From Dehalococcoides mccartyi (GTDB taxonomy: Bacteria; Chloroflexota; Dehalococcoidia; Dehalococcoidales; Dehalococcoidaceae), in NCBI RefSeq assembly GCF_001889305.1, contig NZ_CP013074.1, positions 1,426,001-1,490,000 of the forward strand: a DNA stretch of 64,000 nt, in the 5' to 3' direction. Position 1 is the first letter of the stretch; each line of letters begins with the position of its first letter. This document shows, piece by piece, positions 1 through 64,000 of the stretch. The translations under genes and the position numbers were made by a program. A model generated the notes under the pieces. The model was not told the DNA's origin, ran no database searches, and worked only from the letters and a program-made list of their open reading frames with translations.

Positions 1-745
1 CTTTATCAAGAACCATCCGTTCCTCTTTGATTTCTTGCAAAGAGTCCAGGGGAAACTCTTCCTCACCAGAAAAGATATAAAGATATTTGTTATCAGGAGC
101 GCTAGACAGCGACATCCATTGGGAGTTTGTTACCGGTCCGTCTCCGTGAGATTGCCAGTGAATTTCCTTATTGTTTATTTTTAATCTTCTAATCGTTCTA
201 AAAAACAACAGCGATGTGGGATTTCCTATCCACTCCTTAAAATTCTTTTCCAGATCTTCTCTGATGCGTTCATCTTTAATGGAAATGCGAATTTCAGTTT
301 TGTTCTGATTTGAGGTTAAATCAGTGATCCAGATAGGCTCAGTAAAACGTCTTTTTCGAAAAGCGATGGCTAGACTGGGTGTGTATAGTCTTACCTCATC
401 CCCAATACTAAAGGTGCTTTTAAATCCAATTCCTCTAAAACCGATTGTGTGGAGTGCTCGCTTGTTTGAGAATCCAAATCGGCATAGTGAGTAAAACTGC
501 TCTTCCGTGAAATCCTCTCCATTATGCGAAAAGACGAACTCGCTATTAGCGATTTCCACTGAAGCTTCTGTCGCTCCAGCATCATCAGCATTTTGAAGTA
601 GTTCAGAAACAACATGGCGGGGGCTCTGGGCTATTTGCTTGAATAGTTGATGCCAGGGCCCCGCGATATCAGGTTGTTTTTCAAGCAGATCCCAATTCTC
701 AGAGGCTCTGGTTTTAATTGAGTGAAAATATCCCGGGGGATTCAT
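1..745 (-). CDS. HSP90/sacsin-like ATPase (3' end outside window)
   Basis: The reading frame starts at the ATG at 745, directly after the TAG of the upstream helicase gene, and runs off the left edge after about 248 codons. The N-terminal part shows the GHKL/HSP90-type ATP-binding fold: ELLQNADDAGA (residues about 48-58), FSHNGEDF (72-79) and GFRGIGFKSTF (102-112). Proteins with this sacsin-like N-terminus are often large and sit in defence islands. The zero-base spacing and the AGAGG upstream suggest translational coupling to the helicase. The function is unknown. A role in phage defence is inference from the neighbour; the ATPase assignment is firm. Confidence 0.8.
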   Translation of the reverse strand, partial: MNPPGYFHSIKTRASENWDLLEKQPDIAGPWHQLFKQIAQSPRHVVSELLQNADDAGATEASVEIANSEFVFSHNGEDFTEEQFYSLCRFGFSNKRALHTIGFRGIGFKSTFSIGDEVRLYTPSLAIAFRKRRFTEPIWITDLTSNQNKTEIRISIKDERIREDLEKNFKEWIGNPTSLLFFRTIRRLKINNKEIHWQSHGDGPVTNSQWMSLSSAPDNKYLYIFSGEEEFPLDSLQEIKEERMVLDK

Positions 746-3700
746 CTAACTCGGTTCCTCTGCTCTATTCAATAGTTCTGCAAAATCATAGTTGACGCTG
801 GTAACACCAAAATCGGGTTCTCTACGGAACGGTTGCCTCAGGTAGTGAATTCGATGACTAGTTTCGTTTATAAATTCAACAATAGCTAAAATGAAATCGT
901 CCGGCTTATTCAACGAATACAATATCTCATTACGAGTGACGGTCAGTGTAATTGCGTCAGTAGTCCTGCCTTTAACTTCGAGGAAACGTAGTTTCCCAGT
1001 TCCTGGAACTCGACTTTCAATATCATAACCAACCTTTTCGGCTTCACGATCGATCGGATCAAATCCTAGTTGGCGCTCAATATTCATTACTAATTCGCGT
1101 GCTTTTACCGCAACCGCTAGCTTATCAACATCGGTTTCTAGGGTTTTCAAAGGCTGCCCTATTATCTTCGCTATCAATCCAATTGGAACTATAAGAAGAC
1201 CACCAAGAATAACAGGCGGTAAAGCGGAAATTTGCTTTTCAAGAGTTAATTCAGCAAGTCGATTTTGTAACCGCTCTTGTAAGGCGTCTGCCCGCTTTCG
1301 GGCTTCTCCGGAATTTAGTTTGGCATTAACTTTACCGGCTTGTTCTTGAAATTTAAGAACTTCTGCACGATGGTCCCAATGATTGATTTCTTTTGAAAGG
1401 CGATCCTTTACTGCTCTTTCAGTTTTCGCTATTAAGTCTAACTTTCGGTCACGCACTTCTTTGAGATGATCTGGAACAACATGAGAAATCGCATACCCTT
1501 GTACCGTTTTCTCAAGTTCATGAGTGATCCAACCGCACTCAGGTAAACCTAATATGGTTTCACATTTTGGCTCGTTGTCTTTTAAGGGTCGATAGTCTAG
1601 ATACGGAGCATATTGTGGGTGATACGCATTCCCATTTGAGCCTAATTCCACATAAAGCATCTGCTTGGAAATTACGCATCTATCTCCTGTTCGTGTTGTC
1701 GTACCGTCTTGAATCGCATGTTCTAGATAAAAAAGCACCCTTGGATCGGTCCCCAAATCATTATCATCTACCAAAACTGTGCCTCGGCGTAGCAAATCAC
1801 GATTCCGTTCCAAAATAATGTCTGCAACGACATCAAGCAAGGGATGTCCAGGACATACAAACGTAGCTAATGGCTCGCCAGGTGGTGATATTAGTGTTTT
1901 TTCGAAAACAACCCTTTCATAACGTTGTACTATTGGATTACCTAATCCTATGATGCGATCTCGACTACGGATAATTGATGGCACGTTAGTAATTTCATAA
2001 CGGCGAGGCTCACGCTGTTTGATTACGCCACCTAATTGCTCGAAAGCTTTAAGGAAAAAAGATTCAATATAGTGCGGTTGCAACCTTCGTGCTTCTGCCC
2101 TCTCCATATTCTCTCGAATTCGGTTTACGCGGCTGGAATCGATTGCATCATGAACTAGAGCTCTTTCCTCTAATAAAAGCTGAAGTTGCTTAGTATCAAA
2201 AGCATTAGCTATCACCTTTGTTAAGCGACCTTTAATCTCGGGTTGCTCTCCATATCTAATCGCCTCAATAAGTAAATCACGAAGAGGTTTGCCTTCGAAT
2301 TGGACTTTTCCAAGCACGTCAAATACTCTACCGCCGAGTGCATTTCTAGCTTCTTCAAGTTTTCTTAATAGAGTTTGATATACTTCGCCCTCACGGGTCT
2401 CATTAGCAACCAAATTCCATAAATGACAAACTTCAGTTTGACCAATACGGTGAATACGCCCAAAACGCTGTTCAATACGATTAGGATTCCATGGCAGGTC
2501 GTAATTTACCATTAGATGGGCACGCTGTAAGTTAATGCCTTCCCCTGCTGCATCAGTTGCAAGTAATACTTGAACTTCGGGATCGTTGGTAAAAGACTCC
2601 TGGGATTTTTTCCTTTCCTCTCGTCCCATACTACCGTGAATACATACTATTGCCTCTGAGCGCCCTAATAAGGTACCTATCCGGTCTTGGAGGTATCGCA
2701 AAGTATCGCGATGTTCAGTAAAAATAATTAGCTTCTGCCGCGGCGAAGGAATTGGTTTTTCAATTTTTTCGTTGTTATAAGGAGCTCTTTCCTCAGCGAC
2801 ACCCTGTGAGATTGCTGCTGATGTAAATATTTCCTCAACTAATAGTTTGGCTAATTCCCGCCATTTTTTATCTTCGCCACTCCGGCGAACTGTATTCCCT
2901 AACGATTCTAAATGCTTAAGTGTGTCAATTTCAGCCTTAAGTTCAGCAATAGTTCCTGCGGCTGTTGCTTCATCTAAAACGGCTTCTTCAACCTCAGCGA
3001 CTTCATTTTCGGGTACTTCATCAAGATCATCGATATCTTCTTCGCTATACTTATCCGCTCCAGATTCCAAAGCGTGAACAATGTCACTTCCCCGTTTTAA
3101 CAATTCAATTTCACGTAATTTATTTTCAAGGCGTTCACGTCGCCGACGCAAAGACTGGTAGATCGCTTCTGGAGACGATGCTAGCCTCCGTTGGAGAATT
3201 GTAAGAGCAAACCCAACCGTACCGGCTCTTTTATCATTTTGAAGTTTTTCTGCCCTATTGAATTGTTCTCGGACATATTCAGTAACTTCTTTATAAAGTT
3301 GAGCTTCTCCATCAGATAGTCTATATGGTACGGTATATGCAATTCGTTCATGGAACAGCGGTGTCCCATCAAACTTTACTAGGCTCTCCTTAATCATGCG
3401 TCTCATTAGATCAGATGTATCAATTTGGTGAACACCGTCACGGAAGCGCCCTTCGAACCTATCTCCATCAAGTAATGCTAAAAACAGTTGAAAATCTTCC
3501 TCTTTACCGTTATGGGGTGTTGCTGTCATCAATAGTAAATGGCGTGTTAGTGTAGAGAGCAATTCTCCTAATCTGTAACGCTTTGTATATTTAACCTCTC
3601 CTCCAAAAAAGGTAGCAGACATCTTATGTGCTTCATCACAAACTACTAAGTCCCAACGACAATCTGGCATGCGTAGTTTTGCTTGGACATCTTCATTTCG

Positions 3701-4330
3701 AGACATTTTGTCGAGGCGAACGATAATAAGATTATGCTCACAAAACCAATTTCCAGTACGAGCTGATTCAAAATTATCGTTGGTCATAATTTCGAACGGC
3801 AGGGAGAATCTCTGGTATAATTCATCCTGCCATTGTTCCACCAGGCTACCCGGTGCAACAATCATACATCGCTGCAAATCTCCCCGGGCGATTAGTTCTT
3901 TTATTAGAAGTCCTGCCATAATGGTCTTACCAGAACCAGGATCATCTGCTAATAAAAAACGGAGGGGCTGTCGCTGAAGCATAGTTTCGTAGACACCAGT
4001 AATCTGATGTGGTAGAGGTTCTACTAGTGAAGTGTGAACAGCTAAAACTGGATCGAATAAATGAGCTAGCCGAATCCGATTGGCTTCAGAAACCAAGCGG
4101 AATAAGTTTCCATCACCGTCAAAGCTCCAAGGCCGACCTCGCTCAACGATGTTTAAACGTGACTCATCACTTCGATACAGAATCTCGCTGGCTACTTGTC
4201 CTTTAGGTGATTTGTATGTTATTTCAATTGCATCCGTGCCAAACCATTGGATATTAACAACTGTTACGAGTGAATCTGTCAAAATACCCGCGACTGATGC
4301 ATTTGATTTTATTTCTTCAAGTTTACTCAT
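746..4330 (-). CDS. SNF2-type DEAD/DEAH helicase with C-terminal DUF3883-like domain
   Basis: The 1194-aa protein has a superfamily 2 helicase core: DDPGSGKT (about 129-136, Walker A), DEAH (232-235), a LLLMTATPHNG segment, and in the second RecA lobe DAAGEGINLQRA and NPNRIEQRFGRIHRIGQ. The last 150 residues contain a segment with LEVKGR and ILAIVEF typical of DUF3883, a restriction-endonuclease-like fold. The combination resembles DISARM DrmD-type helicases and other defence helicases, but no DrmA/B/C or methylase is visible here. It lies between a small wHTH gene and an HSP90-like ATPase on the same strand, probably as one operon. DNA translocation or unwinding in defence is inferred. Confidence 0.85.
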   Translation of the reverse strand: MSKLEEIKSNASVAGILTDSLVTVVNIQWFGTDAIEITYKSPKGQVASEILYRSDESRLNIVERGRPWSFDGDGNLFRLVSEANRIRLAHLFDPVLAVHTSLVEPLPHQITGVYETMLQRQPLRFLLADDPGSGKTIMAGLLIKELIARGDLQRCMIVAPGSLVEQWQDELYQRFSLPFEIMTNDNFESARTGNWFCEHNLIIVRLDKMSRNEDVQAKLRMPDCRWDLVVCDEAHKMSATFFGGEVKYTKRYRLGELLSTLTRHLLLMTATPHNGKEEDFQLFLALLDGDRFEGRFRDGVHQIDTSDLMRRMIKESLVKFDGTPLFHERIAYTVPYRLSDGEAQLYKEVTEYVREQFNRAEKLQNDKRAGTVGFALTILQRRLASSPEAIYQSLRRRRERLENKLREIELLKRGSDIVHALESGADKYSEEDIDDLDEVPENEVAEVEEAVLDEATAAGTIAELKAEIDTLKHLESLGNTVRRSGEDKKWRELAKLLVEEIFTSAAISQGVAEERAPYNNEKIEKPIPSPRQKLIIFTEHRDTLRYLQDRIGTLLGRSEAIVCIHGSMGREERKKSQESFTNDPEVQVLLATDAAGEGINLQRAHLMVNYDLPWNPNRIEQRFGRIHRIGQTEVCHLWNLVANETREGEVYQTLLRKLEEARNALGGRVFDVLGKVQFEGKPLRDLLIEAIRYGEQPEIKGRLTKVIANAFDTKQLQLLLEERALVHDAIDSSRVNRIRENMERAEARRLQPHYIESFFLKAFEQLGGVIKQREPRRYEITNVPSIIRSRDRIIGLGNPIVQRYERVVFEKTLISPPGEPLATFVCPGHPLLDVVADIILERNRDLLRRGTVLVDDNDLGTDPRVLFYLEHAIQDGTTTRTGDRCVISKQMLYVELGSNGNAYHPQYAPYLDYRPLKDNEPKCETILGLPECGWITHELEKTVQGYAISHVVPDHLKEVRDRKLDLIAKTERAVKDRLSKEINHWDHRAEVLKFQEQAGKVNAKLNSGEARKRADALQERLQNRLAELTLEKQISALPPVILGGLLIVPIGLIAKIIGQPLKTLETDVDKLAVAVKARELVMNIERQLGFDPIDREAEKVGYDIESRVPGTGKLRFLEVKGRTTDAITLTVTRNEILYSLNKPDDFILAIVEFINETSHRIHYLRQPFRREPDFGVTSVNYDFAELLNRAEEPS

Positions 4331-4415
4331 AGCATTACTCCACGACCCTCTTTGTTGTCAAAGATATTGGTTCTGTATGCAACAGACAATCGACCTATTT
4401 AGCACTATTAGATTC

Positions 4416-4634
4416 TTACTTGGAAACACTTGCAGCGTAATAAATGCGAGCAGGTCCGACTTGACGGAAGGTAACCTCTTTCCTTTCCTCAAGCACTTTC
4501 AGAACTCCGGCCATAAATTGCCTATTTGCCTGTAGCTTCTCTGCCAATTCTTTAACACTTAACCCAAGTTCCTTAGACAATATCTTAATAACCTTATGCG
4601 TTAATTCTGGCTTATCAGTCCCGTTCGTAATCAT
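4416..4634 (-). CDS. small winged-HTH protein
   Basis: The 72-residue protein has the pattern of a winged helix: helix (LTHKVIKILSKEL), LSVKELAEKLQANRQFMAGVLKVLEE (recognition helix region) and a short wing (KEVTFRQVGPARIYYA). It starts at ATG 4634 and is the first gene of a leftward run with the helicase and HSP90-like ATPase, 85 bases upstream of the helicase start. It may regulate the cassette or be a DNA-binding subunit. No closer family is recognised. Confidence 0.65.
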   Translation of the reverse strand: MITNGTDKPELTHKVIKILSKELGLSVKELAEKLQANRQFMAGVLKVLEERKEVTFRQVGPARIYYAASVSK

Positions 4635-5415
4635 TAGTTAATATCCTTGCCCTAACGTTAGTGATTGCATTATATTACTTGCCAGGGTCAAGATAAAGCT
4701 CACTAGGCGGCACAAAATGTCTGACGAAGCAGCTTGGATTGCAGAACAAATCAACGACTCACCCCATACTTGAATCTGTTTCGGTATGCATGATTGATTT
4801 GCTTAAAAGTCAATTGTCTGAAAGACAATTGACAACAACAGAGATTTCGGCAGCCGCTGGTTTGTTACGTACAAATATGGAATCAGTCGAGGAAGTGAGA
4901 GGAGAAGAGAAACCATGAAAATTACGGCGGTTGCTTTATCATAGTTTCGAGGTGCGGCTGATACTGCGTGTCTCTTATCGGAATGCAAATCTATGGTTGT
5001 CTGCGCCTAACCGCGTAAAATCGCCGTGGGGATCTTCTGTACAGAAATATTACTATGATAAGATACTCTATTAATCATTTTTAACTATTTATTACATCCC
5101 CCTCAAAGTAAGATTTAAAATAATTTTTCTTATCCTCATTCATTTAATTTAAAAATATCCTTAGCATATGATTCACTCTTTCTCATTTTCCAATCTGACA
5201 TGAAACTGGGCTTACTTCGGGGGTCACGGCACTTTCCCGTTCGGTCCCTAATACCGTTTCTCCCCAATTCCACCAATTGGACCAATGCCTAAACCTAATC
5301 TTATTCGCAAAGATCAAAGGACCCCCAATATCCTTTCAATGGCCTCCCATTGTATACTAGCAAAGTATGTGTACATTTCCTTATTACCGTAATAAATTCA
5401 TCTAAAACATTATCT
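4635..5415. other. gene-poor, AT-rich spacer
   Basis: No gene is supported in these 780 bases. On the plus strand there are only short frames, the longest a 42-codon frame from ATG 4789 to TGA 4917 (begins MIDLLKSQLSERQLTTTEIS) without a recognisable family or good ribosome site. The stretch separates two leftward helicase units and may contain promoters for the 4634 gene and debris of older insertions. Confidence 0.4.
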
Positions 5416-7167
5416 TTATGAATAAACATATTCTTCAATAGTCCATTTAGTAGTAGAGTTATCTGGGCCGATTATTAATTTCTCACCTGTTAGATCCTCA
5501 TCTACTTGTGCTAGAAAACTTACTAGATAGGCACAATCCTTATTTGGAGTTCGCCTAAGAGCCCTACCACATCTTTGTATCTGTTGTCTTTGACTTGTAG
5601 ACCCACTCATAATCACTATTCCTGTTAAATCAGGAATATCTAAACCCTCATCAAGAGTCTGAACAGCACATAAACAATTGAATATACTCTTCTCAAATTC
5701 AACAAGTACATTTTGACGTTCTTCAGTCATCATCCCTGAATGATGTAATCTTATTTTTTCCTTACCGAGAGCACCTACGAGTAGGTTTTTAGTATTCATA
5801 CATTCTTCGATTTCTTGATGGAAGAAAATCCATCTTCCATTGGTAAACTGTCTAATCCAGTATTCCTCCGAGAGGAATGATTTTAATAGCTCCCATTTAT
5901 CTTGAGCCTTATTGAATAACCTTCGTCTCTTGATATAGATATTTTTTAATATATGGATTTTCTTAATTAAATCCCACACTTGTTTACATATAACAGTATT
6001 ACGACGCTGTAATTCCACTAGCTCGCGTTCTAACTCCACAAGGTAGGCTATACTTCCACTATTGATTTTATTTTGATCTACCTTTATCACTCTACTATTA
6101 TTTATTCTTTTCTTAATTTCTTTTATCTGCTCGCAAAAGTTTTGATGGGATTTGTTTTCATTATAATTTAGCGATACCATATAGTTCTTTTGGATCACAC
6201 TAGTTAAAACTCCATCTTCTACGGCTCTGGACAGAGAATAGGAATAGATTGGACCGTCAGACGTCACACAATCAAAATCCCGGTAGACTTCGTCCATTAC
6301 TCCGTCACTTCGAAGGGGTGTTGCAGTCAAGCCAAGAGTATAAACACTTTCAGGAATATGACTTACAAATCTAGATAAGGTTTGTTTAGCTCCAAGATGG
6401 TGTGCCTCATCAACTACGATTAAGTTATCTCTGCATGATTCACTTAATTGTTTTAATAATTCACAGCCATAACCAAGATCCTCTCTAAGAATCATCGCTT
6501 GCTGAGTAGCAATAACAATCTTGGTATTTCTATTCACCATGTCCGCATTACCATTCCCTATGTAGCAGTAATTATCTTCACGAATCTTGGGAAAACACTC
6601 ATGAAGCCTTTCTTGCCACTGATCGAAAAGAGGTTGCCTGGGTACAATGATACAGACTATTCCATCTGGAAAATCATTATAAAATTTTTTCATACAGGCA
6701 AACGCCAATCTAGTTTTGCCAGTACCGGTTGCTGCTTCGACAATCCCTCGCTTGCCTTCACTTGTATACCATTTTTCCAATGCTTCCTCTTGCCATGGGT
6801 ACAAATCATTCTCAACTCCGAGTAATCTGTTGGGTTCTATTTTAGTTTTTAATGAAAGTCCTTGAATATGGTCGTAAACTTCACTTAAAGTCGATTTGTT
6901 TAGGCGATATTTTGAATTTAGTTGCTTATTAATCTCAATCACATGGTTGAGAATATAATTTAGCTTATATCCCGATATCTTGCTTACTCTCCATTTATGT
7001 GCATGATTTGAGGGTTGAATTCTATATTCATCATATGGCTCTATCGGCAAAGACCAATAGTCCTTTAAGTCACCAACATTTTTATAAATGAGGTTAATTT
7101 TATGCTGAGAAAGGATAAATGTATGTCCATCCATGTTAAATTCGATAAATCCATCTTCTAAACCCAT
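5416..7167 (-). CDS. SSL2-like DEAD/DEAH helicase
   Basis: This 583-aa superfamily 2 helicase has Walker A ATGTGKT (146-152), a VVDEAHH box (251-257), LGLTATPLRSDG, and C-lobe motifs QTLDEGLDIPDL and QRQQIQRCGRALRR. The middle holds a charged coiled-coil-like insertion (residues about 330-430). The first 120 residues match nothing I recognise. The family (COG1061) includes helicase subunits of restriction and defence systems, but no nuclease or methylase partner is visible beside it. The start ATG 7167 has GGGAG about 8 bases upstream. It is separated from its neighbours by AT-rich spacers, so it is probably monocistronic. Confidence 0.8.
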   Translation of the reverse strand: MGLEDGFIEFNMDGHTFILSQHKINLIYKNVGDLKDYWSLPIEPYDEYRIQPSNHAHKWRVSKISGYKLNYILNHVIEINKQLNSKYRLNKSTLSEVYDHIQGLSLKTKIEPNRLLGVENDLYPWQEEALEKWYTSEGKRGIVEAATGTGKTRLAFACMKKFYNDFPDGIVCIIVPRQPLFDQWQERLHECFPKIREDNYCYIGNGNADMVNRNTKIVIATQQAMILREDLGYGCELLKQLSESCRDNLIVVDEAHHLGAKQTLSRFVSHIPESVYTLGLTATPLRSDGVMDEVYRDFDCVTSDGPIYSYSLSRAVEDGVLTSVIQKNYMVSLNYNENKSHQNFCEQIKEIKKRINNSRVIKVDQNKINSGSIAYLVELERELVELQRRNTVICKQVWDLIKKIHILKNIYIKRRRLFNKAQDKWELLKSFLSEEYWIRQFTNGRWIFFHQEIEECMNTKNLLVGALGKEKIRLHHSGMMTEERQNVLVEFEKSIFNCLCAVQTLDEGLDIPDLTGIVIMSGSTSQRQQIQRCGRALRRTPNKDCAYLVSFLAQVDEDLTGEKLIIGPDNSTTKWTIEEYVYS

Positions 7168-7499
7168 TATGTATCTCCCAAATAAGTTACCTTTTACTTA
7201 AGATTGGTATTTCTGCTACTGGTATCGGCAGTAATCATTTATTAAGAAGTTTTCACCAAATTATTTACACTATTTATAAATCAGAGACAATACTGATTAC
7301 AGACATCTCCTCTATTTCTCAGTATAAAAGCTAATTCATTATCAGCAAGCCAATTTGGATTTTTACTTAATATATTTAGCCCTGAAGTATGAAATGGGGT
7401 ATTGCATATATCCCAGCCCAATCACTTACCCAACTTTACGATATATTCATAAAGTTTATAAATAGTCTTCTCCATTTTACTAATTTTATCTATACGTGC
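7168..7499. other. AT-rich intergenic spacer
   Basis: No gene, strong hairpin or repeat is seen in these 332 bases. They lie between the start of the SSL2-like helicase (leftward) and the stop of the WYL regulator (leftward), so the helicase promoter should be here. Confidence 0.4.
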
Positions 7500-8477
7500 T
7501 TAGCTGTATATATCCAGCATTCCCTGTGCAGTCTCTTTCACCTTTTCTCTCAGCTTTTCGGGTGCCAGCACTTCTACCCGTCCCCCCCAACTGAGCACCC
7601 AGGAGACAAAATCCGGCGTATCAGCCAGGCAGAATCTAACCAACACAGACTGGTCCGGCAAGATTTCGCTGCGCTGGGAGGGATGAAAAGTAGTTTCCTG
7701 CATTATCCGGCCTACCTCCGGAACGAATTTCAGCTTTATATCTTTGACTTCGCCATCTACCAGTATTCCCCAGTAAGGGGAATGGTATTTATCTATATCA
7801 AAAGCCGCAGGTATTTCATACTCTTTATCCAGCATTTTCAATGACCGGATACGTTCAAGCTTGAAGGTGCGGATTTCGTTGCTTTTACTGCAGCGGCCAA
7901 TTAAGTAAGCTGAATGCCCGGCTGCCGCCGGTTCAATAAAATAAGGGGAAACCTCGCGCTCAGAATAATCCTCCTTACCCAAAGCCCGGTAGATTATGCT
8001 GACTTTTCTTTGTTCAGCCCAAGCCCGGCAAAGCAGAGCCATAGTCTGCTGGTTGTCTTCATCAGTTATTCTGTCATGCATTTTATCTAAAGTTTGGCTT
8101 ATCTGCCTTTGAAAGGGGACGGGCATAATGGAATTAAGTTTGGTAAAAGTGGACTCTATATCCGGATTGTATTTATTGCAGTAATTGTAAAGCAAACGAA
8201 TAGCCAGAAAGACAGATAAACCCTCGGTAAGTGTAAAGTGGATTGGCGGCAGGAAATGCCCTTCCATAACCTTCCACAAGTTTTTATCAGTTGTCAGGGG
8301 GACTTTCAGGACAGTCTCAAGGTCTCTCAAATCCCGGTAAGCAGTTCGTTTGGATACCTGGCATAACCGGGCAATATCTGTTACCGAAATACCTTGAGGG
8401 TTCTGACAGAGCAGGTGTTCAACCCTTAAAAGCCGGGCCAGCCGGTTCTGTTTCCCGTCCTTGTTGACCAAACTCAT
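7500..8477 (-). CDS. WYL-domain transcriptional regulator
   Basis: The protein has an N-terminal helix-turn-helix (RLARLLRVEHLLCQNPQGIS and SKRTAYRDLRDLE), a central WYL domain (VSIIYRALGKEDYSEREVSPYFIEP, SAYLIGRC) and a C-terminal WCX-like part ending in VLSWGGRVEVLAPEKLREKV. I chose ATG 8477 (325 aa) because GAGGCGG lies just upstream; a longer frame reaches 8534. WYL proteins sense ligands, possibly nucleotides or nucleic acid, and often control CRISPR and other defence loci. It lies beside a NucS-like gene and diverges from the series leading into cas genes, so control of that series is a reasonable inference. Confidence 0.85.
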   Translation of the reverse strand: MSLVNKDGKQNRLARLLRVEHLLCQNPQGISVTDIARLCQVSKRTAYRDLRDLETVLKVPLTTDKNLWKVMEGHFLPPIHFTLTEGLSVFLAIRLLYNYCNKYNPDIESTFTKLNSIMPVPFQRQISQTLDKMHDRITDEDNQQTMALLCRAWAEQRKVSIIYRALGKEDYSEREVSPYFIEPAAAGHSAYLIGRCSKSNEIRTFKLERIRSLKMLDKEYEIPAAFDIDKYHSPYWGILVDGEVKDIKLKFVPEVGRIMQETTFHPSQRSEILPDQSVLVRFCLADTPDFVSWVLSWGGRVEVLAPEKLREKVKETAQGMLDIYS

Positions 8478-8574
8478 GTCCGCCTCGCATTTTTGTTGAT
8501 TATATAACGCTGGCACCAGTTTTGGTAGATACATTTATCCCCATTTATTAAAACCTATAGCATTAATTGGATAT

Positions 8575-9045
8575 TTATCCTTCCTCTCCGGCAGCTATCT
8601 TCAGGCTAAAAGAATACCTCCGCATACACAACTCGGGGCAACCGGACGCGGCGCACCGGGCAGATTCACTGAAAGAACACGCCAGCAGGATTCCTTTTAT
8701 CCCTCTGAGTTTTTCGAATGAACCCGAACCGCACCAGCTGGACAAGCCAGCTAGTGTTTGTTCAGGAGGAATATTTACCAGGGTTTTATCCAGCCAACCC
8801 ATATAAGCCAGCAAACGCCCTATATCTTCGGCAGTGGCTTCGGACGGAACAACTTCCAGCACATAAAGTTCAGTTTCCGGTTCATTAAGGAGTAATAAGT
8901 GGGCTTGGCCGATTGCAAGGTTGGCAAACCGAGCATGAAATTTTAAGGGTTGGTCAAAAGCAATTGCCAGCAACTCAGGTTCATTTTCCAGAAGTTCAAT
9001 TACCTGTCCTGCCGGAAAACTTGTGCCCTCATTATTTTCAGTCAT
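8575..9045 (-). CDS. NucS/EndoMS-like PD-(D/E)XK-fold protein, probably inactive
   Basis: The 156-aa protein contains a stretch like the C-terminal nuclease domain of NucS/EndoMS and DUF91 proteins: LYVLEVVPSEATAEDIGRLLAYMGWL (about 60-85; here only the pattern counts), then GILLACSFSESARCAASG (118-135). In active relatives the strand reads E-x-K; here it is E64-V-V, so the catalytic lysine is missing. It is only half the usual NucS length and lacks the DNA-binding N-terminal domain. It precedes the WYL gene on the same strand. A structural or sensing role is inferred; the fold assignment is moderately sure. Confidence 0.55.
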   Translation of the reverse strand: MTENNEGTSFPAGQVIELLENEPELLAIAFDQPLKFHARFANLAIGQAHLLLLNEPETELYVLEVVPSEATAEDIGRLLAYMGWLDKTLVNIPPEQTLAGLSSWCGSGSFEKLRGIKGILLACSFSESARCAASGCPELCMRRYSFSLKIAAGEEG

Positions 9046-9089
9046 TTTATCCTCCTGACGGGTGGCAAATACACATACTAAAACAAATC

Positions 9090-9144
9090 TGTGACAACTG
9101 TCTGTCGTAAAAAATAATGGGAAATTGTGACAGCAAACCTGTCA
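9090..9144. promoter_or_regulatory. divergent promoter region with TGTGACA repeats
   Basis: The 145-base gap between the leftward NucS-like gene and the rightward AAA+ gene holds two TGTGACA copies (9090-9096 and 9126-9132). Each lies in an inverted repeat: GACAACTGTC near 9092, and TGACAG-5 bases-CTGTCA at 9128-9144. This is a plausible operator for the nearby WYL regulator; the binding protein is inference. Confidence 0.45.
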
Positions 9145-9190
9145 ATGCCCAAAAGTATAATCATTTTTATTTGAATTAAGGTTAGAGAAA

Positions 9191-10501
9191 ATGAGTGAAT
9201 CCGGGGTTGAAGTGGAGATGCTGGAAGCTGCTATTGACGGTGAAGACTGGCAGCTAACGTCCAGACAGGTGCACCTGAAGCGCCAGAAAAAGAACCAGAC
9301 CGAGATTGACCAGTTTATAGACTCGGAAGCCCGGACTTATACCAGTGTAACCGCACCGGATTATTACGGAGACCTGCTGGCCTGGGCGCTGGAAACCTAT
9401 CTGAAACGAAATAACTGGGAGATCTTGTACCGGTTGGGCTACCGGAATGACCGGCCGGATTATACCGGTATTCAGGTTTCAGCTGAAGAAACACTGGACT
9501 TGATGACTAACGGTCAGCTGCTTATCCGCCAGGGAGAAGTACGAATAGCTGCTACCCTGGATGTTACCCGCCGCGGAGCAGCTTTGCAGCTGGAATCTAA
9601 GCAAGCTGACCAGTGTCAATTGGACACCTTTAAATCGGAAATTAAACGGCTTATTAGTCAGGAAAACTTTTATAAGGGGCAGAAGATTGAATATACCGGT
9701 TTTCTGCATTTTATTAAACCGGCAGCCCAAATCTGGGATAGTGTTATTATTAACCCGGAAGATAAAGAGGAGATTTATCTTAACTCAATTCATTTTCTGA
9801 ATAATCAGACCAAGTTCGTCCGGTTGGGTATACCCGGTAAGCGGGGGATTTTGCTGGTTGGCGAACCCGGAACGGGCAAAACTATTATCTGCAAAGCCCT
9901 CATGTCCAAAGCCAAAGGAATTACCTGCCTGACGACTGATTGTTATTCCCTTAGCCAATCTTTCTATGTTGACGAGTTATATAAAATTGCCAGGGAGTTA
10001 AGTCCCTCTATCGTATTCATTGAAGACCTGGATTTAATAGGTAAAAGCCGGGACGAATTCGGAGGTGAAACAGCCACTCCCCTCAGCGCTTTACTGGCTG
10101 CCCTGGACGGCCTTGAAGCAAATTACGGGGTAGTTACCATTGCAACGACTAACTTACTTGAGCAGCTGGATGATGCCCTGATTCGCCGTCCTGCCCGTTT
10201 TGACAGGGTAATAAAACTCAGCCGGCCAGACTTACCCCAGCGGCAGGAAATAATCAACCGGATTTGCCGCAAAATACGTCTCTCAGATGAGGTGCGTAAA
10301 TATCTGGCCGCCAAAACTGCATACTACACCCCAGCCCAATTACAGGAGGTTATCTACAGTCTGGTCATCATCACTCAGGCAAAAAAAGAGGGAAGAAATG
10401 ACCTGGGTCAGCTTACTAAATCAGATATTGATAACACCCTCCGCCGGATATATGGTATAAAAGATACCCAGATAGGATTTAATCTAGCTAGAAAGATATA
10501 G
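9191..10501 (+). CDS. AAA+ ATPase, CDC48/FtsH-like classic clade
   Basis: The 436-aa protein has one AAA module in its C-terminal half: GEPGTGKT (224-231), VFIEDLD (275-281, Walker B), TTN (319-321, sensor 1) and the arginine-rich RRPARFDR (332-339). The first 200 residues, with a hydrophobic KFVRLGIPGKRG linker before the Walker A, match no domain I know and probably bind the substrate. There is no protease or membrane segment. It opens a plus-strand series (zinc-ribbon membrane protein 10 bases downstream, DUF2779 nuclease, UDG-like protein) that leads into cas3. Remodelling of a protein or nucleoprotein is the likely activity. Confidence 0.8.
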   Translation: MSESGVEVEMLEAAIDGEDWQLTSRQVHLKRQKKNQTEIDQFIDSEARTYTSVTAPDYYGDLLAWALETYLKRNNWEILYRLGYRNDRPDYTGIQVSAEETLDLMTNGQLLIRQGEVRIAATLDVTRRGAALQLESKQADQCQLDTFKSEIKRLISQENFYKGQKIEYTGFLHFIKPAAQIWDSVIINPEDKEEIYLNSIHFLNNQTKFVRLGIPGKRGILLVGEPGTGKTIICKALMSKAKGITCLTTDCYSLSQSFYVDELYKIARELSPSIVFIEDLDLIGKSRDEFGGETATPLSALLAALDGLEANYGVVTIATTNLLEQLDDALIRRPARFDRVIKLSRPDLPQRQEIINRICRKIRLSDEVRKYLAAKTAYYTPAQLQEVIYSLVIITQAKKEGRNDLGQLTKSDIDNTLRRIYGIKDTQIGFNLARKI

Positions 10502-10511
10502 GTGACTAAAT

Positions 10512-10982
10512 ATGAGCTGGTTTAAAAAGCATCTTCACTGGACACTGGTTATCGGCTTGCTGATTATACCGAATGTTTGGTATGCATCTTTATTTATAAC
10601 CGATTTTTACGGCTTTACAGGTGACACAGTACCTGATAAATATGGCTTTGTTATAATCCAAATCATAACAGGACTTGTATGCATTATCTGGCCATTTATC
10701 CTGTCCGGCTGGGTACTGAAGCAAAAAGGGCGGCATCTGGCCTGGCTTTTGCTGCTGTTTATACCTTCTGGTTGGATAAGCCTGTTTATTCTTGATAACC
10801 ACCGCACAAATCCTCCTTCCAGACTACCAGATACCAAACCGGAAAACCCAATACTTCAACCCGCAACTGACGCAGACAACACAGCGGAGGGTGTGGCCTA
10901 TTGCTCCCGGTGCGGAAACAAACTCTCCCCCGGGGATTTATACTGCCGGACTTGCGGCAACCGAGTGGAACAAACTAGATAG
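10512..10982 (+). CDS. membrane protein with C-terminal zinc ribbon
   Basis: The 156-aa protein has three hydrophobic segments (about 10-30, 45-67 and 75-93) and then a short soluble tail. The tail ends in a zinc ribbon, YCSRCGNKL and YCRTCGNRV, with two CxxC pairs. Such ribbon-tailed membrane proteins are common and of unknown function. It follows the AAA+ gene by 10 bases and is very probably co-transcribed with it. Confidence 0.7.
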   Translation: MSWFKKHLHWTLVIGLLIIPNVWYASLFITDFYGFTGDTVPDKYGFVIIQIITGLVCIIWPFILSGWVLKQKGRHLAWLLLLFIPSGWISLFILDNHRTNPPSRLPDTKPENPILQPATDADNTAEGVAYCSRCGNKLSPGDLYCRTCGNRVEQTR

Positions 10983-11128
10983 CCGGGTATTATAAATTAG
11001 ATGCTTCACAACCATGCTGAAAGGGTGAGGGTGTTTAAAAGAGGGTCTGGGATTCAAATAAGTAAACGCTGATTTACACTATCTGGTCAGGTTTATTATT
11101 TAAACCATAATACCCCAGGAGTAAGATA

Positions 11129-12601
11129 TTGAGCTATAAGAAAGGTCTAAGTAAATCTAAATACCTAATGGGTCTTCAATGCCCCCGCCTGCTTTGGAAG
11201 GCAACTAATGATGCTGCCAATATGCCGTCTGTCAGCCCGTCTACCCAGTTTGTCTTTGAGCAGGGGCATCAGGTCGGCGAACTTGCCAAGCAGCTATACC
11301 CGGGTGGACTAAACCTTAAAACCGAAAACTTCAGCCAGAACCTGAAAGATACCAAAGAGGCTCTTGGCTGTGTCTTGCCTGTCTTTGAAGCTGGGTTTGC
11401 AACTGAACGTCTGTATTCCCGGGTAGATATACTCGCCCCGGCTGAAGGAGACGGCTGGGATATCATAGAGATAAAAAGTACTACCGACATAAAAGAGGAA
11501 CATTTGTATGACGTAGCCTTTCAGCGTTATTGCTGCCGGCTTGGCGGGCTGAATATCCGTAACTGTTACCTTATGCATATTAATAAAAACTATATAAAAA
11601 ACGGGGGAATATACCCGGCTGAGTTTTTTACTTTAAAGGATATAACGCAAGAAACAGAAGGATACTCCGGCAATCTGGAAGGGAACATTGAAGCCATGCT
11701 GGCTATAATTGATTCAGATACCTGCCCGGAAGCCCGCCCGGGTAAACAATGCACCTCTCCCCATGACTGTCCGCTTAAAGACCAATGCTGGGCAGATTTG
11801 CCGGAACACAATATATTCACCCTGTATTACGGCAATAAAATCCTGCCGGAACTTCAGGCTCAGGGTATTTGGGATATCCGCCAGATACCGCCTGAATTTA
11901 AACTTAACCCCAAACAGCTAATCCAGAAAAATTGCGCTGTTTCCGGCCAGGTTTATACCAACCCGGCTGAGATAGGCGCGTTTCTGAATAAACTGGAATA
12001 TCCCCTTCACTACCTGGATTTTGAGACTTTTGCCACGGCCATACCTGTATATGACTATACCCGTCCCTACCAGAATATTCCGTTTCAGTTTTCACTCCAC
12101 ATCCAGCAAAGTCCCAATTCGGAAACCAAACACTATTCGTATCTGGCTGAAGACGGGTATGACCCCCGTCCGGCTTTTCTGTCTGCCCTTAAGTCAAGTA
12201 TTGCCCCGCAGGGAAGCATACTGGTTTACTCCGAGATATTTGAAAAAGCCAGACTTAAGGAACTGGCAGCCGCTTTCCCTGAATATGCAGGGTGGGTAGA
12301 AGGGATACTTGGCAGGATTTTAGACCTGATAGTCCCTTTCAGGGATTTCAGTTATTACCACCCCGGGCAGCACGGAAGTGCATCTTTAAAACATGTTATG
12401 CCCGCGCTGGCCGGGCTAGGTTATGATGAACTGGAAATAGGCGAAGGCCAGACTGCCAGCCTCAGGTTCATGGAATCTGTTTTCGGCAACCTGCCACCAG
12501 ACGAAATCAGAAAAATACGGGCTGATTTAGAAATATACTGCGGCCAGGATACCGGCGGCATGGTGGAGATAGTCAGGAAACTTCGGGAAATTGGCGGCTA
12601 G
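11129..12601 (+). CDS. DUF2779 protein: RecB/Cas4-like nuclease fused to DEDD exonuclease domain
   Basis: The 490-aa protein starts at TTG 11129 with CCAGGAG upstream. The N-terminal half is RecB/Cas4-like: D100, E114-I-K116 and a QxxxY-like helix near 132. Four cysteines fit a Cas4/AddB 4Fe-4S cluster (C18, then C208-x5-C214-x5-C220). The C-terminal half begins YLDFETF (D297, E299), the first motif of DEDD 3'-5' exonucleases, as in DUF2779. Cas4-like proteins process DNA ends, some for CRISPR adaptation. Type I-E normally lacks Cas4, so this gene upstream of a I-E operon is notable. A shared role with the cas genes is inferred from position only. Confidence 0.8.
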   Translation: MSYKKGLSKSKYLMGLQCPRLLWKATNDAANMPSVSPSTQFVFEQGHQVGELAKQLYPGGLNLKTENFSQNLKDTKEALGCVLPVFEAGFATERLYSRVDILAPAEGDGWDIIEIKSTTDIKEEHLYDVAFQRYCCRLGGLNIRNCYLMHINKNYIKNGGIYPAEFFTLKDITQETEGYSGNLEGNIEAMLAIIDSDTCPEARPGKQCTSPHDCPLKDQCWADLPEHNIFTLYYGNKILPELQAQGIWDIRQIPPEFKLNPKQLIQKNCAVSGQVYTNPAEIGAFLNKLEYPLHYLDFETFATAIPVYDYTRPYQNIPFQFSLHIQQSPNSETKHYSYLAEDGYDPRPAFLSALKSSIAPQGSILVYSEIFEKARLKELAAAFPEYAGWVEGILGRILDLIVPFRDFSYYHPGQHGSASLKHVMPALAGLGYDELEIGEGQTASLRFMESVFGNLPPDEIRKIRADLEIYCGQDTGGMVEIVRKLREIGG

Positions 12602-12650
12602 TTTTAGAGCAATATCATAAATTTGATTAGTACTAAAAAGGATAATATTT

Positions 12651-13262
12651 ATGAAAGATATATGGTACGGGGATAAACGTGACCTGGTTAAGTGGGGAGT
12701 ACTGCTCACACTCTCAAAGGAATTTTCAGCCAAGCGTATATTGCAGGTTGCTTATTATAAAAAAGAGGAATTTGAGCAGCTTGAAATAGACGGCTCTAAA
12801 TATAGTATCCCGGAAGAGGTAAAAAACCACTTCAGAAATATGCTGAATATACGGAATATGCCCAATACAATCCCGATAGATGTTTTCACCGATGAATTTG
12901 ATAATCGGGATTCCTATTATGAAAAAGTTATCTATAACATTACGAGTGGCATACATCCCTGTCTGGTTTTTCTGGACCCGGATACCGGAATAGTCCCGGC
13001 CAGTGGTCACTATAAGGATAAACATGTGCTGGAAGATGAACTGAAAACCATCTGGGATAAGCTAAAAAATGGCGACATTCTGGCCTGCTACCAGCACCGC
13101 ACAAATAGAAATAGCAATAAAGACTGGGCCATGGAAAAGAAAGACCAGTTTGAGCGGGCATTAGGTTTAGCTGCTGGTAGTTCCAAATTGGCTCAGGGGT
13201 CGAAAACAGCTGGAGATATGGTTATTTTTTACTGCCAGAAAATATGCGACATTAGTGAATAA
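12651..13262 (+). CDS. conserved-looking hypothetical protein, TcmP/methyltransferase-like
   Basis: The 203-aa protein starts at ATG 12651 with AAAAGGA upstream. It contains MKDIWYGDKRDLVKWG at the N-terminus, LVFLDPDTGI near residue 107 and ILACYQHRTNR near 143. The DPDTG turn after a hydrophobic strand recalls motif IV of Rossmann methyltransferases, as in three-Cys-motif partner (TcmP) proteins, but the SAM-binding glycine loop is not clear. It may be a degenerate methyltransferase. It sits between the DUF2779 and UDG-like genes with short spacing, so the same transcript is likely. Confidence 0.6.
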   Translation: MKDIWYGDKRDLVKWGVLLTLSKEFSAKRILQVAYYKKEEFEQLEIDGSKYSIPEEVKNHFRNMLNIRNMPNTIPIDVFTDEFDNRDSYYEKVIYNITSGIHPCLVFLDPDTGIVPASGHYKDKHVLEDELKTIWDKLKNGDILACYQHRTNRNSNKDWAMEKKDQFERALGLAAGSSKLAQGSKTAGDMVIFYCQKICDISE

Positions 13263-13332
13263 TCGGGTTATTGCTTCCGAGGAAAATCTGTTATAAAGTA
13301 GCAAATATATTCATAAAAAGGAGAATAAGGCC

Positions 13333-14106
13333 ATGGATAACCCTTTATTTCCCTTCGGACAACCAATAAAAACCCTTACGCAGGAAGACCGCACCCCCAA
13401 GAAAGTCTTTGTCCTGGGTGTATATGCCAGCGCTGTTCATGCCAAATGGCTGGATGCCAATGGCAAAGTACTAATAAACGCACTGGCAGTAGCCAGTGAA
13501 CCGTATATTTTCTGGCGAGGGGAGAATGCCGAAACCATAATCAGTAAAATACCTGTACCCCAAGGCGCAGGCAGCTTAATTTCTGCCGGTGAGAGATTTA
13601 ACGGGCCGTCAGGCAGAGCGCTGGATGAATATTTTATTGCACCTCTTAAACTAGAGCGAAAAGATGCCTGGCTATGTGACCTTGTTCCGCACAGCTGTAA
13701 GAATACTAAACAGGCTAAAGCTATCAAAAATGCTGAGAAAAATTATAGTTTAACCCCTTCAAATTTCCAGGAAAAACCTAAAGCACTGGCAGATAACCAG
13801 CGCAGGCAAAGTATTCTGGATGAAATAAAAGAATCAAAAGCAGAGGTTTTAATAACCCTGGGTGATGAACCGATAAAATGGTTCCTTTCACATTTTGACG
13901 CAGAGAAACGGGAAAAACTGGCGGATTTCGGGCAGGATAAGGAAACTTACGGGAAGTTACACCAGATATCCCACCCCGATATAAGTATCAAGGTCTTGCC
14001 GCTGGTGCACCCCAGGCAAGCCGCTAAGCTTGGCTTGTATTCCAGGGAGTGGAATGAACTGCATACAGACTGGGTAAATAATCATGCCCACGGCCTATTG
14101 GGTTAG
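13333..14106 (+). CDS. uracil-DNA glycosylase-like superfamily protein
   Basis: The 257-aa protein has the layout of the UDG-like fold: FVLGVYAS near 26-33 (motif 1 strand and loop), WLCDLVPHS near 113-121, VLITLGDEP near 175-183, and LPLVHPRQAAKLG near 221-233 in place of the catalytic HPS loop. It differs from housekeeping UDGs, and the insertion around 125-165 is unusual. It could be a DNA repair enzyme or a nucleic-acid-binding member. It lies 76 bases before cas3 and is preceded by AAAAGGAGAATAAGGCC, a strong ribosome site. Confidence 0.65.
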   Translation: MDNPLFPFGQPIKTLTQEDRTPKKVFVLGVYASAVHAKWLDANGKVLINALAVASEPYIFWRGENAETIISKIPVPQGAGSLISAGERFNGPSGRALDEYFIAPLKLERKDAWLCDLVPHSCKNTKQAKAIKNAEKNYSLTPSNFQEKPKALADNQRRQSILDEIKESKAEVLITLGDEPIKWFLSHFDAEKREKLADFGQDKETYGKLHQISHPDISIKVLPLVHPRQAAKLGLYSREWNELHTDWVNNHAHGLLG

Positions 14107-14182
14107 GGAAGCAGAAAAGTGTTTTTTACTTGGTATCCAGTCCGTAAGTATCAGACCAATAAACCGGATGAAGGTAATTATC

Positions 14183-16861
14183 ATGGTAAATGGTCCTAAC
14201 TTGAAATTATGGGCAAAGACTGGAAGAGATGGTGATCTTCACTATCATCCACTGCTCTACCATATGCTTGATGTAGCAGCAGTTGCCACCTATTTATGGG
14301 AACTTTTAAGTGAAGACCAGCGCAGGCGAATAGGCCATATAATAGGCAGCGAAGCGCGAACCATAACCTTATTTCTTGCAGGTGGACATGACATTGGCAA
14401 GGCCTGTCCGGGATTCCAACAACAAGCACCGCAACTATCCAAATTGATAGAACTACCAATGTCATTAAACAGCTGCCATAGACCTCATGCCTTCGTCAGT
14501 GCCTGCATATTAAACCGATTTTTCACAAATTTATTAGGCCAAATTGCCGGGGGTCATCATGGTATTTTCCCACAACCTCTAGATCTGCGTATGGGGTGTG
14601 ACACTCTTGGAAATATTGAATGGGAAACTGCGCGGGATGGATTATTACAAGAACTAGCAACGGCACTGAAAATAGATATTAATGATGATACCGAATGCAA
14701 GCCTCAAATCATAGACCCATTTATTGTTCCAATGCTGGCTGGACTTATTTCGATTGCAGACTGGATAGGTTCCAATCAGGATTTTTTCCCATGCCTGACC
14801 GAACCGGGACAACAGTTTGACATAATAGCTGACAAATATTTTGAAAGTGCAAAAGACCGAGCGGGGAAAGCGCTCCGAGAATTAGGTTGGATGCCGGAAG
14901 TTACCTTTGCTAAAGAAGCACCTTTTACCAGTGTTTTTTCAAATTTTATACCTAATGATTTACAGAAGTCTACGGAGCATATGGCAATAGAGCAGGACTC
15001 TCCCTACCTTATGATCATTGAAGCTCCTACAGGTCAGGGCAAGACGGAGGCGGCTCTATATGCAGCTGACCTGGCTCTTTGCCGCGGGTTTGCCAGAGGT
15101 ATTTACATCGCCATGCCAACTCAGGCAACCAGCAATGCCATGTTCAAACGGGTTCTGTTTGATTACTTAAAAAAGCGCGGACATAAGGGCAAGCTAAATT
15201 TACAGCTTGTTCATGGTAATGCCTTGCTTGCCGGAATAGGAGAAGCCCATAAAGGAGAAATCTCTGATTTTAAAATTACCGATATATGCGCTGATAATAC
15301 ATACGCTGATACCGAAGCTCAGTCATGGTTCACCGCAAAGAAACGGCCTTTGCTTTCCCCGTTTGGGGTGGGCACTATCGACCAAAGCCTGCTGAGCGTA
15401 CTCCAGACCAGACACTGGTTCGTCAGGCTTTTCGGGCTTGCAGGTAAGGTAGTTATATTTGATGAAATACACGCCTATGATGCATACATGAGTACCATGC
15501 TTGAAAGGCTTTTACACTGGCTGGCAGAGGTTGATTGTACAGTGATTCTTTTATCAGCAACACTACCAAAAACGAAAAGAACAGCTCTTATTCATGCCTA
15601 TTCCGGTCAGAACAGCTTGGAGAAACAGTGCTATCCACGCATTACACTGGCCAAACCTAGACATCATATTACACAAGAAACTGAAACACCCATAATTTGT
15701 AAGGAAATACCTGCCGAAGATAGCCACTGCATATTTCTGGATTTTTCTAAGAATGAACCGGAAATTTTAGCTGAAGAATTAAGACGCAAACTGGAACACG
15801 GTGGATGTGCGGCTGTGATTTGCAATACAGTCAACAGCTCAATCAAATTATTCCGATATCTGAAGACTAACTTGAATGAAACTGAGTGCCTGTTATTTCA
15901 TGCCCGCACATTACAAGCATGGCGGCGCAAACGTGAAGATGAGGTCTTGCGTAAATTTGGCAAAGGAAAGAAACAGTCTGATGGAACTTATATAAATCCT
16001 GACCGTCCTTTTCGTGCCATACTGGTTGCAACTCAAGTAATAGAACAAAGCCTGGATTTGGACTTTGATTTAATGTTTTCTGAAATTGGGCCTGTCGACT
16101 TACTCCTCCAGAGAGCAGGGAGGCTTCATCGCCATTTACGCACCCGTCCGGCAGATTTAGAGAAACCACAATTAACAATTCTTTGCGGGGGAAACCTGTT
16201 AGGTCCACCTCCTGATACATTTGGCGATGATATTGAGCACATATATAGCCGCTATATACTTCTCCGAACATGGCTAGTGCTAAGAGGGAAAAACAAGATT
16301 GAGATTCCCGCCGAAACGGAAAATTTAATAGAGAAAGTATATGGCACAGATAACGAACTGTGCCAGCCGGACTGGCTTAAAGCCCTAGAAGAAGCAAAAA
16401 GAGACTTAACATATACACAACAAGAATCTCAAAAAGCTGCCTCCAGATTACTAATTAATCCACCAAATAATTCAGAGGATGTTATCAGGCAGTTCAATTA
16501 CCAGTTATTTGATGATGATGATCCTGAAGTGCATAAAACTCTTAGGGCGGCAACACGAGAGGGTGATCAGCCCATTATGCTGGTGATAGTAAAGGCTAAC
16601 TCTGTCATTATTTCCGAACCTACTCTTGACGAAGTCAGAGACCTGCTGGACCACTCTGTCATGCTAAGTCTTAAAGGGCTTTATCAGGAATTAATATGTA
16701 ATTACCAAACGCCAAAGGAATGGAGAGATAATACCCACCTTAATCATGCCCGTTTAATACGTCTTGATGAAAACAGCCGAGCAAAGATAGGGGATTATAT
16801 CTTAACAGTAGATGAAACCCTCGGTATTATGATTGAAAAGGAGAGTAAGGATAATGGCTGA
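14183..16861 (+). CDS. cas3: CRISPR-associated helicase/nuclease Cas3 (type I-E)
   Basis: I chose ATG 14183 (892 aa), which has AAGGT 8-12 bases upstream; an upstream ATG at 14084 would overlap the previous gene. The HD nuclease half shows HYHPLLYHMLD and GGHDIGK. The helicase half has EAPTGQGKTEAA (Walker A), IFDEIHAYD (DExH), LLSATLP, QVIEQSLDLDFD and LLQRAGRLHRH. Cas3 is recruited by Cascade and degrades the displaced target strand in the 3'-5' direction. It leads an unbroken operon, and its stop overlaps the start of cas8e. All motifs needed for activity are present. Confidence 0.97.
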   Translation: MVNGPNLKLWAKTGRDGDLHYHPLLYHMLDVAAVATYLWELLSEDQRRRIGHIIGSEARTITLFLAGGHDIGKACPGFQQQAPQLSKLIELPMSLNSCHRPHAFVSACILNRFFTNLLGQIAGGHHGIFPQPLDLRMGCDTLGNIEWETARDGLLQELATALKIDINDDTECKPQIIDPFIVPMLAGLISIADWIGSNQDFFPCLTEPGQQFDIIADKYFESAKDRAGKALRELGWMPEVTFAKEAPFTSVFSNFIPNDLQKSTEHMAIEQDSPYLMIIEAPTGQGKTEAALYAADLALCRGFARGIYIAMPTQATSNAMFKRVLFDYLKKRGHKGKLNLQLVHGNALLAGIGEAHKGEISDFKITDICADNTYADTEAQSWFTAKKRPLLSPFGVGTIDQSLLSVLQTRHWFVRLFGLAGKVVIFDEIHAYDAYMSTMLERLLHWLAEVDCTVILLSATLPKTKRTALIHAYSGQNSLEKQCYPRITLAKPRHHITQETETPIICKEIPAEDSHCIFLDFSKNEPEILAEELRRKLEHGGCAAVICNTVNSSIKLFRYLKTNLNETECLLFHARTLQAWRRKREDEVLRKFGKGKKQSDGTYINPDRPFRAILVATQVIEQSLDLDFDLMFSEIGPVDLLLQRAGRLHRHLRTRPADLEKPQLTILCGGNLLGPPPDTFGDDIEHIYSRYILLRTWLVLRGKNKIEIPAETENLIEKVYGTDNELCQPDWLKALEEAKRDLTYTQQESQKAASRLLINPPNNSEDVIRQFNYQLFDDDDPEVHKTLRAATREGDQPIMLVIVKANSVIISEPTLDEVRDLLDHSVMLSLKGLYQELICNYQTPKEWRDNTHLNHARLIRLDENSRAKIGDYILTVDETLGIMIEKESKDNG

Positions 16862-18485
16862 ATTTAATTTGGTTGAAGGTCCTTGGATTCCCTGCATAAG
16901 TCCTGATGGAAATATCAGCGAATATAGTATCCGAGATGTATTGCTTCAGTCACATAATTTAAGCGAAATATGCGACGATTCACCGCTCGTCACTGTGGCT
17001 ATCCACCGATTGCTATTAGCTATTTTGTACCGAGCATTGGAGGGACCCAATAATATACAAGAGTGGAGAGACCTATACCAAAAACACAGCTTTGCGCAAT
17101 CAAGAATAAATGAGTATCTGTACAAATGGGAGCAAAAATTTAATCTTCTCGATCAAAGTTATCCTTTTTACCAGATGAGTCAGCTTGTAACTGCTAAACC
17201 AATTTCAACTAATCGCCTGGCAACAGAAATTGCCAGCGGTAACAATGCTACCCTCTTTGACCATGGTGGGGATGATATCATAGTAGAGTGGACAGCCCCT
17301 CAAGCTGCCAGATATCTGGTTACCTGCCAATCTTTTGCGCTGGGTTTTGGCAAAAGCGGGAATGCGAAGATAAACGGAATAAATGAGACCCTGCCTTATT
17401 CATCAGATGCAATTGCATTGAGGGGTATGAATATCTGGATCCAAGGAGAAAACCTATTCAAAACTTTAATGATAAATTTATCACCTATTAAGGATATATC
17501 GCTTCCTCCTTGGGAACTAGAAAACCCGAATAAATATCGGGACAAACAAGAAAATAATAATAGAATAGTTTTCGGTTCTTTTGGGTTGGTCGACCAACTA
17601 ACTTGGCAGAGCCGGCTCATGAGGCTAATTCCAGACAACCAAACCATTTCAAAGATGTATTTTACACAGGGTCGTTCCGCAGATAAATGTGCTATAGATC
17701 CAATGAAAGTTTATCGCTTATCTAAAGATGAAGGAGTCTCAGCATTAGCTTTCAGCAGTAACAAATCTGCCTGGCGAGATTTTCATTCAATCCTGATGAT
17801 TCCAGAATCCGGAAGTAAAGAACACAGGCCAGAGTGTTTCAATATGGCAGAAGAAGCGATAAGCAACGATGATGTAAACGATTCTAAAATTTTTATTACT
17901 CACGTTGCAGGCCTCGCTACGGCACCAAATAAGGCTGGGAAATTCATATTTTGGCGCCACGAACGGATGCCTGTTCCTGCAGCATTGCTGAACAATACTG
18001 ATTTACTAGAGCGGCTAGGAAAATGCCTTGCATATGCCGAGAGAGCGGCTGGAGTACTGAAATACCGCATACAAAGGGTTATTAAGCTATATTTATCACC
18101 TGATTGTGAGTTACCTGGTGGACACCAGCCTGACCCGTCTGATATAGCCAAACTGATTGAATCTTTAGACCCCCGCCCTGCCTACTGGTCTCGCATGGAG
18201 GACCACTTTATGACACTGATTGAAAACCTGCCCAACGACTGGGATACTGACACAGGAGATTCGAAACCTGATGAAAAGCAAATGGCAAGATTAACCTGGA
18301 GACAAAATATCAAACATCAGGCAAAGAATGCTTTTTTAGAAAGCATTGCAGCACTTGGTACTACCACACGTGCTATACAGGCTATCGCTCATGTCCCCGT
18401 TGATTTTTCTGATCTGGACCTGGACCGGCAGCCAATAGAAAAAATAAAAAGAAAGGAAAAGGAGAACTATAATAATGGGCCTTGA
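16854..18485 (+). CDS. casA: Cascade large subunit Cas8e (CasA/Cse1)
   Basis: This is the 543-aa type I-E large subunit, which recognises the PAM and recruits Cas3. The N-terminus FNLVEGPWIPC is the family signature, followed by VTVAIHRLLLAILYRAL. The downstream QSYPFYQ and the segment around GNNATLFDH match the known fold. ATG 16854 overlaps the cas3 stop by 8 bases, with GGAG upstream; a GTG further up is less likely. It is slightly longer than the E. coli protein (about 502 aa). Confidence 0.95.
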   Translation: MAEFNLVEGPWIPCISPDGNISEYSIRDVLLQSHNLSEICDDSPLVTVAIHRLLLAILYRALEGPNNIQEWRDLYQKHSFAQSRINEYLYKWEQKFNLLDQSYPFYQMSQLVTAKPISTNRLATEIASGNNATLFDHGGDDIIVEWTAPQAARYLVTCQSFALGFGKSGNAKINGINETLPYSSDAIALRGMNIWIQGENLFKTLMINLSPIKDISLPPWELENPNKYRDKQENNNRIVFGSFGLVDQLTWQSRLMRLIPDNQTISKMYFTQGRSADKCAIDPMKVYRLSKDEGVSALAFSSNKSAWRDFHSILMIPESGSKEHRPECFNMAEEAISNDDVNDSKIFITHVAGLATAPNKAGKFIFWRHERMPVPAALLNNTDLLERLGKCLAYAERAAGVLKYRIQRVIKLYLSPDCELPGGHQPDPSDIAKLIESLDPRPAYWSRMEDHFMTLIENLPNDWDTDTGDSKPDEKQMARLTWRQNIKHQAKNAFLESIAALGTTTRAIQAIAHVPVDFSDLDLDRQPIEKIKRKEKENYNNGP

Positions 18486-19008
18486 TGAGAGACAAAAATT
18501 ATTTATAGGTTACCTGTGTTCACTTGCTAAAAAGGGGCAGGAAGATCGCGGTGCTCTTGCTGACCTCCGTAGCGGCCTTGGTAAAAGACCAGATGAGATG
18601 GCTCGTATTCACAGGCATGTGGTGCCTTATCTACCAGATAAAAATTACAATGACCGATGGTATTACTTGATAGCAACACTTTTCGGTTATTATCCAGAAC
18701 ATCGTGGCAATTATTCACTGGGTAAAGCGTTCAAGCCTCTTCGTACAAAAAGCACAAGCATGGAGACCAGATTTATTGCACTGCTCAATGCCCATTACGA
18801 AGATCTGGATAAACATTTGCGCTACACTGTAAGCCTGCTAAAGGCGAATGAACAACCGCTGGACTGGTTTCAGTTATTTCAAGACCTTCTCCAGTGGGAC
18901 AGCCCCGAAGGCCACGTCCAACTTAGATGGGCAAGAGATTTCTTCAGCGTTAATTCCAGTGATGAAAATACCAAAAAACAAACTATAGGAGAAGAAAACA
19001 ATGAGTGA
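18475..19008 (+). CDS. casB: Cascade small subunit Cse2 (CasB)
   Basis: The 177-aa helical protein has ALADLRSGLGKRPDEMARIHRHVVPYLP and SLGKAFKPLR, as expected for Cse2, which stabilises the displaced strand in Cascade. Its start overlaps cas8e by 11 bases and its end overlaps cas7e by 8. It contains no catalytic residues and is structural. Confidence 0.93.
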   Translation: MGLDERQKLFIGYLCSLAKKGQEDRGALADLRSGLGKRPDEMARIHRHVVPYLPDKNYNDRWYYLIATLFGYYPEHRGNYSLGKAFKPLRTKSTSMETRFIALLNAHYEDLDKHLRYTVSLLKANEQPLDWFQLFQDLLQWDSPEGHVQLRWARDFFSVNSSDENTKKQTIGEENNE

Positions 19009-20281
19009 TTCCGGTATAAAGTATGAAATCCACCTTATCCAAAATTTTGCTCCGGCAAATCTCAACCGTGATGACACCGGCCAACCAAAGAGTGCCACAT
19101 TCGGAGGGTTTCGACGTGCCAGAATTTCAAGCCAGTGCAGCAAACGTAGTATCAGGCTACAAGGGCTTATGGCGAAACTTCTCGAGGATAAAGGAGCTAT
19201 TCGCACTCGCCAGCTAATTATGGAAATAGCAAAGGGTATTAGCGGCGAAGAACCTGATGCAAAAACTATTGAGACAGTGGCGGGTGTATTTGAAGCAGGC
19301 GGGCTCGAACGACCGGCGAAGAGAAGCGGTAAGACAAAAAGTTCAGAGACCGAAACCGCAGGGGAAGACAATGAAACAAATAGTAATGAAGACTCTGAAT
19401 CTAAAAACACAACCAAAATATTACTCTTTATAGATAAACAGGCTATAGCCAAACTTATTGATGTATTCAAAGATAACTGGGATGATCTGGCCAAAGGAAA
19501 CAAAGAAACCAAGAAAAAGGCCTGCGATAAAGTAGGGCGCATATTGTTTGAAGCTGTTAAAGCTCCCGATATTGCTTTGTTTGGCCGTATGCTGGAATTA
19601 AAAAACAATACTCCATTCGGAAAATACAATATGCAGGTCGAAGCCGCTTGCCAAGTTGCCCATCCGATATCCACCCACAAAATAGATATGGAGATGGATT
19701 TTTATACTGCGGTTGATGACTTGAATCCTGAAGGGGAAACTGGTGCAAGTATGATGGGTATTGTGGGATTCAATAGTGCCTGTTACTACCGGTATGCGCT
19801 GGTTGACCGTGATCAGCTTGCCAGAAATCTGTCGCGCAAGACTGAGCGTAAGAATGGGGCATGGGTACAAGAGCTGGACATACAGGACTATCAGGAAGCA
19901 GATAAAGTTGTAAAGTCATTTCTTGAGGCAATGACCTATTCCATACCCACCGGAAAACAAAACTCGTTCGCAGCCCAAAATCTGCCATCCTTTGGGTTGC
20001 TTGTTAGAAGGCAGGGCGGAGTGCCAATATCCCTTGCCAACGCTTTCAGCACACCCGTGCGCCCGGAAAGAGGCGATGATGATTTAATAGGGTTGTCTGT
20101 AAATGCTTTGACAAAACACTGGGATTCTACCAAAGAACTATATGGGGAACAGGGGATTAAAACTGTCGCCTGTTTCCATCTTCAGCAAGAAAAACGACTG
20201 AACGGACTTGCTAATTCCGCCCAGACAAGTGTTGAGAAGGTTATTAATGAAGTTTTGAAACCGAATGAAGAAGAAAAATGA
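19001..20281 (+). CDS. casC: Cascade backbone subunit Cas7e (CasC/Cse4)
   Basis: This is the crRNA backbone subunit, normally six copies in Cascade. EIHLIQNFAPANLNRDDTG and the RISSQCSKRSIR segment match the RRM-like core. At 426 aa it is longer than E. coli CasC (about 363). The excess is largely an acidic, low-complexity insertion at about residues 107-145, rich in E, S, T and N, which is probably disordered. The gene overlaps casB before it and casD after it (ATGA). Confidence 0.95.
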   Translation: MSDSGIKYEIHLIQNFAPANLNRDDTGQPKSATFGGFRRARISSQCSKRSIRLQGLMAKLLEDKGAIRTRQLIMEIAKGISGEEPDAKTIETVAGVFEAGGLERPAKRSGKTKSSETETAGEDNETNSNEDSESKNTTKILLFIDKQAIAKLIDVFKDNWDDLAKGNKETKKKACDKVGRILFEAVKAPDIALFGRMLELKNNTPFGKYNMQVEAACQVAHPISTHKIDMEMDFYTAVDDLNPEGETGASMMGIVGFNSACYYRYALVDRDQLARNLSRKTERKNGAWVQELDIQDYQEADKVVKSFLEAMTYSIPTGKQNSFAAQNLPSFGLLVRRQGGVPISLANAFSTPVRPERGDDDLIGLSVNALTKHWDSTKELYGEQGIKTVACFHLQQEKRLNGLANSAQTSVEKVINEVLKPNEEEK

Positions 20282-20898
20282 ATGAGAAATATACACTGCT
20301 AATAAGACTTGAAGGCCCCCTGCAGTCATGGGGGTATCGCAGCCGGTTTGATTATCGTGATACCGCGCTTGAACCGACCCGAAGCGGTGTAATAGGCCTT
20401 ATCTGTGCAGCAATGGGTATTGCCCGTAATGAAAATATCTCAAAGTTCGATGAACTTCGGATGGGAGTCAGGGTTGACAGAGGCGGCAAGGTAGAACAGG
20501 ATTTTCACACGGCACTGGATGTGATAAAAGCAGATGGTAGCGGTAAGGATACAGTAATATCTTTTCGCGATTACCTCACCGATGCCTCCTTTACTATTGG
20601 ATTGGAATCATCAAATCAAAGCCTGCTTGCAGAAATAACCAAGGCCTTGATATCTCCTAAATGGATATTATTCCTTGGCCGCAAAGCTTTTCCCCTAACC
20701 TCACCGCCAATTTTTGAACGTCATAATCCAGTCAAGCCGGGCTCTTTGGAAGAAAATCTGCTATGCGGATTCCCCGCAAAGCGCGTGCTTTTAGAATCAC
20801 CGGATGGTGAACGGACTCAGCTTGACTGGCCACGGTGCTTTGATAAGCGGTATTTTAAACCTCGCCGGTTTACAGTGAAATATGTCCCGGCTGAATAA
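20278..20898 (+). CDS. casD: Cascade subunit Cas5e (CasD)
   Basis: The 206-aa protein opens with LLIRLEGPLQSWGYRSRFD, a Cas5e signature, followed by PTRSGVIGLICAAMG. It caps the 5' handle of the crRNA. The start ATG overlaps the cas7e stop in an ATGA arrangement. Confidence 0.94.
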   Translation: MNEKYTLLIRLEGPLQSWGYRSRFDYRDTALEPTRSGVIGLICAAMGIARNENISKFDELRMGVRVDRGGKVEQDFHTALDVIKADGSGKDTVISFRDYLTDASFTIGLESSNQSLLAEITKALISPKWILFLGRKAFPLTSPPIFERHNPVKPGSLEENLLCGFPAKRVLLESPDGERTQLDWPRCFDKRYFKPRRFTVKYVPAE

Positions 20899-20919
20899 AC
20901 TTTCATGAAAGGAGACGTT

Positions 20920-21549
20920 ATGTATTTATCCCTTCTAACACTAAATTCTAGGTCAAAAAGGGCTTTGACGGAATCTTCACGCCCTTATGAACTCCACAGG
21001 TCATTATTAAAAGCCTTTCCTGACGCAGCGGACGGCGGGCCGGGCAGGGTATTATTCCGGCTGGATGTAAATGAACAAACCGGGAGTATTTCGACCCTTA
21101 TCCAATCTGAAAAAAAGCCACTCTGGACAAGGATTAATGGGTACGCCAGCTTTGTTACGGAATGTAAGTGCAAAGAATTCAAGCCAGCTCTGTCTTTAGA
21201 CCAGATATTTAGATTCCGTTTGCGGGCTAATCCAACTAAGCGTATGAAATCCACAGGGAAACGTGAAGGGATATTAAACACAACAGAGCAAGTAGAATGG
21301 TTGCGTAAGAAGGGGATGAATAATGGTTTTGAAATAATAGATGTCATTGCTCTAGATGAAGGATTCGTAAAAGATAAACTGACTGACACAGATAATACTG
21401 GACATAACACAAATATGTTCTCTGTACGTTTCGACGGTCTCCTGAAAGTAACTGACGTAGATGTATTTTATTCTACTCTCCGTAGCGGTATTGGTTCCGC
21501 TAAAGGGTTCGGATTCGGCTTGCTTTCAATCGCACCGATTAAAGAGTGA
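20920..21549 (+). CDS. casE: crRNA-processing endoribonuclease Cas6e (CasE)
   Basis: I chose ATG 20920 (209 aa) because AAAGGAG lies 6-12 bases upstream; the ATG at 20905 would lie on top of that site. The protein opens with MYLSLLTLNSRSKR, and YELHRSLLKAFPD carries the expected catalytic histidine. SAKGFGFGLLSI at the C-terminus is the glycine-rich RNA-binding loop. It cleaves the repeat hairpin and stays bound as a Cascade subunit. Confidence 0.94.
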   Translation: MYLSLLTLNSRSKRALTESSRPYELHRSLLKAFPDAADGGPGRVLFRLDVNEQTGSISTLIQSEKKPLWTRINGYASFVTECKCKEFKPALSLDQIFRFRLRANPTKRMKSTGKREGILNTTEQVEWLRKKGMNNGFEIIDVIALDEGFVKDKLTDTDNTGHNTNMFSVRFDGLLKVTDVDVFYSTLRSGIGSAKGFGFGLLSIAPIKE

Positions 21550-22478
21550 TGCGAACACTTTATGAACTTCCTCGCTTCCGAGACCGCTGGAGCTATCTTT
21601 ATTTAGAAATGGGACGGCTGGATGTTGATGCAGATGGCTTGGGGTTTCATCAGGGGAATTGCGTTGTGCCAGTACCCATAGACCAGCTCGGGGTAGTAAT
21701 GCTGGGACCGGGTTCAACGGTAACCCATGCTGCAATTAAGTCACTTAGCCAAAACAATTGTTTAGTTGCCTGGACTGGTCAAGATGGAATCAGATTGTAT
21801 GCTGCCAGCATTGGAGGTACGTATAGCGCCCGTAGACTTATCCGACAGGCGCGGTTAGTAAGTGATGAAGAAAAGCGGCTGGAAGTGGCTTGGAGGATGT
21901 ACAGGTTCCGCTTTAATGAAACCATACCTCCAGTTGTTAGTTTAGAAAGCATCCGCGGCATGGAGGGTATTCGTGTACGCCGCGCCTATGCCAAGGCATC
22001 TCAAGAATATGGGGTGGAGTGGAACGGCAGACATTATGATCAGAAAGATTGGAATAAAGGTGATCCCATAAACCGGGCCCTTTCAGCGGCAAATGCCTGC
22101 CTCTACGGTATTTGTCATGCTGCTATCCTGTCAGCAGGTTATTCGTCTGCGCTTGGGTTTGTTCATACCGGTAAAATGCTCAGCTTTGTATATGACATAG
22201 CTGATTTATACAAGACGGAATTGACTATCCCTGTGGCATTCAAAATTGCGGCAGCCAATCCAGAAGACCTTGAACGTCAGGTAAGAATGGAATGCCGGGA
22301 AGCTTTCTATAAATACAAACTTCTTGAAAGGTTGCTGCCGGATATTGCGGAGGTACTTGGTGTTAGTGATGATATTGGAGAAGGTCCCGACGAGTTTGAG
22401 GGGCGCATTGTCACGCTGGCTGTTGGAACCGAAGACGGGAGTTTTTCTTGGGAACCCGAGCGCCAGGGTGAGGGATGA
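21549..22478 (+). CDS. cas1: CRISPR integrase Cas1 (type I-E)
   Basis: The 309-aa protein matches Cas1e: GPGSTVTHAAIK, GMEGIRVRRAYA, GVEWNGRHYD, LSAANACLYGICHAAI and LGFVHTGKMLSFVYDIADLYK, which contain the metal-binding Glu, His and Asp of the family. It integrates new spacers together with Cas2. Its ATG overlaps the cas6e stop (TGATG). The C-terminal tail extends 119 bases into the cas2 gene in another frame. Confidence 0.95.
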   Translation: MRTLYELPRFRDRWSYLYLEMGRLDVDADGLGFHQGNCVVPVPIDQLGVVMLGPGSTVTHAAIKSLSQNNCLVAWTGQDGIRLYAASIGGTYSARRLIRQARLVSDEEKRLEVAWRMYRFRFNETIPPVVSLESIRGMEGIRVRRAYAKASQEYGVEWNGRHYDQKDWNKGDPINRALSAANACLYGICHAAILSAGYSSALGFVHTGKMLSFVYDIADLYKTELTIPVAFKIAAANPEDLERQVRMECREAFYKYKLLERLLPDIAEVLGVSDDIGEGPDEFEGRIVTLAVGTEDGSFSWEPERQGEG

Positions 22479-22683
22479 ACTCTGGGACAAGGCGATAAAG
22501 AAAACAAAAGCAAGCGGTGTTATCCTACAAATTTGGACAGACCAGAACCCTCAGGGGTTTTCTTCCCGCCAATATGGTGAGAGGGAACGAATGTTTATTG
22601 ATTTTGAGGGGCTATCACTGGTAAAAATAGACAAGAATATTAGCACTACCAAAACGCAAAATTCTGATACTACAAACATCTAA
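22360..22683 (+). CDS. cas2: CRISPR adaptation protein Cas2 (type I-E)
   Basis: The 107-aa protein aligns with E. coli Cas2e from a GTG start at 22360, with GCGGAGGT just upstream: VLVMILEKVPTSLRG, SRWLLEPKTGVFLG, ARVRDELWDKA and FIDFEGLSLVKI. Longer in-frame starts (TTG 22324) lie deep inside cas1 and do not align. It overlaps the end of cas1 by 119 bases. The last 15 residues (after KIDKN) go beyond the E. coli protein. Confidence 0.9.
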   Translation: MLVMILEKVPTSLRGALSRWLLEPKTGVFLGNPSARVRDELWDKAIKKTKASGVILQIWTDQNPQGFSSRQYGERERMFIDFEGLSLVKIDKNISTTKTQNSDTTNI

Positions 22684-22724
22684 TCAACTATGACCCATTT
22701 TCTGCTTAGCTTTATTCTTTTAAG
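22684..22724 (+). promoter_or_regulatory. CRISPR leader (short)
   Basis: Only 41 AT-rich bases separate the cas2 stop from the first repeat. The far end of the array carries the degenerate repeat, so the leader is on this side. A promoter for the array may therefore lie inside cas2, or the array may be read from the cas operon. Confidence 0.6.
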
Positions 22725-23363
22725 GTATTCCCCACGCGTGTGGGGGTGAACCGTGATATATGCTAGGGTAGGTCTGTTAATGCCTGTATTCCCCACGCGT
22801 GTGGGGGTGAACCGTTATGTGTACTCAGGAAGAAATTGATGCCATTGTATTCCCCACGCGTGTGGGGGTGAACCGCGTGCGTGTCGGCAGTATAGATTTT
22901 GCTGTTAGTATTCCCCACGCGTGTGGGGGTGAACCGATTGTCTAGGGTCAAATCTCTAGCGTGTAATTGTATTCCCCACGCGTGTGGGGGTGAACCGGCA
23001 TCAAGTTCCTCCTGAATTCTTAAAATACTGTATTCCCCACGCGTGTGGGGGTGAACCGATAACGCTCTCCATGTCGGGAACTACCGCAACGTATTCCCCA
23101 CGCGTGTGGGGGTGAACCGGTTAGTAGGTGGTTTTTTACCACGAGTAAAGAAGTATTCCCCACGCGTGTGGGGGTGAACCGGCGTTCCCCCTTCGTTACT
23201 GACTTGGTACAAGTATTCCCCACGCGTGTGGGGGTGAACCGAGGATAGATAATCTAGATATAACGCCTAGTCAGTATTCCCCACGCGTGTGGGGGTGAAC
23301 CGGTGTATTGTATAGTGCAGAACAAGACAACTAAGTATTCCCCACGCGTGTGGGGGTGAAACA
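22725..23363 (+). CRISPR. type I-E CRISPR array, 11 repeats, 10 spacers
   Basis: Eleven copies of a 29-base repeat begin at 22725, 22786, 22847, 22908, 22969, 23030, 23091, 23153, 23213, 23274 and 23335. The core CCCCACGCGTGTGGGG is a palindrome that gives the Cas6e hairpin, and the repeat ends GAACCG. Spacers are 32 bases except one of 33 (23120-23152) and one of 31 (23182-23212). The first ten repeats look identical; the last has two changes in its final three bases, which marks the old end. I saw no spacer match elsewhere in the window by eye. Confidence 0.97.
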
Positions 23364-23401
23364 TTCGCTCTCCAATCTTTAATAAAGCTAATGACATAGT
23401 T

Positions 23402-23430
23402 TGGCCTTTCCGGGCAAGCCACGTGAACCG
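23402..23430 (+). repeat. possible decayed twelfth CRISPR repeat
   Basis: The 29 bases ending in CACGTGAACCG share the last seven bases (TGAACCG) with the array repeat and lie 38 bases after the last clear repeat. The rest is diverged. It is plausibly a fossil repeat at the trailer end, but could be chance. Confidence 0.35.
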
Positions 23431-23594
23431 TTAATAGCGAATAGCAGTTAAGAATGATATTGAATATAATCTTATAATTGCCAAGCATATCTACTTTCAG
23501 GCCTCTTAGTAGAACTGACAAATCTCAGCCCCTATAAACAACCAACACCAAGTGGCAGACCCTTAGTTGACATACCTTAATCAGGGGGGTATCA

Positions 23595-23626
23595 TTAAGG
23601 AAATGAGCATATGCTCATTTCCTTAA
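23595..23626. promoter_or_regulatory. perfect 32-bp palindrome upstream of ferredoxin/Mrp operon
   Basis: TTAAGGAAATGAGCAT at 23595-23610 is followed without a gap by its exact reverse complement. The centre ATGAGCATATGCTCAT is a typical dyad for a dimeric regulator. It lies 54 bases before the TTG start of the ferredoxin gene, so an operator for the 23.7-26.3 kb operon is likely. As RNA it would also form a long hairpin. The regulator is unknown. Confidence 0.65.
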
Positions 23627-23680
23627 CTCTGACTTTGCCGGAATTAGATTGAAACTAAGTTTTAAGAGGCTAGTAATAAG

Positions 23681-24154
23681 TTGCTATCAGTAAATAAAGA
23701 ACTTTGCAATGGCTGCGGCGTTTGCCAGAAACTCTGCCCTCAAGAAGCCATAAACATTCAAGATGGAATAGCCAATATATATCAGGATATATGCACCCAG
23801 TGTAATTTATGCCTGAAGAAATGTCCCAAAGGTGCAATCTCAGAACAAACAAACACTAATAAAAATTTTAAAGAGAAAGGGGATACCCAAATGTTCTACA
23901 GGCAACATCGCAATTGTTTATTAAACAACCAACCCCGGATGGGCTTTAGTGAATTAAGTTCTAATTATCCGTATATTGGTCGCGGGAGGGGCGGTCTACC
24001 TAGATGCCAACAACCCGGATTACAGAGGATACCCGTAAATCCCGGTGCCATACCACAAGACGAAAACATTGGCCAGTTAAAAGCCGAAGCTGAGAGACTT
24101 AGCCGAGAAATCAGCAGGATAAATGAACGTATACAGTCTATAGAAAATCAGTAG
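23681..24154 (+). CDS. 2[4Fe-4S] ferredoxin fused to a DUF5320-like tail
   Basis: The 157-aa frame from TTG 23681 starts with two [4Fe-4S] motifs: CNGCGVCQKLCP (about 9-20) and CTQCNLCLKKCP (38-49). A second part begins at M71 (ATG 23891), preceded by GAAAGGGG, with RGRGGLPRCQQPG and a C-terminal coiled coil (EAERLSREISRINERI). This resembles the small DUF5320 proteins that accompany NifX/Mrp clusters. The internal ATG with a good ribosome site may yield a separate short protein. It opens the operon with the NifX-like and Mrp-like genes. Confidence 0.75.
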   Translation: MLSVNKELCNGCGVCQKLCPQEAINIQDGIANIYQDICTQCNLCLKKCPKGAISEQTNTNKNFKEKGDTQMFYRQHRNCLLNNQPRMGFSELSSNYPYIGRGRGGLPRCQQPGLQRIPVNPGAIPQDENIGQLKAEAERLSREISRINERIQSIENQ

Positions 24155-24195
24155 CGCTTATTTAAAATTACTTCAGTAAATGGCCAGGGAGAAAA

Positions 24196-24540
24196 ATGAA
24201 GATAGCAATCTCAGCAACCGGAGATACTCTGGAAGCCTATATTGACCAGAGATTCGGCCGATGCAAATACTTTATTATAGCCAACCCTCAAACGCTTGAA
24301 TATGAATCCTTGGATAATTCGGAAATAGCCGGCAATGGCGGAGCAGGTATTAAAGCAGCCCAATTAGTCTGCGAACAGGGCGTTGAAGCAGTAATTACCG
24401 GGAGTTGCGGGCCTAATGCCAGTGAAGTTTTAAATGCCGCGGGAATAAAGATTATTACTAACACAGATGGACAAATCAAAACAGTCCTGCAAAATTTCCA
24501 AAAAGGAACCGGGGAATGTACACCTACCTCAGAAATATAG
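24196..24540 (+). CDS. NifX/NifB-family Fe-Mo-cluster-binding-like protein
   Basis: The 114-aa protein has the dinitrogenase iron-molybdenum cofactor family fold: MKIAISATGDTLEAYIDQRFGRCKYF, a GNGGAGIKAAQLVCEQGVEAVITG segment and a NAAGIKIITNT strand. Such proteins bind Fe-S or Fe-Mo-type clusters; stand-alone members usually travel with Mrp ATPases. GGGAG lies before the ATG at 24196. No nif genes are seen here, so a general metal-cluster role is likelier than nitrogen fixation. Confidence 0.85.
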   Translation: MKIAISATGDTLEAYIDQRFGRCKYFIIANPQTLEYESLDNSEIAGNGGAGIKAAQLVCEQGVEAVITGSCGPNASEVLNAAGIKIITNTDGQIKTVLQNFQKGTGECTPTSEI

Positions 24541-24586
24541 AATATTTAAGTTATATGCTTTGGCGTAAGGGTCTTTTTAAATCAGA

Positions 24587-25456
24587 ATGATTATATCAGT
24601 TGCGTCCGGTAAAGGAGGAACTGGTAAAACCCTGGTATCTACTAGTTTAGCAATCTCACTGAAGGCACTATACAATACCCAATTGCTTGACTGTGATGTA
24701 GAGGAGCCTGATGTACATATTTTCCTAAAGCCAGTTATTCAAAGTAGTTCGATTGTATCTATTCCTGTACCGCAAGTTGACGAAAATAAGTGCACCTATT
24801 GTGGCCGTTGTGCCAGATGGTGCCAATTCGGGGCTATATCAGTTATCGGGGGAAAGCATATAAATCTCTTTCCTCAACTCTGCCACGCATGTGGCACCTG
24901 TACATATTTATGTCCTCAAAAAGCCCTGACAGAGGTCCCACACAGTTGCGGCAGAGTAGATTCAGGCAACGCAGGAAATTTATCGTTTGTCGCAGGCACA
25001 CTTGATATCGGCTCTAACCAGACTATCCCTTTAATCCACAAAGTAAAGGCGATGGCAACAGACAACAATGTCGTCATTATAGACTGTCCACCGGGTACTT
25101 CCTGCCCCGCTTTCGAATCTATCCATGGCAGTGATTACTGCCTCCTGGTTAGTGAACCCACACCATTCGGATTAAACGACCTGAAATTAGCCGTAGAAAC
25201 AGTTAGGAAACTGGACATTCCCTTTGGTTTAATACTTAACCGAACGGGCAATGTATTTACCCCGATGGATGAATATTGCCGAGCTGAAAATATATCTATT
25301 CTGATGTCTATTCCCTATGACGCCAAAATAGCTTCTCTTTATTCTAAGGGGCTGGTACTGGCGGAAGAAGACCCTAACTGGCTAAAAGAATTCCAAACAC
25401 TATTTACAAATATAAGAGGGCAACTTGGCAAAAGAAATCGTTATCCTGAGTGGTAA
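24587..25456 (+). CDS. MinD/Mrp-family ATPase with inserted ferredoxin domain
   Basis: The 289-aa protein begins with the deviant Walker A GKGGTGKT (9-16). After about 60 residues it carries a 2[4Fe-4S] insertion, CTYCGRCARWCQFGA and CHACGTCTYLCPQKA. VVIIDCPPGTSCP is the switch II/Walker B. The architecture is that of Mrp-type proteins thought to bind or carry Fe-S clusters. A closely similar paralogue follows with a 32-base overlap. Confidence 0.88.
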   Translation: MIISVASGKGGTGKTLVSTSLAISLKALYNTQLLDCDVEEPDVHIFLKPVIQSSSIVSIPVPQVDENKCTYCGRCARWCQFGAISVIGGKHINLFPQLCHACGTCTYLCPQKALTEVPHSCGRVDSGNAGNLSFVAGTLDIGSNQTIPLIHKVKAMATDNNVVIIDCPPGTSCPAFESIHGSDYCLLVSEPTPFGLNDLKLAVETVRKLDIPFGLILNRTGNVFTPMDEYCRAENISILMSIPYDAKIASLYSKGLVLAEEDPNWLKEFQTLFTNIRGQLGKRNRYPEW

Positions 25457-26291
25457 AGGTGGCACAGGTAAAACCAGCTTAGTTAGTTCATTTGCTTCCA
25501 TTGTTGAAAATGCAGTGCTGGTAGATTGTGATGTTGACGCAGCCGACTTACATCTCCTGGTACATCCTGAAATTCAGGTTGAACAACCATTTATATACGG
25601 ACAAACAGCTGTAATAGATCCGCAAGTATGCAACCGATGCGGACGTTGTCAAGACCTGTGCAGATTTAACGCTATTGGCAATTTCCGTATAGACACTTCC
25701 CGCTGTGAAGGATGTGCACTCTGTTTTATGGTTTGTCCTCTTCAAGCCATTCAAATGGAACCCAAAATATGCGGACGCTGGTTTTTATCTGATACCAGAT
25801 ATGGACCAATGCTTCATGCCAGATTGGATACAGGGGCTGGCAACTCAGGCAAATTGGTTTCCTTATTGCGACAAACAGCCCGTGAGGTGGCACGGAAAGC
25901 CGACTGCGAGTTTATTCTAGTAGACGGTCCTCCAGGTATAGGTTGCCCAGTTATATCATCACTAACCGGGGCAGACCTAGTGATTATAATCACTGAGCCC
26001 ACACTTTCAGGCATTCATGACTTGGGTAGAGTCATTGGCATTTGTAAACACTTTGAGATTCCATCACTCGTCTGCTTAAATAAATGTGATATTAATCCGG
26101 GAAATAGCCAACAAATAGAAGATTACTGCCGCAATCAGGGAATAAAAATAATTTCATATCTACCATTCAGTGATGTATTTACTGAAGCTCAGCTAAATGG
26201 AGTACCCCCTATTGAATACACTGATGGCAACCTGAGAGAATTAATCAGGAATACATGGGTGAAAATTACTAAACACATTGAGAAAGTTTAA
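25425..26291 (+). CDS. second MinD/Mrp-family ATPase with ferredoxin domain
   Basis: The 288-aa paralogue starts at TTG 25425 (AAGAGGG upstream) inside the end of the previous gene. It has GKGGTGKT, CNRCGRCQDLCRFNAI, CEGCALCFMVCPLQAI and VDGPPGIGCPV. Pairs of such ATPases usually form heterodimers and are often found with NifX-like proteins. It ends the operon. Confidence 0.88.
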   Translation: MAKEIVILSGKGGTGKTSLVSSFASIVENAVLVDCDVDAADLHLLVHPEIQVEQPFIYGQTAVIDPQVCNRCGRCQDLCRFNAIGNFRIDTSRCEGCALCFMVCPLQAIQMEPKICGRWFLSDTRYGPMLHARLDTGAGNSGKLVSLLRQTAREVARKADCEFILVDGPPGIGCPVISSLTGADLVIIITEPTLSGIHDLGRVIGICKHFEIPSLVCLNKCDINPGNSQQIEDYCRNQGIKIISYLPFSDVFTEAQLNGVPPIEYTDGNLRELIRNTWVKITKHIEKV

Positions 26292-26315
26292 ATTGTTTTG
26301 GTGATTACTGAACAT

Positions 26316-26374
26316 TAAATCTTATATGTTTATGAACATCTATTGACTTAATGTATATAAACATATAAGATTTA
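26316..26374. promoter_or_regulatory. 18-bp inverted repeat upstream of fic
   Basis: The arms 26316-26333 and 26357-26374 are exact reverse complements around TCTTATATGTTTAT, with a 23-base spacer. A further TATATACATATA follows before the Fic start. The site is AT-rich and could be an operator for autoregulation or the terminator of the Mrp operon. There is no clear T-run, so an operator is favoured. Confidence 0.5.
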
Positions 26375-26403
26375 TATACATATAAAGTGAGGATGTTCAA
26401 AAC

Positions 26404-27555
26404 ATGCCCACCATTCAAATAGGTAGATACATCCAACAACTCGGTGGTTTTAAGGCTTTCATACCAAGTCCGTTTCCTCCACCAGAGGGATTTGCCTTCA
26501 GACAAGCTACCATAAAGAAAAGTATCCAGGCTACTCATCTTCTGGGAAAACTGGATGGTATAACCCAGCTCCTGCCGGATGTGGATTTCTTTATTTTAAT
26601 GTATCTACGGAAAGATGCTGCTTCATCAAGTCAAATAGAAGGAACCAAGGCTACTATGGTAGATGCCATTGAAGCCGAGATAAAAATTACTGACAAACTT
26701 CCGGTAGATGTAGATGATATTTTACACTATATCCGTGCATTAAATTATGGCATGAAGAGAGTTGCTGAAGATAACTTCCCAGTTTCATTACGCTTGCTTA
26801 GAGAAATACATAGAGAACTCATGCTTAACGCGCGTACAACCCAATACGCTGATCCCGGAGAATTCCGCCACAGTCAGAATTGGATTGGTGGAACACGCCC
26901 TGATAATGCGACCTTCGTCCCGCCACCAGTGAATGAAATGCATATTGCCCTGGGTGACTTGGAAAAATTTATTAACACAAATGATGATATACCCTCTGTT
27001 ATCAAGGCTGGCCTTATACATGCTCAGTTTGAAACCATTCATCCTTTTCTAGACGGAAATGGCCGAACTGGCAGAATGCTTATAACTCTTTATCTTTGGA
27101 AAGAAGGTTTGTTAGAAAAGCCTATCTTATTTTTATCTTCGTATTTTAAGAGGTATCAAAATATCTATTATTCAAAGCTAACAGGCTACCATCAAGGTGG
27201 CTTGGATGAGTGGATTAATTTTTTTCTGGATGGAGTTATAGAAATGGCCGGTGAGTCAATAGAGATAGTGGGTAAGATTACGGCCTTACGCGAAAAAGAT
27301 ATGTCTAAAATTCAAACTCTGGGGAAAAGAGCGGCGGAAAGTGCCTGCAGTGTTCTTCCACGCCTGTATGGACAACCGATTGTGAATTTAGCAACAATTC
27401 AGAAATGGACCGGCTTCAATACTCGTGCTGGGGCACAAATTGTCATTAATAGGTTTATTGAACTGGGGATTCTTATCCCTAAAGACAAGAATAAAAAATA
27501 TGGCCAATCCTATGTATATAGGGATTATCTAGATATTTTTACCGCTAACGATTAG
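26404..27555 (+). CDS. Fic-domain protein (AMPylase-type), self-inhibited class II
   Basis: The 383-aa protein has the catalytic motif HPFLDGNGRTGR (213-224). The N-terminal inhibitory motif SSQIEG (75-80, pattern S-x3-E-G) blocks ATP in class II Fic proteins. The C-terminal part carries a winged-helix-like region (ATIQKWTGFNTRAGAQIVINRF). Such stand-alone proteins AMPylate target proteins when relieved. The gene is preceded by an inverted repeat, and the first ssrA-like site lies just downstream. The target is unknown. Confidence 0.88.
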   Translation: MPTIQIGRYIQQLGGFKAFIPSPFPPPEGFAFRQATIKKSIQATHLLGKLDGITQLLPDVDFFILMYLRKDAASSSQIEGTKATMVDAIEAEIKITDKLPVDVDDILHYIRALNYGMKRVAEDNFPVSLRLLREIHRELMLNARTTQYADPGEFRHSQNWIGGTRPDNATFVPPPVNEMHIALGDLEKFINTNDDIPSVIKAGLIHAQFETIHPFLDGNGRTGRMLITLYLWKEGLLEKPILFLSSYFKRYQNIYYSKLTGYHQGGLDEWINFFLDGVIEMAGESIEIVGKITALREKDMSKIQTLGKRAAESACSVLPRLYGQPIVNLATIQKWTGFNTRAGAQIVINRFIELGILIPKDKNKKYGQSYVYRDYLDIFTAND

Positions 27556-27580
27556 TAATAATACATTCACCATATATTTT

Positions 27581-27664
27581 CGTCTCCACCAAAGCTAAGA
27601 ATATGCCCTCGCTTGTTAAGACGAGGGCATTTAAACATAAAATATCGGACGGGGAATTTCAGTT
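27581..27664 (+). repeat. ssrA-3'-end-like integration site, copy 1
   Basis: CGTCTCCACCAAAGCTAA at 27581-27598 begins a block shared with copies at 49.1, 53.8, 60.3 and 63.1 kb. It ends in the inverted GACGGGGAA near 27648-27656. A hairpin (27603-27611 with 27622-27630) lies inside and may terminate fic. The sequence before the core differs from the other copies. The match of CGTCTCCACCA to a tmRNA acceptor end suggests an attachment site. Confidence 0.65.
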
Positions 27665-27869
27665 CTGGCAGACACTCATTCTCACCTGATAACTGCCAAA
27701 GTCCGGCGGAGTACGTCTTAACTCCAAATATTATCACCCACTCTAAACAAGATTAAGAACGGTATCTGGATTATTAAACCTCGTCTGTTGAATTTCACCG
27801 CCAGATTTAACCTTTCGGGGATTTCAGCTTTGGTGGTCTTTAATAGAACAGATTAAATAAAAAACCGGC

Positions 27870-29246
27870 TTACGCCGGTATCTTGAATGTAAAAATAGTA
27901 CCCTTACCCACAGTACTGCTTACCCGTATTGTTCCGCCGTGAGCTTCAACCAAACCTTTTACAATACTCAAACCCAAGCCGCTGCCGCCGGTATGGCGTG
28001 AGCGTGATTTGTCCACCCGGTAAAAACGGTCAAACACATATTTCAATTCAGTTTCCGGTATTCCTTCACCTGTATCCTCAATACTTATTTCTACAAACCC
28101 GGATAAATATTCCGCCTTTACCGTAATAGCATCTCCATTTTCCGAATGGGTTACGGCATTTTCAAGCAGATTGTTGAGTACCTGTCCAATACGGTGGGTA
28201 TCCATCTCAACAGCCGGCAAAGATTGCCCGAATACTGCTTTTAATTTGATACCCTTAGCACGGGCGTGCCTCTGTATAGCCCTGATTGACAGGTGAATAA
28301 CCTCTTTTACATCACTGCGGGTTTTCTGCAAGCGCAGCTCACCTATTTCAGCCAGAGATAACTCCTGAAGGTCATTAACCAAACGTGACAGCAGCCGCGT
28401 TTCCTCTGTAAGAGTATTTATAGTAACTTGATCAGGCCTCACCACCCCATCCTGTACCGCTTCCAGATAGCCATTAATATTGGATAACGGAGTTCTAAGT
28501 TCATGGGCTATATCAGCAATCATATTATGCTGTACCTCGCGGGAATGCTCCAGCTCACCGGCCATACTGTTAAAAGCGGTGGCCATGGCGCCTAATTCAC
28601 CTTTATCGGCAATCATTACCCTTTGAGAAAGGTCTCCACGGCTAAGCCCTTCGGTAGCTTGAATGATTGACTGAACGGGGGATAAAATACGCCGAGACAG
28701 AAACCAGGATATTAGCAAAGCAATGGCCAGAGCCAGTCCACCTCCCAGCAAAAGAAACCTCTCAATAGATGGAGTAAGGCTGACAGGAGTAGGAAACTCG
28801 GCACCAGCCGGTGTTGCTGAATCAATATATAAAGTACCTATTAAAGTATCTCCGGCGGAGGGACTGCCTGAGTTCTGGTCATACCCGCCTGTCAGGGTAT
28901 TGACTGACAATGCCCTTCCCCCGTAAGAGGTATATAGCTGCCCCTGAAGTATGTTTTCAGAATCAGCCACTACCAGATGAGCGTAATCAGTCAGGATAAT
29001 ACGGCGGTCATACAGATTGCCCCACTGCTCGACCAGTGACTGAATGCCCTCCCAGTCTCCGTGTTCAAGGTAGTAGTGTTTCAGCTCAAATTCCACCTTA
29101 CCGAAACGCGCCTCATCATATTGCATACCAAACTGCTGAAACTCTGACTGGGCATTGTGGCTTACAAAGATAAAGACCATACCCATAGCTATAGCAATAA
29201 CAGCCACAAAGGATACCAGCAGCTTAAACTGAAGGCGATGAATCAT
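27870..29246 (-). CDS. membrane sensor histidine kinase
   Basis: The 458-aa kinase has two membrane segments (about 8-27 and 165-187) around an extracytoplasmic sensor loop, then a HAMP domain. The phosphoacceptor H-box is MIADIAHELRTPLSN. The ATPase has an N-box (NNLLENAVTHS), EDTGEGIP and GGSGLGLSIVKG. It pairs with the response regulator upstream, overlapping by 4 bases (ATGA). The signal is unknown. Confidence 0.92.
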   Translation of the reverse strand: MIHRLQFKLLVSFVAVIAIAMGMVFIFVSHNAQSEFQQFGMQYDEARFGKVEFELKHYYLEHGDWEGIQSLVEQWGNLYDRRIILTDYAHLVVADSENILQGQLYTSYGGRALSVNTLTGGYDQNSGSPSAGDTLIGTLYIDSATPAGAEFPTPVSLTPSIERFLLLGGGLALAIALLISWFLSRRILSPVQSIIQATEGLSRGDLSQRVMIADKGELGAMATAFNSMAGELEHSREVQHNMIADIAHELRTPLSNINGYLEAVQDGVVRPDQVTINTLTEETRLLSRLVNDLQELSLAEIGELRLQKTRSDVKEVIHLSIRAIQRHARAKGIKLKAVFGQSLPAVEMDTHRIGQVLNNLLENAVTHSENGDAITVKAEYLSGFVEISIEDTGEGIPETELKYVFDRFYRVDKSRSRHTGGSGLGLSIVKGLVEAHGGTIRVSSTVGKGTIFTFKIPA

Positions 29247-29932
29247 ATCTCTGACTCACAGACGAAGCGGTAACCTGCCCCGTATATGGTCTGGATAAAG
29301 CAGGTGTTTGTTTTATTAAGTCGCAGTTTTCTGCGCAGGTTACCTATATGCACATCAATAGTACGGTCAAAGCCGTCAAAATCGTAGCCCAGAGCCTGCT
29401 CTATCAGCTGGGAACGGCTGAAAACCCGGCCGGGTTCAGCCGCCATAGCTCTCAGAAGTTTCAGCTCCACCGCAGTTAGTTTTACTCCAGCCCCATTCAG
29501 GGTTACCTGATGACGGGAAAAATCAAGTGTAAGTTCCCCGCACTTTATAATCTCCGGCGTACGGATACCGGGCAAGCGGCGCAAGATAGCCCTGACTCTG
29601 GCCGCCAATTCACGCGGGCTGAATGGCTTGGTAATATAATCATCAGCCCCGGTGTCCAGACCCTGTAGTTTATCATCGTCTTGAGTTTTAGCAGTAAGCA
29701 TAATAACCGGCACGCCGGATTCCAATCTCAACTGGCGGCAGATTTCAATCCCGTTCATACCCGGCAGCATAATATCCAGAATAATAAGGTCGGGCTTATT
29801 CTGCCTGGCTATATCCAGCCCGGTTATACCATCAGAAGCAGCCAAAACCCGGTAACCGTCTCTGGCCAGGTACAACCTGACCAGTTCAACCGTTTTGGCA
29901 TCATCTTCTACAATCAGTATTCTGGCAACCAT
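29243..29932 (-). CDS. OmpR-family response regulator
   Basis: The 229-aa protein has a receiver domain with acidic pocket EDD, phosphoacceptor aspartate in IILDIMLPG and the conserved lysine in ITKPF. A winged-helix trans-reg-C domain follows (GFDRTIDVHIGNLRRKL, TIYGAGYRF). It is the first gene of the pair and partner of the kinase at 27870-29246. Confidence 0.93.
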   Translation of the reverse strand: MVARILIVEDDAKTVELVRLYLARDGYRVLAASDGITGLDIARQNKPDLIILDIMLPGMNGIEICRQLRLESGVPVIMLTAKTQDDDKLQGLDTGADDYITKPFSPRELAARVRAILRRLPGIRTPEIIKCGELTLDFSRHQVTLNGAGVKLTAVELKLLRAMAAEPGRVFSRSQLIEQALGYDFDGFDRTIDVHIGNLRRKLRLNKTNTCFIQTIYGAGYRFVCESEI

Positions 29933-29993
29933 AGTTACTACTATAGTAGTAAATTATCAAGATAATGTGAAGCAAAATAAAATAATAAGACCA

Positions 29994-30113
29994 TTAGCGG
30001 CACCTAGGTTTAGATTTGTGAACCTCAACCCGTACGTTATCTGTATACCGGAGGGCAAAAATGCTCAGCACTACTCCGATAATTACCAGAATAAACCCTA
30101 CTATAATTCCCAT
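29994..30113 (-). CDS. possible 39-aa single-pass membrane protein
   Basis: From ATG 30113 the frame encodes one strongly hydrophobic helix (IIVGFILVIIGVVLSIFA) and a basic tail. The ribosome site is weak and no family is recognised. It lies between the response regulator start and the hairpin at 30193. It may be real, but short hydrophobic frames arise by chance. Confidence 0.3.
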   Translation of the reverse strand: MGIIVGFILVIIGVVLSIFALRYTDNVRVEVHKSKPRCR

Positions 30114-30192
30114 ATGCCTATGATAAAGGGCAAATATGAATATAATATTAAGCCGAAATCTCTTTTTACGCTGACGGCCGAGCGGGGTCAAA

Positions 30193-30243
30193 TATAAGGG
30201 CCGCACAAAGCTGTATTTGGAGGAACTTTATGCGGCCCTTATA
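30193..30243 (-). terminator. hairpin downstream of the DUF4956 operon
   Basis: TATAAGGGCCGCA at 30193-30205 pairs with its reverse complement at 30231-30243, with extra pairing of AAAG/CTTT inside the loop. The leftward operon 33.7-30.3 kb ends just before it, and a short TATATTT run follows on that strand. The T-run is weak. Confidence 0.5.
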
Positions 30244-30327
30244 GTATGCCTCAGATAATCTGGTTTAGTTTTTTTGGTGTCTTGCCCGGCTTACCTCCTA
30301 TGAATTTAGTTTATATAAAAGCTGCAG

Positions 30328-30957
30328 CTAGTTCAGGAATATTTCCATCTGGCCAGGCTGGACAAGCTCACGAAGTTCTTTGGTAAAGCGCAGACTGTCA
30401 AAGCCGGCTGATGACCTGTACTGATAATGCAAGTTTACCTTCCCCTCCACCGCAGACATATTTTCAAGCTTAAGGTATTTGAGATTGCCCTGCAGAAAAT
30501 TATTCAGTTTATCTTCTGAATCCTGAAAGGCAGACTGGTCCAGAGTGATAATGATGTGGTTTCCGCCTTGAGATGATAAATGTTTGCCGAGTGCCTGCTG
30601 GATAGCCATAGCCATAAAAACTACAGCGAACAGGATACCGGTTAGAACGTAATTTTCGGTAGCCGCCCCGACTGACGAAGCGATAAGTAACAGCAGAAAA
30701 CCTATTTCAGCCGGGTCTTTCACCGGGGTGCGGAAACGCACAAAGGATAACGCCCCCAGCAGACCCAATGAGAGGGGAATTGAAGACTGGATACCCAGGA
30801 AAAGAACGGTGATAGACGGCCCGCCGATAATAAATGTCCGGTGGACCCCGGCCCCGATATGGCGGTTTCCGTAAAAATACTGGTACATCAGGTACGTCAC
30901 CACGGCGGAAACAAGTGAAAAACCCACGGGCAAAATATTTTCCAATAGCTGGTCCAA
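30328..30957 (-). CDS. DUF4956 membrane protein
   Basis: The 209-aa protein has four or so hydrophobic segments in its first 125 residues (VGFSLVSAVVTYLMYQYF; SITVLFLGIQSSI; GFLLLLIASSVGAATENYVL; ILFAVVFMAMAIQ) and the LSFVRFRTPVKDPAEIGFLLL motif of DUF4956. A soluble C-terminal part of about 80 residues follows. Such genes sit next to VTC-domain and CotH/beta-helix genes, as here. Membrane placement is clear, function unknown. Confidence 0.8.
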   Translation of the reverse strand: MDQLLENILPVGFSLVSAVVTYLMYQYFYGNRHIGAGVHRTFIIGGPSITVLFLGIQSSIPLSLGLLGALSFVRFRTPVKDPAEIGFLLLLIASSVGAATENYVLTGILFAVVFMAMAIQQALGKHLSSQGGNHIIITLDQSAFQDSEDKLNNFLQGNLKYLKLENMSAVEGKVNLHYQYRSSAGFDSLRFTKELRELVQPGQMEIFLN

Positions 30958-30975
30958 AAATAGTCTCCTTATAAT

Positions 30976-31782
30976 TTATTCAGATTGGTCTAACAAACCG
31001 GAAGGCAATAAACGTGACTGGCTGCCTGGTTTCTGCTGGTGGGCTTCCAAACAGGCGGCATACTTGGAAAACCGGCTCCAGTCAATATCTAAAATCCGGA
31101 GGGGATTTAAACTGGAAGGCAGCTCCATGTCCCTGCCCTTTATTTCCAGTACTCCCCCCTCCATTTCCAGATTGTGTTCCTTATAACCCAGCCCGGCGGC
31201 TACTACCGTAGAGCGGATATGGCAATCCAGCGCCAGACTAAGCCCGGTACTTACCTCAATGAAGCGGTAACGCCAGTAGCTGATACTTATAACCGGGTAT
31301 AACGGTGCATTGATATCCCACCCGAAGTCACCCAACGTATCATAAAGCAGTTTTCGGGAAATAAGCCCTTCAGAATCAGGTAACCGGCCGGGCTGGGGGA
31401 TATTCAATTTCGCCTCTACCCGTTTCTTGCTGCCCTCAAAGCCCCGGCGCATCTTAAGCTCCAGATAGGCAGGGCAGTCCGCTTCCGGCCAGACAGAATC
31501 CCCGTACCACCGCAAACGGATTTTATCTTTCTGGTAATCACCGGAAATGGAACGCTCAAATAAATCCAGCCCGGCAGTATCGTAGTACAGGCTGTTTATC
31601 TGTTCCGAGGCATATCCGGGATGGGGCAGGGCGACAGTCCTAAGCAGGCCATATGCCATGCGTACCTTTGCCGGACTAAGATAAAACTTGCGCTCTATCC
31701 TGGGCTGAAACTGGGTTATATTTTGACGCTGCCTGGTACTTCGGCTGAGGGCCGAAACCCCGGATTTATCAGTTAAACTCAT
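30976..31782 (-). CDS. VTC-domain polyphosphate polymerase-like protein
   Basis: The 268-aa protein matches the VTC/polyphosphate polymerase tunnel fold: ERKFYLSPAKV at the N-terminus, INSLYYDT, KIRLRWYG, AYLELKMRRG, KRVEAK and LEIKGRD, which supply the basic and acidic residues of the triphosphate tunnel. In yeast Vtc4 this domain makes polyphosphate from ATP; in bacteria it is paired with DUF4956. The two genes lie 18 bases apart. The enzymatic role here is inferred from the family. Confidence 0.8.
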   Translation of the reverse strand: MSLTDKSGVSALSRSTRQRQNITQFQPRIERKFYLSPAKVRMAYGLLRTVALPHPGYASEQINSLYYDTAGLDLFERSISGDYQKDKIRLRWYGDSVWPEADCPAYLELKMRRGFEGSKKRVEAKLNIPQPGRLPDSEGLISRKLLYDTLGDFGWDINAPLYPVISISYWRYRFIEVSTGLSLALDCHIRSTVVAAGLGYKEHNLEMEGGVLEIKGRDMELPSSLNPLRILDIDWSRFSKYAACLEAHQQKPGSQSRLLPSGLLDQSE

Positions 31783-31815
31783 ATTTTAGTTTGCCTTTCT
31801 ATAAAACAGATAGTA

Positions 31816-33651
31816 TCAGGGCCGTCCCCCGCCGCCAGGGAAGCTGCCGCCACCGGGAAAACTCCCGCTGCCGCCCGAACCTGCCTGAGTGACCACCCCG
31901 GAAATAGTCAGCGTAAGCACCTGGCTGCCGCCGGTATAAACCCCGCCGGAGTACAAACCGTCTGTGGCCGTACCGCTTGAATATCCGCCGGTATAAACCA
32001 GACAGGTTAAACCGGAACTTAGCAGGGGCGAACAGAGAACTACAGACTGATAAGCTTTGGGTGAGATATAGGTAAGTATATCTTCACCAGTGGAGGTTTC
32101 AATATGGATCAGGCTGCCGGCTGCCTGAACTGTACTGAAATTAAGCATCAGGGAATACTGGCTGGACGAACTGTCCGGTGCCTGGGCCATGCCGGAGCTG
32201 CCTACTGCCAGCAGATACCCCCCGCTGACTTTAAACGTACCCATGTAATCCAGTGCCCCGTTATCATTGCCGGTAGGACCGCTTACAATCACAATACCGC
32301 CAGTCATAGCAGCCGAGCCGTTGGTATCTATGCCATCTCCCGAAGCATTTATCACCAGATAACCGCCGTTGATATACAGCCAGTTATCAGTTGAGGAAGT
32401 AAAGCTGTTCTGGCCGGGTCTGCCATTTATGGAAGATTGGTCATTGCCGCCGGCAACATTTATGCCGTCGTCACTGGAAACTACGCTGATACTGCCGCCA
32501 TTAATGGTTATCTCCGCGCTCTCAATACCCTCGTAGCTTTTCAGGATACTTATTGTCCCGGCGTTTATTTCAATACTGGTATCAGCATGAATACCATCAT
32601 CTCCGGAAGAAAGAATCAGGCTGCCGCCGCCGATAAGCAGGCTGCTGTTGGAATGCAGGGAGTCATCAGAGGAATCTATCTTCAGATTTCCCCCGCTGAT
32701 AGTCAGCTGGCCGCCGGCTTTTAATCCTTTGGCACTGCCGGTTACAGCAGAAGCTACGGTATTATCATCCACCCCCCAGAACCCCCAACTGCCCCCCATA
32801 CCACCCGCCGGATTGCTATTATTTACGCTGCTGCTATTTGCACTGCCGCCCCCGCAGAAGATTGTTATTTCACCGCCGCTTACAGTCAGGTCTGTTTCAG
32901 CCTGAACACCATCTTCGCCAGCTGTAATATCCAGATAACCGCTTTCAATTAAGACAAATCCCTTTTCGGCATTTTCATCATTGGTAGACTGAATGCCATC
33001 CCCCCCGGCCTCAATAATAACTGAAGCCTGGCGGATAACTACCGAATCACGCCCCTTAATCCCGTCATTAACGGCTTTGACCACCAGCGTCCCGGCAGTT
33101 ATTTCCAAGTCGTCTTTGCTTTGAATACCGTTATTGTAATTTCCGGTTACAGTCAATGAACCGTTACCGTTTATAGTCAGGTCTGACTTGCTGAAAATAG
33201 CCGCATTAGGTTCGTCTACGGCCGAACCTTCCGAAAAATAAGACTCCCCATCTGAAACATAATTTTCAGTGCCCTCCGCCAGAGTAATAAAGGCATTGGC
33301 GGCGCTTTTAATATAAATAGCCGAGCTGGCCGAGCAGCTTATATTTACCCCGTTCAGGATAATTATTACATCAGCCTCATCTTTGGTATCTACAATTATC
33401 CGGCCGTCCGCCAGCTCACCGCTTAGGGTGTACGTGCCAGCTGAAGTGATAACCAGCTGACTGCCGTCAACAGTTACGCCCTCACCCTCAACACTGATAG
33501 TCTCTGCCAGACTGATGCTGGTGAAAATATCAGTTTGCCGGGTAGTGCCCGAATCTGTATCTGACAACTGGGATGAGCAGGAAATCAGGCCGGCAAATAA
33601 AACCAGCATACAAACCAATAAAAGTGCTTTGTCCAAAAACGTTTTTTGCAT
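31816..33651 (-). CDS. secreted lipoprotein with carbohydrate-binding beta-helix repeats (DUF4353-like)
   Basis: I chose ATG 33651 (611 aa); a TTG at 33696 has no ribosome site. A lipoprotein signal is present: KALLLVCMLVLFAGLISC, with the cysteine at about 27. The rest repeats units with G-I-x-S/A-x-x-x-L-x-I-x-G-G and DDGI, as in right-handed beta-helices: GDGIQST, EDGVQAE, SDDSLHS, GDDGIHA, SDDGINV and GDGIDTN. The C-terminus is Gly/Ser-rich, ending SFPGGGSFPGGGGRP. It leads the cluster with the VTC and DUF4956 genes. Surface attachment and polymer binding are inferred. Confidence 0.82.
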   Translation of the reverse strand: MQKTFLDKALLLVCMLVLFAGLISCSSQLSDTDSGTTRQTDIFTSISLAETISVEGEGVTVDGSQLVITSAGTYTLSGELADGRIIVDTKDEADVIIILNGVNISCSASSAIYIKSAANAFITLAEGTENYVSDGESYFSEGSAVDEPNAAIFSKSDLTINGNGSLTVTGNYNNGIQSKDDLEITAGTLVVKAVNDGIKGRDSVVIRQASVIIEAGGDGIQSTNDENAEKGFVLIESGYLDITAGEDGVQAETDLTVSGGEITIFCGGGSANSSSVNNSNPAGGMGGSWGFWGVDDNTVASAVTGSAKGLKAGGQLTISGGNLKIDSSDDSLHSNSSLLIGGGSLILSSGDDGIHADTSIEINAGTISILKSYEGIESAEITINGGSISVVSSDDGINVAGGNDQSSINGRPGQNSFTSSTDNWLYINGGYLVINASGDGIDTNGSAAMTGGIVIVSGPTGNDNGALDYMGTFKVSGGYLLAVGSSGMAQAPDSSSSQYSLMLNFSTVQAAGSLIHIETSTGEDILTYISPKAYQSVVLCSPLLSSGLTCLVYTGGYSSGTATDGLYSGGVYTGGSQVLTLTISGVVTQAGSGGSGSFPGGGSFPGGGGRP

Positions 33652-33880
33652 ATATCTTAACCTTTCCAAAAGAGGATAACAGTCAAATATATACAAATTA
33701 TGAAGAATTAAAGAGGTGGTGGAAGTCCTATAATATATCAGGAGAAAAGACTGTCTTTATGAACAGATTTTTAACTAGATATTCAATGTACAGAGCTTGT
33801 GAAAACTTTAACAGAGGCAAAATACCTGATAGTCAATCCAGATTTACTGAAATTCTTTAGTAACCGTAACTCCTAAAAAT

Positions 33881-33911
33881 AAAGAGGGGGAAAGGAACCT
33901 TCCCCCTCTTT
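33881..33911 (-). terminator. hairpin terminator after rdhB
   Basis: AAAGAGGGGGAAAGG and CCTTCCCCCTCTTT form a strong stem with a one-base bulge. On the minus strand it is followed by ATTTTTA. It would end the leftward rdhBA transcript. The plus strand to its left (33652-33880) has only a 33-codon frame without a known family. Confidence 0.75.
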
Positions 33912-33935
33912 AAATGAGTGTTACTATTTCCTGAA

Positions 33936-34208
33936 CTAGGCTTTCTTTGCCCTTCGAGCAGCTAACTGCCAGGTGACTGCCAGCACGATAATAGATGGCA
34001 ACCCAGTTACCAACAAGAACATATAAGCCGCTTTTGGTTCTACTTCTGCCAGACTGCCGAAGTAATTCTGGATAGTAAAAAGAAGCAATCCCAAACCCAG
34101 AACGCCTATAACCCACTCATACCAGGATAATGAAATTTTCCTAGTGCGTAATCCCATCATAAGCCCCAGAAATGAGACTCCAAGAATAAGACCAATTAAA
34201 AACCACAT
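33936..34208 (-). CDS. rdhB: reductive dehalogenase membrane anchor
   Basis: The 90-aa protein has three hydrophobic helices (WFLIGLILGVSFLGLMMG; WYEWVIGVLGLGLLLFTIQ; AYMFLLVTGLPSIIVLAVTW) and ends QLAARRAKKA, the usual RdhB pattern. I chose ATG 34208 by comparison with the paralogue at 53962-54234, where only this start is in frame. It lies 20 bases after rdhA and would anchor that enzyme outside the membrane. Confidence 0.9.
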   Translation of the reverse strand: MWFLIGLILGVSFLGLMMGLRTRKISLSWYEWVIGVLGLGLLLFTIQNYFGSLAEVEPKAAYMFLLVTGLPSIIVLAVTWQLAARRAKKA

Positions 34209-34228
34209 AACTATCATTTCTCCTTTAA

Positions 34229-35674
34229 TTAATAACCACCATGTTTTGAAAAAGAAGTTGTATCCCATCCCATCGATGGTAGGGATAAATCCCACCAGTC
34301 TTCTTTCTCTTCCCCGGACTTCGCCCCATAACCAAAGGTCTTATCCGCTTTCCACAGAAATTCGTTAAATAGTGGAGTGGTAGACAGTGTGGCCTTAACC
34401 ACATCATGTACCATGGCTGCGCCATTTACATTAAAAGTACATGTAGCCATACAGGTGCCACACCCGCCTTCAAAACAGTACATCCAACACTCTATATGGT
34501 TTGCGTAGAACATCCGCTTGCCGGCAGGATGGATAATATCCGGTTTCCCATACAATGAGGGCAATTCCCAACTCGGTTCCTTATCATAAGGGATTACCTG
34601 AGTCGGACAGGTTTGAGCACATTTATTGCAGGTTTGGCAAAAGCGCCAGATACCGGAATCTATAGGCGTGGTGGGTTCTAACGGCAAGTCAGTTATAAAT
34701 GTGAAAAACCCTGAAACTGGCCCATAGTCCGGAGAGATACAATACCCGCTATTACGGCTTGATTCCGCCAGACCGGTAAGAATAGCACTCACTGCTGCAG
34801 GCATAGGGCCAGCCTGTGGTACAGGATAACCATAGCAATGATACCCTATACCTCTGATAAACTCCTGAAAAGCCGGCTGAAGCATGCTGAAATGGCGATA
34901 GCGGGATACATTGGCTGCAAACTGCAATGATGATCTGTCGGAAGTACGATACATTTCCCGGGACATAGGCAAAGACATAGATATTTTGTAAAGCTTCCTA
35001 TCAGGGAATACATATTTATCAGCATCTTCGTAACCAATATCTACATCTTCAAATATCTGTCTCTTATTAGGGACTTGTTTATGATAAGTGTAGAATACTT
35101 TTTCCTTCTCCAGACTGGAAATTTCGCCAAAACCAACCATACCGGCACCAAGAAAGGTAAGAACACTACGTACCATTCGGCTGTTTTCCTCAGGAGTACC
35201 CTCCCATTTAGGAACACCGGTTGTTGCCGGGGCAGGAATAAGGCCAGGGCCCATAAAAGATATACCGTGGATCATCATCGGTACAATGGAACTGAATCCC
35301 AAAGCCTGGTCTCGCAAAGTTTTCCCAGGGGTATTATTGATGGCAGCTTCAACGTTAGGAGACATTATATTCGATGATAAACGCCGTTTTACCTCTTCAC
35401 TTCCAAGGTAGTGAATCTGTGTTTCAGTCTGCTGTCCGCTAGCTCTACCATCCGGTGCAGTCAGCATATCCCAATCTACCTCAAGAGTGGGTTGATACAA
35501 TTCTCTATCTTTTACCCACCATGGTCTTTTGTTTGCTGCAGACGGTGAAGCAATTACCTCATCAAGGTCCTTAAACACCGGCGCGGCAGCAGCGGCAGTA
35601 CCAATGCCGGCTCCCGCCAAACCCAAAGCCCTAACGAAATCACGACGGCTTACTATTGAATGAAAATTGGACAT
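34229..35674 (-). CDS. rdhA: reductive dehalogenase catalytic subunit
   Basis: The 481-aa protein has a Tat signal (SRRDFVRALGLAGAG), KWEGTPEEN and two cluster motifs: CQTCNKCAQTCP (346-357) and, in unusual form, CWMYCFEGGCGTCMATC (396-412). RdhA enzymes use a corrinoid and two 4Fe-4S clusters to remove halogen in respiration. The second motif, with Cys spacing C-x3-C-x4-C-x2-C-x3-C, differs from the other dehalogenases here except its paralogue at 54256. I do not recognise the substrate. rdhB follows. Confidence 0.93.
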   Translation of the reverse strand: MSNFHSIVSRRDFVRALGLAGAGIGTAAAAAPVFKDLDEVIASPSAANKRPWWVKDRELYQPTLEVDWDMLTAPDGRASGQQTETQIHYLGSEEVKRRLSSNIMSPNVEAAINNTPGKTLRDQALGFSSIVPMMIHGISFMGPGLIPAPATTGVPKWEGTPEENSRMVRSVLTFLGAGMVGFGEISSLEKEKVFYTYHKQVPNKRQIFEDVDIGYEDADKYVFPDRKLYKISMSLPMSREMYRTSDRSSLQFAANVSRYRHFSMLQPAFQEFIRGIGYHCYGYPVPQAGPMPAAVSAILTGLAESSRNSGYCISPDYGPVSGFFTFITDLPLEPTTPIDSGIWRFCQTCNKCAQTCPTQVIPYDKEPSWELPSLYGKPDIIHPAGKRMFYANHIECWMYCFEGGCGTCMATCTFNVNGAAMVHDVVKATLSTTPLFNEFLWKADKTFGYGAKSGEEKEDWWDLSLPSMGWDTTSFSKHGGY

Positions 35675-35837
35675 ATTCCATTTCTCCTTTTAGTTTGATT
35701 GCGTCCTTTCCCTATGTCACCTTGTTTTCTCTAACTTTCGTACGTCCTCCTCTTAACCATCATTGCTTATTTATACTCAATTCTATAAAAGGCGTGCGGG
35801 TTTTTAATCGTACTATATACGTATTCGTTATCATCAT

Positions 35838-35880
35838 TAAGTGCCAAGGGATGTCACATATGTGCTCCCCAACAGTGCCC
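35838..35880. promoter_or_regulatory. GTGC-rich conserved upstream element of rdhA
   Basis: The 43 bases start TAAGTGCC, then GATGTCAC, GTGCT-CC and AGTGC, at steps of 12, 10 and 12 bases, so on one face of the helix. The same pattern occurs upstream of the next rdhA (38181-38223) with different bases between. Such conservation between diverged promoters points to a regulator site, probably for the nearby LuxR-type regulator. Confidence 0.6.
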
Positions 35881-36015
35881 AAGGCACAGCATAACCTGAT
35901 AAACCAGTTTACATATTAGTAAACTCCCAATTTTTCAACCGGAAATGCCCAAAAGTCATAAAACCACATGATTATTGCGGCGGTGAATAGCGGCTAGTCT
36001 TGCTAAAAACTAAAT

Positions 36016-36117
36016 CTATTTAGCCCTTCTAGCCACCAGTTACCAGACAACCAATAGCAGTACGAGACCAATAACCCCGAATATCAGTGACCCCATCCAT
36101 GCTGACAAAGACACCGG
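36016..36117 (-). pseudogene. rdhB: rdhB fragment with in-frame stop
   Basis: The minus strand encodes SAWMGSLIFGVIGLVLLLVVW, then a stop at 36040-36042 and LVARRAK, then the normal stop. It matches the end of intact RdhB (SAWMGALIFGIIALILLGVAWQLSVRK). The start and two thirds of the gene are gone. It is the scar of a lost rdhAB pair and is also present in copy B at 56049-56150. Confidence 0.7.
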
Positions 36118-36182
36118 AGGAAGATGGAATGGGACTGATACTTTAAAATGAACTTGGCTAAATACTAGCCCATAAATAACAA

Positions 36183-36208
36183 AGGGGGAGAAACCAGTTT
36201 CTCCCCCT
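36183..36208 (-). terminator. hairpin after rdhB
   Basis: AGGGGGAGAAA pairs with TTTCTCCCCCT around CCAG. It lies 26 bases beyond the rdhB stop. The copy at 56216-56241 is the same. Confidence 0.7.
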
Positions 36209-36233
36209 AAATAATCTGTTAATATTCCTTAAA

Positions 36234-36503
36234 TTAAGACTGTTTGGTTTTCCTGACGGACAACTGCCAGGCTACACCCAGCAGTATAAGGGCGATAATA
36301 CCAAAAATAAGCGCCCCCATCCAGGCTGACTGGGGTTCATTTTCACGCAGAGAGCTGAAATAATGCTGACCGGTAGCAAATAAGGCTAATACACCCAAGC
36401 CGCCCAACAACCATTCATACCACTTTGTGAACACCCCCTTTTGCACCAGCCGATTAGCCACAAGAGCTATAACTGCACCTGCAAGCAATCCAATCCAAAA
36501 CAT
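36234..36503 (-). CDS. rdhB: reductive dehalogenase membrane anchor
   Basis: The 89-aa protein has three hydrophobic segments (FWIGLLAGAVIALVANRL; YEWLLGGLGVLALFATGQ; WMGALIFGIIALILLGVAW) and ends QLSVRKTKQS. It follows rdhA with a 26-base gap. The protein is identical to the copy at 56267-56536. Confidence 0.92.
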   Translation of the reverse strand: MFWIGLLAGAVIALVANRLVQKGVFTKWYEWLLGGLGVLALFATGQHYFSSLRENEPQSAWMGALIFGIIALILLGVAWQLSVRKTKQS

Positions 36504-36529
36504 TACATTACTCCTTTATTCATTATGCC

Positions 36530-38014
36530 TTAGTAGGATGTATTTATACCGTAGGTATAATCATCTATATTCCACCAATCACGCGGGTCCTTGCGTCCGT
36601 AACCCATGGTTTTCTCCATATTGGCAAAGAAACTGTTGAAAACAGGAGTAACGGAAACGGTATTACGTACCAAATCATGTATAAATGAACCGTCACCATT
36701 GGTATTAAAGGGGCAACTGCTTTGACAGACCGGACAATGCGGACAGATGGTGGTATTGGTACGCCACCCGTTGAAACCGGGGCGTGAACCGGGCTGGGTA
36801 GCTTCCCAGGACGGGTCACCTTTCTCAATAAGACCGAACGGACAACTATCTGCGCAGATACCGCAGGTCTTGCAGAAGTCATACACGCCGAAGTCTATGG
36901 GTTTAGTGGACATAAGGGGCATATCGGTCATTATTACCCACATAGCCCGGTTGGTAGTTCCGTATTTGGGAACCAAGATGGGTGATGACATACGGCAGTG
37001 TTCGCCCATACCGGTTAAGGTCGCTATAGCACTGGAGTGGTAACCAGACATATGGGTAGAAACCGCAGTATACCCCAAAGCATGGATAAACTCCTGAATG
37101 ATAGCCCCGACAAAGGGGAACCTCTGATAAGACCAATATACAGCGGCATCCTCATATTCACCGGCCTGGCGTCTGGTGGACTCGTAAGGCTGGCGGGCAG
37201 TCCACTGGAGTATGTATTTGGCTTTGGCAGGAATGACCAGTTTGGTGGGTGTTTCAGCCGCTTCGTCTACGTTTTCTATTACCAGCTGTTTCCCGCCGCT
37301 TTTCTCATGGAAAAGCTTGAAAACATCCGAATCCATTTCCTGAGCACCTACATCACAGCCGCCAAGGAAACGGACTACCTGACGCAGAGTAAGCAGGTTC
37401 TCTTCGGGTGTGCCTTCCCAGCGCGGTACACCAAAATCCTGCGGGCGGAGTGTTTCACTTGAGCGGAGACCCAGGAATGATGTGAAGGCAGCCGTACCTC
37501 CGGCCGCTGAAATAGCCTTAGCAACATTAACCCTTTTACCACCCATATTTATTTCGCCGGGCCACATGCCCATCCGCATAAATTTGGTGGCCATAAAGAG
37601 GGCGGTTGTCCGGTTGTCTCCCAGACCGGCATAGCCGGGTTCCCAGCCCGGAAATTCCTTCTTCATGTAATCAAAAAGTACTTGCGCCTGTTCAGGGCTG
37701 GCCCAGGTACCAGAACTGCCGCCGGGGATACCCATGGCATATCTCTCCTGAGCCGTCAGTGTAGGCTTGGCCTGCATGGGGAAAACACCCTCCAGTTTGG
37801 GCAGATTCTGCCAGTCAATGGGCACTGAAGGATCTTTGAACTCCCTCTCTTTAACCCACCACGGCAGCTTCTGTACTCCGCCGGAAGAAGCAGTCAGCTC
37901 ATCCACATCATGAAAAACCGGGGCGGCAGCAGACACTGCTCCGACACCGGCACCAGCCAGACCCAAAGCCTTCATAAAATCTCTTCGGGAAAGTGTTGAA
38001 TGAAAATTGGACAT
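36530..38014 (-). CDS. rdhA: reductive dehalogenase catalytic subunit
   Basis: The 494-aa protein has a Tat signal (SRRDFMKALGLAGAG) and classical cluster motifs CKTCGICADSCP (381-392) and CPHCPVCQSSCP (424-435). The protein is identical to that at 56563-58047. The next gene to the right is a divergent PAS kinase/LuxR-type regulator pair, with the GTGC element between. The substrate is not recognisable from sequence. Confidence 0.95.
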   Translation of the reverse strand: MSNFHSTLSRRDFMKALGLAGAGVGAVSAAAPVFHDVDELTASSGGVQKLPWWVKEREFKDPSVPIDWQNLPKLEGVFPMQAKPTLTAQERYAMGIPGGSSGTWASPEQAQVLFDYMKKEFPGWEPGYAGLGDNRTTALFMATKFMRMGMWPGEINMGGKRVNVAKAISAAGGTAAFTSFLGLRSSETLRPQDFGVPRWEGTPEENLLTLRQVVRFLGGCDVGAQEMDSDVFKLFHEKSGGKQLVIENVDEAAETPTKLVIPAKAKYILQWTARQPYESTRRQAGEYEDAAVYWSYQRFPFVGAIIQEFIHALGYTAVSTHMSGYHSSAIATLTGMGEHCRMSSPILVPKYGTTNRAMWVIMTDMPLMSTKPIDFGVYDFCKTCGICADSCPFGLIEKGDPSWEATQPGSRPGFNGWRTNTTICPHCPVCQSSCPFNTNGDGSFIHDLVRNTVSVTPVFNSFFANMEKTMGYGRKDPRDWWNIDDYTYGINTSY

Positions 38015-38180
38015 ATTCCATTTCTCCTTTTAGTTTGATTACAGTCTTTCCTAGTGTTGCCCAGTCTTCGCTGAGCGCTCAAAAACCATATCCTCCTCAT
38101 CACCTACTTAAAAAACATACTAATTCTAAAGAGAATAAAGCAGACCGTAATCGTGCAAATTACGTAATCAACATCAGCAT

Positions 38181-38223
38181 TAAGTGCCGCCCGATGTCAC
38201 TAAAGTGCTTCCTGAAAGTGCAC
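38181..38223. promoter_or_regulatory. GTGC-rich element in the rdhA / kinase divergent promoter
   Basis: It has the same spaced pattern as at 35838: TAAGTGCC, GATGTCAC, GTGCTTCC, AAGTGC. It sits 167 bases before the rdhA start and 150 before the kinase start, within a 359-base gap that has no gene. It is the natural candidate binding site for the response regulator. Confidence 0.6.
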
Positions 38224-38373
38224 CCTAGGAACAATTGTATTTGCGGGATGAAGTTTATATGCTGGTATAAGACTATTGAGTTAAAAATGACAGATATCCA
38301 AAATAGCTACAGTGGTATATGATTATTGTAATGGTAAACATGTACTGATCTTGTTATGCGAGGATAATCTTAA

Positions 38374-39435
38374 ATGGTAAAAGATATTTCCTTGAAAAAG
38401 AATAGCTTGCAAAACCTGGTTGACATGGTACTGCTTGATAACGCCCAGGATGATGTTATAGTTCTGGACCCGGATGCAGTGGAAATTGTTTATATAAATA
38501 AAAAAGCTGCCCAAGCAAGGGGATACGAACCCGAAGAACTTATCGGAACATCCCTTCATATTCTTCACACTCCGGATTCTGTTATCTCACTCGAGAAGAA
38601 CTGGAGTAAACGCATACGAATACTCGAGCGAAAAGGTTTTAATATCGGAACAATTGTTCATGTATGCAAAGATGGCTCTATCATAATTTCCGAGTGTTTA
38701 AGCCGTTTAATCAAAATTGACGGTAAAAAATATGTTATGGCAACCCATAAGAATATCTCTGATGATAACAATCAAATTGGTACTGCGGAAAGGGCAGCCG
38801 CTTATGTCAATGCCCAGGAGCAGGAGCGTGAGTGGATTTCTATGGAACTCCACGATAGAGTAATCCAAAATATGACCTCTATTCTGCATAATCTTGACTC
38901 GTTTTACCCAAAGGATACAGATACAAAGAATGCTCTCAAAAATATTTCAGAACAGTTATCTAAAACCATACAGGAAACAAGATTTCTCACCAAAGAGCTT
39001 TACCCAAGCGCACTGGAGAGATACGGTTTAATCCCAATGATAAAAGATGAATTGTACAAACTGGAACAGGAAATGCCCTGTGAAGTTGACCTTTCTGCTC
39101 CGGGTAAACTTATAATTCCGCAATACTTATCATCAACCCTGTATCGAGTCATACATGAAGCTTTGAATAACATAAAAAAACACTCTAAAGCCACCAAAAT
39201 CAGGCTCAAGCTTGATACCCAAAATAACCAGATACACCTGAGCATAACTGATAACGGGATAGGCTTGAATACCAACTTGCCTGACACCAAGCGGCCCAGT
39301 GGAATAAATATAATGCGCCAGAGAATAAGTATCATCGGAGGAGATTTGGTTATTAAAAGCAGCACCAAGGGGACAACTCTAAAAGTAATAGCCAATATAC
39401 CGGAAGAATATTGTGATGAACTACCAAAACCCTGA
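38374..39435 (+). CDS. cytoplasmic PAS-domain histidine kinase, NarL type
   Basis: The 353-aa protein has no membrane segment. A PAS domain (about 22-130: DNAQDDVIVLDPDAVEIVYIN, ARGYEPEELIGTS) is followed by a HisKA_3 dimerisation domain with ELHDRVIQNM and a HATPase with HEALNNIKKHSKA, ITDNGIGL and GTTLKV. Such soluble kinases in Dehalococcoides are next to rdhA and may sense the halogenated compound or redox state. The protein is identical to the copy at 58408-59469. Confidence 0.93.
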   Translation: MVKDISLKKNSLQNLVDMVLLDNAQDDVIVLDPDAVEIVYINKKAAQARGYEPEELIGTSLHILHTPDSVISLEKNWSKRIRILERKGFNIGTIVHVCKDGSIIISECLSRLIKIDGKKYVMATHKNISDDNNQIGTAERAAAYVNAQEQEREWISMELHDRVIQNMTSILHNLDSFYPKDTDTKNALKNISEQLSKTIQETRFLTKELYPSALERYGLIPMIKDELYKLEQEMPCEVDLSAPGKLIIPQYLSSTLYRVIHEALNNIKKHSKATKIRLKLDTQNNQIHLSITDNGIGLNTNLPDTKRPSGINIMRQRISIIGGDLVIKSSTKGTTLKVIANIPEEYCDELPKP

Positions 39436-40084
39436 GATACGGATATTTGTTGTTGACGACCACGAGGTTGTCAGGCACGGGTTAAAAACCATGTTGGAGA
39501 CTGTGCCTGATTTTATCGTTGTGGGAGAATCCGATGGTAGCGAGGCTGTTGTTGAGAAAATATGCCAGTCTAAAGCGGATATTCTGTTGCTGGATATACG
39601 TATAGAAGGTTCTGACGGCTTTCAAATAGCATCTCAGGTAAAAGCCCGTTTGCCTGCGTTGAAAATAATCCTTATTTCCGGCTACGATAGCAATCTGTAT
39701 ATTACTGAATCTCTGCGTCATAAAATCCGGGGATTTATACCAAAAGGGTGTCAAAAAGAATACATCTTTACTGCCATAAGAATGGTAGCGCTGGGCGCAA
39801 CCGTATGGCACGGCGATCAAATATTTCAGGCCATACGAAATCTGAATTCCGACGAAAACCAGATAACCGTTTCCGAAGTTTCCGTCACTAACGCCTTGCT
39901 CGATCCACGCGAACTGCAAATACTCACTTTAGTATCTGCAGGAAAAACAAATAAAGCTATCAGTGCTGAATTGGATATTTCTATAGATATGGTGAAAAAA
40001 ACAGTATCCAGGCTAATGCACAAATTTAATTCTACCAATCGGACACAATTAGCCACTGCCGGTTCTAAATTAAAATTAGTCTAA
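39416..40084 (+). CDS. LuxR/NarL-family response regulator
   Basis: The 222-aa protein has a receiver domain (FVVDDHEVVRHGL, ILLLDIRIEGSDG, the lysine in IPKGC) and a LuxR-type HTH (LDPRELQILTLVSAGKTNKAISAELDISIDMVKKTVSRLMHKF). The ATG at 39416 overlaps the kinase stop by 20 bases; a GTG at 39413 is equally possible. It probably binds the GTGC elements near rdhA. The protein is identical to the copy at 59450-60118. Confidence 0.93.
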   Translation: MNYQNPEIRIFVVDDHEVVRHGLKTMLETVPDFIVVGESDGSEAVVEKICQSKADILLLDIRIEGSDGFQIASQVKARLPALKIILISGYDSNLYITESLRHKIRGFIPKGCQKEYIFTAIRMVALGATVWHGDQIFQAIRNLNSDENQITVSEVSVTNALLDPRELQILTLVSAGKTNKAISAELDISIDMVKKTVSRLMHKFNSTNRTQLATAGSKLKLV

Positions 40085-40180
40085 ATTTAATGTACCTAAT
40101 TACTAAAATAAATATACAATCACTTTTAGCATTCTATACTTAATTAAGAACAAAACAAAATAACAATACTGTTAATCTAA

Positions 40181-41827
40181 CTAAAGAGCAAACTCCAGCC
40201 GCCGTTCAGGCCACAGCCAACCCTCCCCCGTCTCCACCAGAAACACGGACGAGCCGCTAGGTTCATGACTTAATGGCTCGTTTAAAATATGAATCTTAGA
40301 TTCTTTCTTTGAAACTGCCACCTGAAAGATAGGCCTGAAGGGTGGCTTGGCTTTAACTGCTATTACCGAGCGATGCTCTTTCACATCCACATAGACCCCG
40401 TCCAGCATGGTAAGTAAAAGCTTTCTCTGCTCTGACAAGTTGGCCTTGGACCAGAGCGATGACAGGTTAAGAATAAGATTCCCGGCTTCTTGAGCCACGT
40501 CATAGTCAGGTACAACCAGTGATTCCAGACTGAGTTCCAAGAGTTTCTTCTGCCTTGAGTATTCTTCTTCCGGTATAAGGCCATCCATAAATACCCTAGC
40601 CATACGATGGAGTTTGGTTATAGTCAGATCTCTTTCTTTCTTGACCCTATCTACTTCATCCTTGAGACTTATTATAGATAATACTTCCTCAAGCCATCTT
40701 GGTCCTAGCTCTATGGCCGAAACCAGTTCCCTTACCTGTTTATCTATAACTTGGCAGGCTATTGTACCGCCATGTCCCGGACATTCTTTGATGCTTCTTG
40801 AGGCTTTATGCTCTCTGTAATAGCTCTTGCCACTCTTATAGGTCTGGGCCCACATGGGCATTCCGCAATGTGAACATCTTACCAACCCTTTAAGCAAATA
40901 TTCCCTGTCAGGTAATGTTTTGAGGGTTTCAGAGCGGCCGGAGTTTTTCCTCAAGGTTAGCTGGACCAAGTCAAAGAGTTCCTGACTGATTAAGGCCTCA
41001 TGAGCACCGGGCATCAGTTTTCCCCGGTGGTTTATCTGCCCGGTATAGAAAGGGTTATGCAGGATACTTCTGACTGAGGAACTGGTGAAGAGTCTTGGTC
41101 CTGAAACCAGATTGCCATTGGCATCGGGCAGGTTCTTGGTATTCCTAGTACGGAAGCCCTGTTCATTTAACCAAGCGGCCAGTTGCGATAGGGTAGTTGT
41201 ACCGGCGGAATAACGCCTAAATAACCCTTCTGCAGCTTGCCCTTCTTTGGGATGGATATGGGTACCACTTTGGTGTTCCGGCTTACAGCGTTGTTTCTTT
41301 TCTCCCTTTTCATTTGTCTCCCAACAGGATTCATAACCAAAGGGGATACAGCCGTTGTGTTTGCCTTCATACGCTCTCTGGTCAAGTCCTTTCCTGACAT
41401 GGGTACTCAAAGCTTCGCTGAAGTACTGGGCAAAAGCTCCCAGCATCTGAGTGAAAAGTATGCCATCCGGCTTGGAGTAATCCAGATTTTCTACTATAGA
41501 AACCAGCCCTATTCCATGTTTACCCAGAAGCTTTAATGATTCAAGGGTAACTGTAAGATTCCTTGACCAGCGGTCAAGGGTATGGACGACCACAACATCA
41601 AACTCATCTTTAGCCGCATCTTCTAAAAGCTTTCTGAAAACCGGGCGCTTGTGAATGCTGTCCACATGGGCAGATTTGCCTTCTTCCCGGTATATCCCAA
41701 CTGACTGCCATCCCCGGTTTTTACAGAGTTCAGTAAAGAGTCTTTCCTGAGCATCTAATGAGTAACCTTCTACCTGAGAAACCGAAGATACCCTAACATA
41801 GGCAACTGCTCTCTTGCACTCAGTCAT
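40181..41827 (-). CDS. large serine recombinase
   Basis: I chose ATG 41827 (548 aa), which has GAAGGG upstream. The N-terminal resolvase domain has YVRVSSVSQ with catalytic Ser14, and VVVHTLDRWSRN. A recombinase domain (FYTGQINHRGKLMPGAHEALIS) and a zinc-ribbon region follow (CSHCGMPMWAQ; CPGHGGTIAC), then a coiled coil. The last codons run through an ssrA-like core, CGTCTCCACCA at 40229-40239 on the other strand. Such enzymes integrate Dehalococcoides islands at ssrA. It is the likely integrase of the 40.2-49.1 kb island. Confidence 0.92.
   Translation of the reverse strand: MTECKRAVAYVRVSSVSQVEGYSLDAQERLFTELCKNRGWQSVGIYREEGKSAHVDSIHKRPVFRKLLEDAAKDEFDVVVVHTLDRWSRNLTVTLESLKLLGKHGIGLVSIVENLDYSKPDGILFTQMLGAFAQYFSEALSTHVRKGLDQRAYEGKHNGCIPFGYESCWETNEKGEKKQRCKPEHQSGTHIHPKEGQAAEGLFRRYSAGTTTLSQLAAWLNEQGFRTRNTKNLPDANGNLVSGPRLFTSSSVRSILHNPFYTGQINHRGKLMPGAHEALISQELFDLVQLTLRKNSGRSETLKTLPDREYLLKGLVRCSHCGMPMWAQTYKSGKSYYREHKASRSIKECPGHGGTIACQVIDKQVRELVSAIELGPRWLEEVLSIISLKDEVDRVKKERDLTITKLHRMARVFMDGLIPEEEYSRQKKLLELSLESLVVPDYDVAQEAGNLILNLSSLWSKANLSEQRKLLLTMLDGVYVDVKEHRSVIAVKAKPPFRPIFQVAVSKKESKIHILNEPLSHEPSGSSVFLVETGEGWLWPERRLEFAL
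40225..40239 (+). other. left attachment half-site (ssrA-like core) in recombinase 3' end
   Basis: CCCCCGTCTCCACCA is the core shared by all ssrA-like copies. The bases to its left match the flank at 60.2 and 63.1 kb, but those to the right (GAAACACGG) do not; they are recombinase coding sequence. This is what an integrated left junction should look like. The partner is at 49133-49147. Confidence 0.65.
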
Positions 41828-41999
41828 TTTGATAATCCCTTCGGGATGCAACTGATAAGGCCACTTCGGCTAAGGCATTTAGAAATTCTTTTATCATTAA
41901 CTGGTCCACCTCACTTTTGTCAGAATTGGCGGACAGTGTATAGATACAGGGTATACCCGTCAACGAGTTTTTCGCCTGACCAGGTAGAGGCTCTAACAT
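41820..41999 (-). CDS. small protein between two recombinase genes
   Basis: The 59-aa frame starts at ATG 41999, right after the stop of the resolvase-like gene, and its end overlaps the start of the large recombinase. It begins MLEPLPGQAKNSLTGI and has a helical C-terminal half (KSEVDQLMIKEFLNALAEVALSVASRR). No family is recognised. Its tight placement suggests translational coupling and a role in recombination control. Confidence 0.55.
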   Translation of the reverse strand: MLEPLPGQAKNSLTGIPCIYTLSANSDKSEVDQLMIKEFLNALAEVALSVASRRDYQND

Positions 42000-42000
42000 C

Positions 42001-42618
42001 TCAAAAATCCCTGAAACCCTGATAATTAGAATCAAGGAGTCTCTTTAAGGTGGCATAACCAATTCCAAGAACCTTGGCAGCCTGCCGTCTTGAGATCTGG
42101 CCAGCTCTGAGACGCTCTAAAATGTCTCCATAAGCCTGATTGAAGCCCTGCCTTTGGGTTACCCTTGGCCGCCCTATCTGGCAGCCCATTTTACGGGCAT
42201 GGGCCAAACCAGACTTAAGCTTTCGATGATGGCGGTCCTTTTCAAGTGCTGCATAGGACAGGGTGAGCCGGTAGAGGGCTTCACCCGAAATAGAGGTTGT
42301 ATCAAACCATGGTTCAGAATAAGACCGGAGTCCAATTCTTAAGACCTTCAATTTTCCCAGAGTTTTAGCCATATCCATAACCGAAGAGAAGACTTCATCA
42401 ATTTGTGGAATAAGTACCAAATCAAACTTGCTAAGTGCGGCATCTGCCAAGAGTTCTTGCCAAGCGTTCCGTCGGGAGTTACCAGCAATTGAAACATTAT
42501 CCTGATACTGGTTGTAAATCTCCCAGCCCTGACCAAGAGCAAAATCCCACAAGTCTTGAAAAGAAGGAATCTGCCCTTGGTCTGACTTTAGCCTCCTCTG
42601 GTAGATGGCCACTTTCAT
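42001..42618 (-). CDS. resolvase-like protein lacking the catalytic serine
   Basis: The 205-aa protein has the serine-recombinase N-terminal fold, but the signature Y-x-R-V-S reads Y6-Q-R8-R-L10, so the catalytic serine is leucine. The later D-R-x-x-R motif is DEVFSSV. The C-terminal HTH is intact: GQISRRQAAKVLGIGYATLKRLLD. It is probably a DNA-binding partner or directionality factor for the large recombinase. It overlaps the next upstream gene (TAATG). Confidence 0.8.
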   Translation of the reverse strand: MKVAIYQRRLKSDQGQIPSFQDLWDFALGQGWEIYNQYQDNVSIAGNSRRNAWQELLADAALSKFDLVLIPQIDEVFSSVMDMAKTLGKLKVLRIGLRSYSEPWFDTTSISGEALYRLTLSYAALEKDRHHRKLKSGLAHARKMGCQIGRPRVTQRQGFNQAYGDILERLRAGQISRRQAAKVLGIGYATLKRLLDSNYQGFRDF

Positions 42619-43067
42619 TACTCGCCCTGCACCTGCCTGATTTGTGTCCTGAGTTTACGCTCTTCTCCATCTAGTCTGAGGGCTTCGCGAAGCTGGTTTA
42701 TCAACCCATCAACCCTTCCGGCAATGTCCTGATATTCAGAGAGTGATTCCTCAAGCCTGTCTGAAATCTCGGTGCATTCCTGCTTCCCTACTCTAAGAAT
42801 CGGTTCAATTTCGGTAGAATCAAGCACATACTTCGTCTTGCCACGAGAGATAGTCGTGGCTATACCCATGGCACTAAAGGCTTGCCCTATATTGGAGGGG
42901 CTTATCTTAAGCCCGAATTGACTGGCAGCTCTTTCCGCAACCTCGCTAGCGGTTGCCCGTTTGTTTCCTTCCTGAGACATAAGATATGCAGTCTGGAATA
43001 GAGTCATGCAGTTCTTCATTCCAATCAGGGCTACTCCGCTTTCAAAACATTCTTTCATGCTGGTCAT
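42618..43067 (-). CDS. hypothetical protein with wHTH-like start and coiled-coil end
   Basis: The 149-aa protein has a helix-rich first half (NKRATASEVAERAASQFGLKISPSNIGQAFSAMG) that looks like a winged helix, and a C-terminal coiled coil from about residue 95. It overlaps the resolvase-like gene by its stop. It is probably a DNA-binding island protein. Confidence 0.6.
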   Translation of the reverse strand: MTSMKECFESGVALIGMKNCMTLFQTAYLMSQEGNKRATASEVAERAASQFGLKISPSNIGQAFSAMGIATTISRGKTKYVLDSTEIEPILRVGKQECTEISDRLEESLSEYQDIAGRVDGLINQLREALRLDGEERKLRTQIRQVQGE

Positions 43068-43122
43068 GCTTTAGCCTCTCTTTCTGTATGTTTGTACATA
43101 CATATATTCCGCCACTTGTCTG

Positions 43123-43314
43123 TTACCCCTCCCTCATACCCTTAGCCTTCTCTTCAAGCACTTTATTGATATAAGTCTGGTCCGAGATGAAAGCCCGGAA
43201 GTGCCGTCCGTCTTTCGGACAAATGAGCATGATGAAGGGTTTATTGGAAGTTCTACCTTTGGCCATCCTGATATTTAAATGGCTTGCGCAAATCGGGCAG
43301 GCTATCTCATTCAT
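43123..43314 (-). CDS. small zinc-ribbon protein
   Basis: The 63-aa protein has CPICASH at residues 6-12 and CPKDGRHF at 32-39, with three cysteines and a histidine that could bind zinc. Its ATG overlaps the stop of the ParB-like gene (ATGA). The function is unknown. Confidence 0.6.
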   Translation of the reverse strand: MNEIACPICASHLNIRMAKGRTSNKPFIMLICPKDGRHFRAFISDQTYINKVLEEKAKGMREG

Positions 43315-43946
43315 TCTGGCTGCCTCCTCTCTATATAGAATTTACAAAGCAGAAATATAGCAGTGCTTCGGGTATTGGGATTATCTTTAGGTGAGTTTTT
43401 AGCCACTGGCATAATTAAACTGACTGCTTCCTGAACTGTCTCAAGTTGGGGTCTGGTAAACTGAAGCTGCAAGTGGCTGAGTTTAGCTGTTTGAGCCTGT
43501 TCCCAAGCTTTTAAGTGATCAGCCAAACTCTCCTTGTTTATAGCAGCAAGCGTTTGAAGGCTGTTTGAGGTTTCAGGCAGCAGAGATAAAATTTCACTTT
43601 CAGGCATAGCTGAGAGCAACTCTTTAAGGAGTATCCCTTTCAACGCCAGATCGTCCTGCCCTTTGATTCCATTTATGGCTTGAGTGAGAAGCATGGCTTC
43701 CATATCACCCAGTTCAACAATCACACAGGGAGCGCTCTCTTTATTCATTTCACTCAAGACTTTAAGGCGCTGGTTGCCGGACAGGACCTCAAATCCATCC
43801 TCGCCACTCGGCCTGACTACTAGCGGCTCTACCAATCCATAACGGGAAAGACTGTTTTTTAGCAGATGTTTTACCCCTTCGTCCATCTGGTTTGGATTCC
43901 ATGGGGCTTCACATAACTTGCTGATGGGTATTTCAATCACTTTCAT
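43311..43946 (-). CDS. ParB-like nuclease-domain protein
   Basis: The 211-aa protein starts with a ParB N-terminal domain: IPISKLCEAPWNPNQ, YGLVEPLVVRP and VLSGNQRLKVL (the GNQR box). The C-terminal part is helical and contains no clear HTH. On mobile elements such proteins serve partition or regulation. It overlaps the Mom-like gene by 4 bases (ATGA). Confidence 0.8.
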   Translation of the reverse strand: MKVIEIPISKLCEAPWNPNQMDEGVKHLLKNSLSRYGLVEPLVVRPSGEDGFEVLSGNQRLKVLSEMNKESAPCVIVELGDMEAMLLTQAINGIKGQDDLALKGILLKELLSAMPESEILSLLPETSNSLQTLAAINKESLADHLKAWEQAQTAKLSHLQLQFTRPQLETVQEAVSLIMPVAKNSPKDNPNTRSTAIFLLCKFYIERRQPE

Positions 43947-44548
43947 ATTGCCTCTTTCTTAGGGTAGGCTTGAGGGAGTACCTTGAGTTTGCCTTGAAAA
44001 TCAGTATCCAGAAAGTAGAAATAGCGGTGTTTCCGGCTCTGGGGTACTACCCTTACCTTTACCCCACAGGATTCAAAGTGTTTGACTGAATGGCTACCGT
44101 AGGTGTGGCTTAAACTCCGTGAGTGCCTAGGTTTGCCGTCCCCGATATCAAACATGGGCATGGCTTCAGATAATCCGGTATAGACCCAGCCGGTTGCCTG
44201 ATAGATTGTGCCAATATGACCTTGAGCAGGGTCGGCATAGCTGACTAAAAATCTGATTGGGGTAAAGCGTTTCAAAGCCCGGAGAGCTATCCCTAAGACA
44301 CGGGATTCTGAATTGGAGGGGAGTTCATCTGAAAGCCAAAGCCTTGAGAGTGTCAGACAGTCTGAGGGGTTTGCCCCCTCTACCATCCGGTAGACGTTGG
44401 CTGGTCCTGAACCAAAAGTAATCGCACCATAGAGCCTATCACCTAGAAAGACTCCAAAGGCAAGCTTGGTTCCACCGGGCATGGAGTGAAGATAGTGATA
44501 TTTCTCAAGTATTGCCTTGGCTGCCCCAAAGGGTATGGGGTTAACCAT
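43943..44548 (-). CDS. Mom-like DNA-modification (GNAT-fold) protein
   Basis: I chose ATG 44548 (201 aa); the longer frame up to 44773 overlaps the tRNA-like sequence and the primase gene. The segments SRLWLSDELPSNSESRVLG and SYADPAQGHIGTIYQATGWVYTG resemble phage Mom-family proteins, which modify adenine in DNA against restriction. The C-terminal region (HRYFYFL) fits too. On a mobile island it would protect the element from host nucleases; activity is inference. Confidence 0.65.
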   Translation of the reverse strand: MVNPIPFGAAKAILEKYHYLHSMPGGTKLAFGVFLGDRLYGAITFGSGPANVYRMVEGANPSDCLTLSRLWLSDELPSNSESRVLGIALRALKRFTPIRFLVSYADPAQGHIGTIYQATGWVYTGLSEAMPMFDIGDGKPRHSRSLSHTYGSHSVKHFESCGVKVRVVPQSRKHRYFYFLDTDFQGKLKVLPQAYPKKEAI

Positions 44549-44558
44549 GATAGATTGG

Positions 44559-44631
44559 AGCGCCGCCGTGGGAATCGGACCCCGACCTTCACTCTGGATG
44601 AGTGGAGTGCTTACCATTACACTAGCGGCGC
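44559..44631 (-). tRNA. tRNA-like sequence, probably degenerate (Gly-TCC-like)
   Basis: The minus strand has a perfect 7-bp acceptor stem (GCGCCGC with GCGGCGC), a D-arm GTGT-AATGGTAA-GCAC and a T-loop-like TCCGATT. The anticodon stem has only four pairs, the loop CATCCAG lacks U33, and the T-stem needs a bulged A. No CCA is encoded. It starts at the base after the TGA of the primase gene. It could be a diverged island tRNA or a pseudo-tRNA. Confidence 0.5.
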
Positions 44632-46836
44632 TCATGACTGAACCTCCCGGTAGGCCGGGTCTTTTAAGACTTCCTGAAGCATCTTTCTTGCATATTCCTC
44701 GCGTTTTATATCCCCCTGACTGATACTTTCTTTTAAAACCCGTCTCCAAGCCGGAATAGCTGTCTTTCTCCATGAGTCTAAAACTTCGCAGGAAGTATCC
44801 GATTCGGACTCATCATCCAGCTCATTTTTGTCTATTTCTCTGATAAACAGGGTTTTATCCGTAACATCCGTAACATTACGATTGGCATAGCTCTGAGGAT
44901 TATCCGTAACATTTTGCTCTTTTGGACCATTTGTTACGGATGAATTTGGCTCACATTTTACGATTGGCTCAAAGCTATCTGTTACGGATGTTACGGATAG
45001 AAGTCCATTTTTAGAAAGATAGCGGTTAAAAGCATCTTGAAAATCAGCGACTTGGTAGCCTTTGAAAGTTCGGTTGCCCTCTCTTATAGTCTGGCTGTGA
45101 ATGCCATAGGTTTTAAGTAGAGCAGCCAGTCTTCTGGCATTAAGAGATCTGCCATTCAGGTCTGACCATGGAGATTCATCTACCTTGAGGAGAGCCTCGA
45201 TTAAGTCAGCAGAAGATATACACTCACTTTTGTCTTTAGTTATTTCCCGTATATCAGTTAGAAGTTGAATCCCAAGTGAATCGTCTTGCCTAACTTCTCC
45301 AGTCATTAAAGCAATGGCCGCAATGCGGGCTTTTTCAGGCCATGAATTGCCTGCTGTTTCTGCAATGATTAGGAGATGTTCCCAGCAGTCAGCCGCCCGG
45401 TCATCAAGTTCAGAGGGTATGATAAGTTCAATCTCACTTAAACCAATGGAGGTACACTGAACTAATCTCTCTTTCAATCTCTGGATTTCGGTTGTGATTT
45501 TTCGGGGATGGAATTTTGCAACTGTCTCATTAACATTCCGGCGTTTAAGCTGGATAGGGATGCTCCGGTCAGCAAGAGTGCCCGGTAGCTTACCAATGCC
45601 AGCAATTGCTTTGGGGCAGAAGGTGGATAGGTCTTTATAGGAGATGTCTGCTCCTTTACCCACGCAAACCGAAGATTTGCCACCCCTTCGGTATCCCGTA
45701 TTTAATATGCCCCTCAGGGTTTCGGAATATTCCTTCTCACCTTTGAAGGCAGCATCGGATTCATCCAGAAGGAGGGTAGGGCATTCGGCATCTACCTTGC
45801 GGGCAAGTACGGCTGAGGTTACCCTGCCGGTAAACCATGGACGGGCAACCAGTACTTCCAATACCTCAAGAAGCCTAGTCTTGCCACTTCTTTTCTCGGC
45901 AGAGTAAATATTCAAGTAGGGGGTAGTGAGGGCATTTTCTAAAGTATAGGTGTGGATAACCCATAGAGAAATAGCCTGAAGCTGATAGTCAGACAGGGCA
46001 ACATAAGATCTAATAAAGCTAGCGATGTCATCAAGCAAAGCTGGAAGGTTTATTGCCTCAGATCGGGATAGGGAAGGTTTTACTTCAATCAATTTTAGGA
46101 GGTCTTGGCTACTATGTCCTTGATTAAACCAGTCATGAATGTCTTCTTTTTCTTTCAAACCCGTCAGCTGGACTATCTGGACTGTCTTGGCAATCTTGGA
46201 TAGGGAAGTGAATACCTGCTCGGCGTGACGCTTGCCCGGTTCATCATTATCCGGCAGGATGATCACATCCCGGTTAGTAAAGGCTGAGTTATATTCCTCT
46301 CTCCACTTTCCTGCCCCCATAGGAGAGCAGGTGGCAGTTAAACCCTGCTCAACCAGAGAATTAACTCCCTTTTCTCCTTCAGCTATAAAAACAACTTGGC
46401 CCTGAGGGGTAGCTGAGAGTTCGGGCAATCGATAGAGAACCGGGGTAATGCCTTTGAGGTTATAAATCCAGTCCCCCTTACCTTCCGGTCTTCTTTGAGT
46501 GAAAGACTTGGGCTTATAACGAACTACCTGATAGAGGAGTTTGCCGTCCTTATCTCTGTAATCGTATAGAGCATCTATACGACGTTTAGGATTGATTGGT
46601 TGGGATTCAGGTCTAAGCCCAAGTGCCTGACAGATCTGCTGATAGCTATGATTTCGATTCGAAAAGCATGCTAATAGGACTTTATCTCCGACATCTGTAA
46701 TAGACAGGTGATTTTGAGGAGTAGAATGGCCCTCCACCGGGCATGATGCAACCCAGCGTCTTTCTCCAACTTTCTTGGCATCAGGTAGTCGGCCTAAGAG
46801 TTCATTTAAGTTATTCTGTATTGACCCTGTTTTCAT
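44632..46836 (-). CDS. primase/helicase-like protein with TOPRIM and DUF3631-type ATPase
   Basis: The 734-aa protein begins with a primase-like zinc-binding region (CPVEGHSTPQNH, LLACFSNRNH). A TOPRIM domain follows (VVFIAEGEKGVNSL, VIILPDNDEPGKRHAE). The ATPase has SAEKRSGKTRLLEV and LLLDESDAAF, continuing into a DUF3631-type region (GIGKLPGTLADRSIPIQLKRR). The C-terminal 130 residues are polar. It probably starts replication of the island or acts in its maintenance. It is the first gene of the leftward operon. Confidence 0.85.
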   Translation of the reverse strand: MKTGSIQNNLNELLGRLPDAKKVGERRWVASCPVEGHSTPQNHLSITDVGDKVLLACFSNRNHSYQQICQALGLRPESQPINPKRRIDALYDYRDKDGKLLYQVVRYKPKSFTQRRPEGKGDWIYNLKGITPVLYRLPELSATPQGQVVFIAEGEKGVNSLVEQGLTATCSPMGAGKWREEYNSAFTNRDVIILPDNDEPGKRHAEQVFTSLSKIAKTVQIVQLTGLKEKEDIHDWFNQGHSSQDLLKLIEVKPSLSRSEAINLPALLDDIASFIRSYVALSDYQLQAISLWVIHTYTLENALTTPYLNIYSAEKRSGKTRLLEVLEVLVARPWFTGRVTSAVLARKVDAECPTLLLDESDAAFKGEKEYSETLRGILNTGYRRGGKSSVCVGKGADISYKDLSTFCPKAIAGIGKLPGTLADRSIPIQLKRRNVNETVAKFHPRKITTEIQRLKERLVQCTSIGLSEIELIIPSELDDRAADCWEHLLIIAETAGNSWPEKARIAAIALMTGEVRQDDSLGIQLLTDIREITKDKSECISSADLIEALLKVDESPWSDLNGRSLNARRLAALLKTYGIHSQTIREGNRTFKGYQVADFQDAFNRYLSKNGLLSVTSVTDSFEPIVKCEPNSSVTNGPKEQNVTDNPQSYANRNVTDVTDKTLFIREIDKNELDDESESDTSCEVLDSWRKTAIPAWRRVLKESISQGDIKREEYARKMLQEVLKDPAYREVQS

Positions 46837-46940
46837 CTACGAATAATTCCTTATCTCAACCATTCGACGATGTCAGCCCGAGCGAATTTTTATACAATAA
46901 TTTAATTAGCACTCTCTGATCGTTTTTCTGACCAAATAGT

Positions 46941-46967
46941 AAGGCCCAGATTATTCATCTGGGCCTT
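46941..46967. terminator. hairpin between primase and next gene
   Basis: AAGGCCCAGA pairs with TCTGGGCCTT around TTATTCA. The gene at 47040-47870 ends 72 bases to the right and reads toward it, so it probably terminates that transcript. No strong T-run follows. Confidence 0.5.
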
Positions 46968-47039
46968 CGCCTATCTCTTTATTAACTTTCTAATTAAATT
47001 ATACTGCTTCAGGGTATTGACAAGGGACACCCTTACAAA

Positions 47040-47870
47040 TTATTTTTCATACTTGTTTTTTATTCTCTGGTAGCTCTTTTTGACTGCCTCGGGAGTTTTT
47101 CTAATGCCTATTGTTTGCAACATTTCTGATATTTCTGTGTACTCAAATCCACAGAATCTCTTAGCATAATATTCAAGTCGCTTGGGAAGTTCAATTCCAA
47201 GGTTTTCCAGTTGTTGTTGACAGCTAATCTGAATTTCAACAATCTTCCAATTACTAAAGGTTTCATATGCCTTAGCAAAATGTTCGCTGATAAACCCGAA
47301 TAATTGTCTTGAACACAATGTATACCAGTTATCAAGAATAATCTCAGCTCTATCTTTGGCAGGCTTTCCCTCTGTTTCAAATACGAGCTTAAAAGATGGT
47401 CCATTCACAGGGTCGGTAAATCCAGCCTTAATTTCTGATTGATTGCCAAATTGGCCTGCAGGAATAGCAGGTGAGATGAGTAAAAATTCAGGCCAGTGGT
47501 ACTCGGGTATATTTTTATATCTAAGTATGTTGCACCGAATCTGGCCGCATGCAATCTCAAGAGCGTTCTCCAAATCCTCTAGAATATTGTCATATAGAGG
47601 TGTGGGGGCTACAAAGGAATAAACACTATCCGAAGTGTAGTGAACACCATCCTCAAACCACGCTTCCAACAGATTTCTCAGCCCGGCCAGGATATAAGAC
47701 CTATTAGGTACATCAATTTTAAAAAATTGTTCGCACCCAACTAGCCATTTATTTTCGTAATCCATTATTCTTTGGATTTCTGGATCTAGCATAATCAATT
47801 CTAACGCATTTTTACCGTCAATTATAAGACCACCTGATAAGTAAATATTGCTGCTGGTGGGAATACCCAT
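47040..47870 (-). CDS. hypothetical protein
   Basis: From ATG 47870 (276 aa) the protein has no clear motif. Hydrophobic and aromatic residues are spread along it and the C-terminus is basic (ETPEAVKKSYQRIKNKYEK is the pattern). A TTG at 47930 would add a hydrophobic N-terminus but lacks a ribosome site. I do not recognise it. It belongs to the island between the two att-like junctions. Confidence 0.5.
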   Translation of the reverse strand: MGIPTSSNIYLSGGLIIDGKNALELIMLDPEIQRIMDYENKWLVGCEQFFKIDVPNRSYILAGLRNLLEAWFEDGVHYTSDSVYSFVAPTPLYDNILEDLENALEIACGQIRCNILRYKNIPEYHWPEFLLISPAIPAGQFGNQSEIKAGFTDPVNGPSFKLVFETEGKPAKDRAEIILDNWYTLCSRQLFGFISEHFAKAYETFSNWKIVEIQISCQQQLENLGIELPKRLEYYAKRFCGFEYTEISEMLQTIGIRKTPEAVKKSYQRIKNKYEK

Positions 47871-48049
47871 TTTTCTATACCAGTCGGCACTCCAATAAAA
47901 TATGCCTAATATTAAAGCTAAGGGCAACAATAAGTGACGAATACAATATCGGATATAGTGACAAAACCGTGTCTTGACAGCTTCAGCAAAACTTCATCCT
48001 ACTGGGCAATCCCAAATCCTGAGGATTTCATTGATACAATGCTTGAATC

Positions 48050-48077
48050 TTGTAACCTTATAAGTTACAATTGTAAC
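48050..48077. promoter_or_regulatory. operator-like inverted repeat before the HEPN/MNT genes
   Basis: TTGTAAC-7 bases-GTTACAA (48050-48070) is followed by a third TTGTAAC half-site (48071-48077), just before the ATG at 48082. Antitoxin autoregulation is a natural guess, since the MNT protein has an HTH. Confidence 0.55.
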
Positions 48078-48081
48078 CAGT

Positions 48082-48693
48082 ATGAGTACACTAAGAAATA
48101 AAGATATCATAGGAACTACCCTTTTCGGCAAAGCAAGGCGAGGCATTTTATCACTGCTCTACGGACATGCAGATGAAGAGTATTATCTGCGACAGATTGC
48201 TCGCATTACAGGTATTGGGGTCGGACCGGTTCAGAGGGAACTGAAACAACTTACCGATTCCAGCATTATTCGGCGCAGAGTACATAATCAGCAGGTATAC
48301 TATCAGGCTAATCCGATGAACCCGGTATTTAAAGAGTTGAAAAGTCTTATAACCAAGACTTTTGGTATAACAGATATCTTGCACAGTGCGTTATTGCCAT
48401 CTGCTAGCCTAATTAAGGTTGCGTTTATATTTGGCTCTATTGCCAGTGGAAATGAGGATAAAACCAGTGATATAGACATTATGGTAATTGGTGATATATC
48501 ATTCGAAGATACGGTTGCCTTACTTTCAGATGCAGAAAAACAGCTCAACCGGGAAATTAACTCAGTAGTATATCCAACCTCTGAATTTCGGCAAAAAATC
48601 GGAAAGGATAATTATTTCATCAATAATGTATTAGAGGGTGAAAAAATTTTTATTATAGGCGACGCACATGGACTTGAAGAACTTACTAAATGA
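48082..48693 (+). CDS. MNT-type nucleotidyltransferase antitoxin with HTH
   Basis: The 203-aa protein has an N-terminal winged helix (EEYYLRQIARITGIGVGPVQRELKQL) and a nucleotidyltransferase core FIFGSIASG-x10-SDIDIMV, the minimal MNT signature. It overlaps the downstream HEPN gene by 26 bases. Such MNT proteins neutralise HEPN toxins, in some cases by AMPylating them. Confidence 0.82.
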   Translation: MSTLRNKDIIGTTLFGKARRGILSLLYGHADEEYYLRQIARITGIGVGPVQRELKQLTDSSIIRRRVHNQQVYYQANPMNPVFKELKSLITKTFGITDILHSALLPSASLIKVAFIFGSIASGNEDKTSDIDIMVIGDISFEDTVALLSDAEKQLNREINSVVYPTSEFRQKIGKDNYFINNVLEGEKIFIIGDAHGLEELTK

Positions 48694-49105
48694 CGGACGA
48701 ATAAAAGAACATAAATCAAGCAAACAGGAGATAAAGCAGCTTTTAGCCGTCTTTGACCGTGACATAACCGATGCCCAAATAGAGATCTTGAGTACAGACA
48801 GAAAATTTTCTACGGCGTATAATGCTGCTCTCACGATAGCCAGAATTGCTTTGGTCAGCAGCGGTTACAGGATCACGGGTGAAGGAAGCCATTATTGGAC
48901 AATTCAAGCCTTAGCTTTCATTTTACCATTAGATACAAGCATGATAAGAAAATTTGATAAATTCCGGCAGAAACGTAATATCAGTGGATATGAAATGACA
49001 GGGATGATTACAGAACAAGATACTAAGGAAATGATTGATTTGGCACGAGAGATTCATAGTGTGGTGCTAAAATGGTTGTCAGAAAATCACCCTGAATTCA
49101 TATAG
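48668..49105 (+). CDS. HEPN-domain toxin-like protein
   Basis: The 145-aa helical protein has the HEPN layout; FRQKRNISGYE (about 96-106) occupies the place of the RNxxxH-type catalytic motif, with Tyr instead of His. This is seen in some HEPN partners of MNT proteins. The gene overlaps its MNT partner. RNase activity is therefore uncertain. Confidence 0.75.
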   Translation: MDLKNLLNDGRIKEHKSSKQEIKQLLAVFDRDITDAQIEILSTDRKFSTAYNAALTIARIALVSSGYRITGEGSHYWTIQALAFILPLDTSMIRKFDKFRQKRNISGYEMTGMITEQDTKEMIDLAREIHSVVLKWLSENHPEFI

Positions 49106-49119
49106 GGATAAAATAACAA

Positions 49120-49216
49120 GGAGTTCGATGATCCCCCGTCTCCACCAAAGTTAATAATGTGGCTTGTCTTTGATAGGGCAGGGCACTTGAACGTAATAAT
49201 CCGGACGGGGAATTAG
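49120..49216 (+). repeat. ssrA-3'-end-like site, copy 2 (right junction of island)
   Basis: The core CCCCCGTCTCCACCA is at 49133-49147. The bases before it (GAGTTCGATGAT) recall a tmRNA T-loop, and those after it (AAGTTAATAATG and on to GGACGGGGAAT) match the common flank. It fits the right junction of the island whose left junction is 40225-40239. Confidence 0.65.
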
Positions 49217-49265
49217 AGTATCTGATAAGTACCTATCTTACGTAAAATTAAAGCCATGAAAATAA

Positions 49266-49297
49266 AAAAGGAGGAAAAGCTAGCTTTTCCTCCTTTT
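49266..49297. terminator. strong bidirectional hairpin
   Basis: AAAAGGAGGAAAAGC and its reverse complement GCTTTTCCTCCTTTT flank TA, with runs of A and T on both sides. It ends the leftward ATP-pyrophosphatase transcript. Confidence 0.75.
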
Positions 49298-49345
49298 GCG
49301 CAATACTAAGACAAAAATTTGGTTTACTTCTAAACGTCTAAATAT

Positions 49346-50086
49346 TTAAACTAAGGCAGAGTAAATACTACTTTCTTCTGCTTTCTTGCTTTCCAGACGG
49401 CAGCGTTTGATGTCCATATACCAGACACCCATACCCCCGAATTGAGCCTGCTCATCAAATACCCTGTCCCATTCCTCTATGACCAGCCGTGACTTAAATA
49501 GAGGCCCGTCGGTGACAAAGGTATGGTAATACCCCACATTCCCATTCGGAGACAGGCTGTGGCGTATCGTAAGCTCTGTGAGCATGCCCTTATCCAGCTT
49601 CCGTCCCAGCCAGCTTTCACCCAGTTCGGTGCTGTCTGCCGCCAGTATCCTTACTTCAAATCCCAAGTCTATAAGCTCGGAGAGCAGGGTGGCCCGGTTG
49701 TCCTGCCAGAGAGGCAGGTGGTAGTCCATACCGGTAGGCTCGCAGACGCTCTTTATCCAGTTAAGGTGCTTTACGGCAAAACTGTTACCTATATTTACGT
49801 CCCCGAAGACTACACCCTCTACTCCCTCTGTCTTAAGTTGACTGAGCATTCGGCGGTAGTTGTCATCGTACCCTTCCGTGGCTGAAGGCCATTCCAGAAG
49901 GGGTATGCCTATAGCCTCAGCCTGCATCCTGAGCACTTCCGGTGTAAGCAGGTGAGGCCAGAGTTTGCCGGTGCTTCGGGTGATGATACTGGCCAGGTAT
50001 CTGACCTTAAGACCGCTCTTTATTGCCTTATAACAGGCCAGAGTGCAGTCTTTGCCTCCGCTCCAGGAGACTATTACTTCTGTCAT
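49346..50086 (-). CDS. PP-loop ATP pyrophosphatase, Dph6-like
   Basis: The 246-aa protein starts IVSWSGGKDCTLACYKAI, the SGGKD PP-loop, and has EGVVFGDVN and LLEWPSATEGYD as in the COG2102/Dph6 family, which form amides or thio groups by adenylation. Bacteria lack diphthamide, so its substrate here is unknown. It sits directly after the rdhBA operon on the same strand. Confidence 0.8.
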   Translation of the reverse strand: MTEVIVSWSGGKDCTLACYKAIKSGLKVRYLASIITRSTGKLWPHLLTPEVLRMQAEAIGIPLLEWPSATEGYDDNYRRMLSQLKTEGVEGVVFGDVNIGNSFAVKHLNWIKSVCEPTGMDYHLPLWQDNRATLLSELIDLGFEVRILAADSTELGESWLGRKLDKGMLTELTIRHSLSPNGNVGYYHTFVTDGPLFKSRLVIEEWDRVFDEQAQFGGMGVWYMDIKRCRLESKKAEESSIYSALV

Positions 50087-50171
50087 TTATCTGCTCCTAG
50101 TATGGATGAAGGGCAGGGTAAGGAGCACACTGATGCTCCTTACCTCCTTCGATACCAAATTTAGCTGTCTC

Positions 50172-50438
50172 TTAGGCTTTCTTGCGCCTTGCTATAAGCT
50201 GCCAGTCAACCAGTGCCAACACTGCGGCTAACCCTCCGAAAAGGGCTAGCCCCTTCCAAGCGGCACTGTTTTCGAAACCGGATACTGACCCGTTGTAATG
50301 CTGCACCCCGGCAGCCAATGAAACTATTATCGCCAAGCCAAAAAGCCAGTCGTACCACTTAAGTTTGGTATTACGATTTAACCGGTATGCCCCAACCGCT
50401 ATAGCTATTCCTATAACCAGACCTATCCAATACAGCAT
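50172..50438 (-). CDS. rdhB: reductive dehalogenase membrane anchor
   Basis: The 88-aa protein has three hydrophobic segments (LYWIGLVIGIAIAVGAYRL; YDWLFGLAIIVSLAAGVQ; GLALFGGLAAVLALVDW) and ends QLIARRKKA. It follows rdhA by 27 bases. Confidence 0.92.
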   Translation of the reverse strand: MLYWIGLVIGIAIAVGAYRLNRNTKLKWYDWLFGLAIIVSLAAGVQHYNGSVSGFENSAAWKGLALFGGLAAVLALVDWQLIARRKKA

Positions 50439-50465
50439 TGCTTTATTCCTTTCAGTACTTTTCCT

Positions 50466-51932
50466 TTAAACTGATGAATCAAAACCGCCAACAGGCTGCT
50501 CAGATTCCCACCATTCCGCAGGCGGCTTTCTCCCATAATCAAAGCTCTTGTCCATGCTGGTAAAAAAGCCGTTGAAGATTGAGGTATTTGCAACAGTGCC
50601 TTTAACCAATTCATGAATAAAAGACTTATCCATGGCATTGAACGGGCAAACAGGCTGACAAACCGGACAATGGCCACATTTGCTACGATCATTACGCCAG
50701 TGGAGATAGCCGGGATTATCCCATTTGTGGTTAACTTCCCAACTCGGTTCGCCTTTTTGGATTGCATCCATAGGACAAGCTTCGGCACAGATACCACAAG
50801 TCTTACAAAATTCACGACCGCCAAAATCTATAGGTTTGCATTCTTCCAGAGGAAGGTCGGTAAGTACCCCGTGCATAACGCGTACCATAATGCCGTATTT
50901 GGGGGTCATAACTGCTCCCCAACGAGCCAGTTCGCCTGCACCAGCCATAATACCTGTTGCACCTGTTGGAGCAAATCTACCATTAATATTGTCCAGCGAG
51001 ATATAGCCAAGTCCCCACAGGAACTCCTGTATGGTTTTAACTGTTCTTATCCAGTTTACATAGGTATATAATTGGCCGGCATTCTGGCATGTACCCACTC
51101 CATGCTTGGTAACCTCACCAAGCTGTCGTGATGAAAACTGTAAAAACCATTTGACTCTCTTGGGAATAACAATCTTGGACATAGGTTGTATTTCGGGTGT
51201 GCACACAAAATCATCCACATCACCAAATTCAAATTTGGTAGGAGTTGCCATCCGAAGCATCCGTCTTTGACCCCACATCACTTTAAGGAACTTGTCATCA
51301 ACCGGTATGGCGGTAACATCGTCAAAACCATAGAAACGAGCAGCTGCCCTGACAACTTTCAGGGCTTCTTCAGGTGTACCTTGCCATTTTGTACCTCCCC
51401 GTTGCTCTACCGGTTTGACACACCTCCACCCTTGGGGGCGATCTTGTATTGAAGTATACTTTCCACCTGTAGCCTGAATTACTTCAGTGGGAAACAAGCC
51501 TGCATTACATAAAGCAGCTCCAACGCATAATGCATTATCCTTTATGTCGCCAACATAGTCAGGATAATTCAGATCAGGTGAAGGTCCCGGCACCCCGGTC
51601 AGAGTTGGCCCTTTATCCCAATCCGGGTATTGCTTCATGGTATAATCCAGCATTACTTTTTGATATTCAGCTCTTGTACGTATATTCGGAACTACCCCGT
51701 TATTATCGTCACAAGCTGTACCTAATGTTGGGAGTACATTCCAATCAATAGGGGTAGTGGGTTCATCTACCTGTTTTACCCACCACGGCATATTGATTCT
51801 TGCTGAGGGTGAAGCGATCACCTCATCAAGGTCGTGAAACATTGGGGCAGTTGCAGCGCCAACTCCAGCCCCGATTAGTCCAAGCCCCTTCATAAAATCA
51901 CGTCGTGATAGTGTTGAGTGAAACTGAGACAT
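50466..51932 (-). CDS. rdhA: reductive dehalogenase catalytic subunit
   Basis: I chose ATG 51932 (488 aa), with GGAGGAAGAT upstream; a frame up to 51974 adds 14 residues without support. The Tat signal is SRRDFMKGLGLIGAG and the cluster motifs are CKTCGICAEACP and CGHCPVCQPVCP. It is clearly diverged from the other dehalogenases of the window. No regulator gene is directly adjacent; the YkgJ-type gene lies upstream, and the MarR gene is about 1.1 kb away. The substrate is unknown. Confidence 0.94.
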   Translation of the reverse strand: MSQFHSTLSRRDFMKGLGLIGAGVGAATAPMFHDLDEVIASPSARINMPWWVKQVDEPTTPIDWNVLPTLGTACDDNNGVVPNIRTRAEYQKVMLDYTMKQYPDWDKGPTLTGVPGPSPDLNYPDYVGDIKDNALCVGAALCNAGLFPTEVIQATGGKYTSIQDRPQGWRCVKPVEQRGGTKWQGTPEEALKVVRAAARFYGFDDVTAIPVDDKFLKVMWGQRRMLRMATPTKFEFGDVDDFVCTPEIQPMSKIVIPKRVKWFLQFSSRQLGEVTKHGVGTCQNAGQLYTYVNWIRTVKTIQEFLWGLGYISLDNINGRFAPTGATGIMAGAGELARWGAVMTPKYGIMVRVMHGVLTDLPLEECKPIDFGGREFCKTCGICAEACPMDAIQKGEPSWEVNHKWDNPGYLHWRNDRSKCGHCPVCQPVCPFNAMDKSFIHELVKGTVANTSIFNGFFTSMDKSFDYGRKPPAEWWESEQPVGGFDSSV

Positions 51933-52021
51933 ATCTTCCTCCATAGTATTTCGTTTAGGTATCCTTTGTTGCATAGCACCCAGTGCTATTCATTTTTAAC
52001 CATATTTCCTCCATATCGTTA

Positions 52022-52576
52022 TTAAGTCTTTGGCAAATGGGTATCAAAATCAGGTATAAACCGGTAAATATCATCTTTAGTCCAGCCGCTCATGCCCCAC
52101 TGGCTCCGATCACGCCCGTTACCGGTCTTCCAGCACTTGACGTACCTTGCCTCCTGGGGGCGTACCGGGTGGATAAGGCAGCTGCCTGCTTTTTCATCAA
52201 AGAATATGCAGTACCCGTGATCATAGGTGCGTATGGGCGGAATCCGCCCCCCGGTAATGTCTTCTTCCCCGTGTTTTGCCCAACGCAGGAAGAAGGTCCG
52301 GCAATCTTCAGTATCGGCTACCATGTATTTTGAAATCAGCTCACTTACGGATATATGCAGATAATCCGCTACGGCAGGCAGTTCCTCCGGCCGGGGTATG
52401 CAAACATATGTATAACAACACTGGCCGCAGCGCACACAGGTTTTAACCCCCAGCATGGCGGCGGTGGGATGTTTCTTTGCCATGTCAGCCAGATGGGCTT
52501 CGTACTCGCGGGCAAGGGATTTCCAGTAAGCTTTCTCCTGCTCGATATAGACCGGTGTTCCCTCTGTGTTAATCAC
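52022..52576 (-). CDS. YkgJ-family cysteine-cluster protein
   Basis: The 184-aa protein has CVRCGQCCYTYVC near residues 47-59 and C at about 92, 122, 132 and 148, the zinc- or iron-binding cluster of the YkgJ family. It lies upstream of rdhA on the same strand, 89 bases away, and probably shares its transcript. It may deal with metals or clusters for the dehalogenase (inference). Confidence 0.8.
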   Translation of the reverse strand: MINTEGTPVYIEQEKAYWKSLAREYEAHLADMAKKHPTAAMLGVKTCVRCGQCCYTYVCIPRPEELPAVADYLHISVSELISKYMVADTEDCRTFFLRWAKHGEEDITGGRIPPIRTYDHGYCIFFDEKAGSCLIHPVRPQEARYVKCWKTGNGRDRSQWGMSGWTKDDIYRFIPDFDTHLPKT

Positions 52577-52711
52577 CGGCTGATATCCCTTGATTTGTAA
52601 CTGCGAATATTTGATGAAGGCATTTCATCGGTCTTCCTCCCCTTACGGGTTCAGACGGGCAGGAAGGCATATGCAAAGAAGCTGCCCTCCCGCCCGCTCT
52701 TAACTTAACTT

Positions 52712-52866
52712 CTAGGCTGCTTTATTCCTGGCGGAAAGCAGTCTCCACTCTACCAGTGCCAGCACTACTGCCAAACCTCCAAAAATTGCAAACCCAAACC
52801 AGGCAGCGCTGGTTTCAAAGCCTTTCATAAAATTACGTCTCTCGAAGTATTATGGAATTGAGTCAT
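52712..52866 (-). pseudogene. collapsed rdhA/rdhB pair (deletion scar)
   Basis: The ATG at 52866 begins an rdhA-like MTQFHNTSR with AGGGGGAAGAT upstream. After a frame slip the sequence reads MKG, the end of a Tat motif, and directly GFETSAAWFGFAIFGGLAVVLALVEW, the C-terminal half of an RdhB, to the TAG at 52712. So nearly all of rdhA and half of rdhB were deleted in one step. Confidence 0.75.
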
Positions 52867-52938
52867 ATCTTCCCCCTTTTTGAATGTGTATTGCCATTAT
52901 TAACTGGTATGGAAAATAAAATAAGAGACATTTCTTTA

Positions 52939-52982
52939 TGGAATGATTCCATGGAATCATTCCATGGAATCATTCCATGGAA
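52939..52982. promoter_or_regulatory. three abutting 13-bp palindromes (operator array)
   Basis: TGGAATGATTCCA (52939-52951) is followed directly by TGGAATCATTCCA twice (52952-52964, 52965-52977) and a TGGAA half-site. It lies between the collapsed rdhA start and the MarR gene. Such an array would bind several dimers side by side; the MarR protein is the obvious candidate. Confidence 0.7.
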
Positions 52983-53065
52983 CTATACACCTAAAAATAG
53001 TGGAATGCAATATGAAAAATACGGACAGAGAAATTTCTGGGGGGGGTATGATGTGAATGGCAAGC

Positions 53066-53584
53066 TTACGGCAGGTGGATTGTTCCGGGCTTGTACAGAT
53101 TGAGGCTGTATTTATCAACCTTGGTCAGCAGTTCATTCATTGTATCAATTTCAGATTCGCTCAAAATTGTCCATGGATTCACCTGATACTTAAGCCAATT
53201 GGAAATAGCAGCGTATAACTGCTCGCCTTTCGGGGTGATTTCTACTTTCAGTAAATGCTTGTTTTGGGGATTATTTACCAGCTTTATGCTTCCTTCATGG
53301 TGCATACGGGAGAGAATTTTTGATACCGCAGCCGGATTCCGCCGCATTACTTTTGATATTTTCACCGGGGTTAATGGCTCAGGGCTGGTAACCACCTCAA
53401 GCAAAATAAAGGCCTTTTCCGGGGTTGTGCCGATTAAACGCATTTCGCGGGAAATTATTCTATCAATAAGGTCTTTGACCTGAGTAATCTTCAGACTGGC
53501 TAAAACATATTTGTCATCTTGGCCAAAAGAAGTATTGTACTTACTGTAGTTTTCATCTTCATGGTGGCTTGCACTTGTACCCAT
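53066..53584 (-). CDS. MarR-family regulator
   Basis: I chose ATG 53584 (172 aa) with GGAG upstream; the longer frame to 53716 has no support. The winged helix covers PLTPVKISKVMRRNPAAVSKILSRMHHEG and HLLKVEITPKGEQL. MarR proteins next to rdhA commonly repress it. Here the rdhAB pair it would face has been deleted, so it may act on the dehalogenase at 50466 or be an orphan. Confidence 0.85.
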   Translation of the reverse strand: MGTSASHHEDENYSKYNTSFGQDDKYVLASLKITQVKDLIDRIISREMRLIGTTPEKAFILLEVVTSPEPLTPVKISKVMRRNPAAVSKILSRMHHEGSIKLVNNPQNKHLLKVEITPKGEQLYAAISNWLKYQVNPWTILSESEIDTMNELLTKVDKYSLNLYKPGTIHLP

Positions 53585-53770
53585 ATTACCAATTCTCCAT
53601 TTTATATTACCTGCAAATATACCCGGACGGAATATTCCCGATTTTTTAACTCTATGTAAATACTTTATCCCTGATAATAATGCAATTATGATTTTAATTT
53701 CAAGGTGACTAACCATAATACCTTGAAAACCTTGCTTTCACAATCCCAACCCGGTAACAATCAGCCACCT

Positions 53771-53862
53771 CCCCCGTCTTCACCAAAGCTAGAAACATGA
53801 CTTGGCCTTAATAGGCGAGGGCATTTGAACGTAAATATCAGGACGGGGAGTTCAGGGTATCT
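53771..53862 (+). repeat. ssrA-3'-end-like site, copy 3
   Basis: The core is CCCCCGTCTTCACCA (one T variant), followed by AAGCTAG and the common flank to GGACGGGGAGTTC. It lies between the MarR gene and the next rdhB, so it is a module border. The hairpin at 53909-53934 ends the following leftward rdhBA transcript. Confidence 0.6.
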
Positions 53863-53908
53863 AAAAACTCCTTATCTCTACGTAGAATTAAAACCATGGA
53901 AACAAAAG

Positions 53909-53934
53909 AAGGGGGGGGAGCAAGCTCCCCCCTT
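53909..53934 (-). terminator. hairpin after rdhB
   Basis: A G-run ending in GGGGGAGC pairs with GCTCCCCC around AA. It lies 27 bases past the rdhB stop at 53962. Confidence 0.6.
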
Positions 53935-53961
53935 TCCAAATACCTATGGCTATTTCCTAAC

Positions 53962-54234
53962 CTAAGACTGTTTTGCTCTCCTAGCAGCTAACTGCCAGGC
54001 AACTGCCAGCAGAACAAGAGATGGCAATCCGGTAACCAGCAGGAACAAATAGGCTGCTTTCGGCTCTACCTCTGCCAGACTACCGAAATAATTCTGGACG
54101 GTGAAAAGGAGCATAAGTACCCCGATTGCGCCAATCAGCCATTCATACCAAGTAAGTGAAATTTTCTTGGTTCGTAGCCCCATCATAAGACCCAGAAATG
54201 CAGCTCCAAGAATAAGACCAATTATTAACCACAT
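53962..54234 (-). CDS. rdhB: reductive dehalogenase membrane anchor
   Basis: The 90-aa protein is a paralogue of the one at 33936-34208 (WLIIGLILGAAFLGLMMG, then LTWYEWLIGAIGVLMLLF, ending QLAARRAKQS). It lies 21 bases after its rdhA. Confidence 0.92.
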   Translation of the reverse strand: MWLIIGLILGAAFLGLMMGLRTKKISLTWYEWLIGAIGVLMLLFTVQNYFGSLAEVEPKAAYLFLLVTGLPSLVLLAVAWQLAARRAKQS

Positions 54235-54255
54235 AAATTACCATTTCTCCTTTAT

Positions 54256-55707
54256 TTAATAACCACCATGTTTTGAGAAGGAAGTTGTATCCCAGCCCAT
54301 CGATGGTAAGGATAAATCCCACCAGTCTTCTTTTTCTTCCCCAGACTTCACCCCATAGCCGAAGGTCTTATCCGCTTTCCACAGAAATTCGTTAAACATT
54401 GGAGTTGTGGCTAGTGTAGCCTTAACCACATCATGTACCATGGCTGCGCCATTTACATTAAAAGTACATGTAGCCATACATGTCCCGCAACCGCCTTCAA
54501 AACAGTACATCCAACACTCTATATGGTTTGCGTAGAACATCCGCTTGCCGGAAGGATGGATAATATCCGGTTTACCATATAATGTAGGGAGTTCCCAACT
54601 CGGTTCTTTATCGTAAGGGATTACTTGGGTCGGACAGTTTTGGGCACACTTATTGCAAGTCTGACAAAAGCGCCAGATACCAGCATCTATAGGTGTAGTG
54701 GGTTCAACTGGCAAGTCAGTTATAAATGTAAAGAAACCTGAAACCGGTCCGTAGTCCGGAGAGATACAATACCCGCTATTCCGGCTTGATTCCGCCAGAC
54801 CGGTAAGAATAGCACTAACTGCTGCAGGCATAGGGCCAGCCTGTGGTACAGGATAGCCATAACAATGATACCCGATACCTCTGATAAATTCTTGGAAAGC
54901 CGGCTGAAGCATACTGAAGTGACGGTAACGGGATACATTGGCTGCAAATTGTAATGAAGATCTGTCGGAAGTTCGATACATTTCCCGGGACATAGGCAGG
55001 GACATAGATATCTTATAAAGCTTCCTGTCAGGGAAAACGTATTTATCGGTACCTTCGTAGCCAACATCTACATCCTCAAATACCTGCCTCTTGTTGGGGA
55101 CTTGTTTATGATAAGTGTAGAATATTTTTTCTCTCTCCTGGCTGGAAATTTCACCAAAACCAACCATACCGGCACCCAGAAAAGTAAGAACACTGCGTAC
55201 CATCCGGCTGTTTTCTTCAGGTGTACCCTCCCATTTAGGGGCGCCGGTTGTTGCAGGGGTAGGAATAAGACCCGGGCCCATGAAAGATATACCGTGAATC
55301 ATCATCGGTACAATTGAGCTGAATCCCAAGGCTTGGTCACGCAAAGTTTTCCCCGGTGTATTATTGATAGCGGCTTCAACGTTGGGAGACATTATATTCG
55401 ATGATAAACGCCTTTTTACCTCTTCGCTTCCAAGGTAGTGAATTTGGGTTTCAGTCTGCTGCCCGCTAACTCTGCCATCCGGCGGAGTCATAATATCCCA
55501 ATCTACCTCAAGCGTGGGCTGGTACAATTCTCTATCCTTTACCCACCATGGTCTTTCATTTGCTGCTGAGGGTGAAGCGATCACCTCATCAAGGTCGTGA
55601 AACATTGGGGCAGTTGCAGTTGCAGCTGCGGTACCAATACCTGCTCCCGCCAAACCCAAAGCCTTAACGAAATCACGACGGCTTACTATTGAATGAAAAT
55701 TGGACAT
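54256..55707 (-). CDS. rdhA: reductive dehalogenase catalytic subunit, paralogue of 34229-35674
   Basis: The 483-aa protein has the same Tat signal and unusual second cluster motif as the gene at 34229 (CQTCNKCAQNCP; CWMYCFEGGCGTCMATC). By reading I count about 26 substitutions and a two-residue insertion near residue 30. The last bases of its 5' end already belong to the near-identical repeat. The substrate is unknown. Confidence 0.93.
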   Translation of the reverse strand: MSNFHSIVSRRDFVKALGLAGAGIGTAAATATAPMFHDLDEVIASPSAANERPWWVKDRELYQPTLEVDWDIMTPPDGRVSGQQTETQIHYLGSEEVKRRLSSNIMSPNVEAAINNTPGKTLRDQALGFSSIVPMMIHGISFMGPGLIPTPATTGAPKWEGTPEENSRMVRSVLTFLGAGMVGFGEISSQEREKIFYTYHKQVPNKRQVFEDVDVGYEGTDKYVFPDRKLYKISMSLPMSREMYRTSDRSSLQFAANVSRYRHFSMLQPAFQEFIRGIGYHCYGYPVPQAGPMPAAVSAILTGLAESSRNSGYCISPDYGPVSGFFTFITDLPVEPTTPIDAGIWRFCQTCNKCAQNCPTQVIPYDKEPSWELPTLYGKPDIIHPSGKRMFYANHIECWMYCFEGGCGTCMATCTFNVNGAAMVHDVVKATLATTPMFNEFLWKADKTFGYGVKSGEEKEDWWDLSLPSMGWDTTSFSKHGGY

Positions 55708-55870
55708 ATTCCATTTCTCCTTTTAGTTTGATTGCGTCCTTTCCCTATGTCACCCTGTTTTCTCTAACTTTCGTACGTCCTCCTCTTAACCATCATTGCT
55801 TATTTATACTCAATTCTATAAAAGGAGTGCGGGTTTTTAATCGTACTATATACGTATTCGGTATCATCAT

Positions 55871-55913
55871 TAAGTGCCAAGGGATGTCACATATGTGCTC
55901 CCCAACAGTGCCC
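55871..55913. promoter_or_regulatory. GTGC-rich upstream element, copy B
   Basis: It is identical to the element at 35838-35880 (TAAGTGCC, GATGTCAC, GTGCTCCC, CAGTGCCC) and lies upstream of the 54256 rdhA. Confidence 0.6.
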
Positions 55914-56048
55914 AAGGCACAGCATAACCTGATAAACCAGTTTACATATTAGTAAACTCCCAATTTTTCAACCGGAAATGCCCAAAAGTCATAAAACCAC
56001 ATGATTATTGCGGCGGTGAATAGCGGCTAGTCTTGCTAAAAACTAAAT

Positions 56049-56150
56049 CTATTTAGCCCTTCTAGCCACCAGTTACCAGACAACCAGTAGCAGTACGAGA
56101 CCAATAACCCCGAATATCAGTGACCCCATCCATGCTGACAAAGACACCGG
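56049..56150 (-). pseudogene. rdhB: rdhB fragment with in-frame stop, copy B
   Basis: It corresponds to 36016-36117 and has the same internal TAA and the same SAWMGSLIFG core. It shows that the decay came before the duplication. Confidence 0.7.
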
Positions 56151-56266
56151 AGAAAGATGGAATGGGACTGATACTTTAAAATGAACTTGGCTAGATACTA
56201 CCCCATAAATAACAAAGGGGGAGAAACCAGTTTCTCCCCCTAAATAATCTGTTAATATTCCTTAAA

Positions 56267-56536
56267 TTAAGACTGTTTGGTTTTCCTGACGGACAACTGC
56301 CAGGCTACACCCAGCAGTATAAGGGCGATAATACCAAAAATAAGCGCCCCCATCCAGGCTGACTGGGGTTCATTTTCACGCAGAGAGCTGAAATAATGCT
56401 GACCGGTAGCAAATAAGGCTAATACACCCAAGCCGCCCAGCAACCATTCATACCACTTTGTGAACACCCCCTTTTGCACCAGCCTATTAGCCACAAGAGC
56501 TATAACTGCACCTGCAAGCAATCCAATCCAAAACAT
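56267..56536 (-). CDS. rdhB: reductive dehalogenase membrane anchor, copy B
   Basis: The 89-aa protein is identical to the one at 36234-36503 and pairs with the rdhA at 56563. A strong hairpin (56216-56241) follows. Confidence 0.92.
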   Translation of the reverse strand: MFWIGLLAGAVIALVANRLVQKGVFTKWYEWLLGGLGVLALFATGQHYFSSLRENEPQSAWMGALIFGIIALILLGVAWQLSVRKTKQS

Positions 56537-56562
56537 TACATTACTCCTTTATTCATTTTGCC

Positions 56563-58047
56563 TTAGTAGGATGTATTTATACCGTAGGTATAATCATCTA
56601 TATTCCACCAATCACGCGGGTCCTTGCGTCCGTAACCCATGGTTTTCTCCATATTGGCAAAGAAACTGTTGAAAACAGGAGTAACGGAAACGGTATTACG
56701 TACCAAATCATGTATAAATGAACCGTCACCATTGGTATTAAAGGGGCAACTGCTTTGACAGACCGGACAATGCGGACAGATGGTGGTATTGGTACGCCAC
56801 CCGTTGAAACCGGGGCGTGAACCGGGCTGGGTAGCTTCCCAGGACGGGTCACCTTTCTCAATAAGACCGAACGGACAACTATCTGCGCAGATACCGCAGG
56901 TCTTGCAGAAGTCATACACGCCGAAGTCTATGGGTTTAGTGGACATAAGGGGCATATCGGTCATTATTACCCACATAGCCCGGTTGGTAGTTCCGTATTT
57001 GGGAACCAAGATGGGTGATGACATACGGCAGTGTTCGCCCATACCGGTTAAGGTCGCTATAGCACTGGAGTGGTAACCAGACATATGGGTAGAAACCGCA
57101 GTATACCCCAAAGCATGGATAAACTCCTGAATGATAGCCCCGACAAAGGGGAACCTCTGATAAGACCAATATACAGCGGCATCCTCATATTCACCGGCCT
57201 GGCGTCTGGTGGACTCGTAAGGCTGGCGGGCAGTCCACTGGAGTATGTATTTGGCTTTGGCAGGAATGACCAGTTTGGTGGGTGTTTCAGCCGCTTCGTC
57301 TACGTTTTCTATTACCAGCTGTTTCCCGCCGCTTTTCTCATGGAAAAGCTTGAAAACATCCGAATCCATTTCCTGAGCACCTACATCACAGCCGCCAAGG
57401 AAACGGACTACCTGACGCAGAGTAAGCAGGTTCTCTTCGGGTGTGCCTTCCCAGCGCGGTACACCAAAATCCTGCGGGCGGAGTGTTTCACTTGAGCGGA
57501 GACCCAGGAATGATGTGAAGGCAGCCGTACCTCCGGCCGCTGAAATAGCCTTAGCAACATTAACCCTTTTACCACCCATATTTATTTCGCCGGGCCACAT
57601 GCCCATCCGCATAAATTTGGTGGCCATAAAGAGGGCGGTTGTCCGGTTGTCTCCCAGACCGGCATAGCCGGGTTCCCAGCCCGGAAATTCCTTCTTCATG
57701 TAATCAAAAAGTACTTGCGCCTGTTCAGGGCTGGCCCAGGTACCAGAACTGCCGCCGGGGATACCCATGGCATATCTCTCCTGAGCCGTCAGTGTAGGCT
57801 TGGCCTGCATGGGGAAAACACCCTCCAGTTTGGGCAGATTCTGCCAGTCAATGGGCACTGAAGGATCTTTGAACTCCCTCTCTTTAACCCACCACGGCAG
57901 CTTCTGTACTCCGCCGGAAGAAGCAGTCAGCTCATCCACATCATGAAAAACCGGGGCGGCAGCAGACACTGCTCCGACACCGGCACCAGCCAGACCCAAA
58001 GCCTTCATAAAATCTCTTCGGGAAAGTGTTGAATGAAAATTGGACAT
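56563..58047 (-). CDS. rdhA: reductive dehalogenase catalytic subunit, copy B
   Basis: The 494-aa protein is identical to the one at 36530-38014, including Tat signal and both cluster motifs. Two copies of the gene raise its dose and give a substrate for recombination between copies. Confidence 0.95.
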   Translation of the reverse strand: MSNFHSTLSRRDFMKALGLAGAGVGAVSAAAPVFHDVDELTASSGGVQKLPWWVKEREFKDPSVPIDWQNLPKLEGVFPMQAKPTLTAQERYAMGIPGGSSGTWASPEQAQVLFDYMKKEFPGWEPGYAGLGDNRTTALFMATKFMRMGMWPGEINMGGKRVNVAKAISAAGGTAAFTSFLGLRSSETLRPQDFGVPRWEGTPEENLLTLRQVVRFLGGCDVGAQEMDSDVFKLFHEKSGGKQLVIENVDEAAETPTKLVIPAKAKYILQWTARQPYESTRRQAGEYEDAAVYWSYQRFPFVGAIIQEFIHALGYTAVSTHMSGYHSSAIATLTGMGEHCRMSSPILVPKYGTTNRAMWVIMTDMPLMSTKPIDFGVYDFCKTCGICADSCPFGLIEKGDPSWEATQPGSRPGFNGWRTNTTICPHCPVCQSSCPFNTNGDGSFIHDLVRNTVSVTPVFNSFFANMEKTMGYGRKDPRDWWNIDDYTYGINTSY

Positions 58048-58214
58048 ATTCCATTTCTCCTTTTAGTTTGATTACAGTCTTTCCTAGTGTTGCCCAGTCT
58101 TCGCTGAGCGCTCAAAAACCATATCCTCCTCATCACCTACTTAAAAAAACATACTAATTCTAAAGAGAATAAAGCAGACCGTAATCGTGCAAATTACGTA
58201 ATCAACATCAGCAT

Positions 58215-58257
58215 TAAGTGCCGCCCGATGTCACTAAAGTGCTTCCTGAAAGTGCAC
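58215..58257. promoter_or_regulatory. GTGC-rich element in divergent promoter, copy B
   Basis: It is identical to 38181-38223 and lies between the 56563 rdhA and the 58408 kinase, in a 360-base gap without a gene. Confidence 0.6.
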
Positions 58258-58407
58258 CCTAGGAACAATTGTATTTGCGGGATGAAGTTTATATGCTGGT
58301 ATAAGACTATTGAGTTAAAAATGACAGATATCCAAAATAGCTACAGTGGTATATGATTATTGTAATGGTAAACATGTACTGATCTTGTTATGCGAGGATA
58401 ATCTTAA

Positions 58408-59469
58408 ATGGTAAAAGATATTTCCTTGAAAAAGAATAGCTTGCAAAACCTGGTTGACATGGTACTGCTTGATAACGCCCAGGATGATGTTATAGTTCTG
58501 GACCCGGATGCAGTGGAAATTGTTTATATAAATAAAAAAGCTGCCCAAGCAAGGGGATACGAACCCGAAGAACTTATCGGAACATCCCTTCATATTCTTC
58601 ACACTCCGGATTCTGTTATCTCACTCGAGAAGAACTGGAGTAAACGCATACGAATACTCGAGCGAAAAGGTTTTAATATCGGAACAATTGTTCATGTATG
58701 CAAAGATGGCTCTATCATAATTTCCGAGTGTTTAAGCCGTTTAATCAAAATTGACGGTAAAAAATATGTTATGGCAACCCATAAGAATATCTCTGATGAT
58801 AACAATCAAATTGGTACTGCGGAAAGGGCAGCCGCTTATGTCAATGCCCAGGAGCAGGAGCGTGAGTGGATTTCTATGGAACTCCACGATAGAGTAATCC
58901 AAAATATGACCTCTATTCTGCATAATCTTGACTCGTTTTACCCAAAGGATACAGATACAAAGAATGCTCTCAAAAATATTTCAGAACAGTTATCTAAAAC
59001 CATACAGGAAACAAGATTTCTCACCAAAGAGCTTTACCCAAGCGCACTGGAGAGATACGGTTTAATCCCAATGATAAAAGATGAATTGTACAAACTGGAA
59101 CAGGAAATGCCCTGTGAAGTTGACCTTTCTGCTCCGGGTAAACTTATAATTCCGCAATACTTATCATCAACCCTGTATCGAGTCATACATGAAGCTTTGA
59201 ATAACATAAAAAAACACTCTAAAGCCACCAAAATCAGGCTCAAGCTTGATACCCAAAATAACCAGATACACCTGAGCATAACTGATAACGGGATAGGCTT
59301 GAATACCAACTTGCCTGACACCAAGCGGCCCAGTGGAATAAATATAATGCGCCAGAGAATAAGTATCATCGGAGGAGATTTGGTTATTAAAAGCAGCACC
59401 AAGGGGACAACTCTAAAAGTAATAGCCAATATACCGGAAGAATATTGTGATGAACTACCAAAACCCTGA
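58408..59469 (+). CDS. cytoplasmic PAS-domain histidine kinase, copy B
   Basis: The 353-aa protein is identical to 38374-39435, with the PAS, HisKA_3 (ELHDRVIQNM) and HATPase regions. The two loci therefore cannot differ in signal sensing at the kinase level. Confidence 0.93.
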   Translation: MVKDISLKKNSLQNLVDMVLLDNAQDDVIVLDPDAVEIVYINKKAAQARGYEPEELIGTSLHILHTPDSVISLEKNWSKRIRILERKGFNIGTIVHVCKDGSIIISECLSRLIKIDGKKYVMATHKNISDDNNQIGTAERAAAYVNAQEQEREWISMELHDRVIQNMTSILHNLDSFYPKDTDTKNALKNISEQLSKTIQETRFLTKELYPSALERYGLIPMIKDELYKLEQEMPCEVDLSAPGKLIIPQYLSSTLYRVIHEALNNIKKHSKATKIRLKLDTQNNQIHLSITDNGIGLNTNLPDTKRPSGINIMRQRISIIGGDLVIKSSTKGTTLKVIANIPEEYCDELPKP

Positions 59470-60118
59470 GATACGGATATTTGTTGTTGACGACCACGAG
59501 GTTGTCAGGCACGGGTTAAAAACCATGTTGGAGACTGTGCCTGATTTTATCGTTGTGGGAGAATCCGATGGTAGCGAGGCTGTTGTTGAGAAAATATGCC
59601 AGTCTAAAGCGGATATTCTGTTGCTGGATATACGTATAGAAGGTTCTGACGGCTTTCAAATAGCATCTCAGGTAAAAGCCCGTTTGCCTGCGTTGAAAAT
59701 AATCCTTATTTCCGGCTACGATAGCAATCTGTATATTACTGAATCTCTGCGTCATAAAATCCGGGGATTTATACCAAAAGGGTGTCAAAAAGAATACATC
59801 TTTACTGCCATAAGAATGGTAGCGCTGGGCGCAACCGTATGGCACGGCGATCAAATATTTCAGGCCATACGAAATCTGAATTCCGACGAAAACCAGATAA
59901 CCGTTTCCGAAGTTTCCGTCACTAACGCCTTGCTCGATCCACGCGAACTGCAAATACTCACTTTAGTATCTGCAGGAAAAACAAATAAAGCTATCAGTGC
60001 TGAATTGGATATTTCTATAGATATGGTGAAAAAAACAGTATCCAGGCTAATGCACAAATTTAATTCTACCAATCGGACACAATTAGCCACTGCCGGTTCT
60101 AAATTAAAATTAGTCTAA
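59450..60118 (+). CDS. LuxR/NarL-family response regulator, copy B
   Basis: The 222-aa protein is identical to 39416-40084. Its start overlaps the kinase stop by 20 bases. Cross-talk between the two copies must be complete. Confidence 0.93.
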   Translation: MNYQNPEIRIFVVDDHEVVRHGLKTMLETVPDFIVVGESDGSEAVVEKICQSKADILLLDIRIEGSDGFQIASQVKARLPALKIILISGYDSNLYITESLRHKIRGFIPKGCQKEYIFTAIRMVALGATVWHGDQIFQAIRNLNSDENQITVSEVSVTNALLDPRELQILTLVSAGKTNKAISAELDISIDMVKKTVSRLMHKFNSTNRTQLATAGSKLKLV

Positions 60119-60218
60119 ATTTAATGTACCTAATTACTAAAATAAATATACAATCACTTTTAGCATTCTATACTTAATTAAGAACAAAACAAAATAACAA
60201 TATTATTAATCTAACTAA

Positions 60219-60352
60219 CTAACAAATTCCAGCCGCTGTTCAGACCGCAGCCGACCCTCCCCCGTCTCCACCAAAGCTAAAAACATGGATTGGTTTTAAT
60301 AAAACCAATCCATACGGACGTAAATAACCAGACGGGGAGTTAGAGTTATTTA
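60219..60352 (+). repeat. ssrA-like site copy 4 with recombinase-tail remnant
   Basis: The core CCCCCGTCTCCACCA is at 60259-60273. On the minus strand the bases to its left encode VETGEGRLRSEQRLEF and a stop, a variant of the recombinase C-terminus at 40181. The right flank (AAGCTAAAAACATGG to GACGGGGAGTTAG) is the common one, with a hairpin from GGATTGGTTTTA and its complement. Confidence 0.65.
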
Positions 60353-60394
60353 AAAACCTCATCTCCACATTTGTATAAGAGCGGCAAATAAAAA

Positions 60395-60416
60395 GCGGGG
60401 GAAAAGATTCCCCCGC
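60395..60416 (-). terminator. hairpin after rdhB
   Basis: GCGGGGGAA pairs with TTCCCCCGC around AAGA; it lies 25 bases beyond the rdhB stop at 60441. Confidence 0.7.
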
Positions 60417-60440
60417 ATGGGTATAACCAAAAACTCTAAC

Positions 60441-60728
60441 CTAGGTCTGTTTTGCTCTTCTGGCTACCAGCTGCCAGGCAATTACCATAAGCACCAGCGC
60501 GGGTATGCCGATAATGGCAAACCCCATCCAGGCTGCAAAAGTAAATAACTCTGTCATGGCGCCGAAAAGATGCTGAACTGCCAGTAAAAGCAGGGCAAAG
60601 CCTACGACGCCTATCAGCCACTCATACCAGTTTGCCTTTATATTTTTCCGCTGCAACCATTTAAAAAATTCAAATATGCCAATAGCTGCAACTGCCCCAA
60701 TTAATGCAAAGGGAATGAAGTACTCCAT
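60441..60728 (-). CDS. rdhB: reductive dehalogenase membrane anchor
   Basis: The 95-aa protein has three hydrophobic segments (IPFALIGAVAAIGIFEFF; YEWLIGVVGFALLLLAVQ; GFAIIGIPALVLMVIAW) and ends QLVARRAKQT. It lies 21 bases after rdhA. Confidence 0.92.
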   Translation of the reverse strand: MEYFIPFALIGAVAAIGIFEFFKWLQRKNIKANWYEWLIGVVGFALLLLAVQHLFGAMTELFTFAAWMGFAIIGIPALVLMVIAWQLVARRAKQT

Positions 60729-60749
60729 AAAAACTCTATCCTCCTATAA

Positions 60750-62306
60750 TTATTGGCGTAAACTATTAGGATGGGTACCGTAGATATGCCATTCATCAGG
60801 GCTATTCCACCATGATTCAGGGTCTTTGTCCTGCTTACCATAGTGAAGAATACCTTCCATACTGGTAAAGAAGCTGTTGAACAGGGGGGTGGTGGCGACA
60901 GTTGATTTGACTATGCTATGGACAAAACTGCCGTCAGCAATAGTGTTAAACGGGCAGTTACCCTTACATGCACCGCCACAGGGTGTATACGCACATTTGA
61001 ATAAATTGCATCGCCAGCCTTTATAGCCAGGCAGGTTGAACATGACCTGTGTGCCGCCTTCCATCTTGTCATCAGCCCAGTTTTGCCCACAGTTATTATC
61101 CCAGCTGCGGTTAATGCCGCGTTCCGGTATGGCACCTACGGGGCATGTTTCAGCACAGATACCGCAGGTCTCACAGAATTTGGTAAAACCGGCATCTATC
61201 GGCTTAGTTAAAGCTAAAGGCAGATCTGTATAGAAGATGGCATGGGTGCGCATTAAACCGCCGTATTCAGGAGAACCAATCGTCTGGCCCAAGCGGGCAT
61301 GTTCTCCGACTCCACTTGCAATATCCCAAGCCAACGCTGGCTGCATGTCATGTCCGTAAGAGACATTGTAACCTAGCCCGCGGATAAACTGTTCAACTAT
61401 GTTTTTTGCATATGCAACTCGCGCATAAGACATATTTTCAGTACATCCGCCAAGGGCTGCACCGAGACCTCTACGAGCTATTTCATCACAGGACAAATTA
61501 TGAGTTGCTATCACATATCTTTGTGCACTAGGTAGATGAAAAGCAGGAGGGTCCTCGGTGAGATAGCTTTCGGTCGCATTATCATCAAATATTATGCGTC
61601 TTTGACCGGCCGTGGCTGGTATAGCTGGTAGTAAATTTGGACCGGTCGAAGCTCGAGCCGACGTTTGAAAAGGCATATAATCCCAAACGAATTTTTTAGT
61701 CTGCTCATTAAGCTCAGCAACGCCTACCATCGGCCCAAGCCCAACCAAACTGAAAACAGCCCGTATCATTAGAAGGTTTTCCTCTGGCGTACCCTGCCAT
61801 TTTGGCATACCAATTTCTTCAGGACGGTGGGCGGGTAAATTTGTCGACGTACCCCCTTGAACCAAGTTGCCGCAATAGCCGGAGTTCCCATAGGACATTG
61901 CTTCAAATGCTGAGCCTAGCGCTTCATCCCTTGTAGTAGGACCTTTATAATCGGGCCAAAATTCCTTCGCCTTCTCAGCCGTGGCTTCCTCACCAGCATG
62001 CTTTAACGCTGCGAATGCTTGAGGTCCTTCAGGATACGCATTCATGGTTACACCAAAATTCCAATTGGGGAAACCTCTTTGGTCACGGCGCTTCATTATA
62101 TTCCAATCAATCTCTATACCATAATCGCCATAATCTCTTTCTTTTACATACCAACCGCGTTTTAAAACGGCTTTAGTTGAACTGGCTGCTTCATCCAAAT
62201 CATGGAAAACTGGGGCTGTAGCGCTTGCTGCCCCTATTCCTGCCACCCCAAGACCCAGACCCTTCATAAAGTCCCGTCTGCTTACTGTGCTATGGAATTG
62301 GTTCAT
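60750..62306 (-). CDS. rdhA: reductive dehalogenase catalytic subunit
   Basis: This is the longest dehalogenase of the window (518 aa). The Tat signal is SRRDFMKGLGLGVAG. The cluster motifs are CETCGICAETCP and the extended CAYTPCGGACKGNCP, with one more cysteine than the classical form. The MarR gene diverges from it across a 231-base gap. The substrate is not recognisable. Confidence 0.94.
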   Translation of the reverse strand: MNQFHSTVSRRDFMKGLGLGVAGIGAASATAPVFHDLDEAASSTKAVLKRGWYVKERDYGDYGIEIDWNIMKRRDQRGFPNWNFGVTMNAYPEGPQAFAALKHAGEEATAEKAKEFWPDYKGPTTRDEALGSAFEAMSYGNSGYCGNLVQGGTSTNLPAHRPEEIGMPKWQGTPEENLLMIRAVFSLVGLGPMVGVAELNEQTKKFVWDYMPFQTSARASTGPNLLPAIPATAGQRRIIFDDNATESYLTEDPPAFHLPSAQRYVIATHNLSCDEIARRGLGAALGGCTENMSYARVAYAKNIVEQFIRGLGYNVSYGHDMQPALAWDIASGVGEHARLGQTIGSPEYGGLMRTHAIFYTDLPLALTKPIDAGFTKFCETCGICAETCPVGAIPERGINRSWDNNCGQNWADDKMEGGTQVMFNLPGYKGWRCNLFKCAYTPCGGACKGNCPFNTIADGSFVHSIVKSTVATTPLFNSFFTSMEGILHYGKQDKDPESWWNSPDEWHIYGTHPNSLRQ

Positions 62307-62537
62307 ATTTACACTCCATTCATATTATTTTGGCAGGGAAGACCAAACCTTTTTATCCTATTTTCACCTCCTTATCTTCACCAGCAGCCAATAATTTGAC
62401 TGCCCGTGAAACCTTTGAAGCAGTTTATCTATATAGTTTTTCTACACAGATAAATTGTATCACCTTAGTCAAGGGGATACTTGGTTTGAATATGAGAAAA
62501 GTAACAGCTAAAATTGGCATTATAAGGAGATAAGAAT

Positions 62538-63008
62538 ATGCCTAATTTCTACTTTTTTGATTTCGGGGATAAAAATGTCGAGTTGTTCGGCATAATAATG
62601 CGAACCAGAAATATCCTCTACAAACTCTCTAAGCGACAACTTCATCACCTAGATATAAGCCCGGAACAGTCAACTATTCTTAAAGTCGTAAAAAATAGCC
62701 CCACTCCCCCAACTCCCATCCAGATATCCCGCCAGCTCCTTAGAGAACCGCATACTATTGCTATTAATCTGAAACGAATGCAGAATAAGGAACTGATTAC
62801 TCTGGAACAGGATTCTGAATGGAAAAACAGGCTAAGGGTTAAACTGACTGACAAAGGTCAGCAACTTTGTGAAAAATCTTTATCCCCTGATTTTTTTCAA
62901 GAAGTGTTTCAGGATCTGACCGAAAAGGAAATTGACCAGTTCAAAAGTACTTTGGAGAAACTTTTAGCAGCTAATATGAAGAGACTGAAAACCCAAAAAC
63001 CGGAATGA
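62538..63008 (+). CDS. MarR-family regulator
   Basis: The 156-aa protein has a winged helix: SPTPPTPIQISRQLLREPHTIAINLKRMQNKELI and NRLRVKLTDKGQQL. It begins at ATG 62538 after AAGGAG. It diverges from the rdhA at 60750 and is the natural repressor of it, as described for Dehalococcoides rdh operons. Confidence 0.88.
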   Translation: MPNFYFFDFGDKNVELFGIIMRTRNILYKLSKRQLHHLDISPEQSTILKVVKNSPTPPTPIQISRQLLREPHTIAINLKRMQNKELITLEQDSEWKNRLRVKLTDKGQQLCEKSLSPDFFQEVFQDLTEKEIDQFKSTLEKLLAANMKRLKTQKPE

Positions 63009-63091
63009 CTGGCAGATTCCCTAGATAATATATTCACCTCAATTTATATTAGCCATAAACCCCAGCCGTCGTTCAGTCCATAGCCAACTCT

Positions 63092-63180
63092 CCCCCGTCT
63101 TCACCAAAGCTAATAAATACGGATTGGTCTTAATAAACCAATCTGTATAGACATAAATAACCAGACGGGGAGTTCGGGGT
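63092..63180 (+). repeat. ssrA-like site copy 5
   Basis: The core CCCCCGTCTTCACCA is at 63092-63106, followed by the common flank to AGACGGGGAGTTC. To the left (63062-63091) the bases match the recombinase-tail remnant at 60.2 kb. It closes the last rdh module of the window. Confidence 0.6.
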
Positions 63181-63233
63181 ATCTAAGCAACTTCTATCTC
63201 TATATCTGAGTAAAAATAGGCTTATGATATTGG

Positions 63234-64000
63234 TTATTCCAAGATATTCAGATTAGACTGCAAAAAAGTCGACAGATTGACACTTTGGTTGACAATTTTA
63301 AACTTGCGCCTAATATTCTCACGATGATGGTTTATGGTAGCGGGCGAAACACCCCGCAAACTGGCAATTTCTTTTGTAGTTAGCCCGTTCTTGACCATAT
63401 TGGAAACAGCAATCTCTACGGGTGACAAACAGTTACAAACTCCAGACAGGTTTGTCACAAAGGAAGAGCTTATATCCTCTAAATTCGAAAGAATCAGTTG
63501 GGTATAGATCTTCTGTGAAGGAGGAAGTTGAGCCTCCAATGACAAGAGAATGGGTTTTAATATCTTATCAACGTTCTGGTTGATATCATTATATATATCC
63601 TGCCGAGCAGCTTCACCCCTGGATAAAATAACTTTTAAAGCCATATTTGCTTCCTGCAACGCCTGCCGCTCAAGTTTAAGCTGGCGGTTAATCTCCTCTA
63701 ATTCCTCATCTATGGCGATACGTCCAGCTATATTACCAATCTGCACGGTTACGTTATTGAGTAAAATCCGTTCCTCTTTAAGGAATGGACCTTCGTAAAC
63801 AACCGGGCGCTCTTCGGTGTAGTAAATAGTGCACTCACCCATCAGTTCACCATTCAACAAAACTGGAGAGGATTGGTACCAATTGCTAATTTTAAAACCG
63901 GTGGATAAAAAGAGGTGCCCTCTGAAAACTATCTTAGCTTTGGTGATATCAGGATACTGCCAGGCATTAGGCAGAAAATTGACAAGCTCAAACAGGAATC
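63234..64000 (-). CDS. sensor/LuxR-type regulator (5' end outside window)
   Basis: The frame is open to the right edge: upstream of the ATG-like starts it reads WQYPDITKAKIVFRG and GFKISNWYQSSPV, a PAS-linked sensor domain found in many kinases, followed by YYTEERP and GPFLKEERILLNNV. A coiled coil and a LuxR-type HTH follow (LSPVEIAVSNMVKNGLTTKEIASLRGVSPATINHHRENIRRKFKI covers it). It is probably a one-component sensor regulator near rdh genes. Confidence 0.75.
   Translation of the reverse strand, partial: FLFELVNFLPNAWQYPDITKAKIVFRGHLFLSTGFKISNWYQSSPVLLNGELMGECTIYYTEERPVVYEGPFLKEERILLNNVTVQIGNIAGRIAIDEELEEINRQLKLERQALQEANMALKVILSRGEAARQDIYNDINQNVDKILKPILLSLEAQLPPSQKIYTQLILSNLEDISSSFVTNLSGVCNCLSPVEIAVSNMVKNGLTTKEIASLRGVSPATINHHRENIRRKFKIVNQSVNLSTFLQSNLNILE

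Follow-up and report, generated by a model that had tools for sequence, protein, structure and literature searches.

Regulators with a WYL domain are known as sensors of single-stranded DNA (ssDNA) and as residents of defence loci; few of their targets are known. In Caulobacter crescentus, the HTH-WYL-WCX protein DriD turns on bapE, recJ and a divergent operon; its sites overlap the -35 element, with a constant spacing to the -10 element (PMC12340889). Its regulon, which also takes in didA, is controlled through the operator ATACGAC-N7-GTCGTAT, and DriD does not activate its own gene. In mycobacteria, the WYL proteins SiwR and PafBC likewise sense ssDNA and activate genes under genotoxic stress. 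SiwR has DinB/YfiT-like genes as targets and controls its adjoining operon from an imperfect palindrome close to the -10 element, while PafBC is heterodimeric and uses a different motif. BrxR and CapW are WYL repressors that sit at the edges of defence loci and bind inverted repeats. IetAS combines an AAA+ ATPase with a subtilisin-like protease, and the RecB-like nucleases of COG2251/DUF2779 join a DUF83-like PD-(D/E)XK domain to a DEDD RNase H-like exonuclease (PMC3985635).

We analyzed a 64-kb stretch of Dehalococcoides mccartyi NZ_CP013074.1 (the window) and compared its gene neighbourhoods with those of relatives in the Dehalococcoidia. The locus described here shares with the DriD regulon an HTH-WYL-WCX regulator, a palindrome over the -35 element, a divergent target operon and nuclease targets, but it differs in its operator sequence, TGACA-N6/7-TGTCA, in having an AAA+ ATPase and Cas4-like/DEDD nuclease as targets, and in an operator that faces the WYL operon itself. 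With BrxR and CapW it shares the position of the WYL gene at the edge of a defence locus and, by prediction, inverted-repeat binding. The pairing of a DUF2779 nuclease with WYL and AAA genes appears to be new in the literature searched. Our best explanation of the whole, including the mechanism proposed below, is that positions 7500-12601 form a self-standing bidirectional cassette under its own WYL regulator, and we give it a probability of roughly 0.62.

Composition of the locus

All seven open reading frames named in the first-pass annotation were found at the positions it gave, using the ORF list and profile searches (Table 1). The genes constitute three units of different origins, however, rather than one CRISPR module. 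The cas3 gene opens an ordinary type I-E operon, continuing with cas8e, cse2, cas7, cas5, cas6, cas1 and cas2 (to 22683), with repeats from 22725. The cassette lies in a defence island, with HmaA (1667 bits), a PbeA-like helicase, a DUF1156 methylase and DUF499/HEPN genes upstream of it.

Table 1. Features of the locus and their positions in the window.
Feature	Position	Strand	Support
WYL/WCX regulator (HTH-WYL-WCX), DriD/PafBC-like; proposed ssDNA-responsive activator of the cassette	7500..8534	-	Pfam, PDB profile match
NucS-like PD-(D/E)XK protein, 156 aa, catalytic D and K lost	8575..9045	-	alignment with G569 homologue
-10-like TAGTAT of NucS-like/WYL promoter, 11 nt from operator 1	9075..9080	-	
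Operator 1, CGACAGACAGTTGTCA (minus strand, one mismatch), facing NucS-like/WYL genes	9092..9107	-	same arrangement in G027
Operator 2, TGACAGCAAACCTGTCA, facing AAA	9128..9144	+	conserved at 9/9 WYL-AAA loci
-10-like TATAAT of AAA promoter, exactly 11 nt past operator 2	9156..9161	+	
Classical AAA+ ATPase (CDC48/FtsH-like core)	9191..10501	+	Pfam AAA 1.5e-23
Small membrane protein, C-terminal zinc ribbon (CxxC...CxxC)	10512..10982	+	Pfam zinc ribbon
Fused nuclease, Cas4/RecB-like PD-(D/E)XK plus DEDD 3'-5' exonuclease (DUF2779)	11129..12601	+	Pfam
ORF203, Rossmann methyltransferase-like, facultative member	12651..13262	+	AlphaFold model, Foldseek
UDG-superfamily protein, orphan gene outside the cassette	13333..14106	+	PF03167
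cas3 of type I-E operon, separate unit (most likely start)	14183..16861	+	

The WYL protein matches Pfam WYL (1.8e-16) and WCX (1.6e-16) and carries the arginine motif RTFKLER. Its family profile finds DriD (8tp8/9pfq, 1e-19) and PafBC (5e-16) as nearest solved relatives and reaches BrxR at only 1e-4. The protein is 76% identical to its copy in the same-genus genome G027 and 40-46% identical to four others. Likeness to DriD is moderate at the sequence level and mostly confined to the WYL-WCX part.

The AAA protein has an N-terminal domain of its own, of about 190 aa, followed by an intact Walker A, a Walker B reading IEDLD, a sensor N and an arginine finger region. Its core is related to IetA, but the protein scores 59.5 bits against the IetA equivalog cut-off of 510 and no protease family was found among the scanned neighbours, so that we rejected an assignment to IetAS. 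Phage relatives were limited to matches of 26-37%. In G027, a counterpart of the zinc-ribbon protein likewise sits between AAA and DUF2779.

The DUF2779 protein (Pfam E 3e-42) has conserved catalytic residues, cysteines in the N-terminal Cas4/RecB-like domain, and a weak Cas4-like match there (Pfam 0.0018; PADLOC Cas4 6e-8). It was not accepted as a Cas4, as it scores 18.9 bits in Pfam against a cut-off of 22.7, is fused to DUF2779 and is not beside cas1. The 156-aa NucS-like protein has no direct library match and found none in a viral search, and its predicted structure (pLDDT 38) was set aside. Its G569 homologue, on the other hand, is a NucS_C protein (Pfam 28.3 bits; cut-off 24) with E-L-K intact. 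The first-pass label "NucS-like" is thus correct, but the active site is degenerate: where G569 has PDILL...VELK, the window copy has AHLLLL...LEVV, with H replacing D, and lacks the intact D and E-x-K of a NucS. Among 156 genomes of the order, only G000 and G027 carry this gene.

Operator and promoter geometry

The divergent promoter region holds TGACA-N6/7-TGTCA, then exactly 11 nt, then a TANNNT -10-like box. This offset of 11 occurs at 9/9 AAA promoters, while every other tested offset occurs at none or one, and at all nine the palindrome overlaps the -35 element, the constant-distance arrangement seen with DriD. Operator 2 is the sole exact match in the 64-kb window. Across eight genomes, 14 of 46 exact operators lie inside the clusters (P about 9e-18, a value that describes clustering and is no independent prediction, the operator having been derived from these same intergenic regions). 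A -10 box stands beside the operator at 12 of the 14 cluster sites, being absent at two, versus 3 of 22 outside sites examined. The operator is also found upstream of RNase_H_2 (G057, G752), PDDEXK (G193, G569), NucS-like (G569) and PLD-helicase (G033) genes. A two-mismatch site at 11074-11089, in the gap 5' of DUF2779, is at chance level.

Since the best solved matches, DriD and PafBC, are ssDNA-triggered activators and the operator is shared with nuclease genes, 7500-12601 is, to judge from sequence, most probably a WYL regulon of the DriD type that comprises an AAA+ ATPase and nucleases. We considered the possibility that the cassette is instead an anti-phage system in which a BrxR/CapW-like repressor is freed on infection and the AAA+ and Cas4-like/DEDD proteins degrade phage DNA. 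BrxR-family WYL proteins often control defence systems (PMC9122601), and repressors of this kind also bind palindromes. The cassette lies between defence genes upstream and type I-E downstream, its AAA gene is patchy (14/323 genomes of the class), and neighbours in relatives include PLD-helicase and restriction-type genes. An operator over the -35 element at fixed -10 spacing nevertheless fits an activator better, the WYL protein resembles DriD/PafBC more closely than BrxR, and the nucleases are widespread and housekeeping-like. We therefore favour activation, and regard the repressor-based anti-phage system as possible but doubtful.

Distribution in relatives and the type I-E neighbour

The cassette recurs in G027, and its WYL-AAA core is found in seven more genomes of the Dehalococcoidia (G033, G057, G193, G291, G752, G569 and G707), the survey of the pair having covered genomes inside the phylum. 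RNase_H_2 or DUF2779, both DEDD exonucleases, lies within about 5 kb of AAA at 8 of these 9 loci, most of the genomes concerned carrying just one or two copies; the exception is G707, whose contig stops within the AAA gene. At AAA loci without WYL, no such neighbour was seen (0/7, some on short contigs). DUF2779 itself is near AAA in G027 and G033 and at most 7 kb away in G057 and G291. Many genomes carry DUF2779 and RNase_H_2 without AAA, so the nucleases may be active independently of it. The tree gave no support for WYL-linked AAA genes as one clade.

An adenine-glycosylase-like gene shares clusters with RNase_H_2 and PDDEXK in relatives. This company, the DriD/PafBC likeness of the regulator and the control of an endonuclease and recJ by DriD (PMC12340889) would suit a DriD-type, SOS-independent repair regulon with no phage role. 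The patchy, island-borne spread and the G027 truncation point to a trait that is dispensable and exchanged, rather than to core repair, however, and we would put a pure DNA-damage response at somewhat less than even odds.

ORF203 has no convincing library family and found no match in a plasmid search. The fold of its AlphaFold model (pLDDT 70) is similar to that of Rossmann methyltransferases (Foldseek, 8e-5 to 1e-3; VIA Z 9.0), so that a methyltransferase-like assignment is moderately supported. The sequence shows no clear GxGxG motif. In G027, all that is left of ORF203 is the first 43 residues, which follow DUF2779 near transposase-related remnants. The gene stood behind DUF2779 ancestrally, yet it is found elsewhere too. 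The UDG-like protein belongs to its superfamily (PF03167, 28.0 bits; cut-off 24.3). Motif 1 of family-4 UDGs is GEAPG; here it is GVYAS.

The first-pass annotation had proposed one unrecognised defence or adaptation module running from WYL through UDG into cas3 without a clear break. The last point is true of the sequence: the genes share a strand, the gaps from AAA down to cas3 are 10, 146, 49, 70 and 76 bp, and no plus-strand terminator-like stem was found in the intergenic gaps up to cas3, in a scan that was overall at chance level. Read-through transcription into cas3 may occur. An unrecognised nucleic-acid cassette is indeed present, and the mix is no standard CRISPR accessory set, but how far it extends and how it relates to CRISPR were misjudged. 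The other eight WYL-AAA loci have cassette or core without cas. Relatives of the UDG-like gene at 28 loci (25 genome, 3 viral, in diverse bacteria and prophages) have no recognisable cas genes in their flanks, as sought by blastp with the window's own cas proteins, which very divergent cas could escape; none turned up in the phage collection, and a partnership with cas3 was dismissed. The type I-E operon of the relative G140 has its own WYL gene directly 5' of cas3 and neither the cassette nor the UDG genes. No intergenic operator lies near ORF203, UDG or cas3, even with up to two mismatches allowed. UDG and cas genes thus occur independently in relatives, as WYL-AAA-DUF2779 do not. On gene content we reject a CRISPR accessory or adaptation module, and the proposed single module is extremely unlikely.

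Could the cassette itself be unrelated cargo assembled by chance in an integration hot spot? The island is a patchwork, a relative has transposase-related remnants, and AAA lineages swap partners. A shared operator with 11-nt spacing at nine loci, together with recurring nuclease neighbours, would not be expected, and for 7500-12601 we consider this very unlikely. It is the best view of UDG, an orphan outside the cassette, and of the cas operon; both, and probably ORF203, came into this defence island separately.

Proposed mechanism and significance

In the mechanism we propose for the bidirectional cassette, ssDNA from damage or an invading genome would bind the WYL domain, by analogy with DriD, SiwR and PafBC. 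The WYL dimer would grip the palindrome and recruit RNA polymerase in both directions, operator 1 driving its own operon and operator 2 the AAA, zinc-ribbon and DUF2779 genes. The induced ATPase, possibly anchored to the membrane by the zinc-ribbon protein, could remodel a DNA-protein substrate and be physically coupled to the Cas4/RecB-like plus DEDD exonuclease, which would trim or destroy the DNA for repair, phage defence or both. The same job may be done in relatives by separate genes for RNase_H_2, PDDEXK and NucS-like proteins that follow the same operator, while the NucS-like subunit here may only bind. It is tempting, if unlikely, to see a new Dehalococcoidia defence class, in which a DriD-like WYL protein senses invader ssDNA and induces an AAA+ ATPase driving Cas4-like and DEDD nucleases, fused or encoded by separate co-regulated genes.

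The locus also cautions that genes adjoining cas3 are not automatically CRISPR accessories. One WYL family is linked to an ATPase and nucleases by an operator geometry that nine genomes have in common, so that the regulon of this family can be predicted and assayed by binding and reporter experiments.

Genomic context and the neighbouring CRISPR operon

Every gene named in the first-pass annotation was found in the window, which belongs to a 1.52 Mb genome in one contig.

Features of the cassette (WYL to DUF2779) and the genes downstream, in window positions
Feature	Position	Strand	Remark
WYL/WCX regulator	7500-8534	-	
NucS-like protein	8575-9045	-	156 aa
Operator facing NucS-like/WYL	9092-9107		-10-like TAGTAT at 9080-9075
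Operator facing AAA	9128-9144		-10-like TATAAT at 9156-9161
AAA+ ATPase	9191-10501	+	
Membrane zinc-ribbon protein	10512-10982	+	
DUF2779	11129-12601	+	
ORF203	12651-13262	+	
UDG-superfamily protein	13333-14106	+	
Type I-E operon, first gene cas3	14183		most likely start
CRISPR repeats	from 22725		11 repeats

The further proposal, of a module running from the WYL regulator through the UDG-like gene into cas3, is not borne out by the relatives. G027, a 1,469,720 bp genome of the same genus, has the cassette genes in the window's order (WYL and NucS-like genes divergent from the AAA gene, then the zinc ribbon, an additional 185-aa coiled-coil protein, and DUF2779), with no cas genes at the cassette; 3' of DUF2779 come residues 1-43 of ORF203, followed by transposase-related remnants and smpB. 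D. mccartyi strain 195 (1.47 Mb) has been reported to be without cas genes (PMC4635342). Within the order, type I-E turned up in no more than three genomes; one of these, G140, carries another WYL gene, 34% identical, immediately before cas3 in the same direction, with AAA, UDG and ORF203 absent from the locus. The UDG-like gene is found in none of the other 155 genomes of the order; it occurs in unrelated contexts on three viral contigs and at 25 loci in genomes of Anaerolineae and other phyla, with no recognisable cas gene in any of these flanks, and also on Variovorax plasmids. Thus, the cas operon is an independent neighbour of the cassette, and there is no conserved link between cassette and CRISPR. 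Read-through into cas3 could still occur, since a scan of the window sequence found no terminator-like site between the cassette-side genes and cas3.

Relative to the window, the G140 locus (L140 7976-17668) has cas1 81% and cas2 68% identical, with an identity of just 31-42% for cas3 to cas6; adaptation and effector genes apparently differ in their history. The same island holds an HmaA-type helicase (746-4330; PADLOC, 1667 bits); together with genes for a DUF1156 methylase and DUF499/HEPN_Swt1 in the sequence that precedes the window (L095, G000:1406001-1426000), it makes up what looks like an Hma-like defence system. A PbeA-like helicase (5416-7167) is shorter than the PADLOC models, and no pbe partners are visible. 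A 6.3 kb reductive dehalogenase-bearing segment is duplicated 20 kb apart (33924-40239 and 53950-60273, 96.3% identity).

An independent unit with a common operator

A WYL gene is also divergent from AAA in G033, G057, G193, G291, G752, G569 and G707. Around the pair are RNase_H_2, a DEDD exonuclease (G057, G193, G291, G752, G569), DUF2779, also DEDD (the window's genome, G027, G033, G057, G291), and the PD-(D/E)XK nucleases PDDEXK_1 (G193, G752, G569) and NucS_C (G569). A DEDD gene lies within about 5 kb in eight of the nine loci, in genomes most of which hold just one or two copies; the exception, G707, is at a contig end. None of seven AAA loci lacking a WYL partner has a DEDD gene nearby, some of these contigs being short. 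WYL-linked members are not united in the AAA tree, and this scatter indicates that partners have been exchanged. DUF2779 occurs without AAA in most genomes of the order. Adenine-glycosylase-like genes are present within the G752 and G291 clusters (L133 1680-2858; L090 3718-4875), the former also with an Nmad3 nucleotide-modification protein.

The palindrome TGACA-N6/7-TGTCA is present in the WYL-AAA intergenic region of all nine loci, exactly in six and with one mismatch in three. In 9/9 aligned loci a -10-like TANNNT box follows it towards AAA after exactly 11 nt; at any other offset from 3 to 25 the box is seen in none or one. Among 46 exact operators in eight genomes, 14 fall in the clusters (binomial P ~9e-18, computed with some genome sizes rounded), and the -10 box accompanies 12 of these 14 vs 3 of 22 examined outside sites (Fisher 2.6e-5); as the motif was derived from these same regions, the statistics describe clustering and geometry rather than an independent prediction. 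The nearest thing to such a prediction is the occurrence of operators at other nuclease genes: cluster operators lie upstream of RNase_H_2 (G057, G752), PDDEXK_1 (G193; G569 with one mismatch) and the NucS-like gene (G569), as well as a PLD-helicase (G033) and a lipoprotein gene (G193). G027 has the same two-operator pair as the window, where none precedes ORF203, UDG or cas3. The WYL-AAA-nuclease cassette is an independent unit with a common operator; its role may lie in repair, in defence or in both. On another G569 contig, a pair of identical operators, each with a -10 box, is separated by 1.6 kb (L168 3410 and 5011), the latter upstream of a transposase-like ORF.

Cassette proteins and regulator

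The AAA protein, related to CDC48/FtsH cores, has an intact Walker A, a Walker B of IEDLD, and sensor and arginine residues. DUF2779 joins Cas4/RecB-like and DEDD domains, catalytic residues conserved, in an architecture noted previously (PMC3985635); it is a one-chain form of the PD-(D/E)XK and DEDD pair that is separate in relatives. The catalytic D and K kept in the G569 relative have both been lost from the window's NucS-like protein. ORF203 has a predicted methyltransferase-like fold with no clear SAM motif seen; a close relative in G031, of the same family (L053 9705-10292), has neighbours that by eye look like another defence system, among them large ATPase and PAPS-reductase-like proteins.

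Against solved structures, the WYL profile matches DriD best (~1e-19), then PafBC, with BrxR last (1e-4). DriD is an activator triggered by ssDNA; it uses pseudo-palindromic sites that overlap the -35 and keep a constant spacing to the -10, and its targets are a divergent operon and the nucleases bapE and recJ (PMC12340889); SiwR is a DriD-like activator with an imperfect palindrome (PMC10693628). The window's operator and -10 arrangement has the same promoter geometry as this type of activator. By analogy, the WYL protein may be an ssDNA-triggered activator of the cassette, whose ATPase and nuclease would process DNA.
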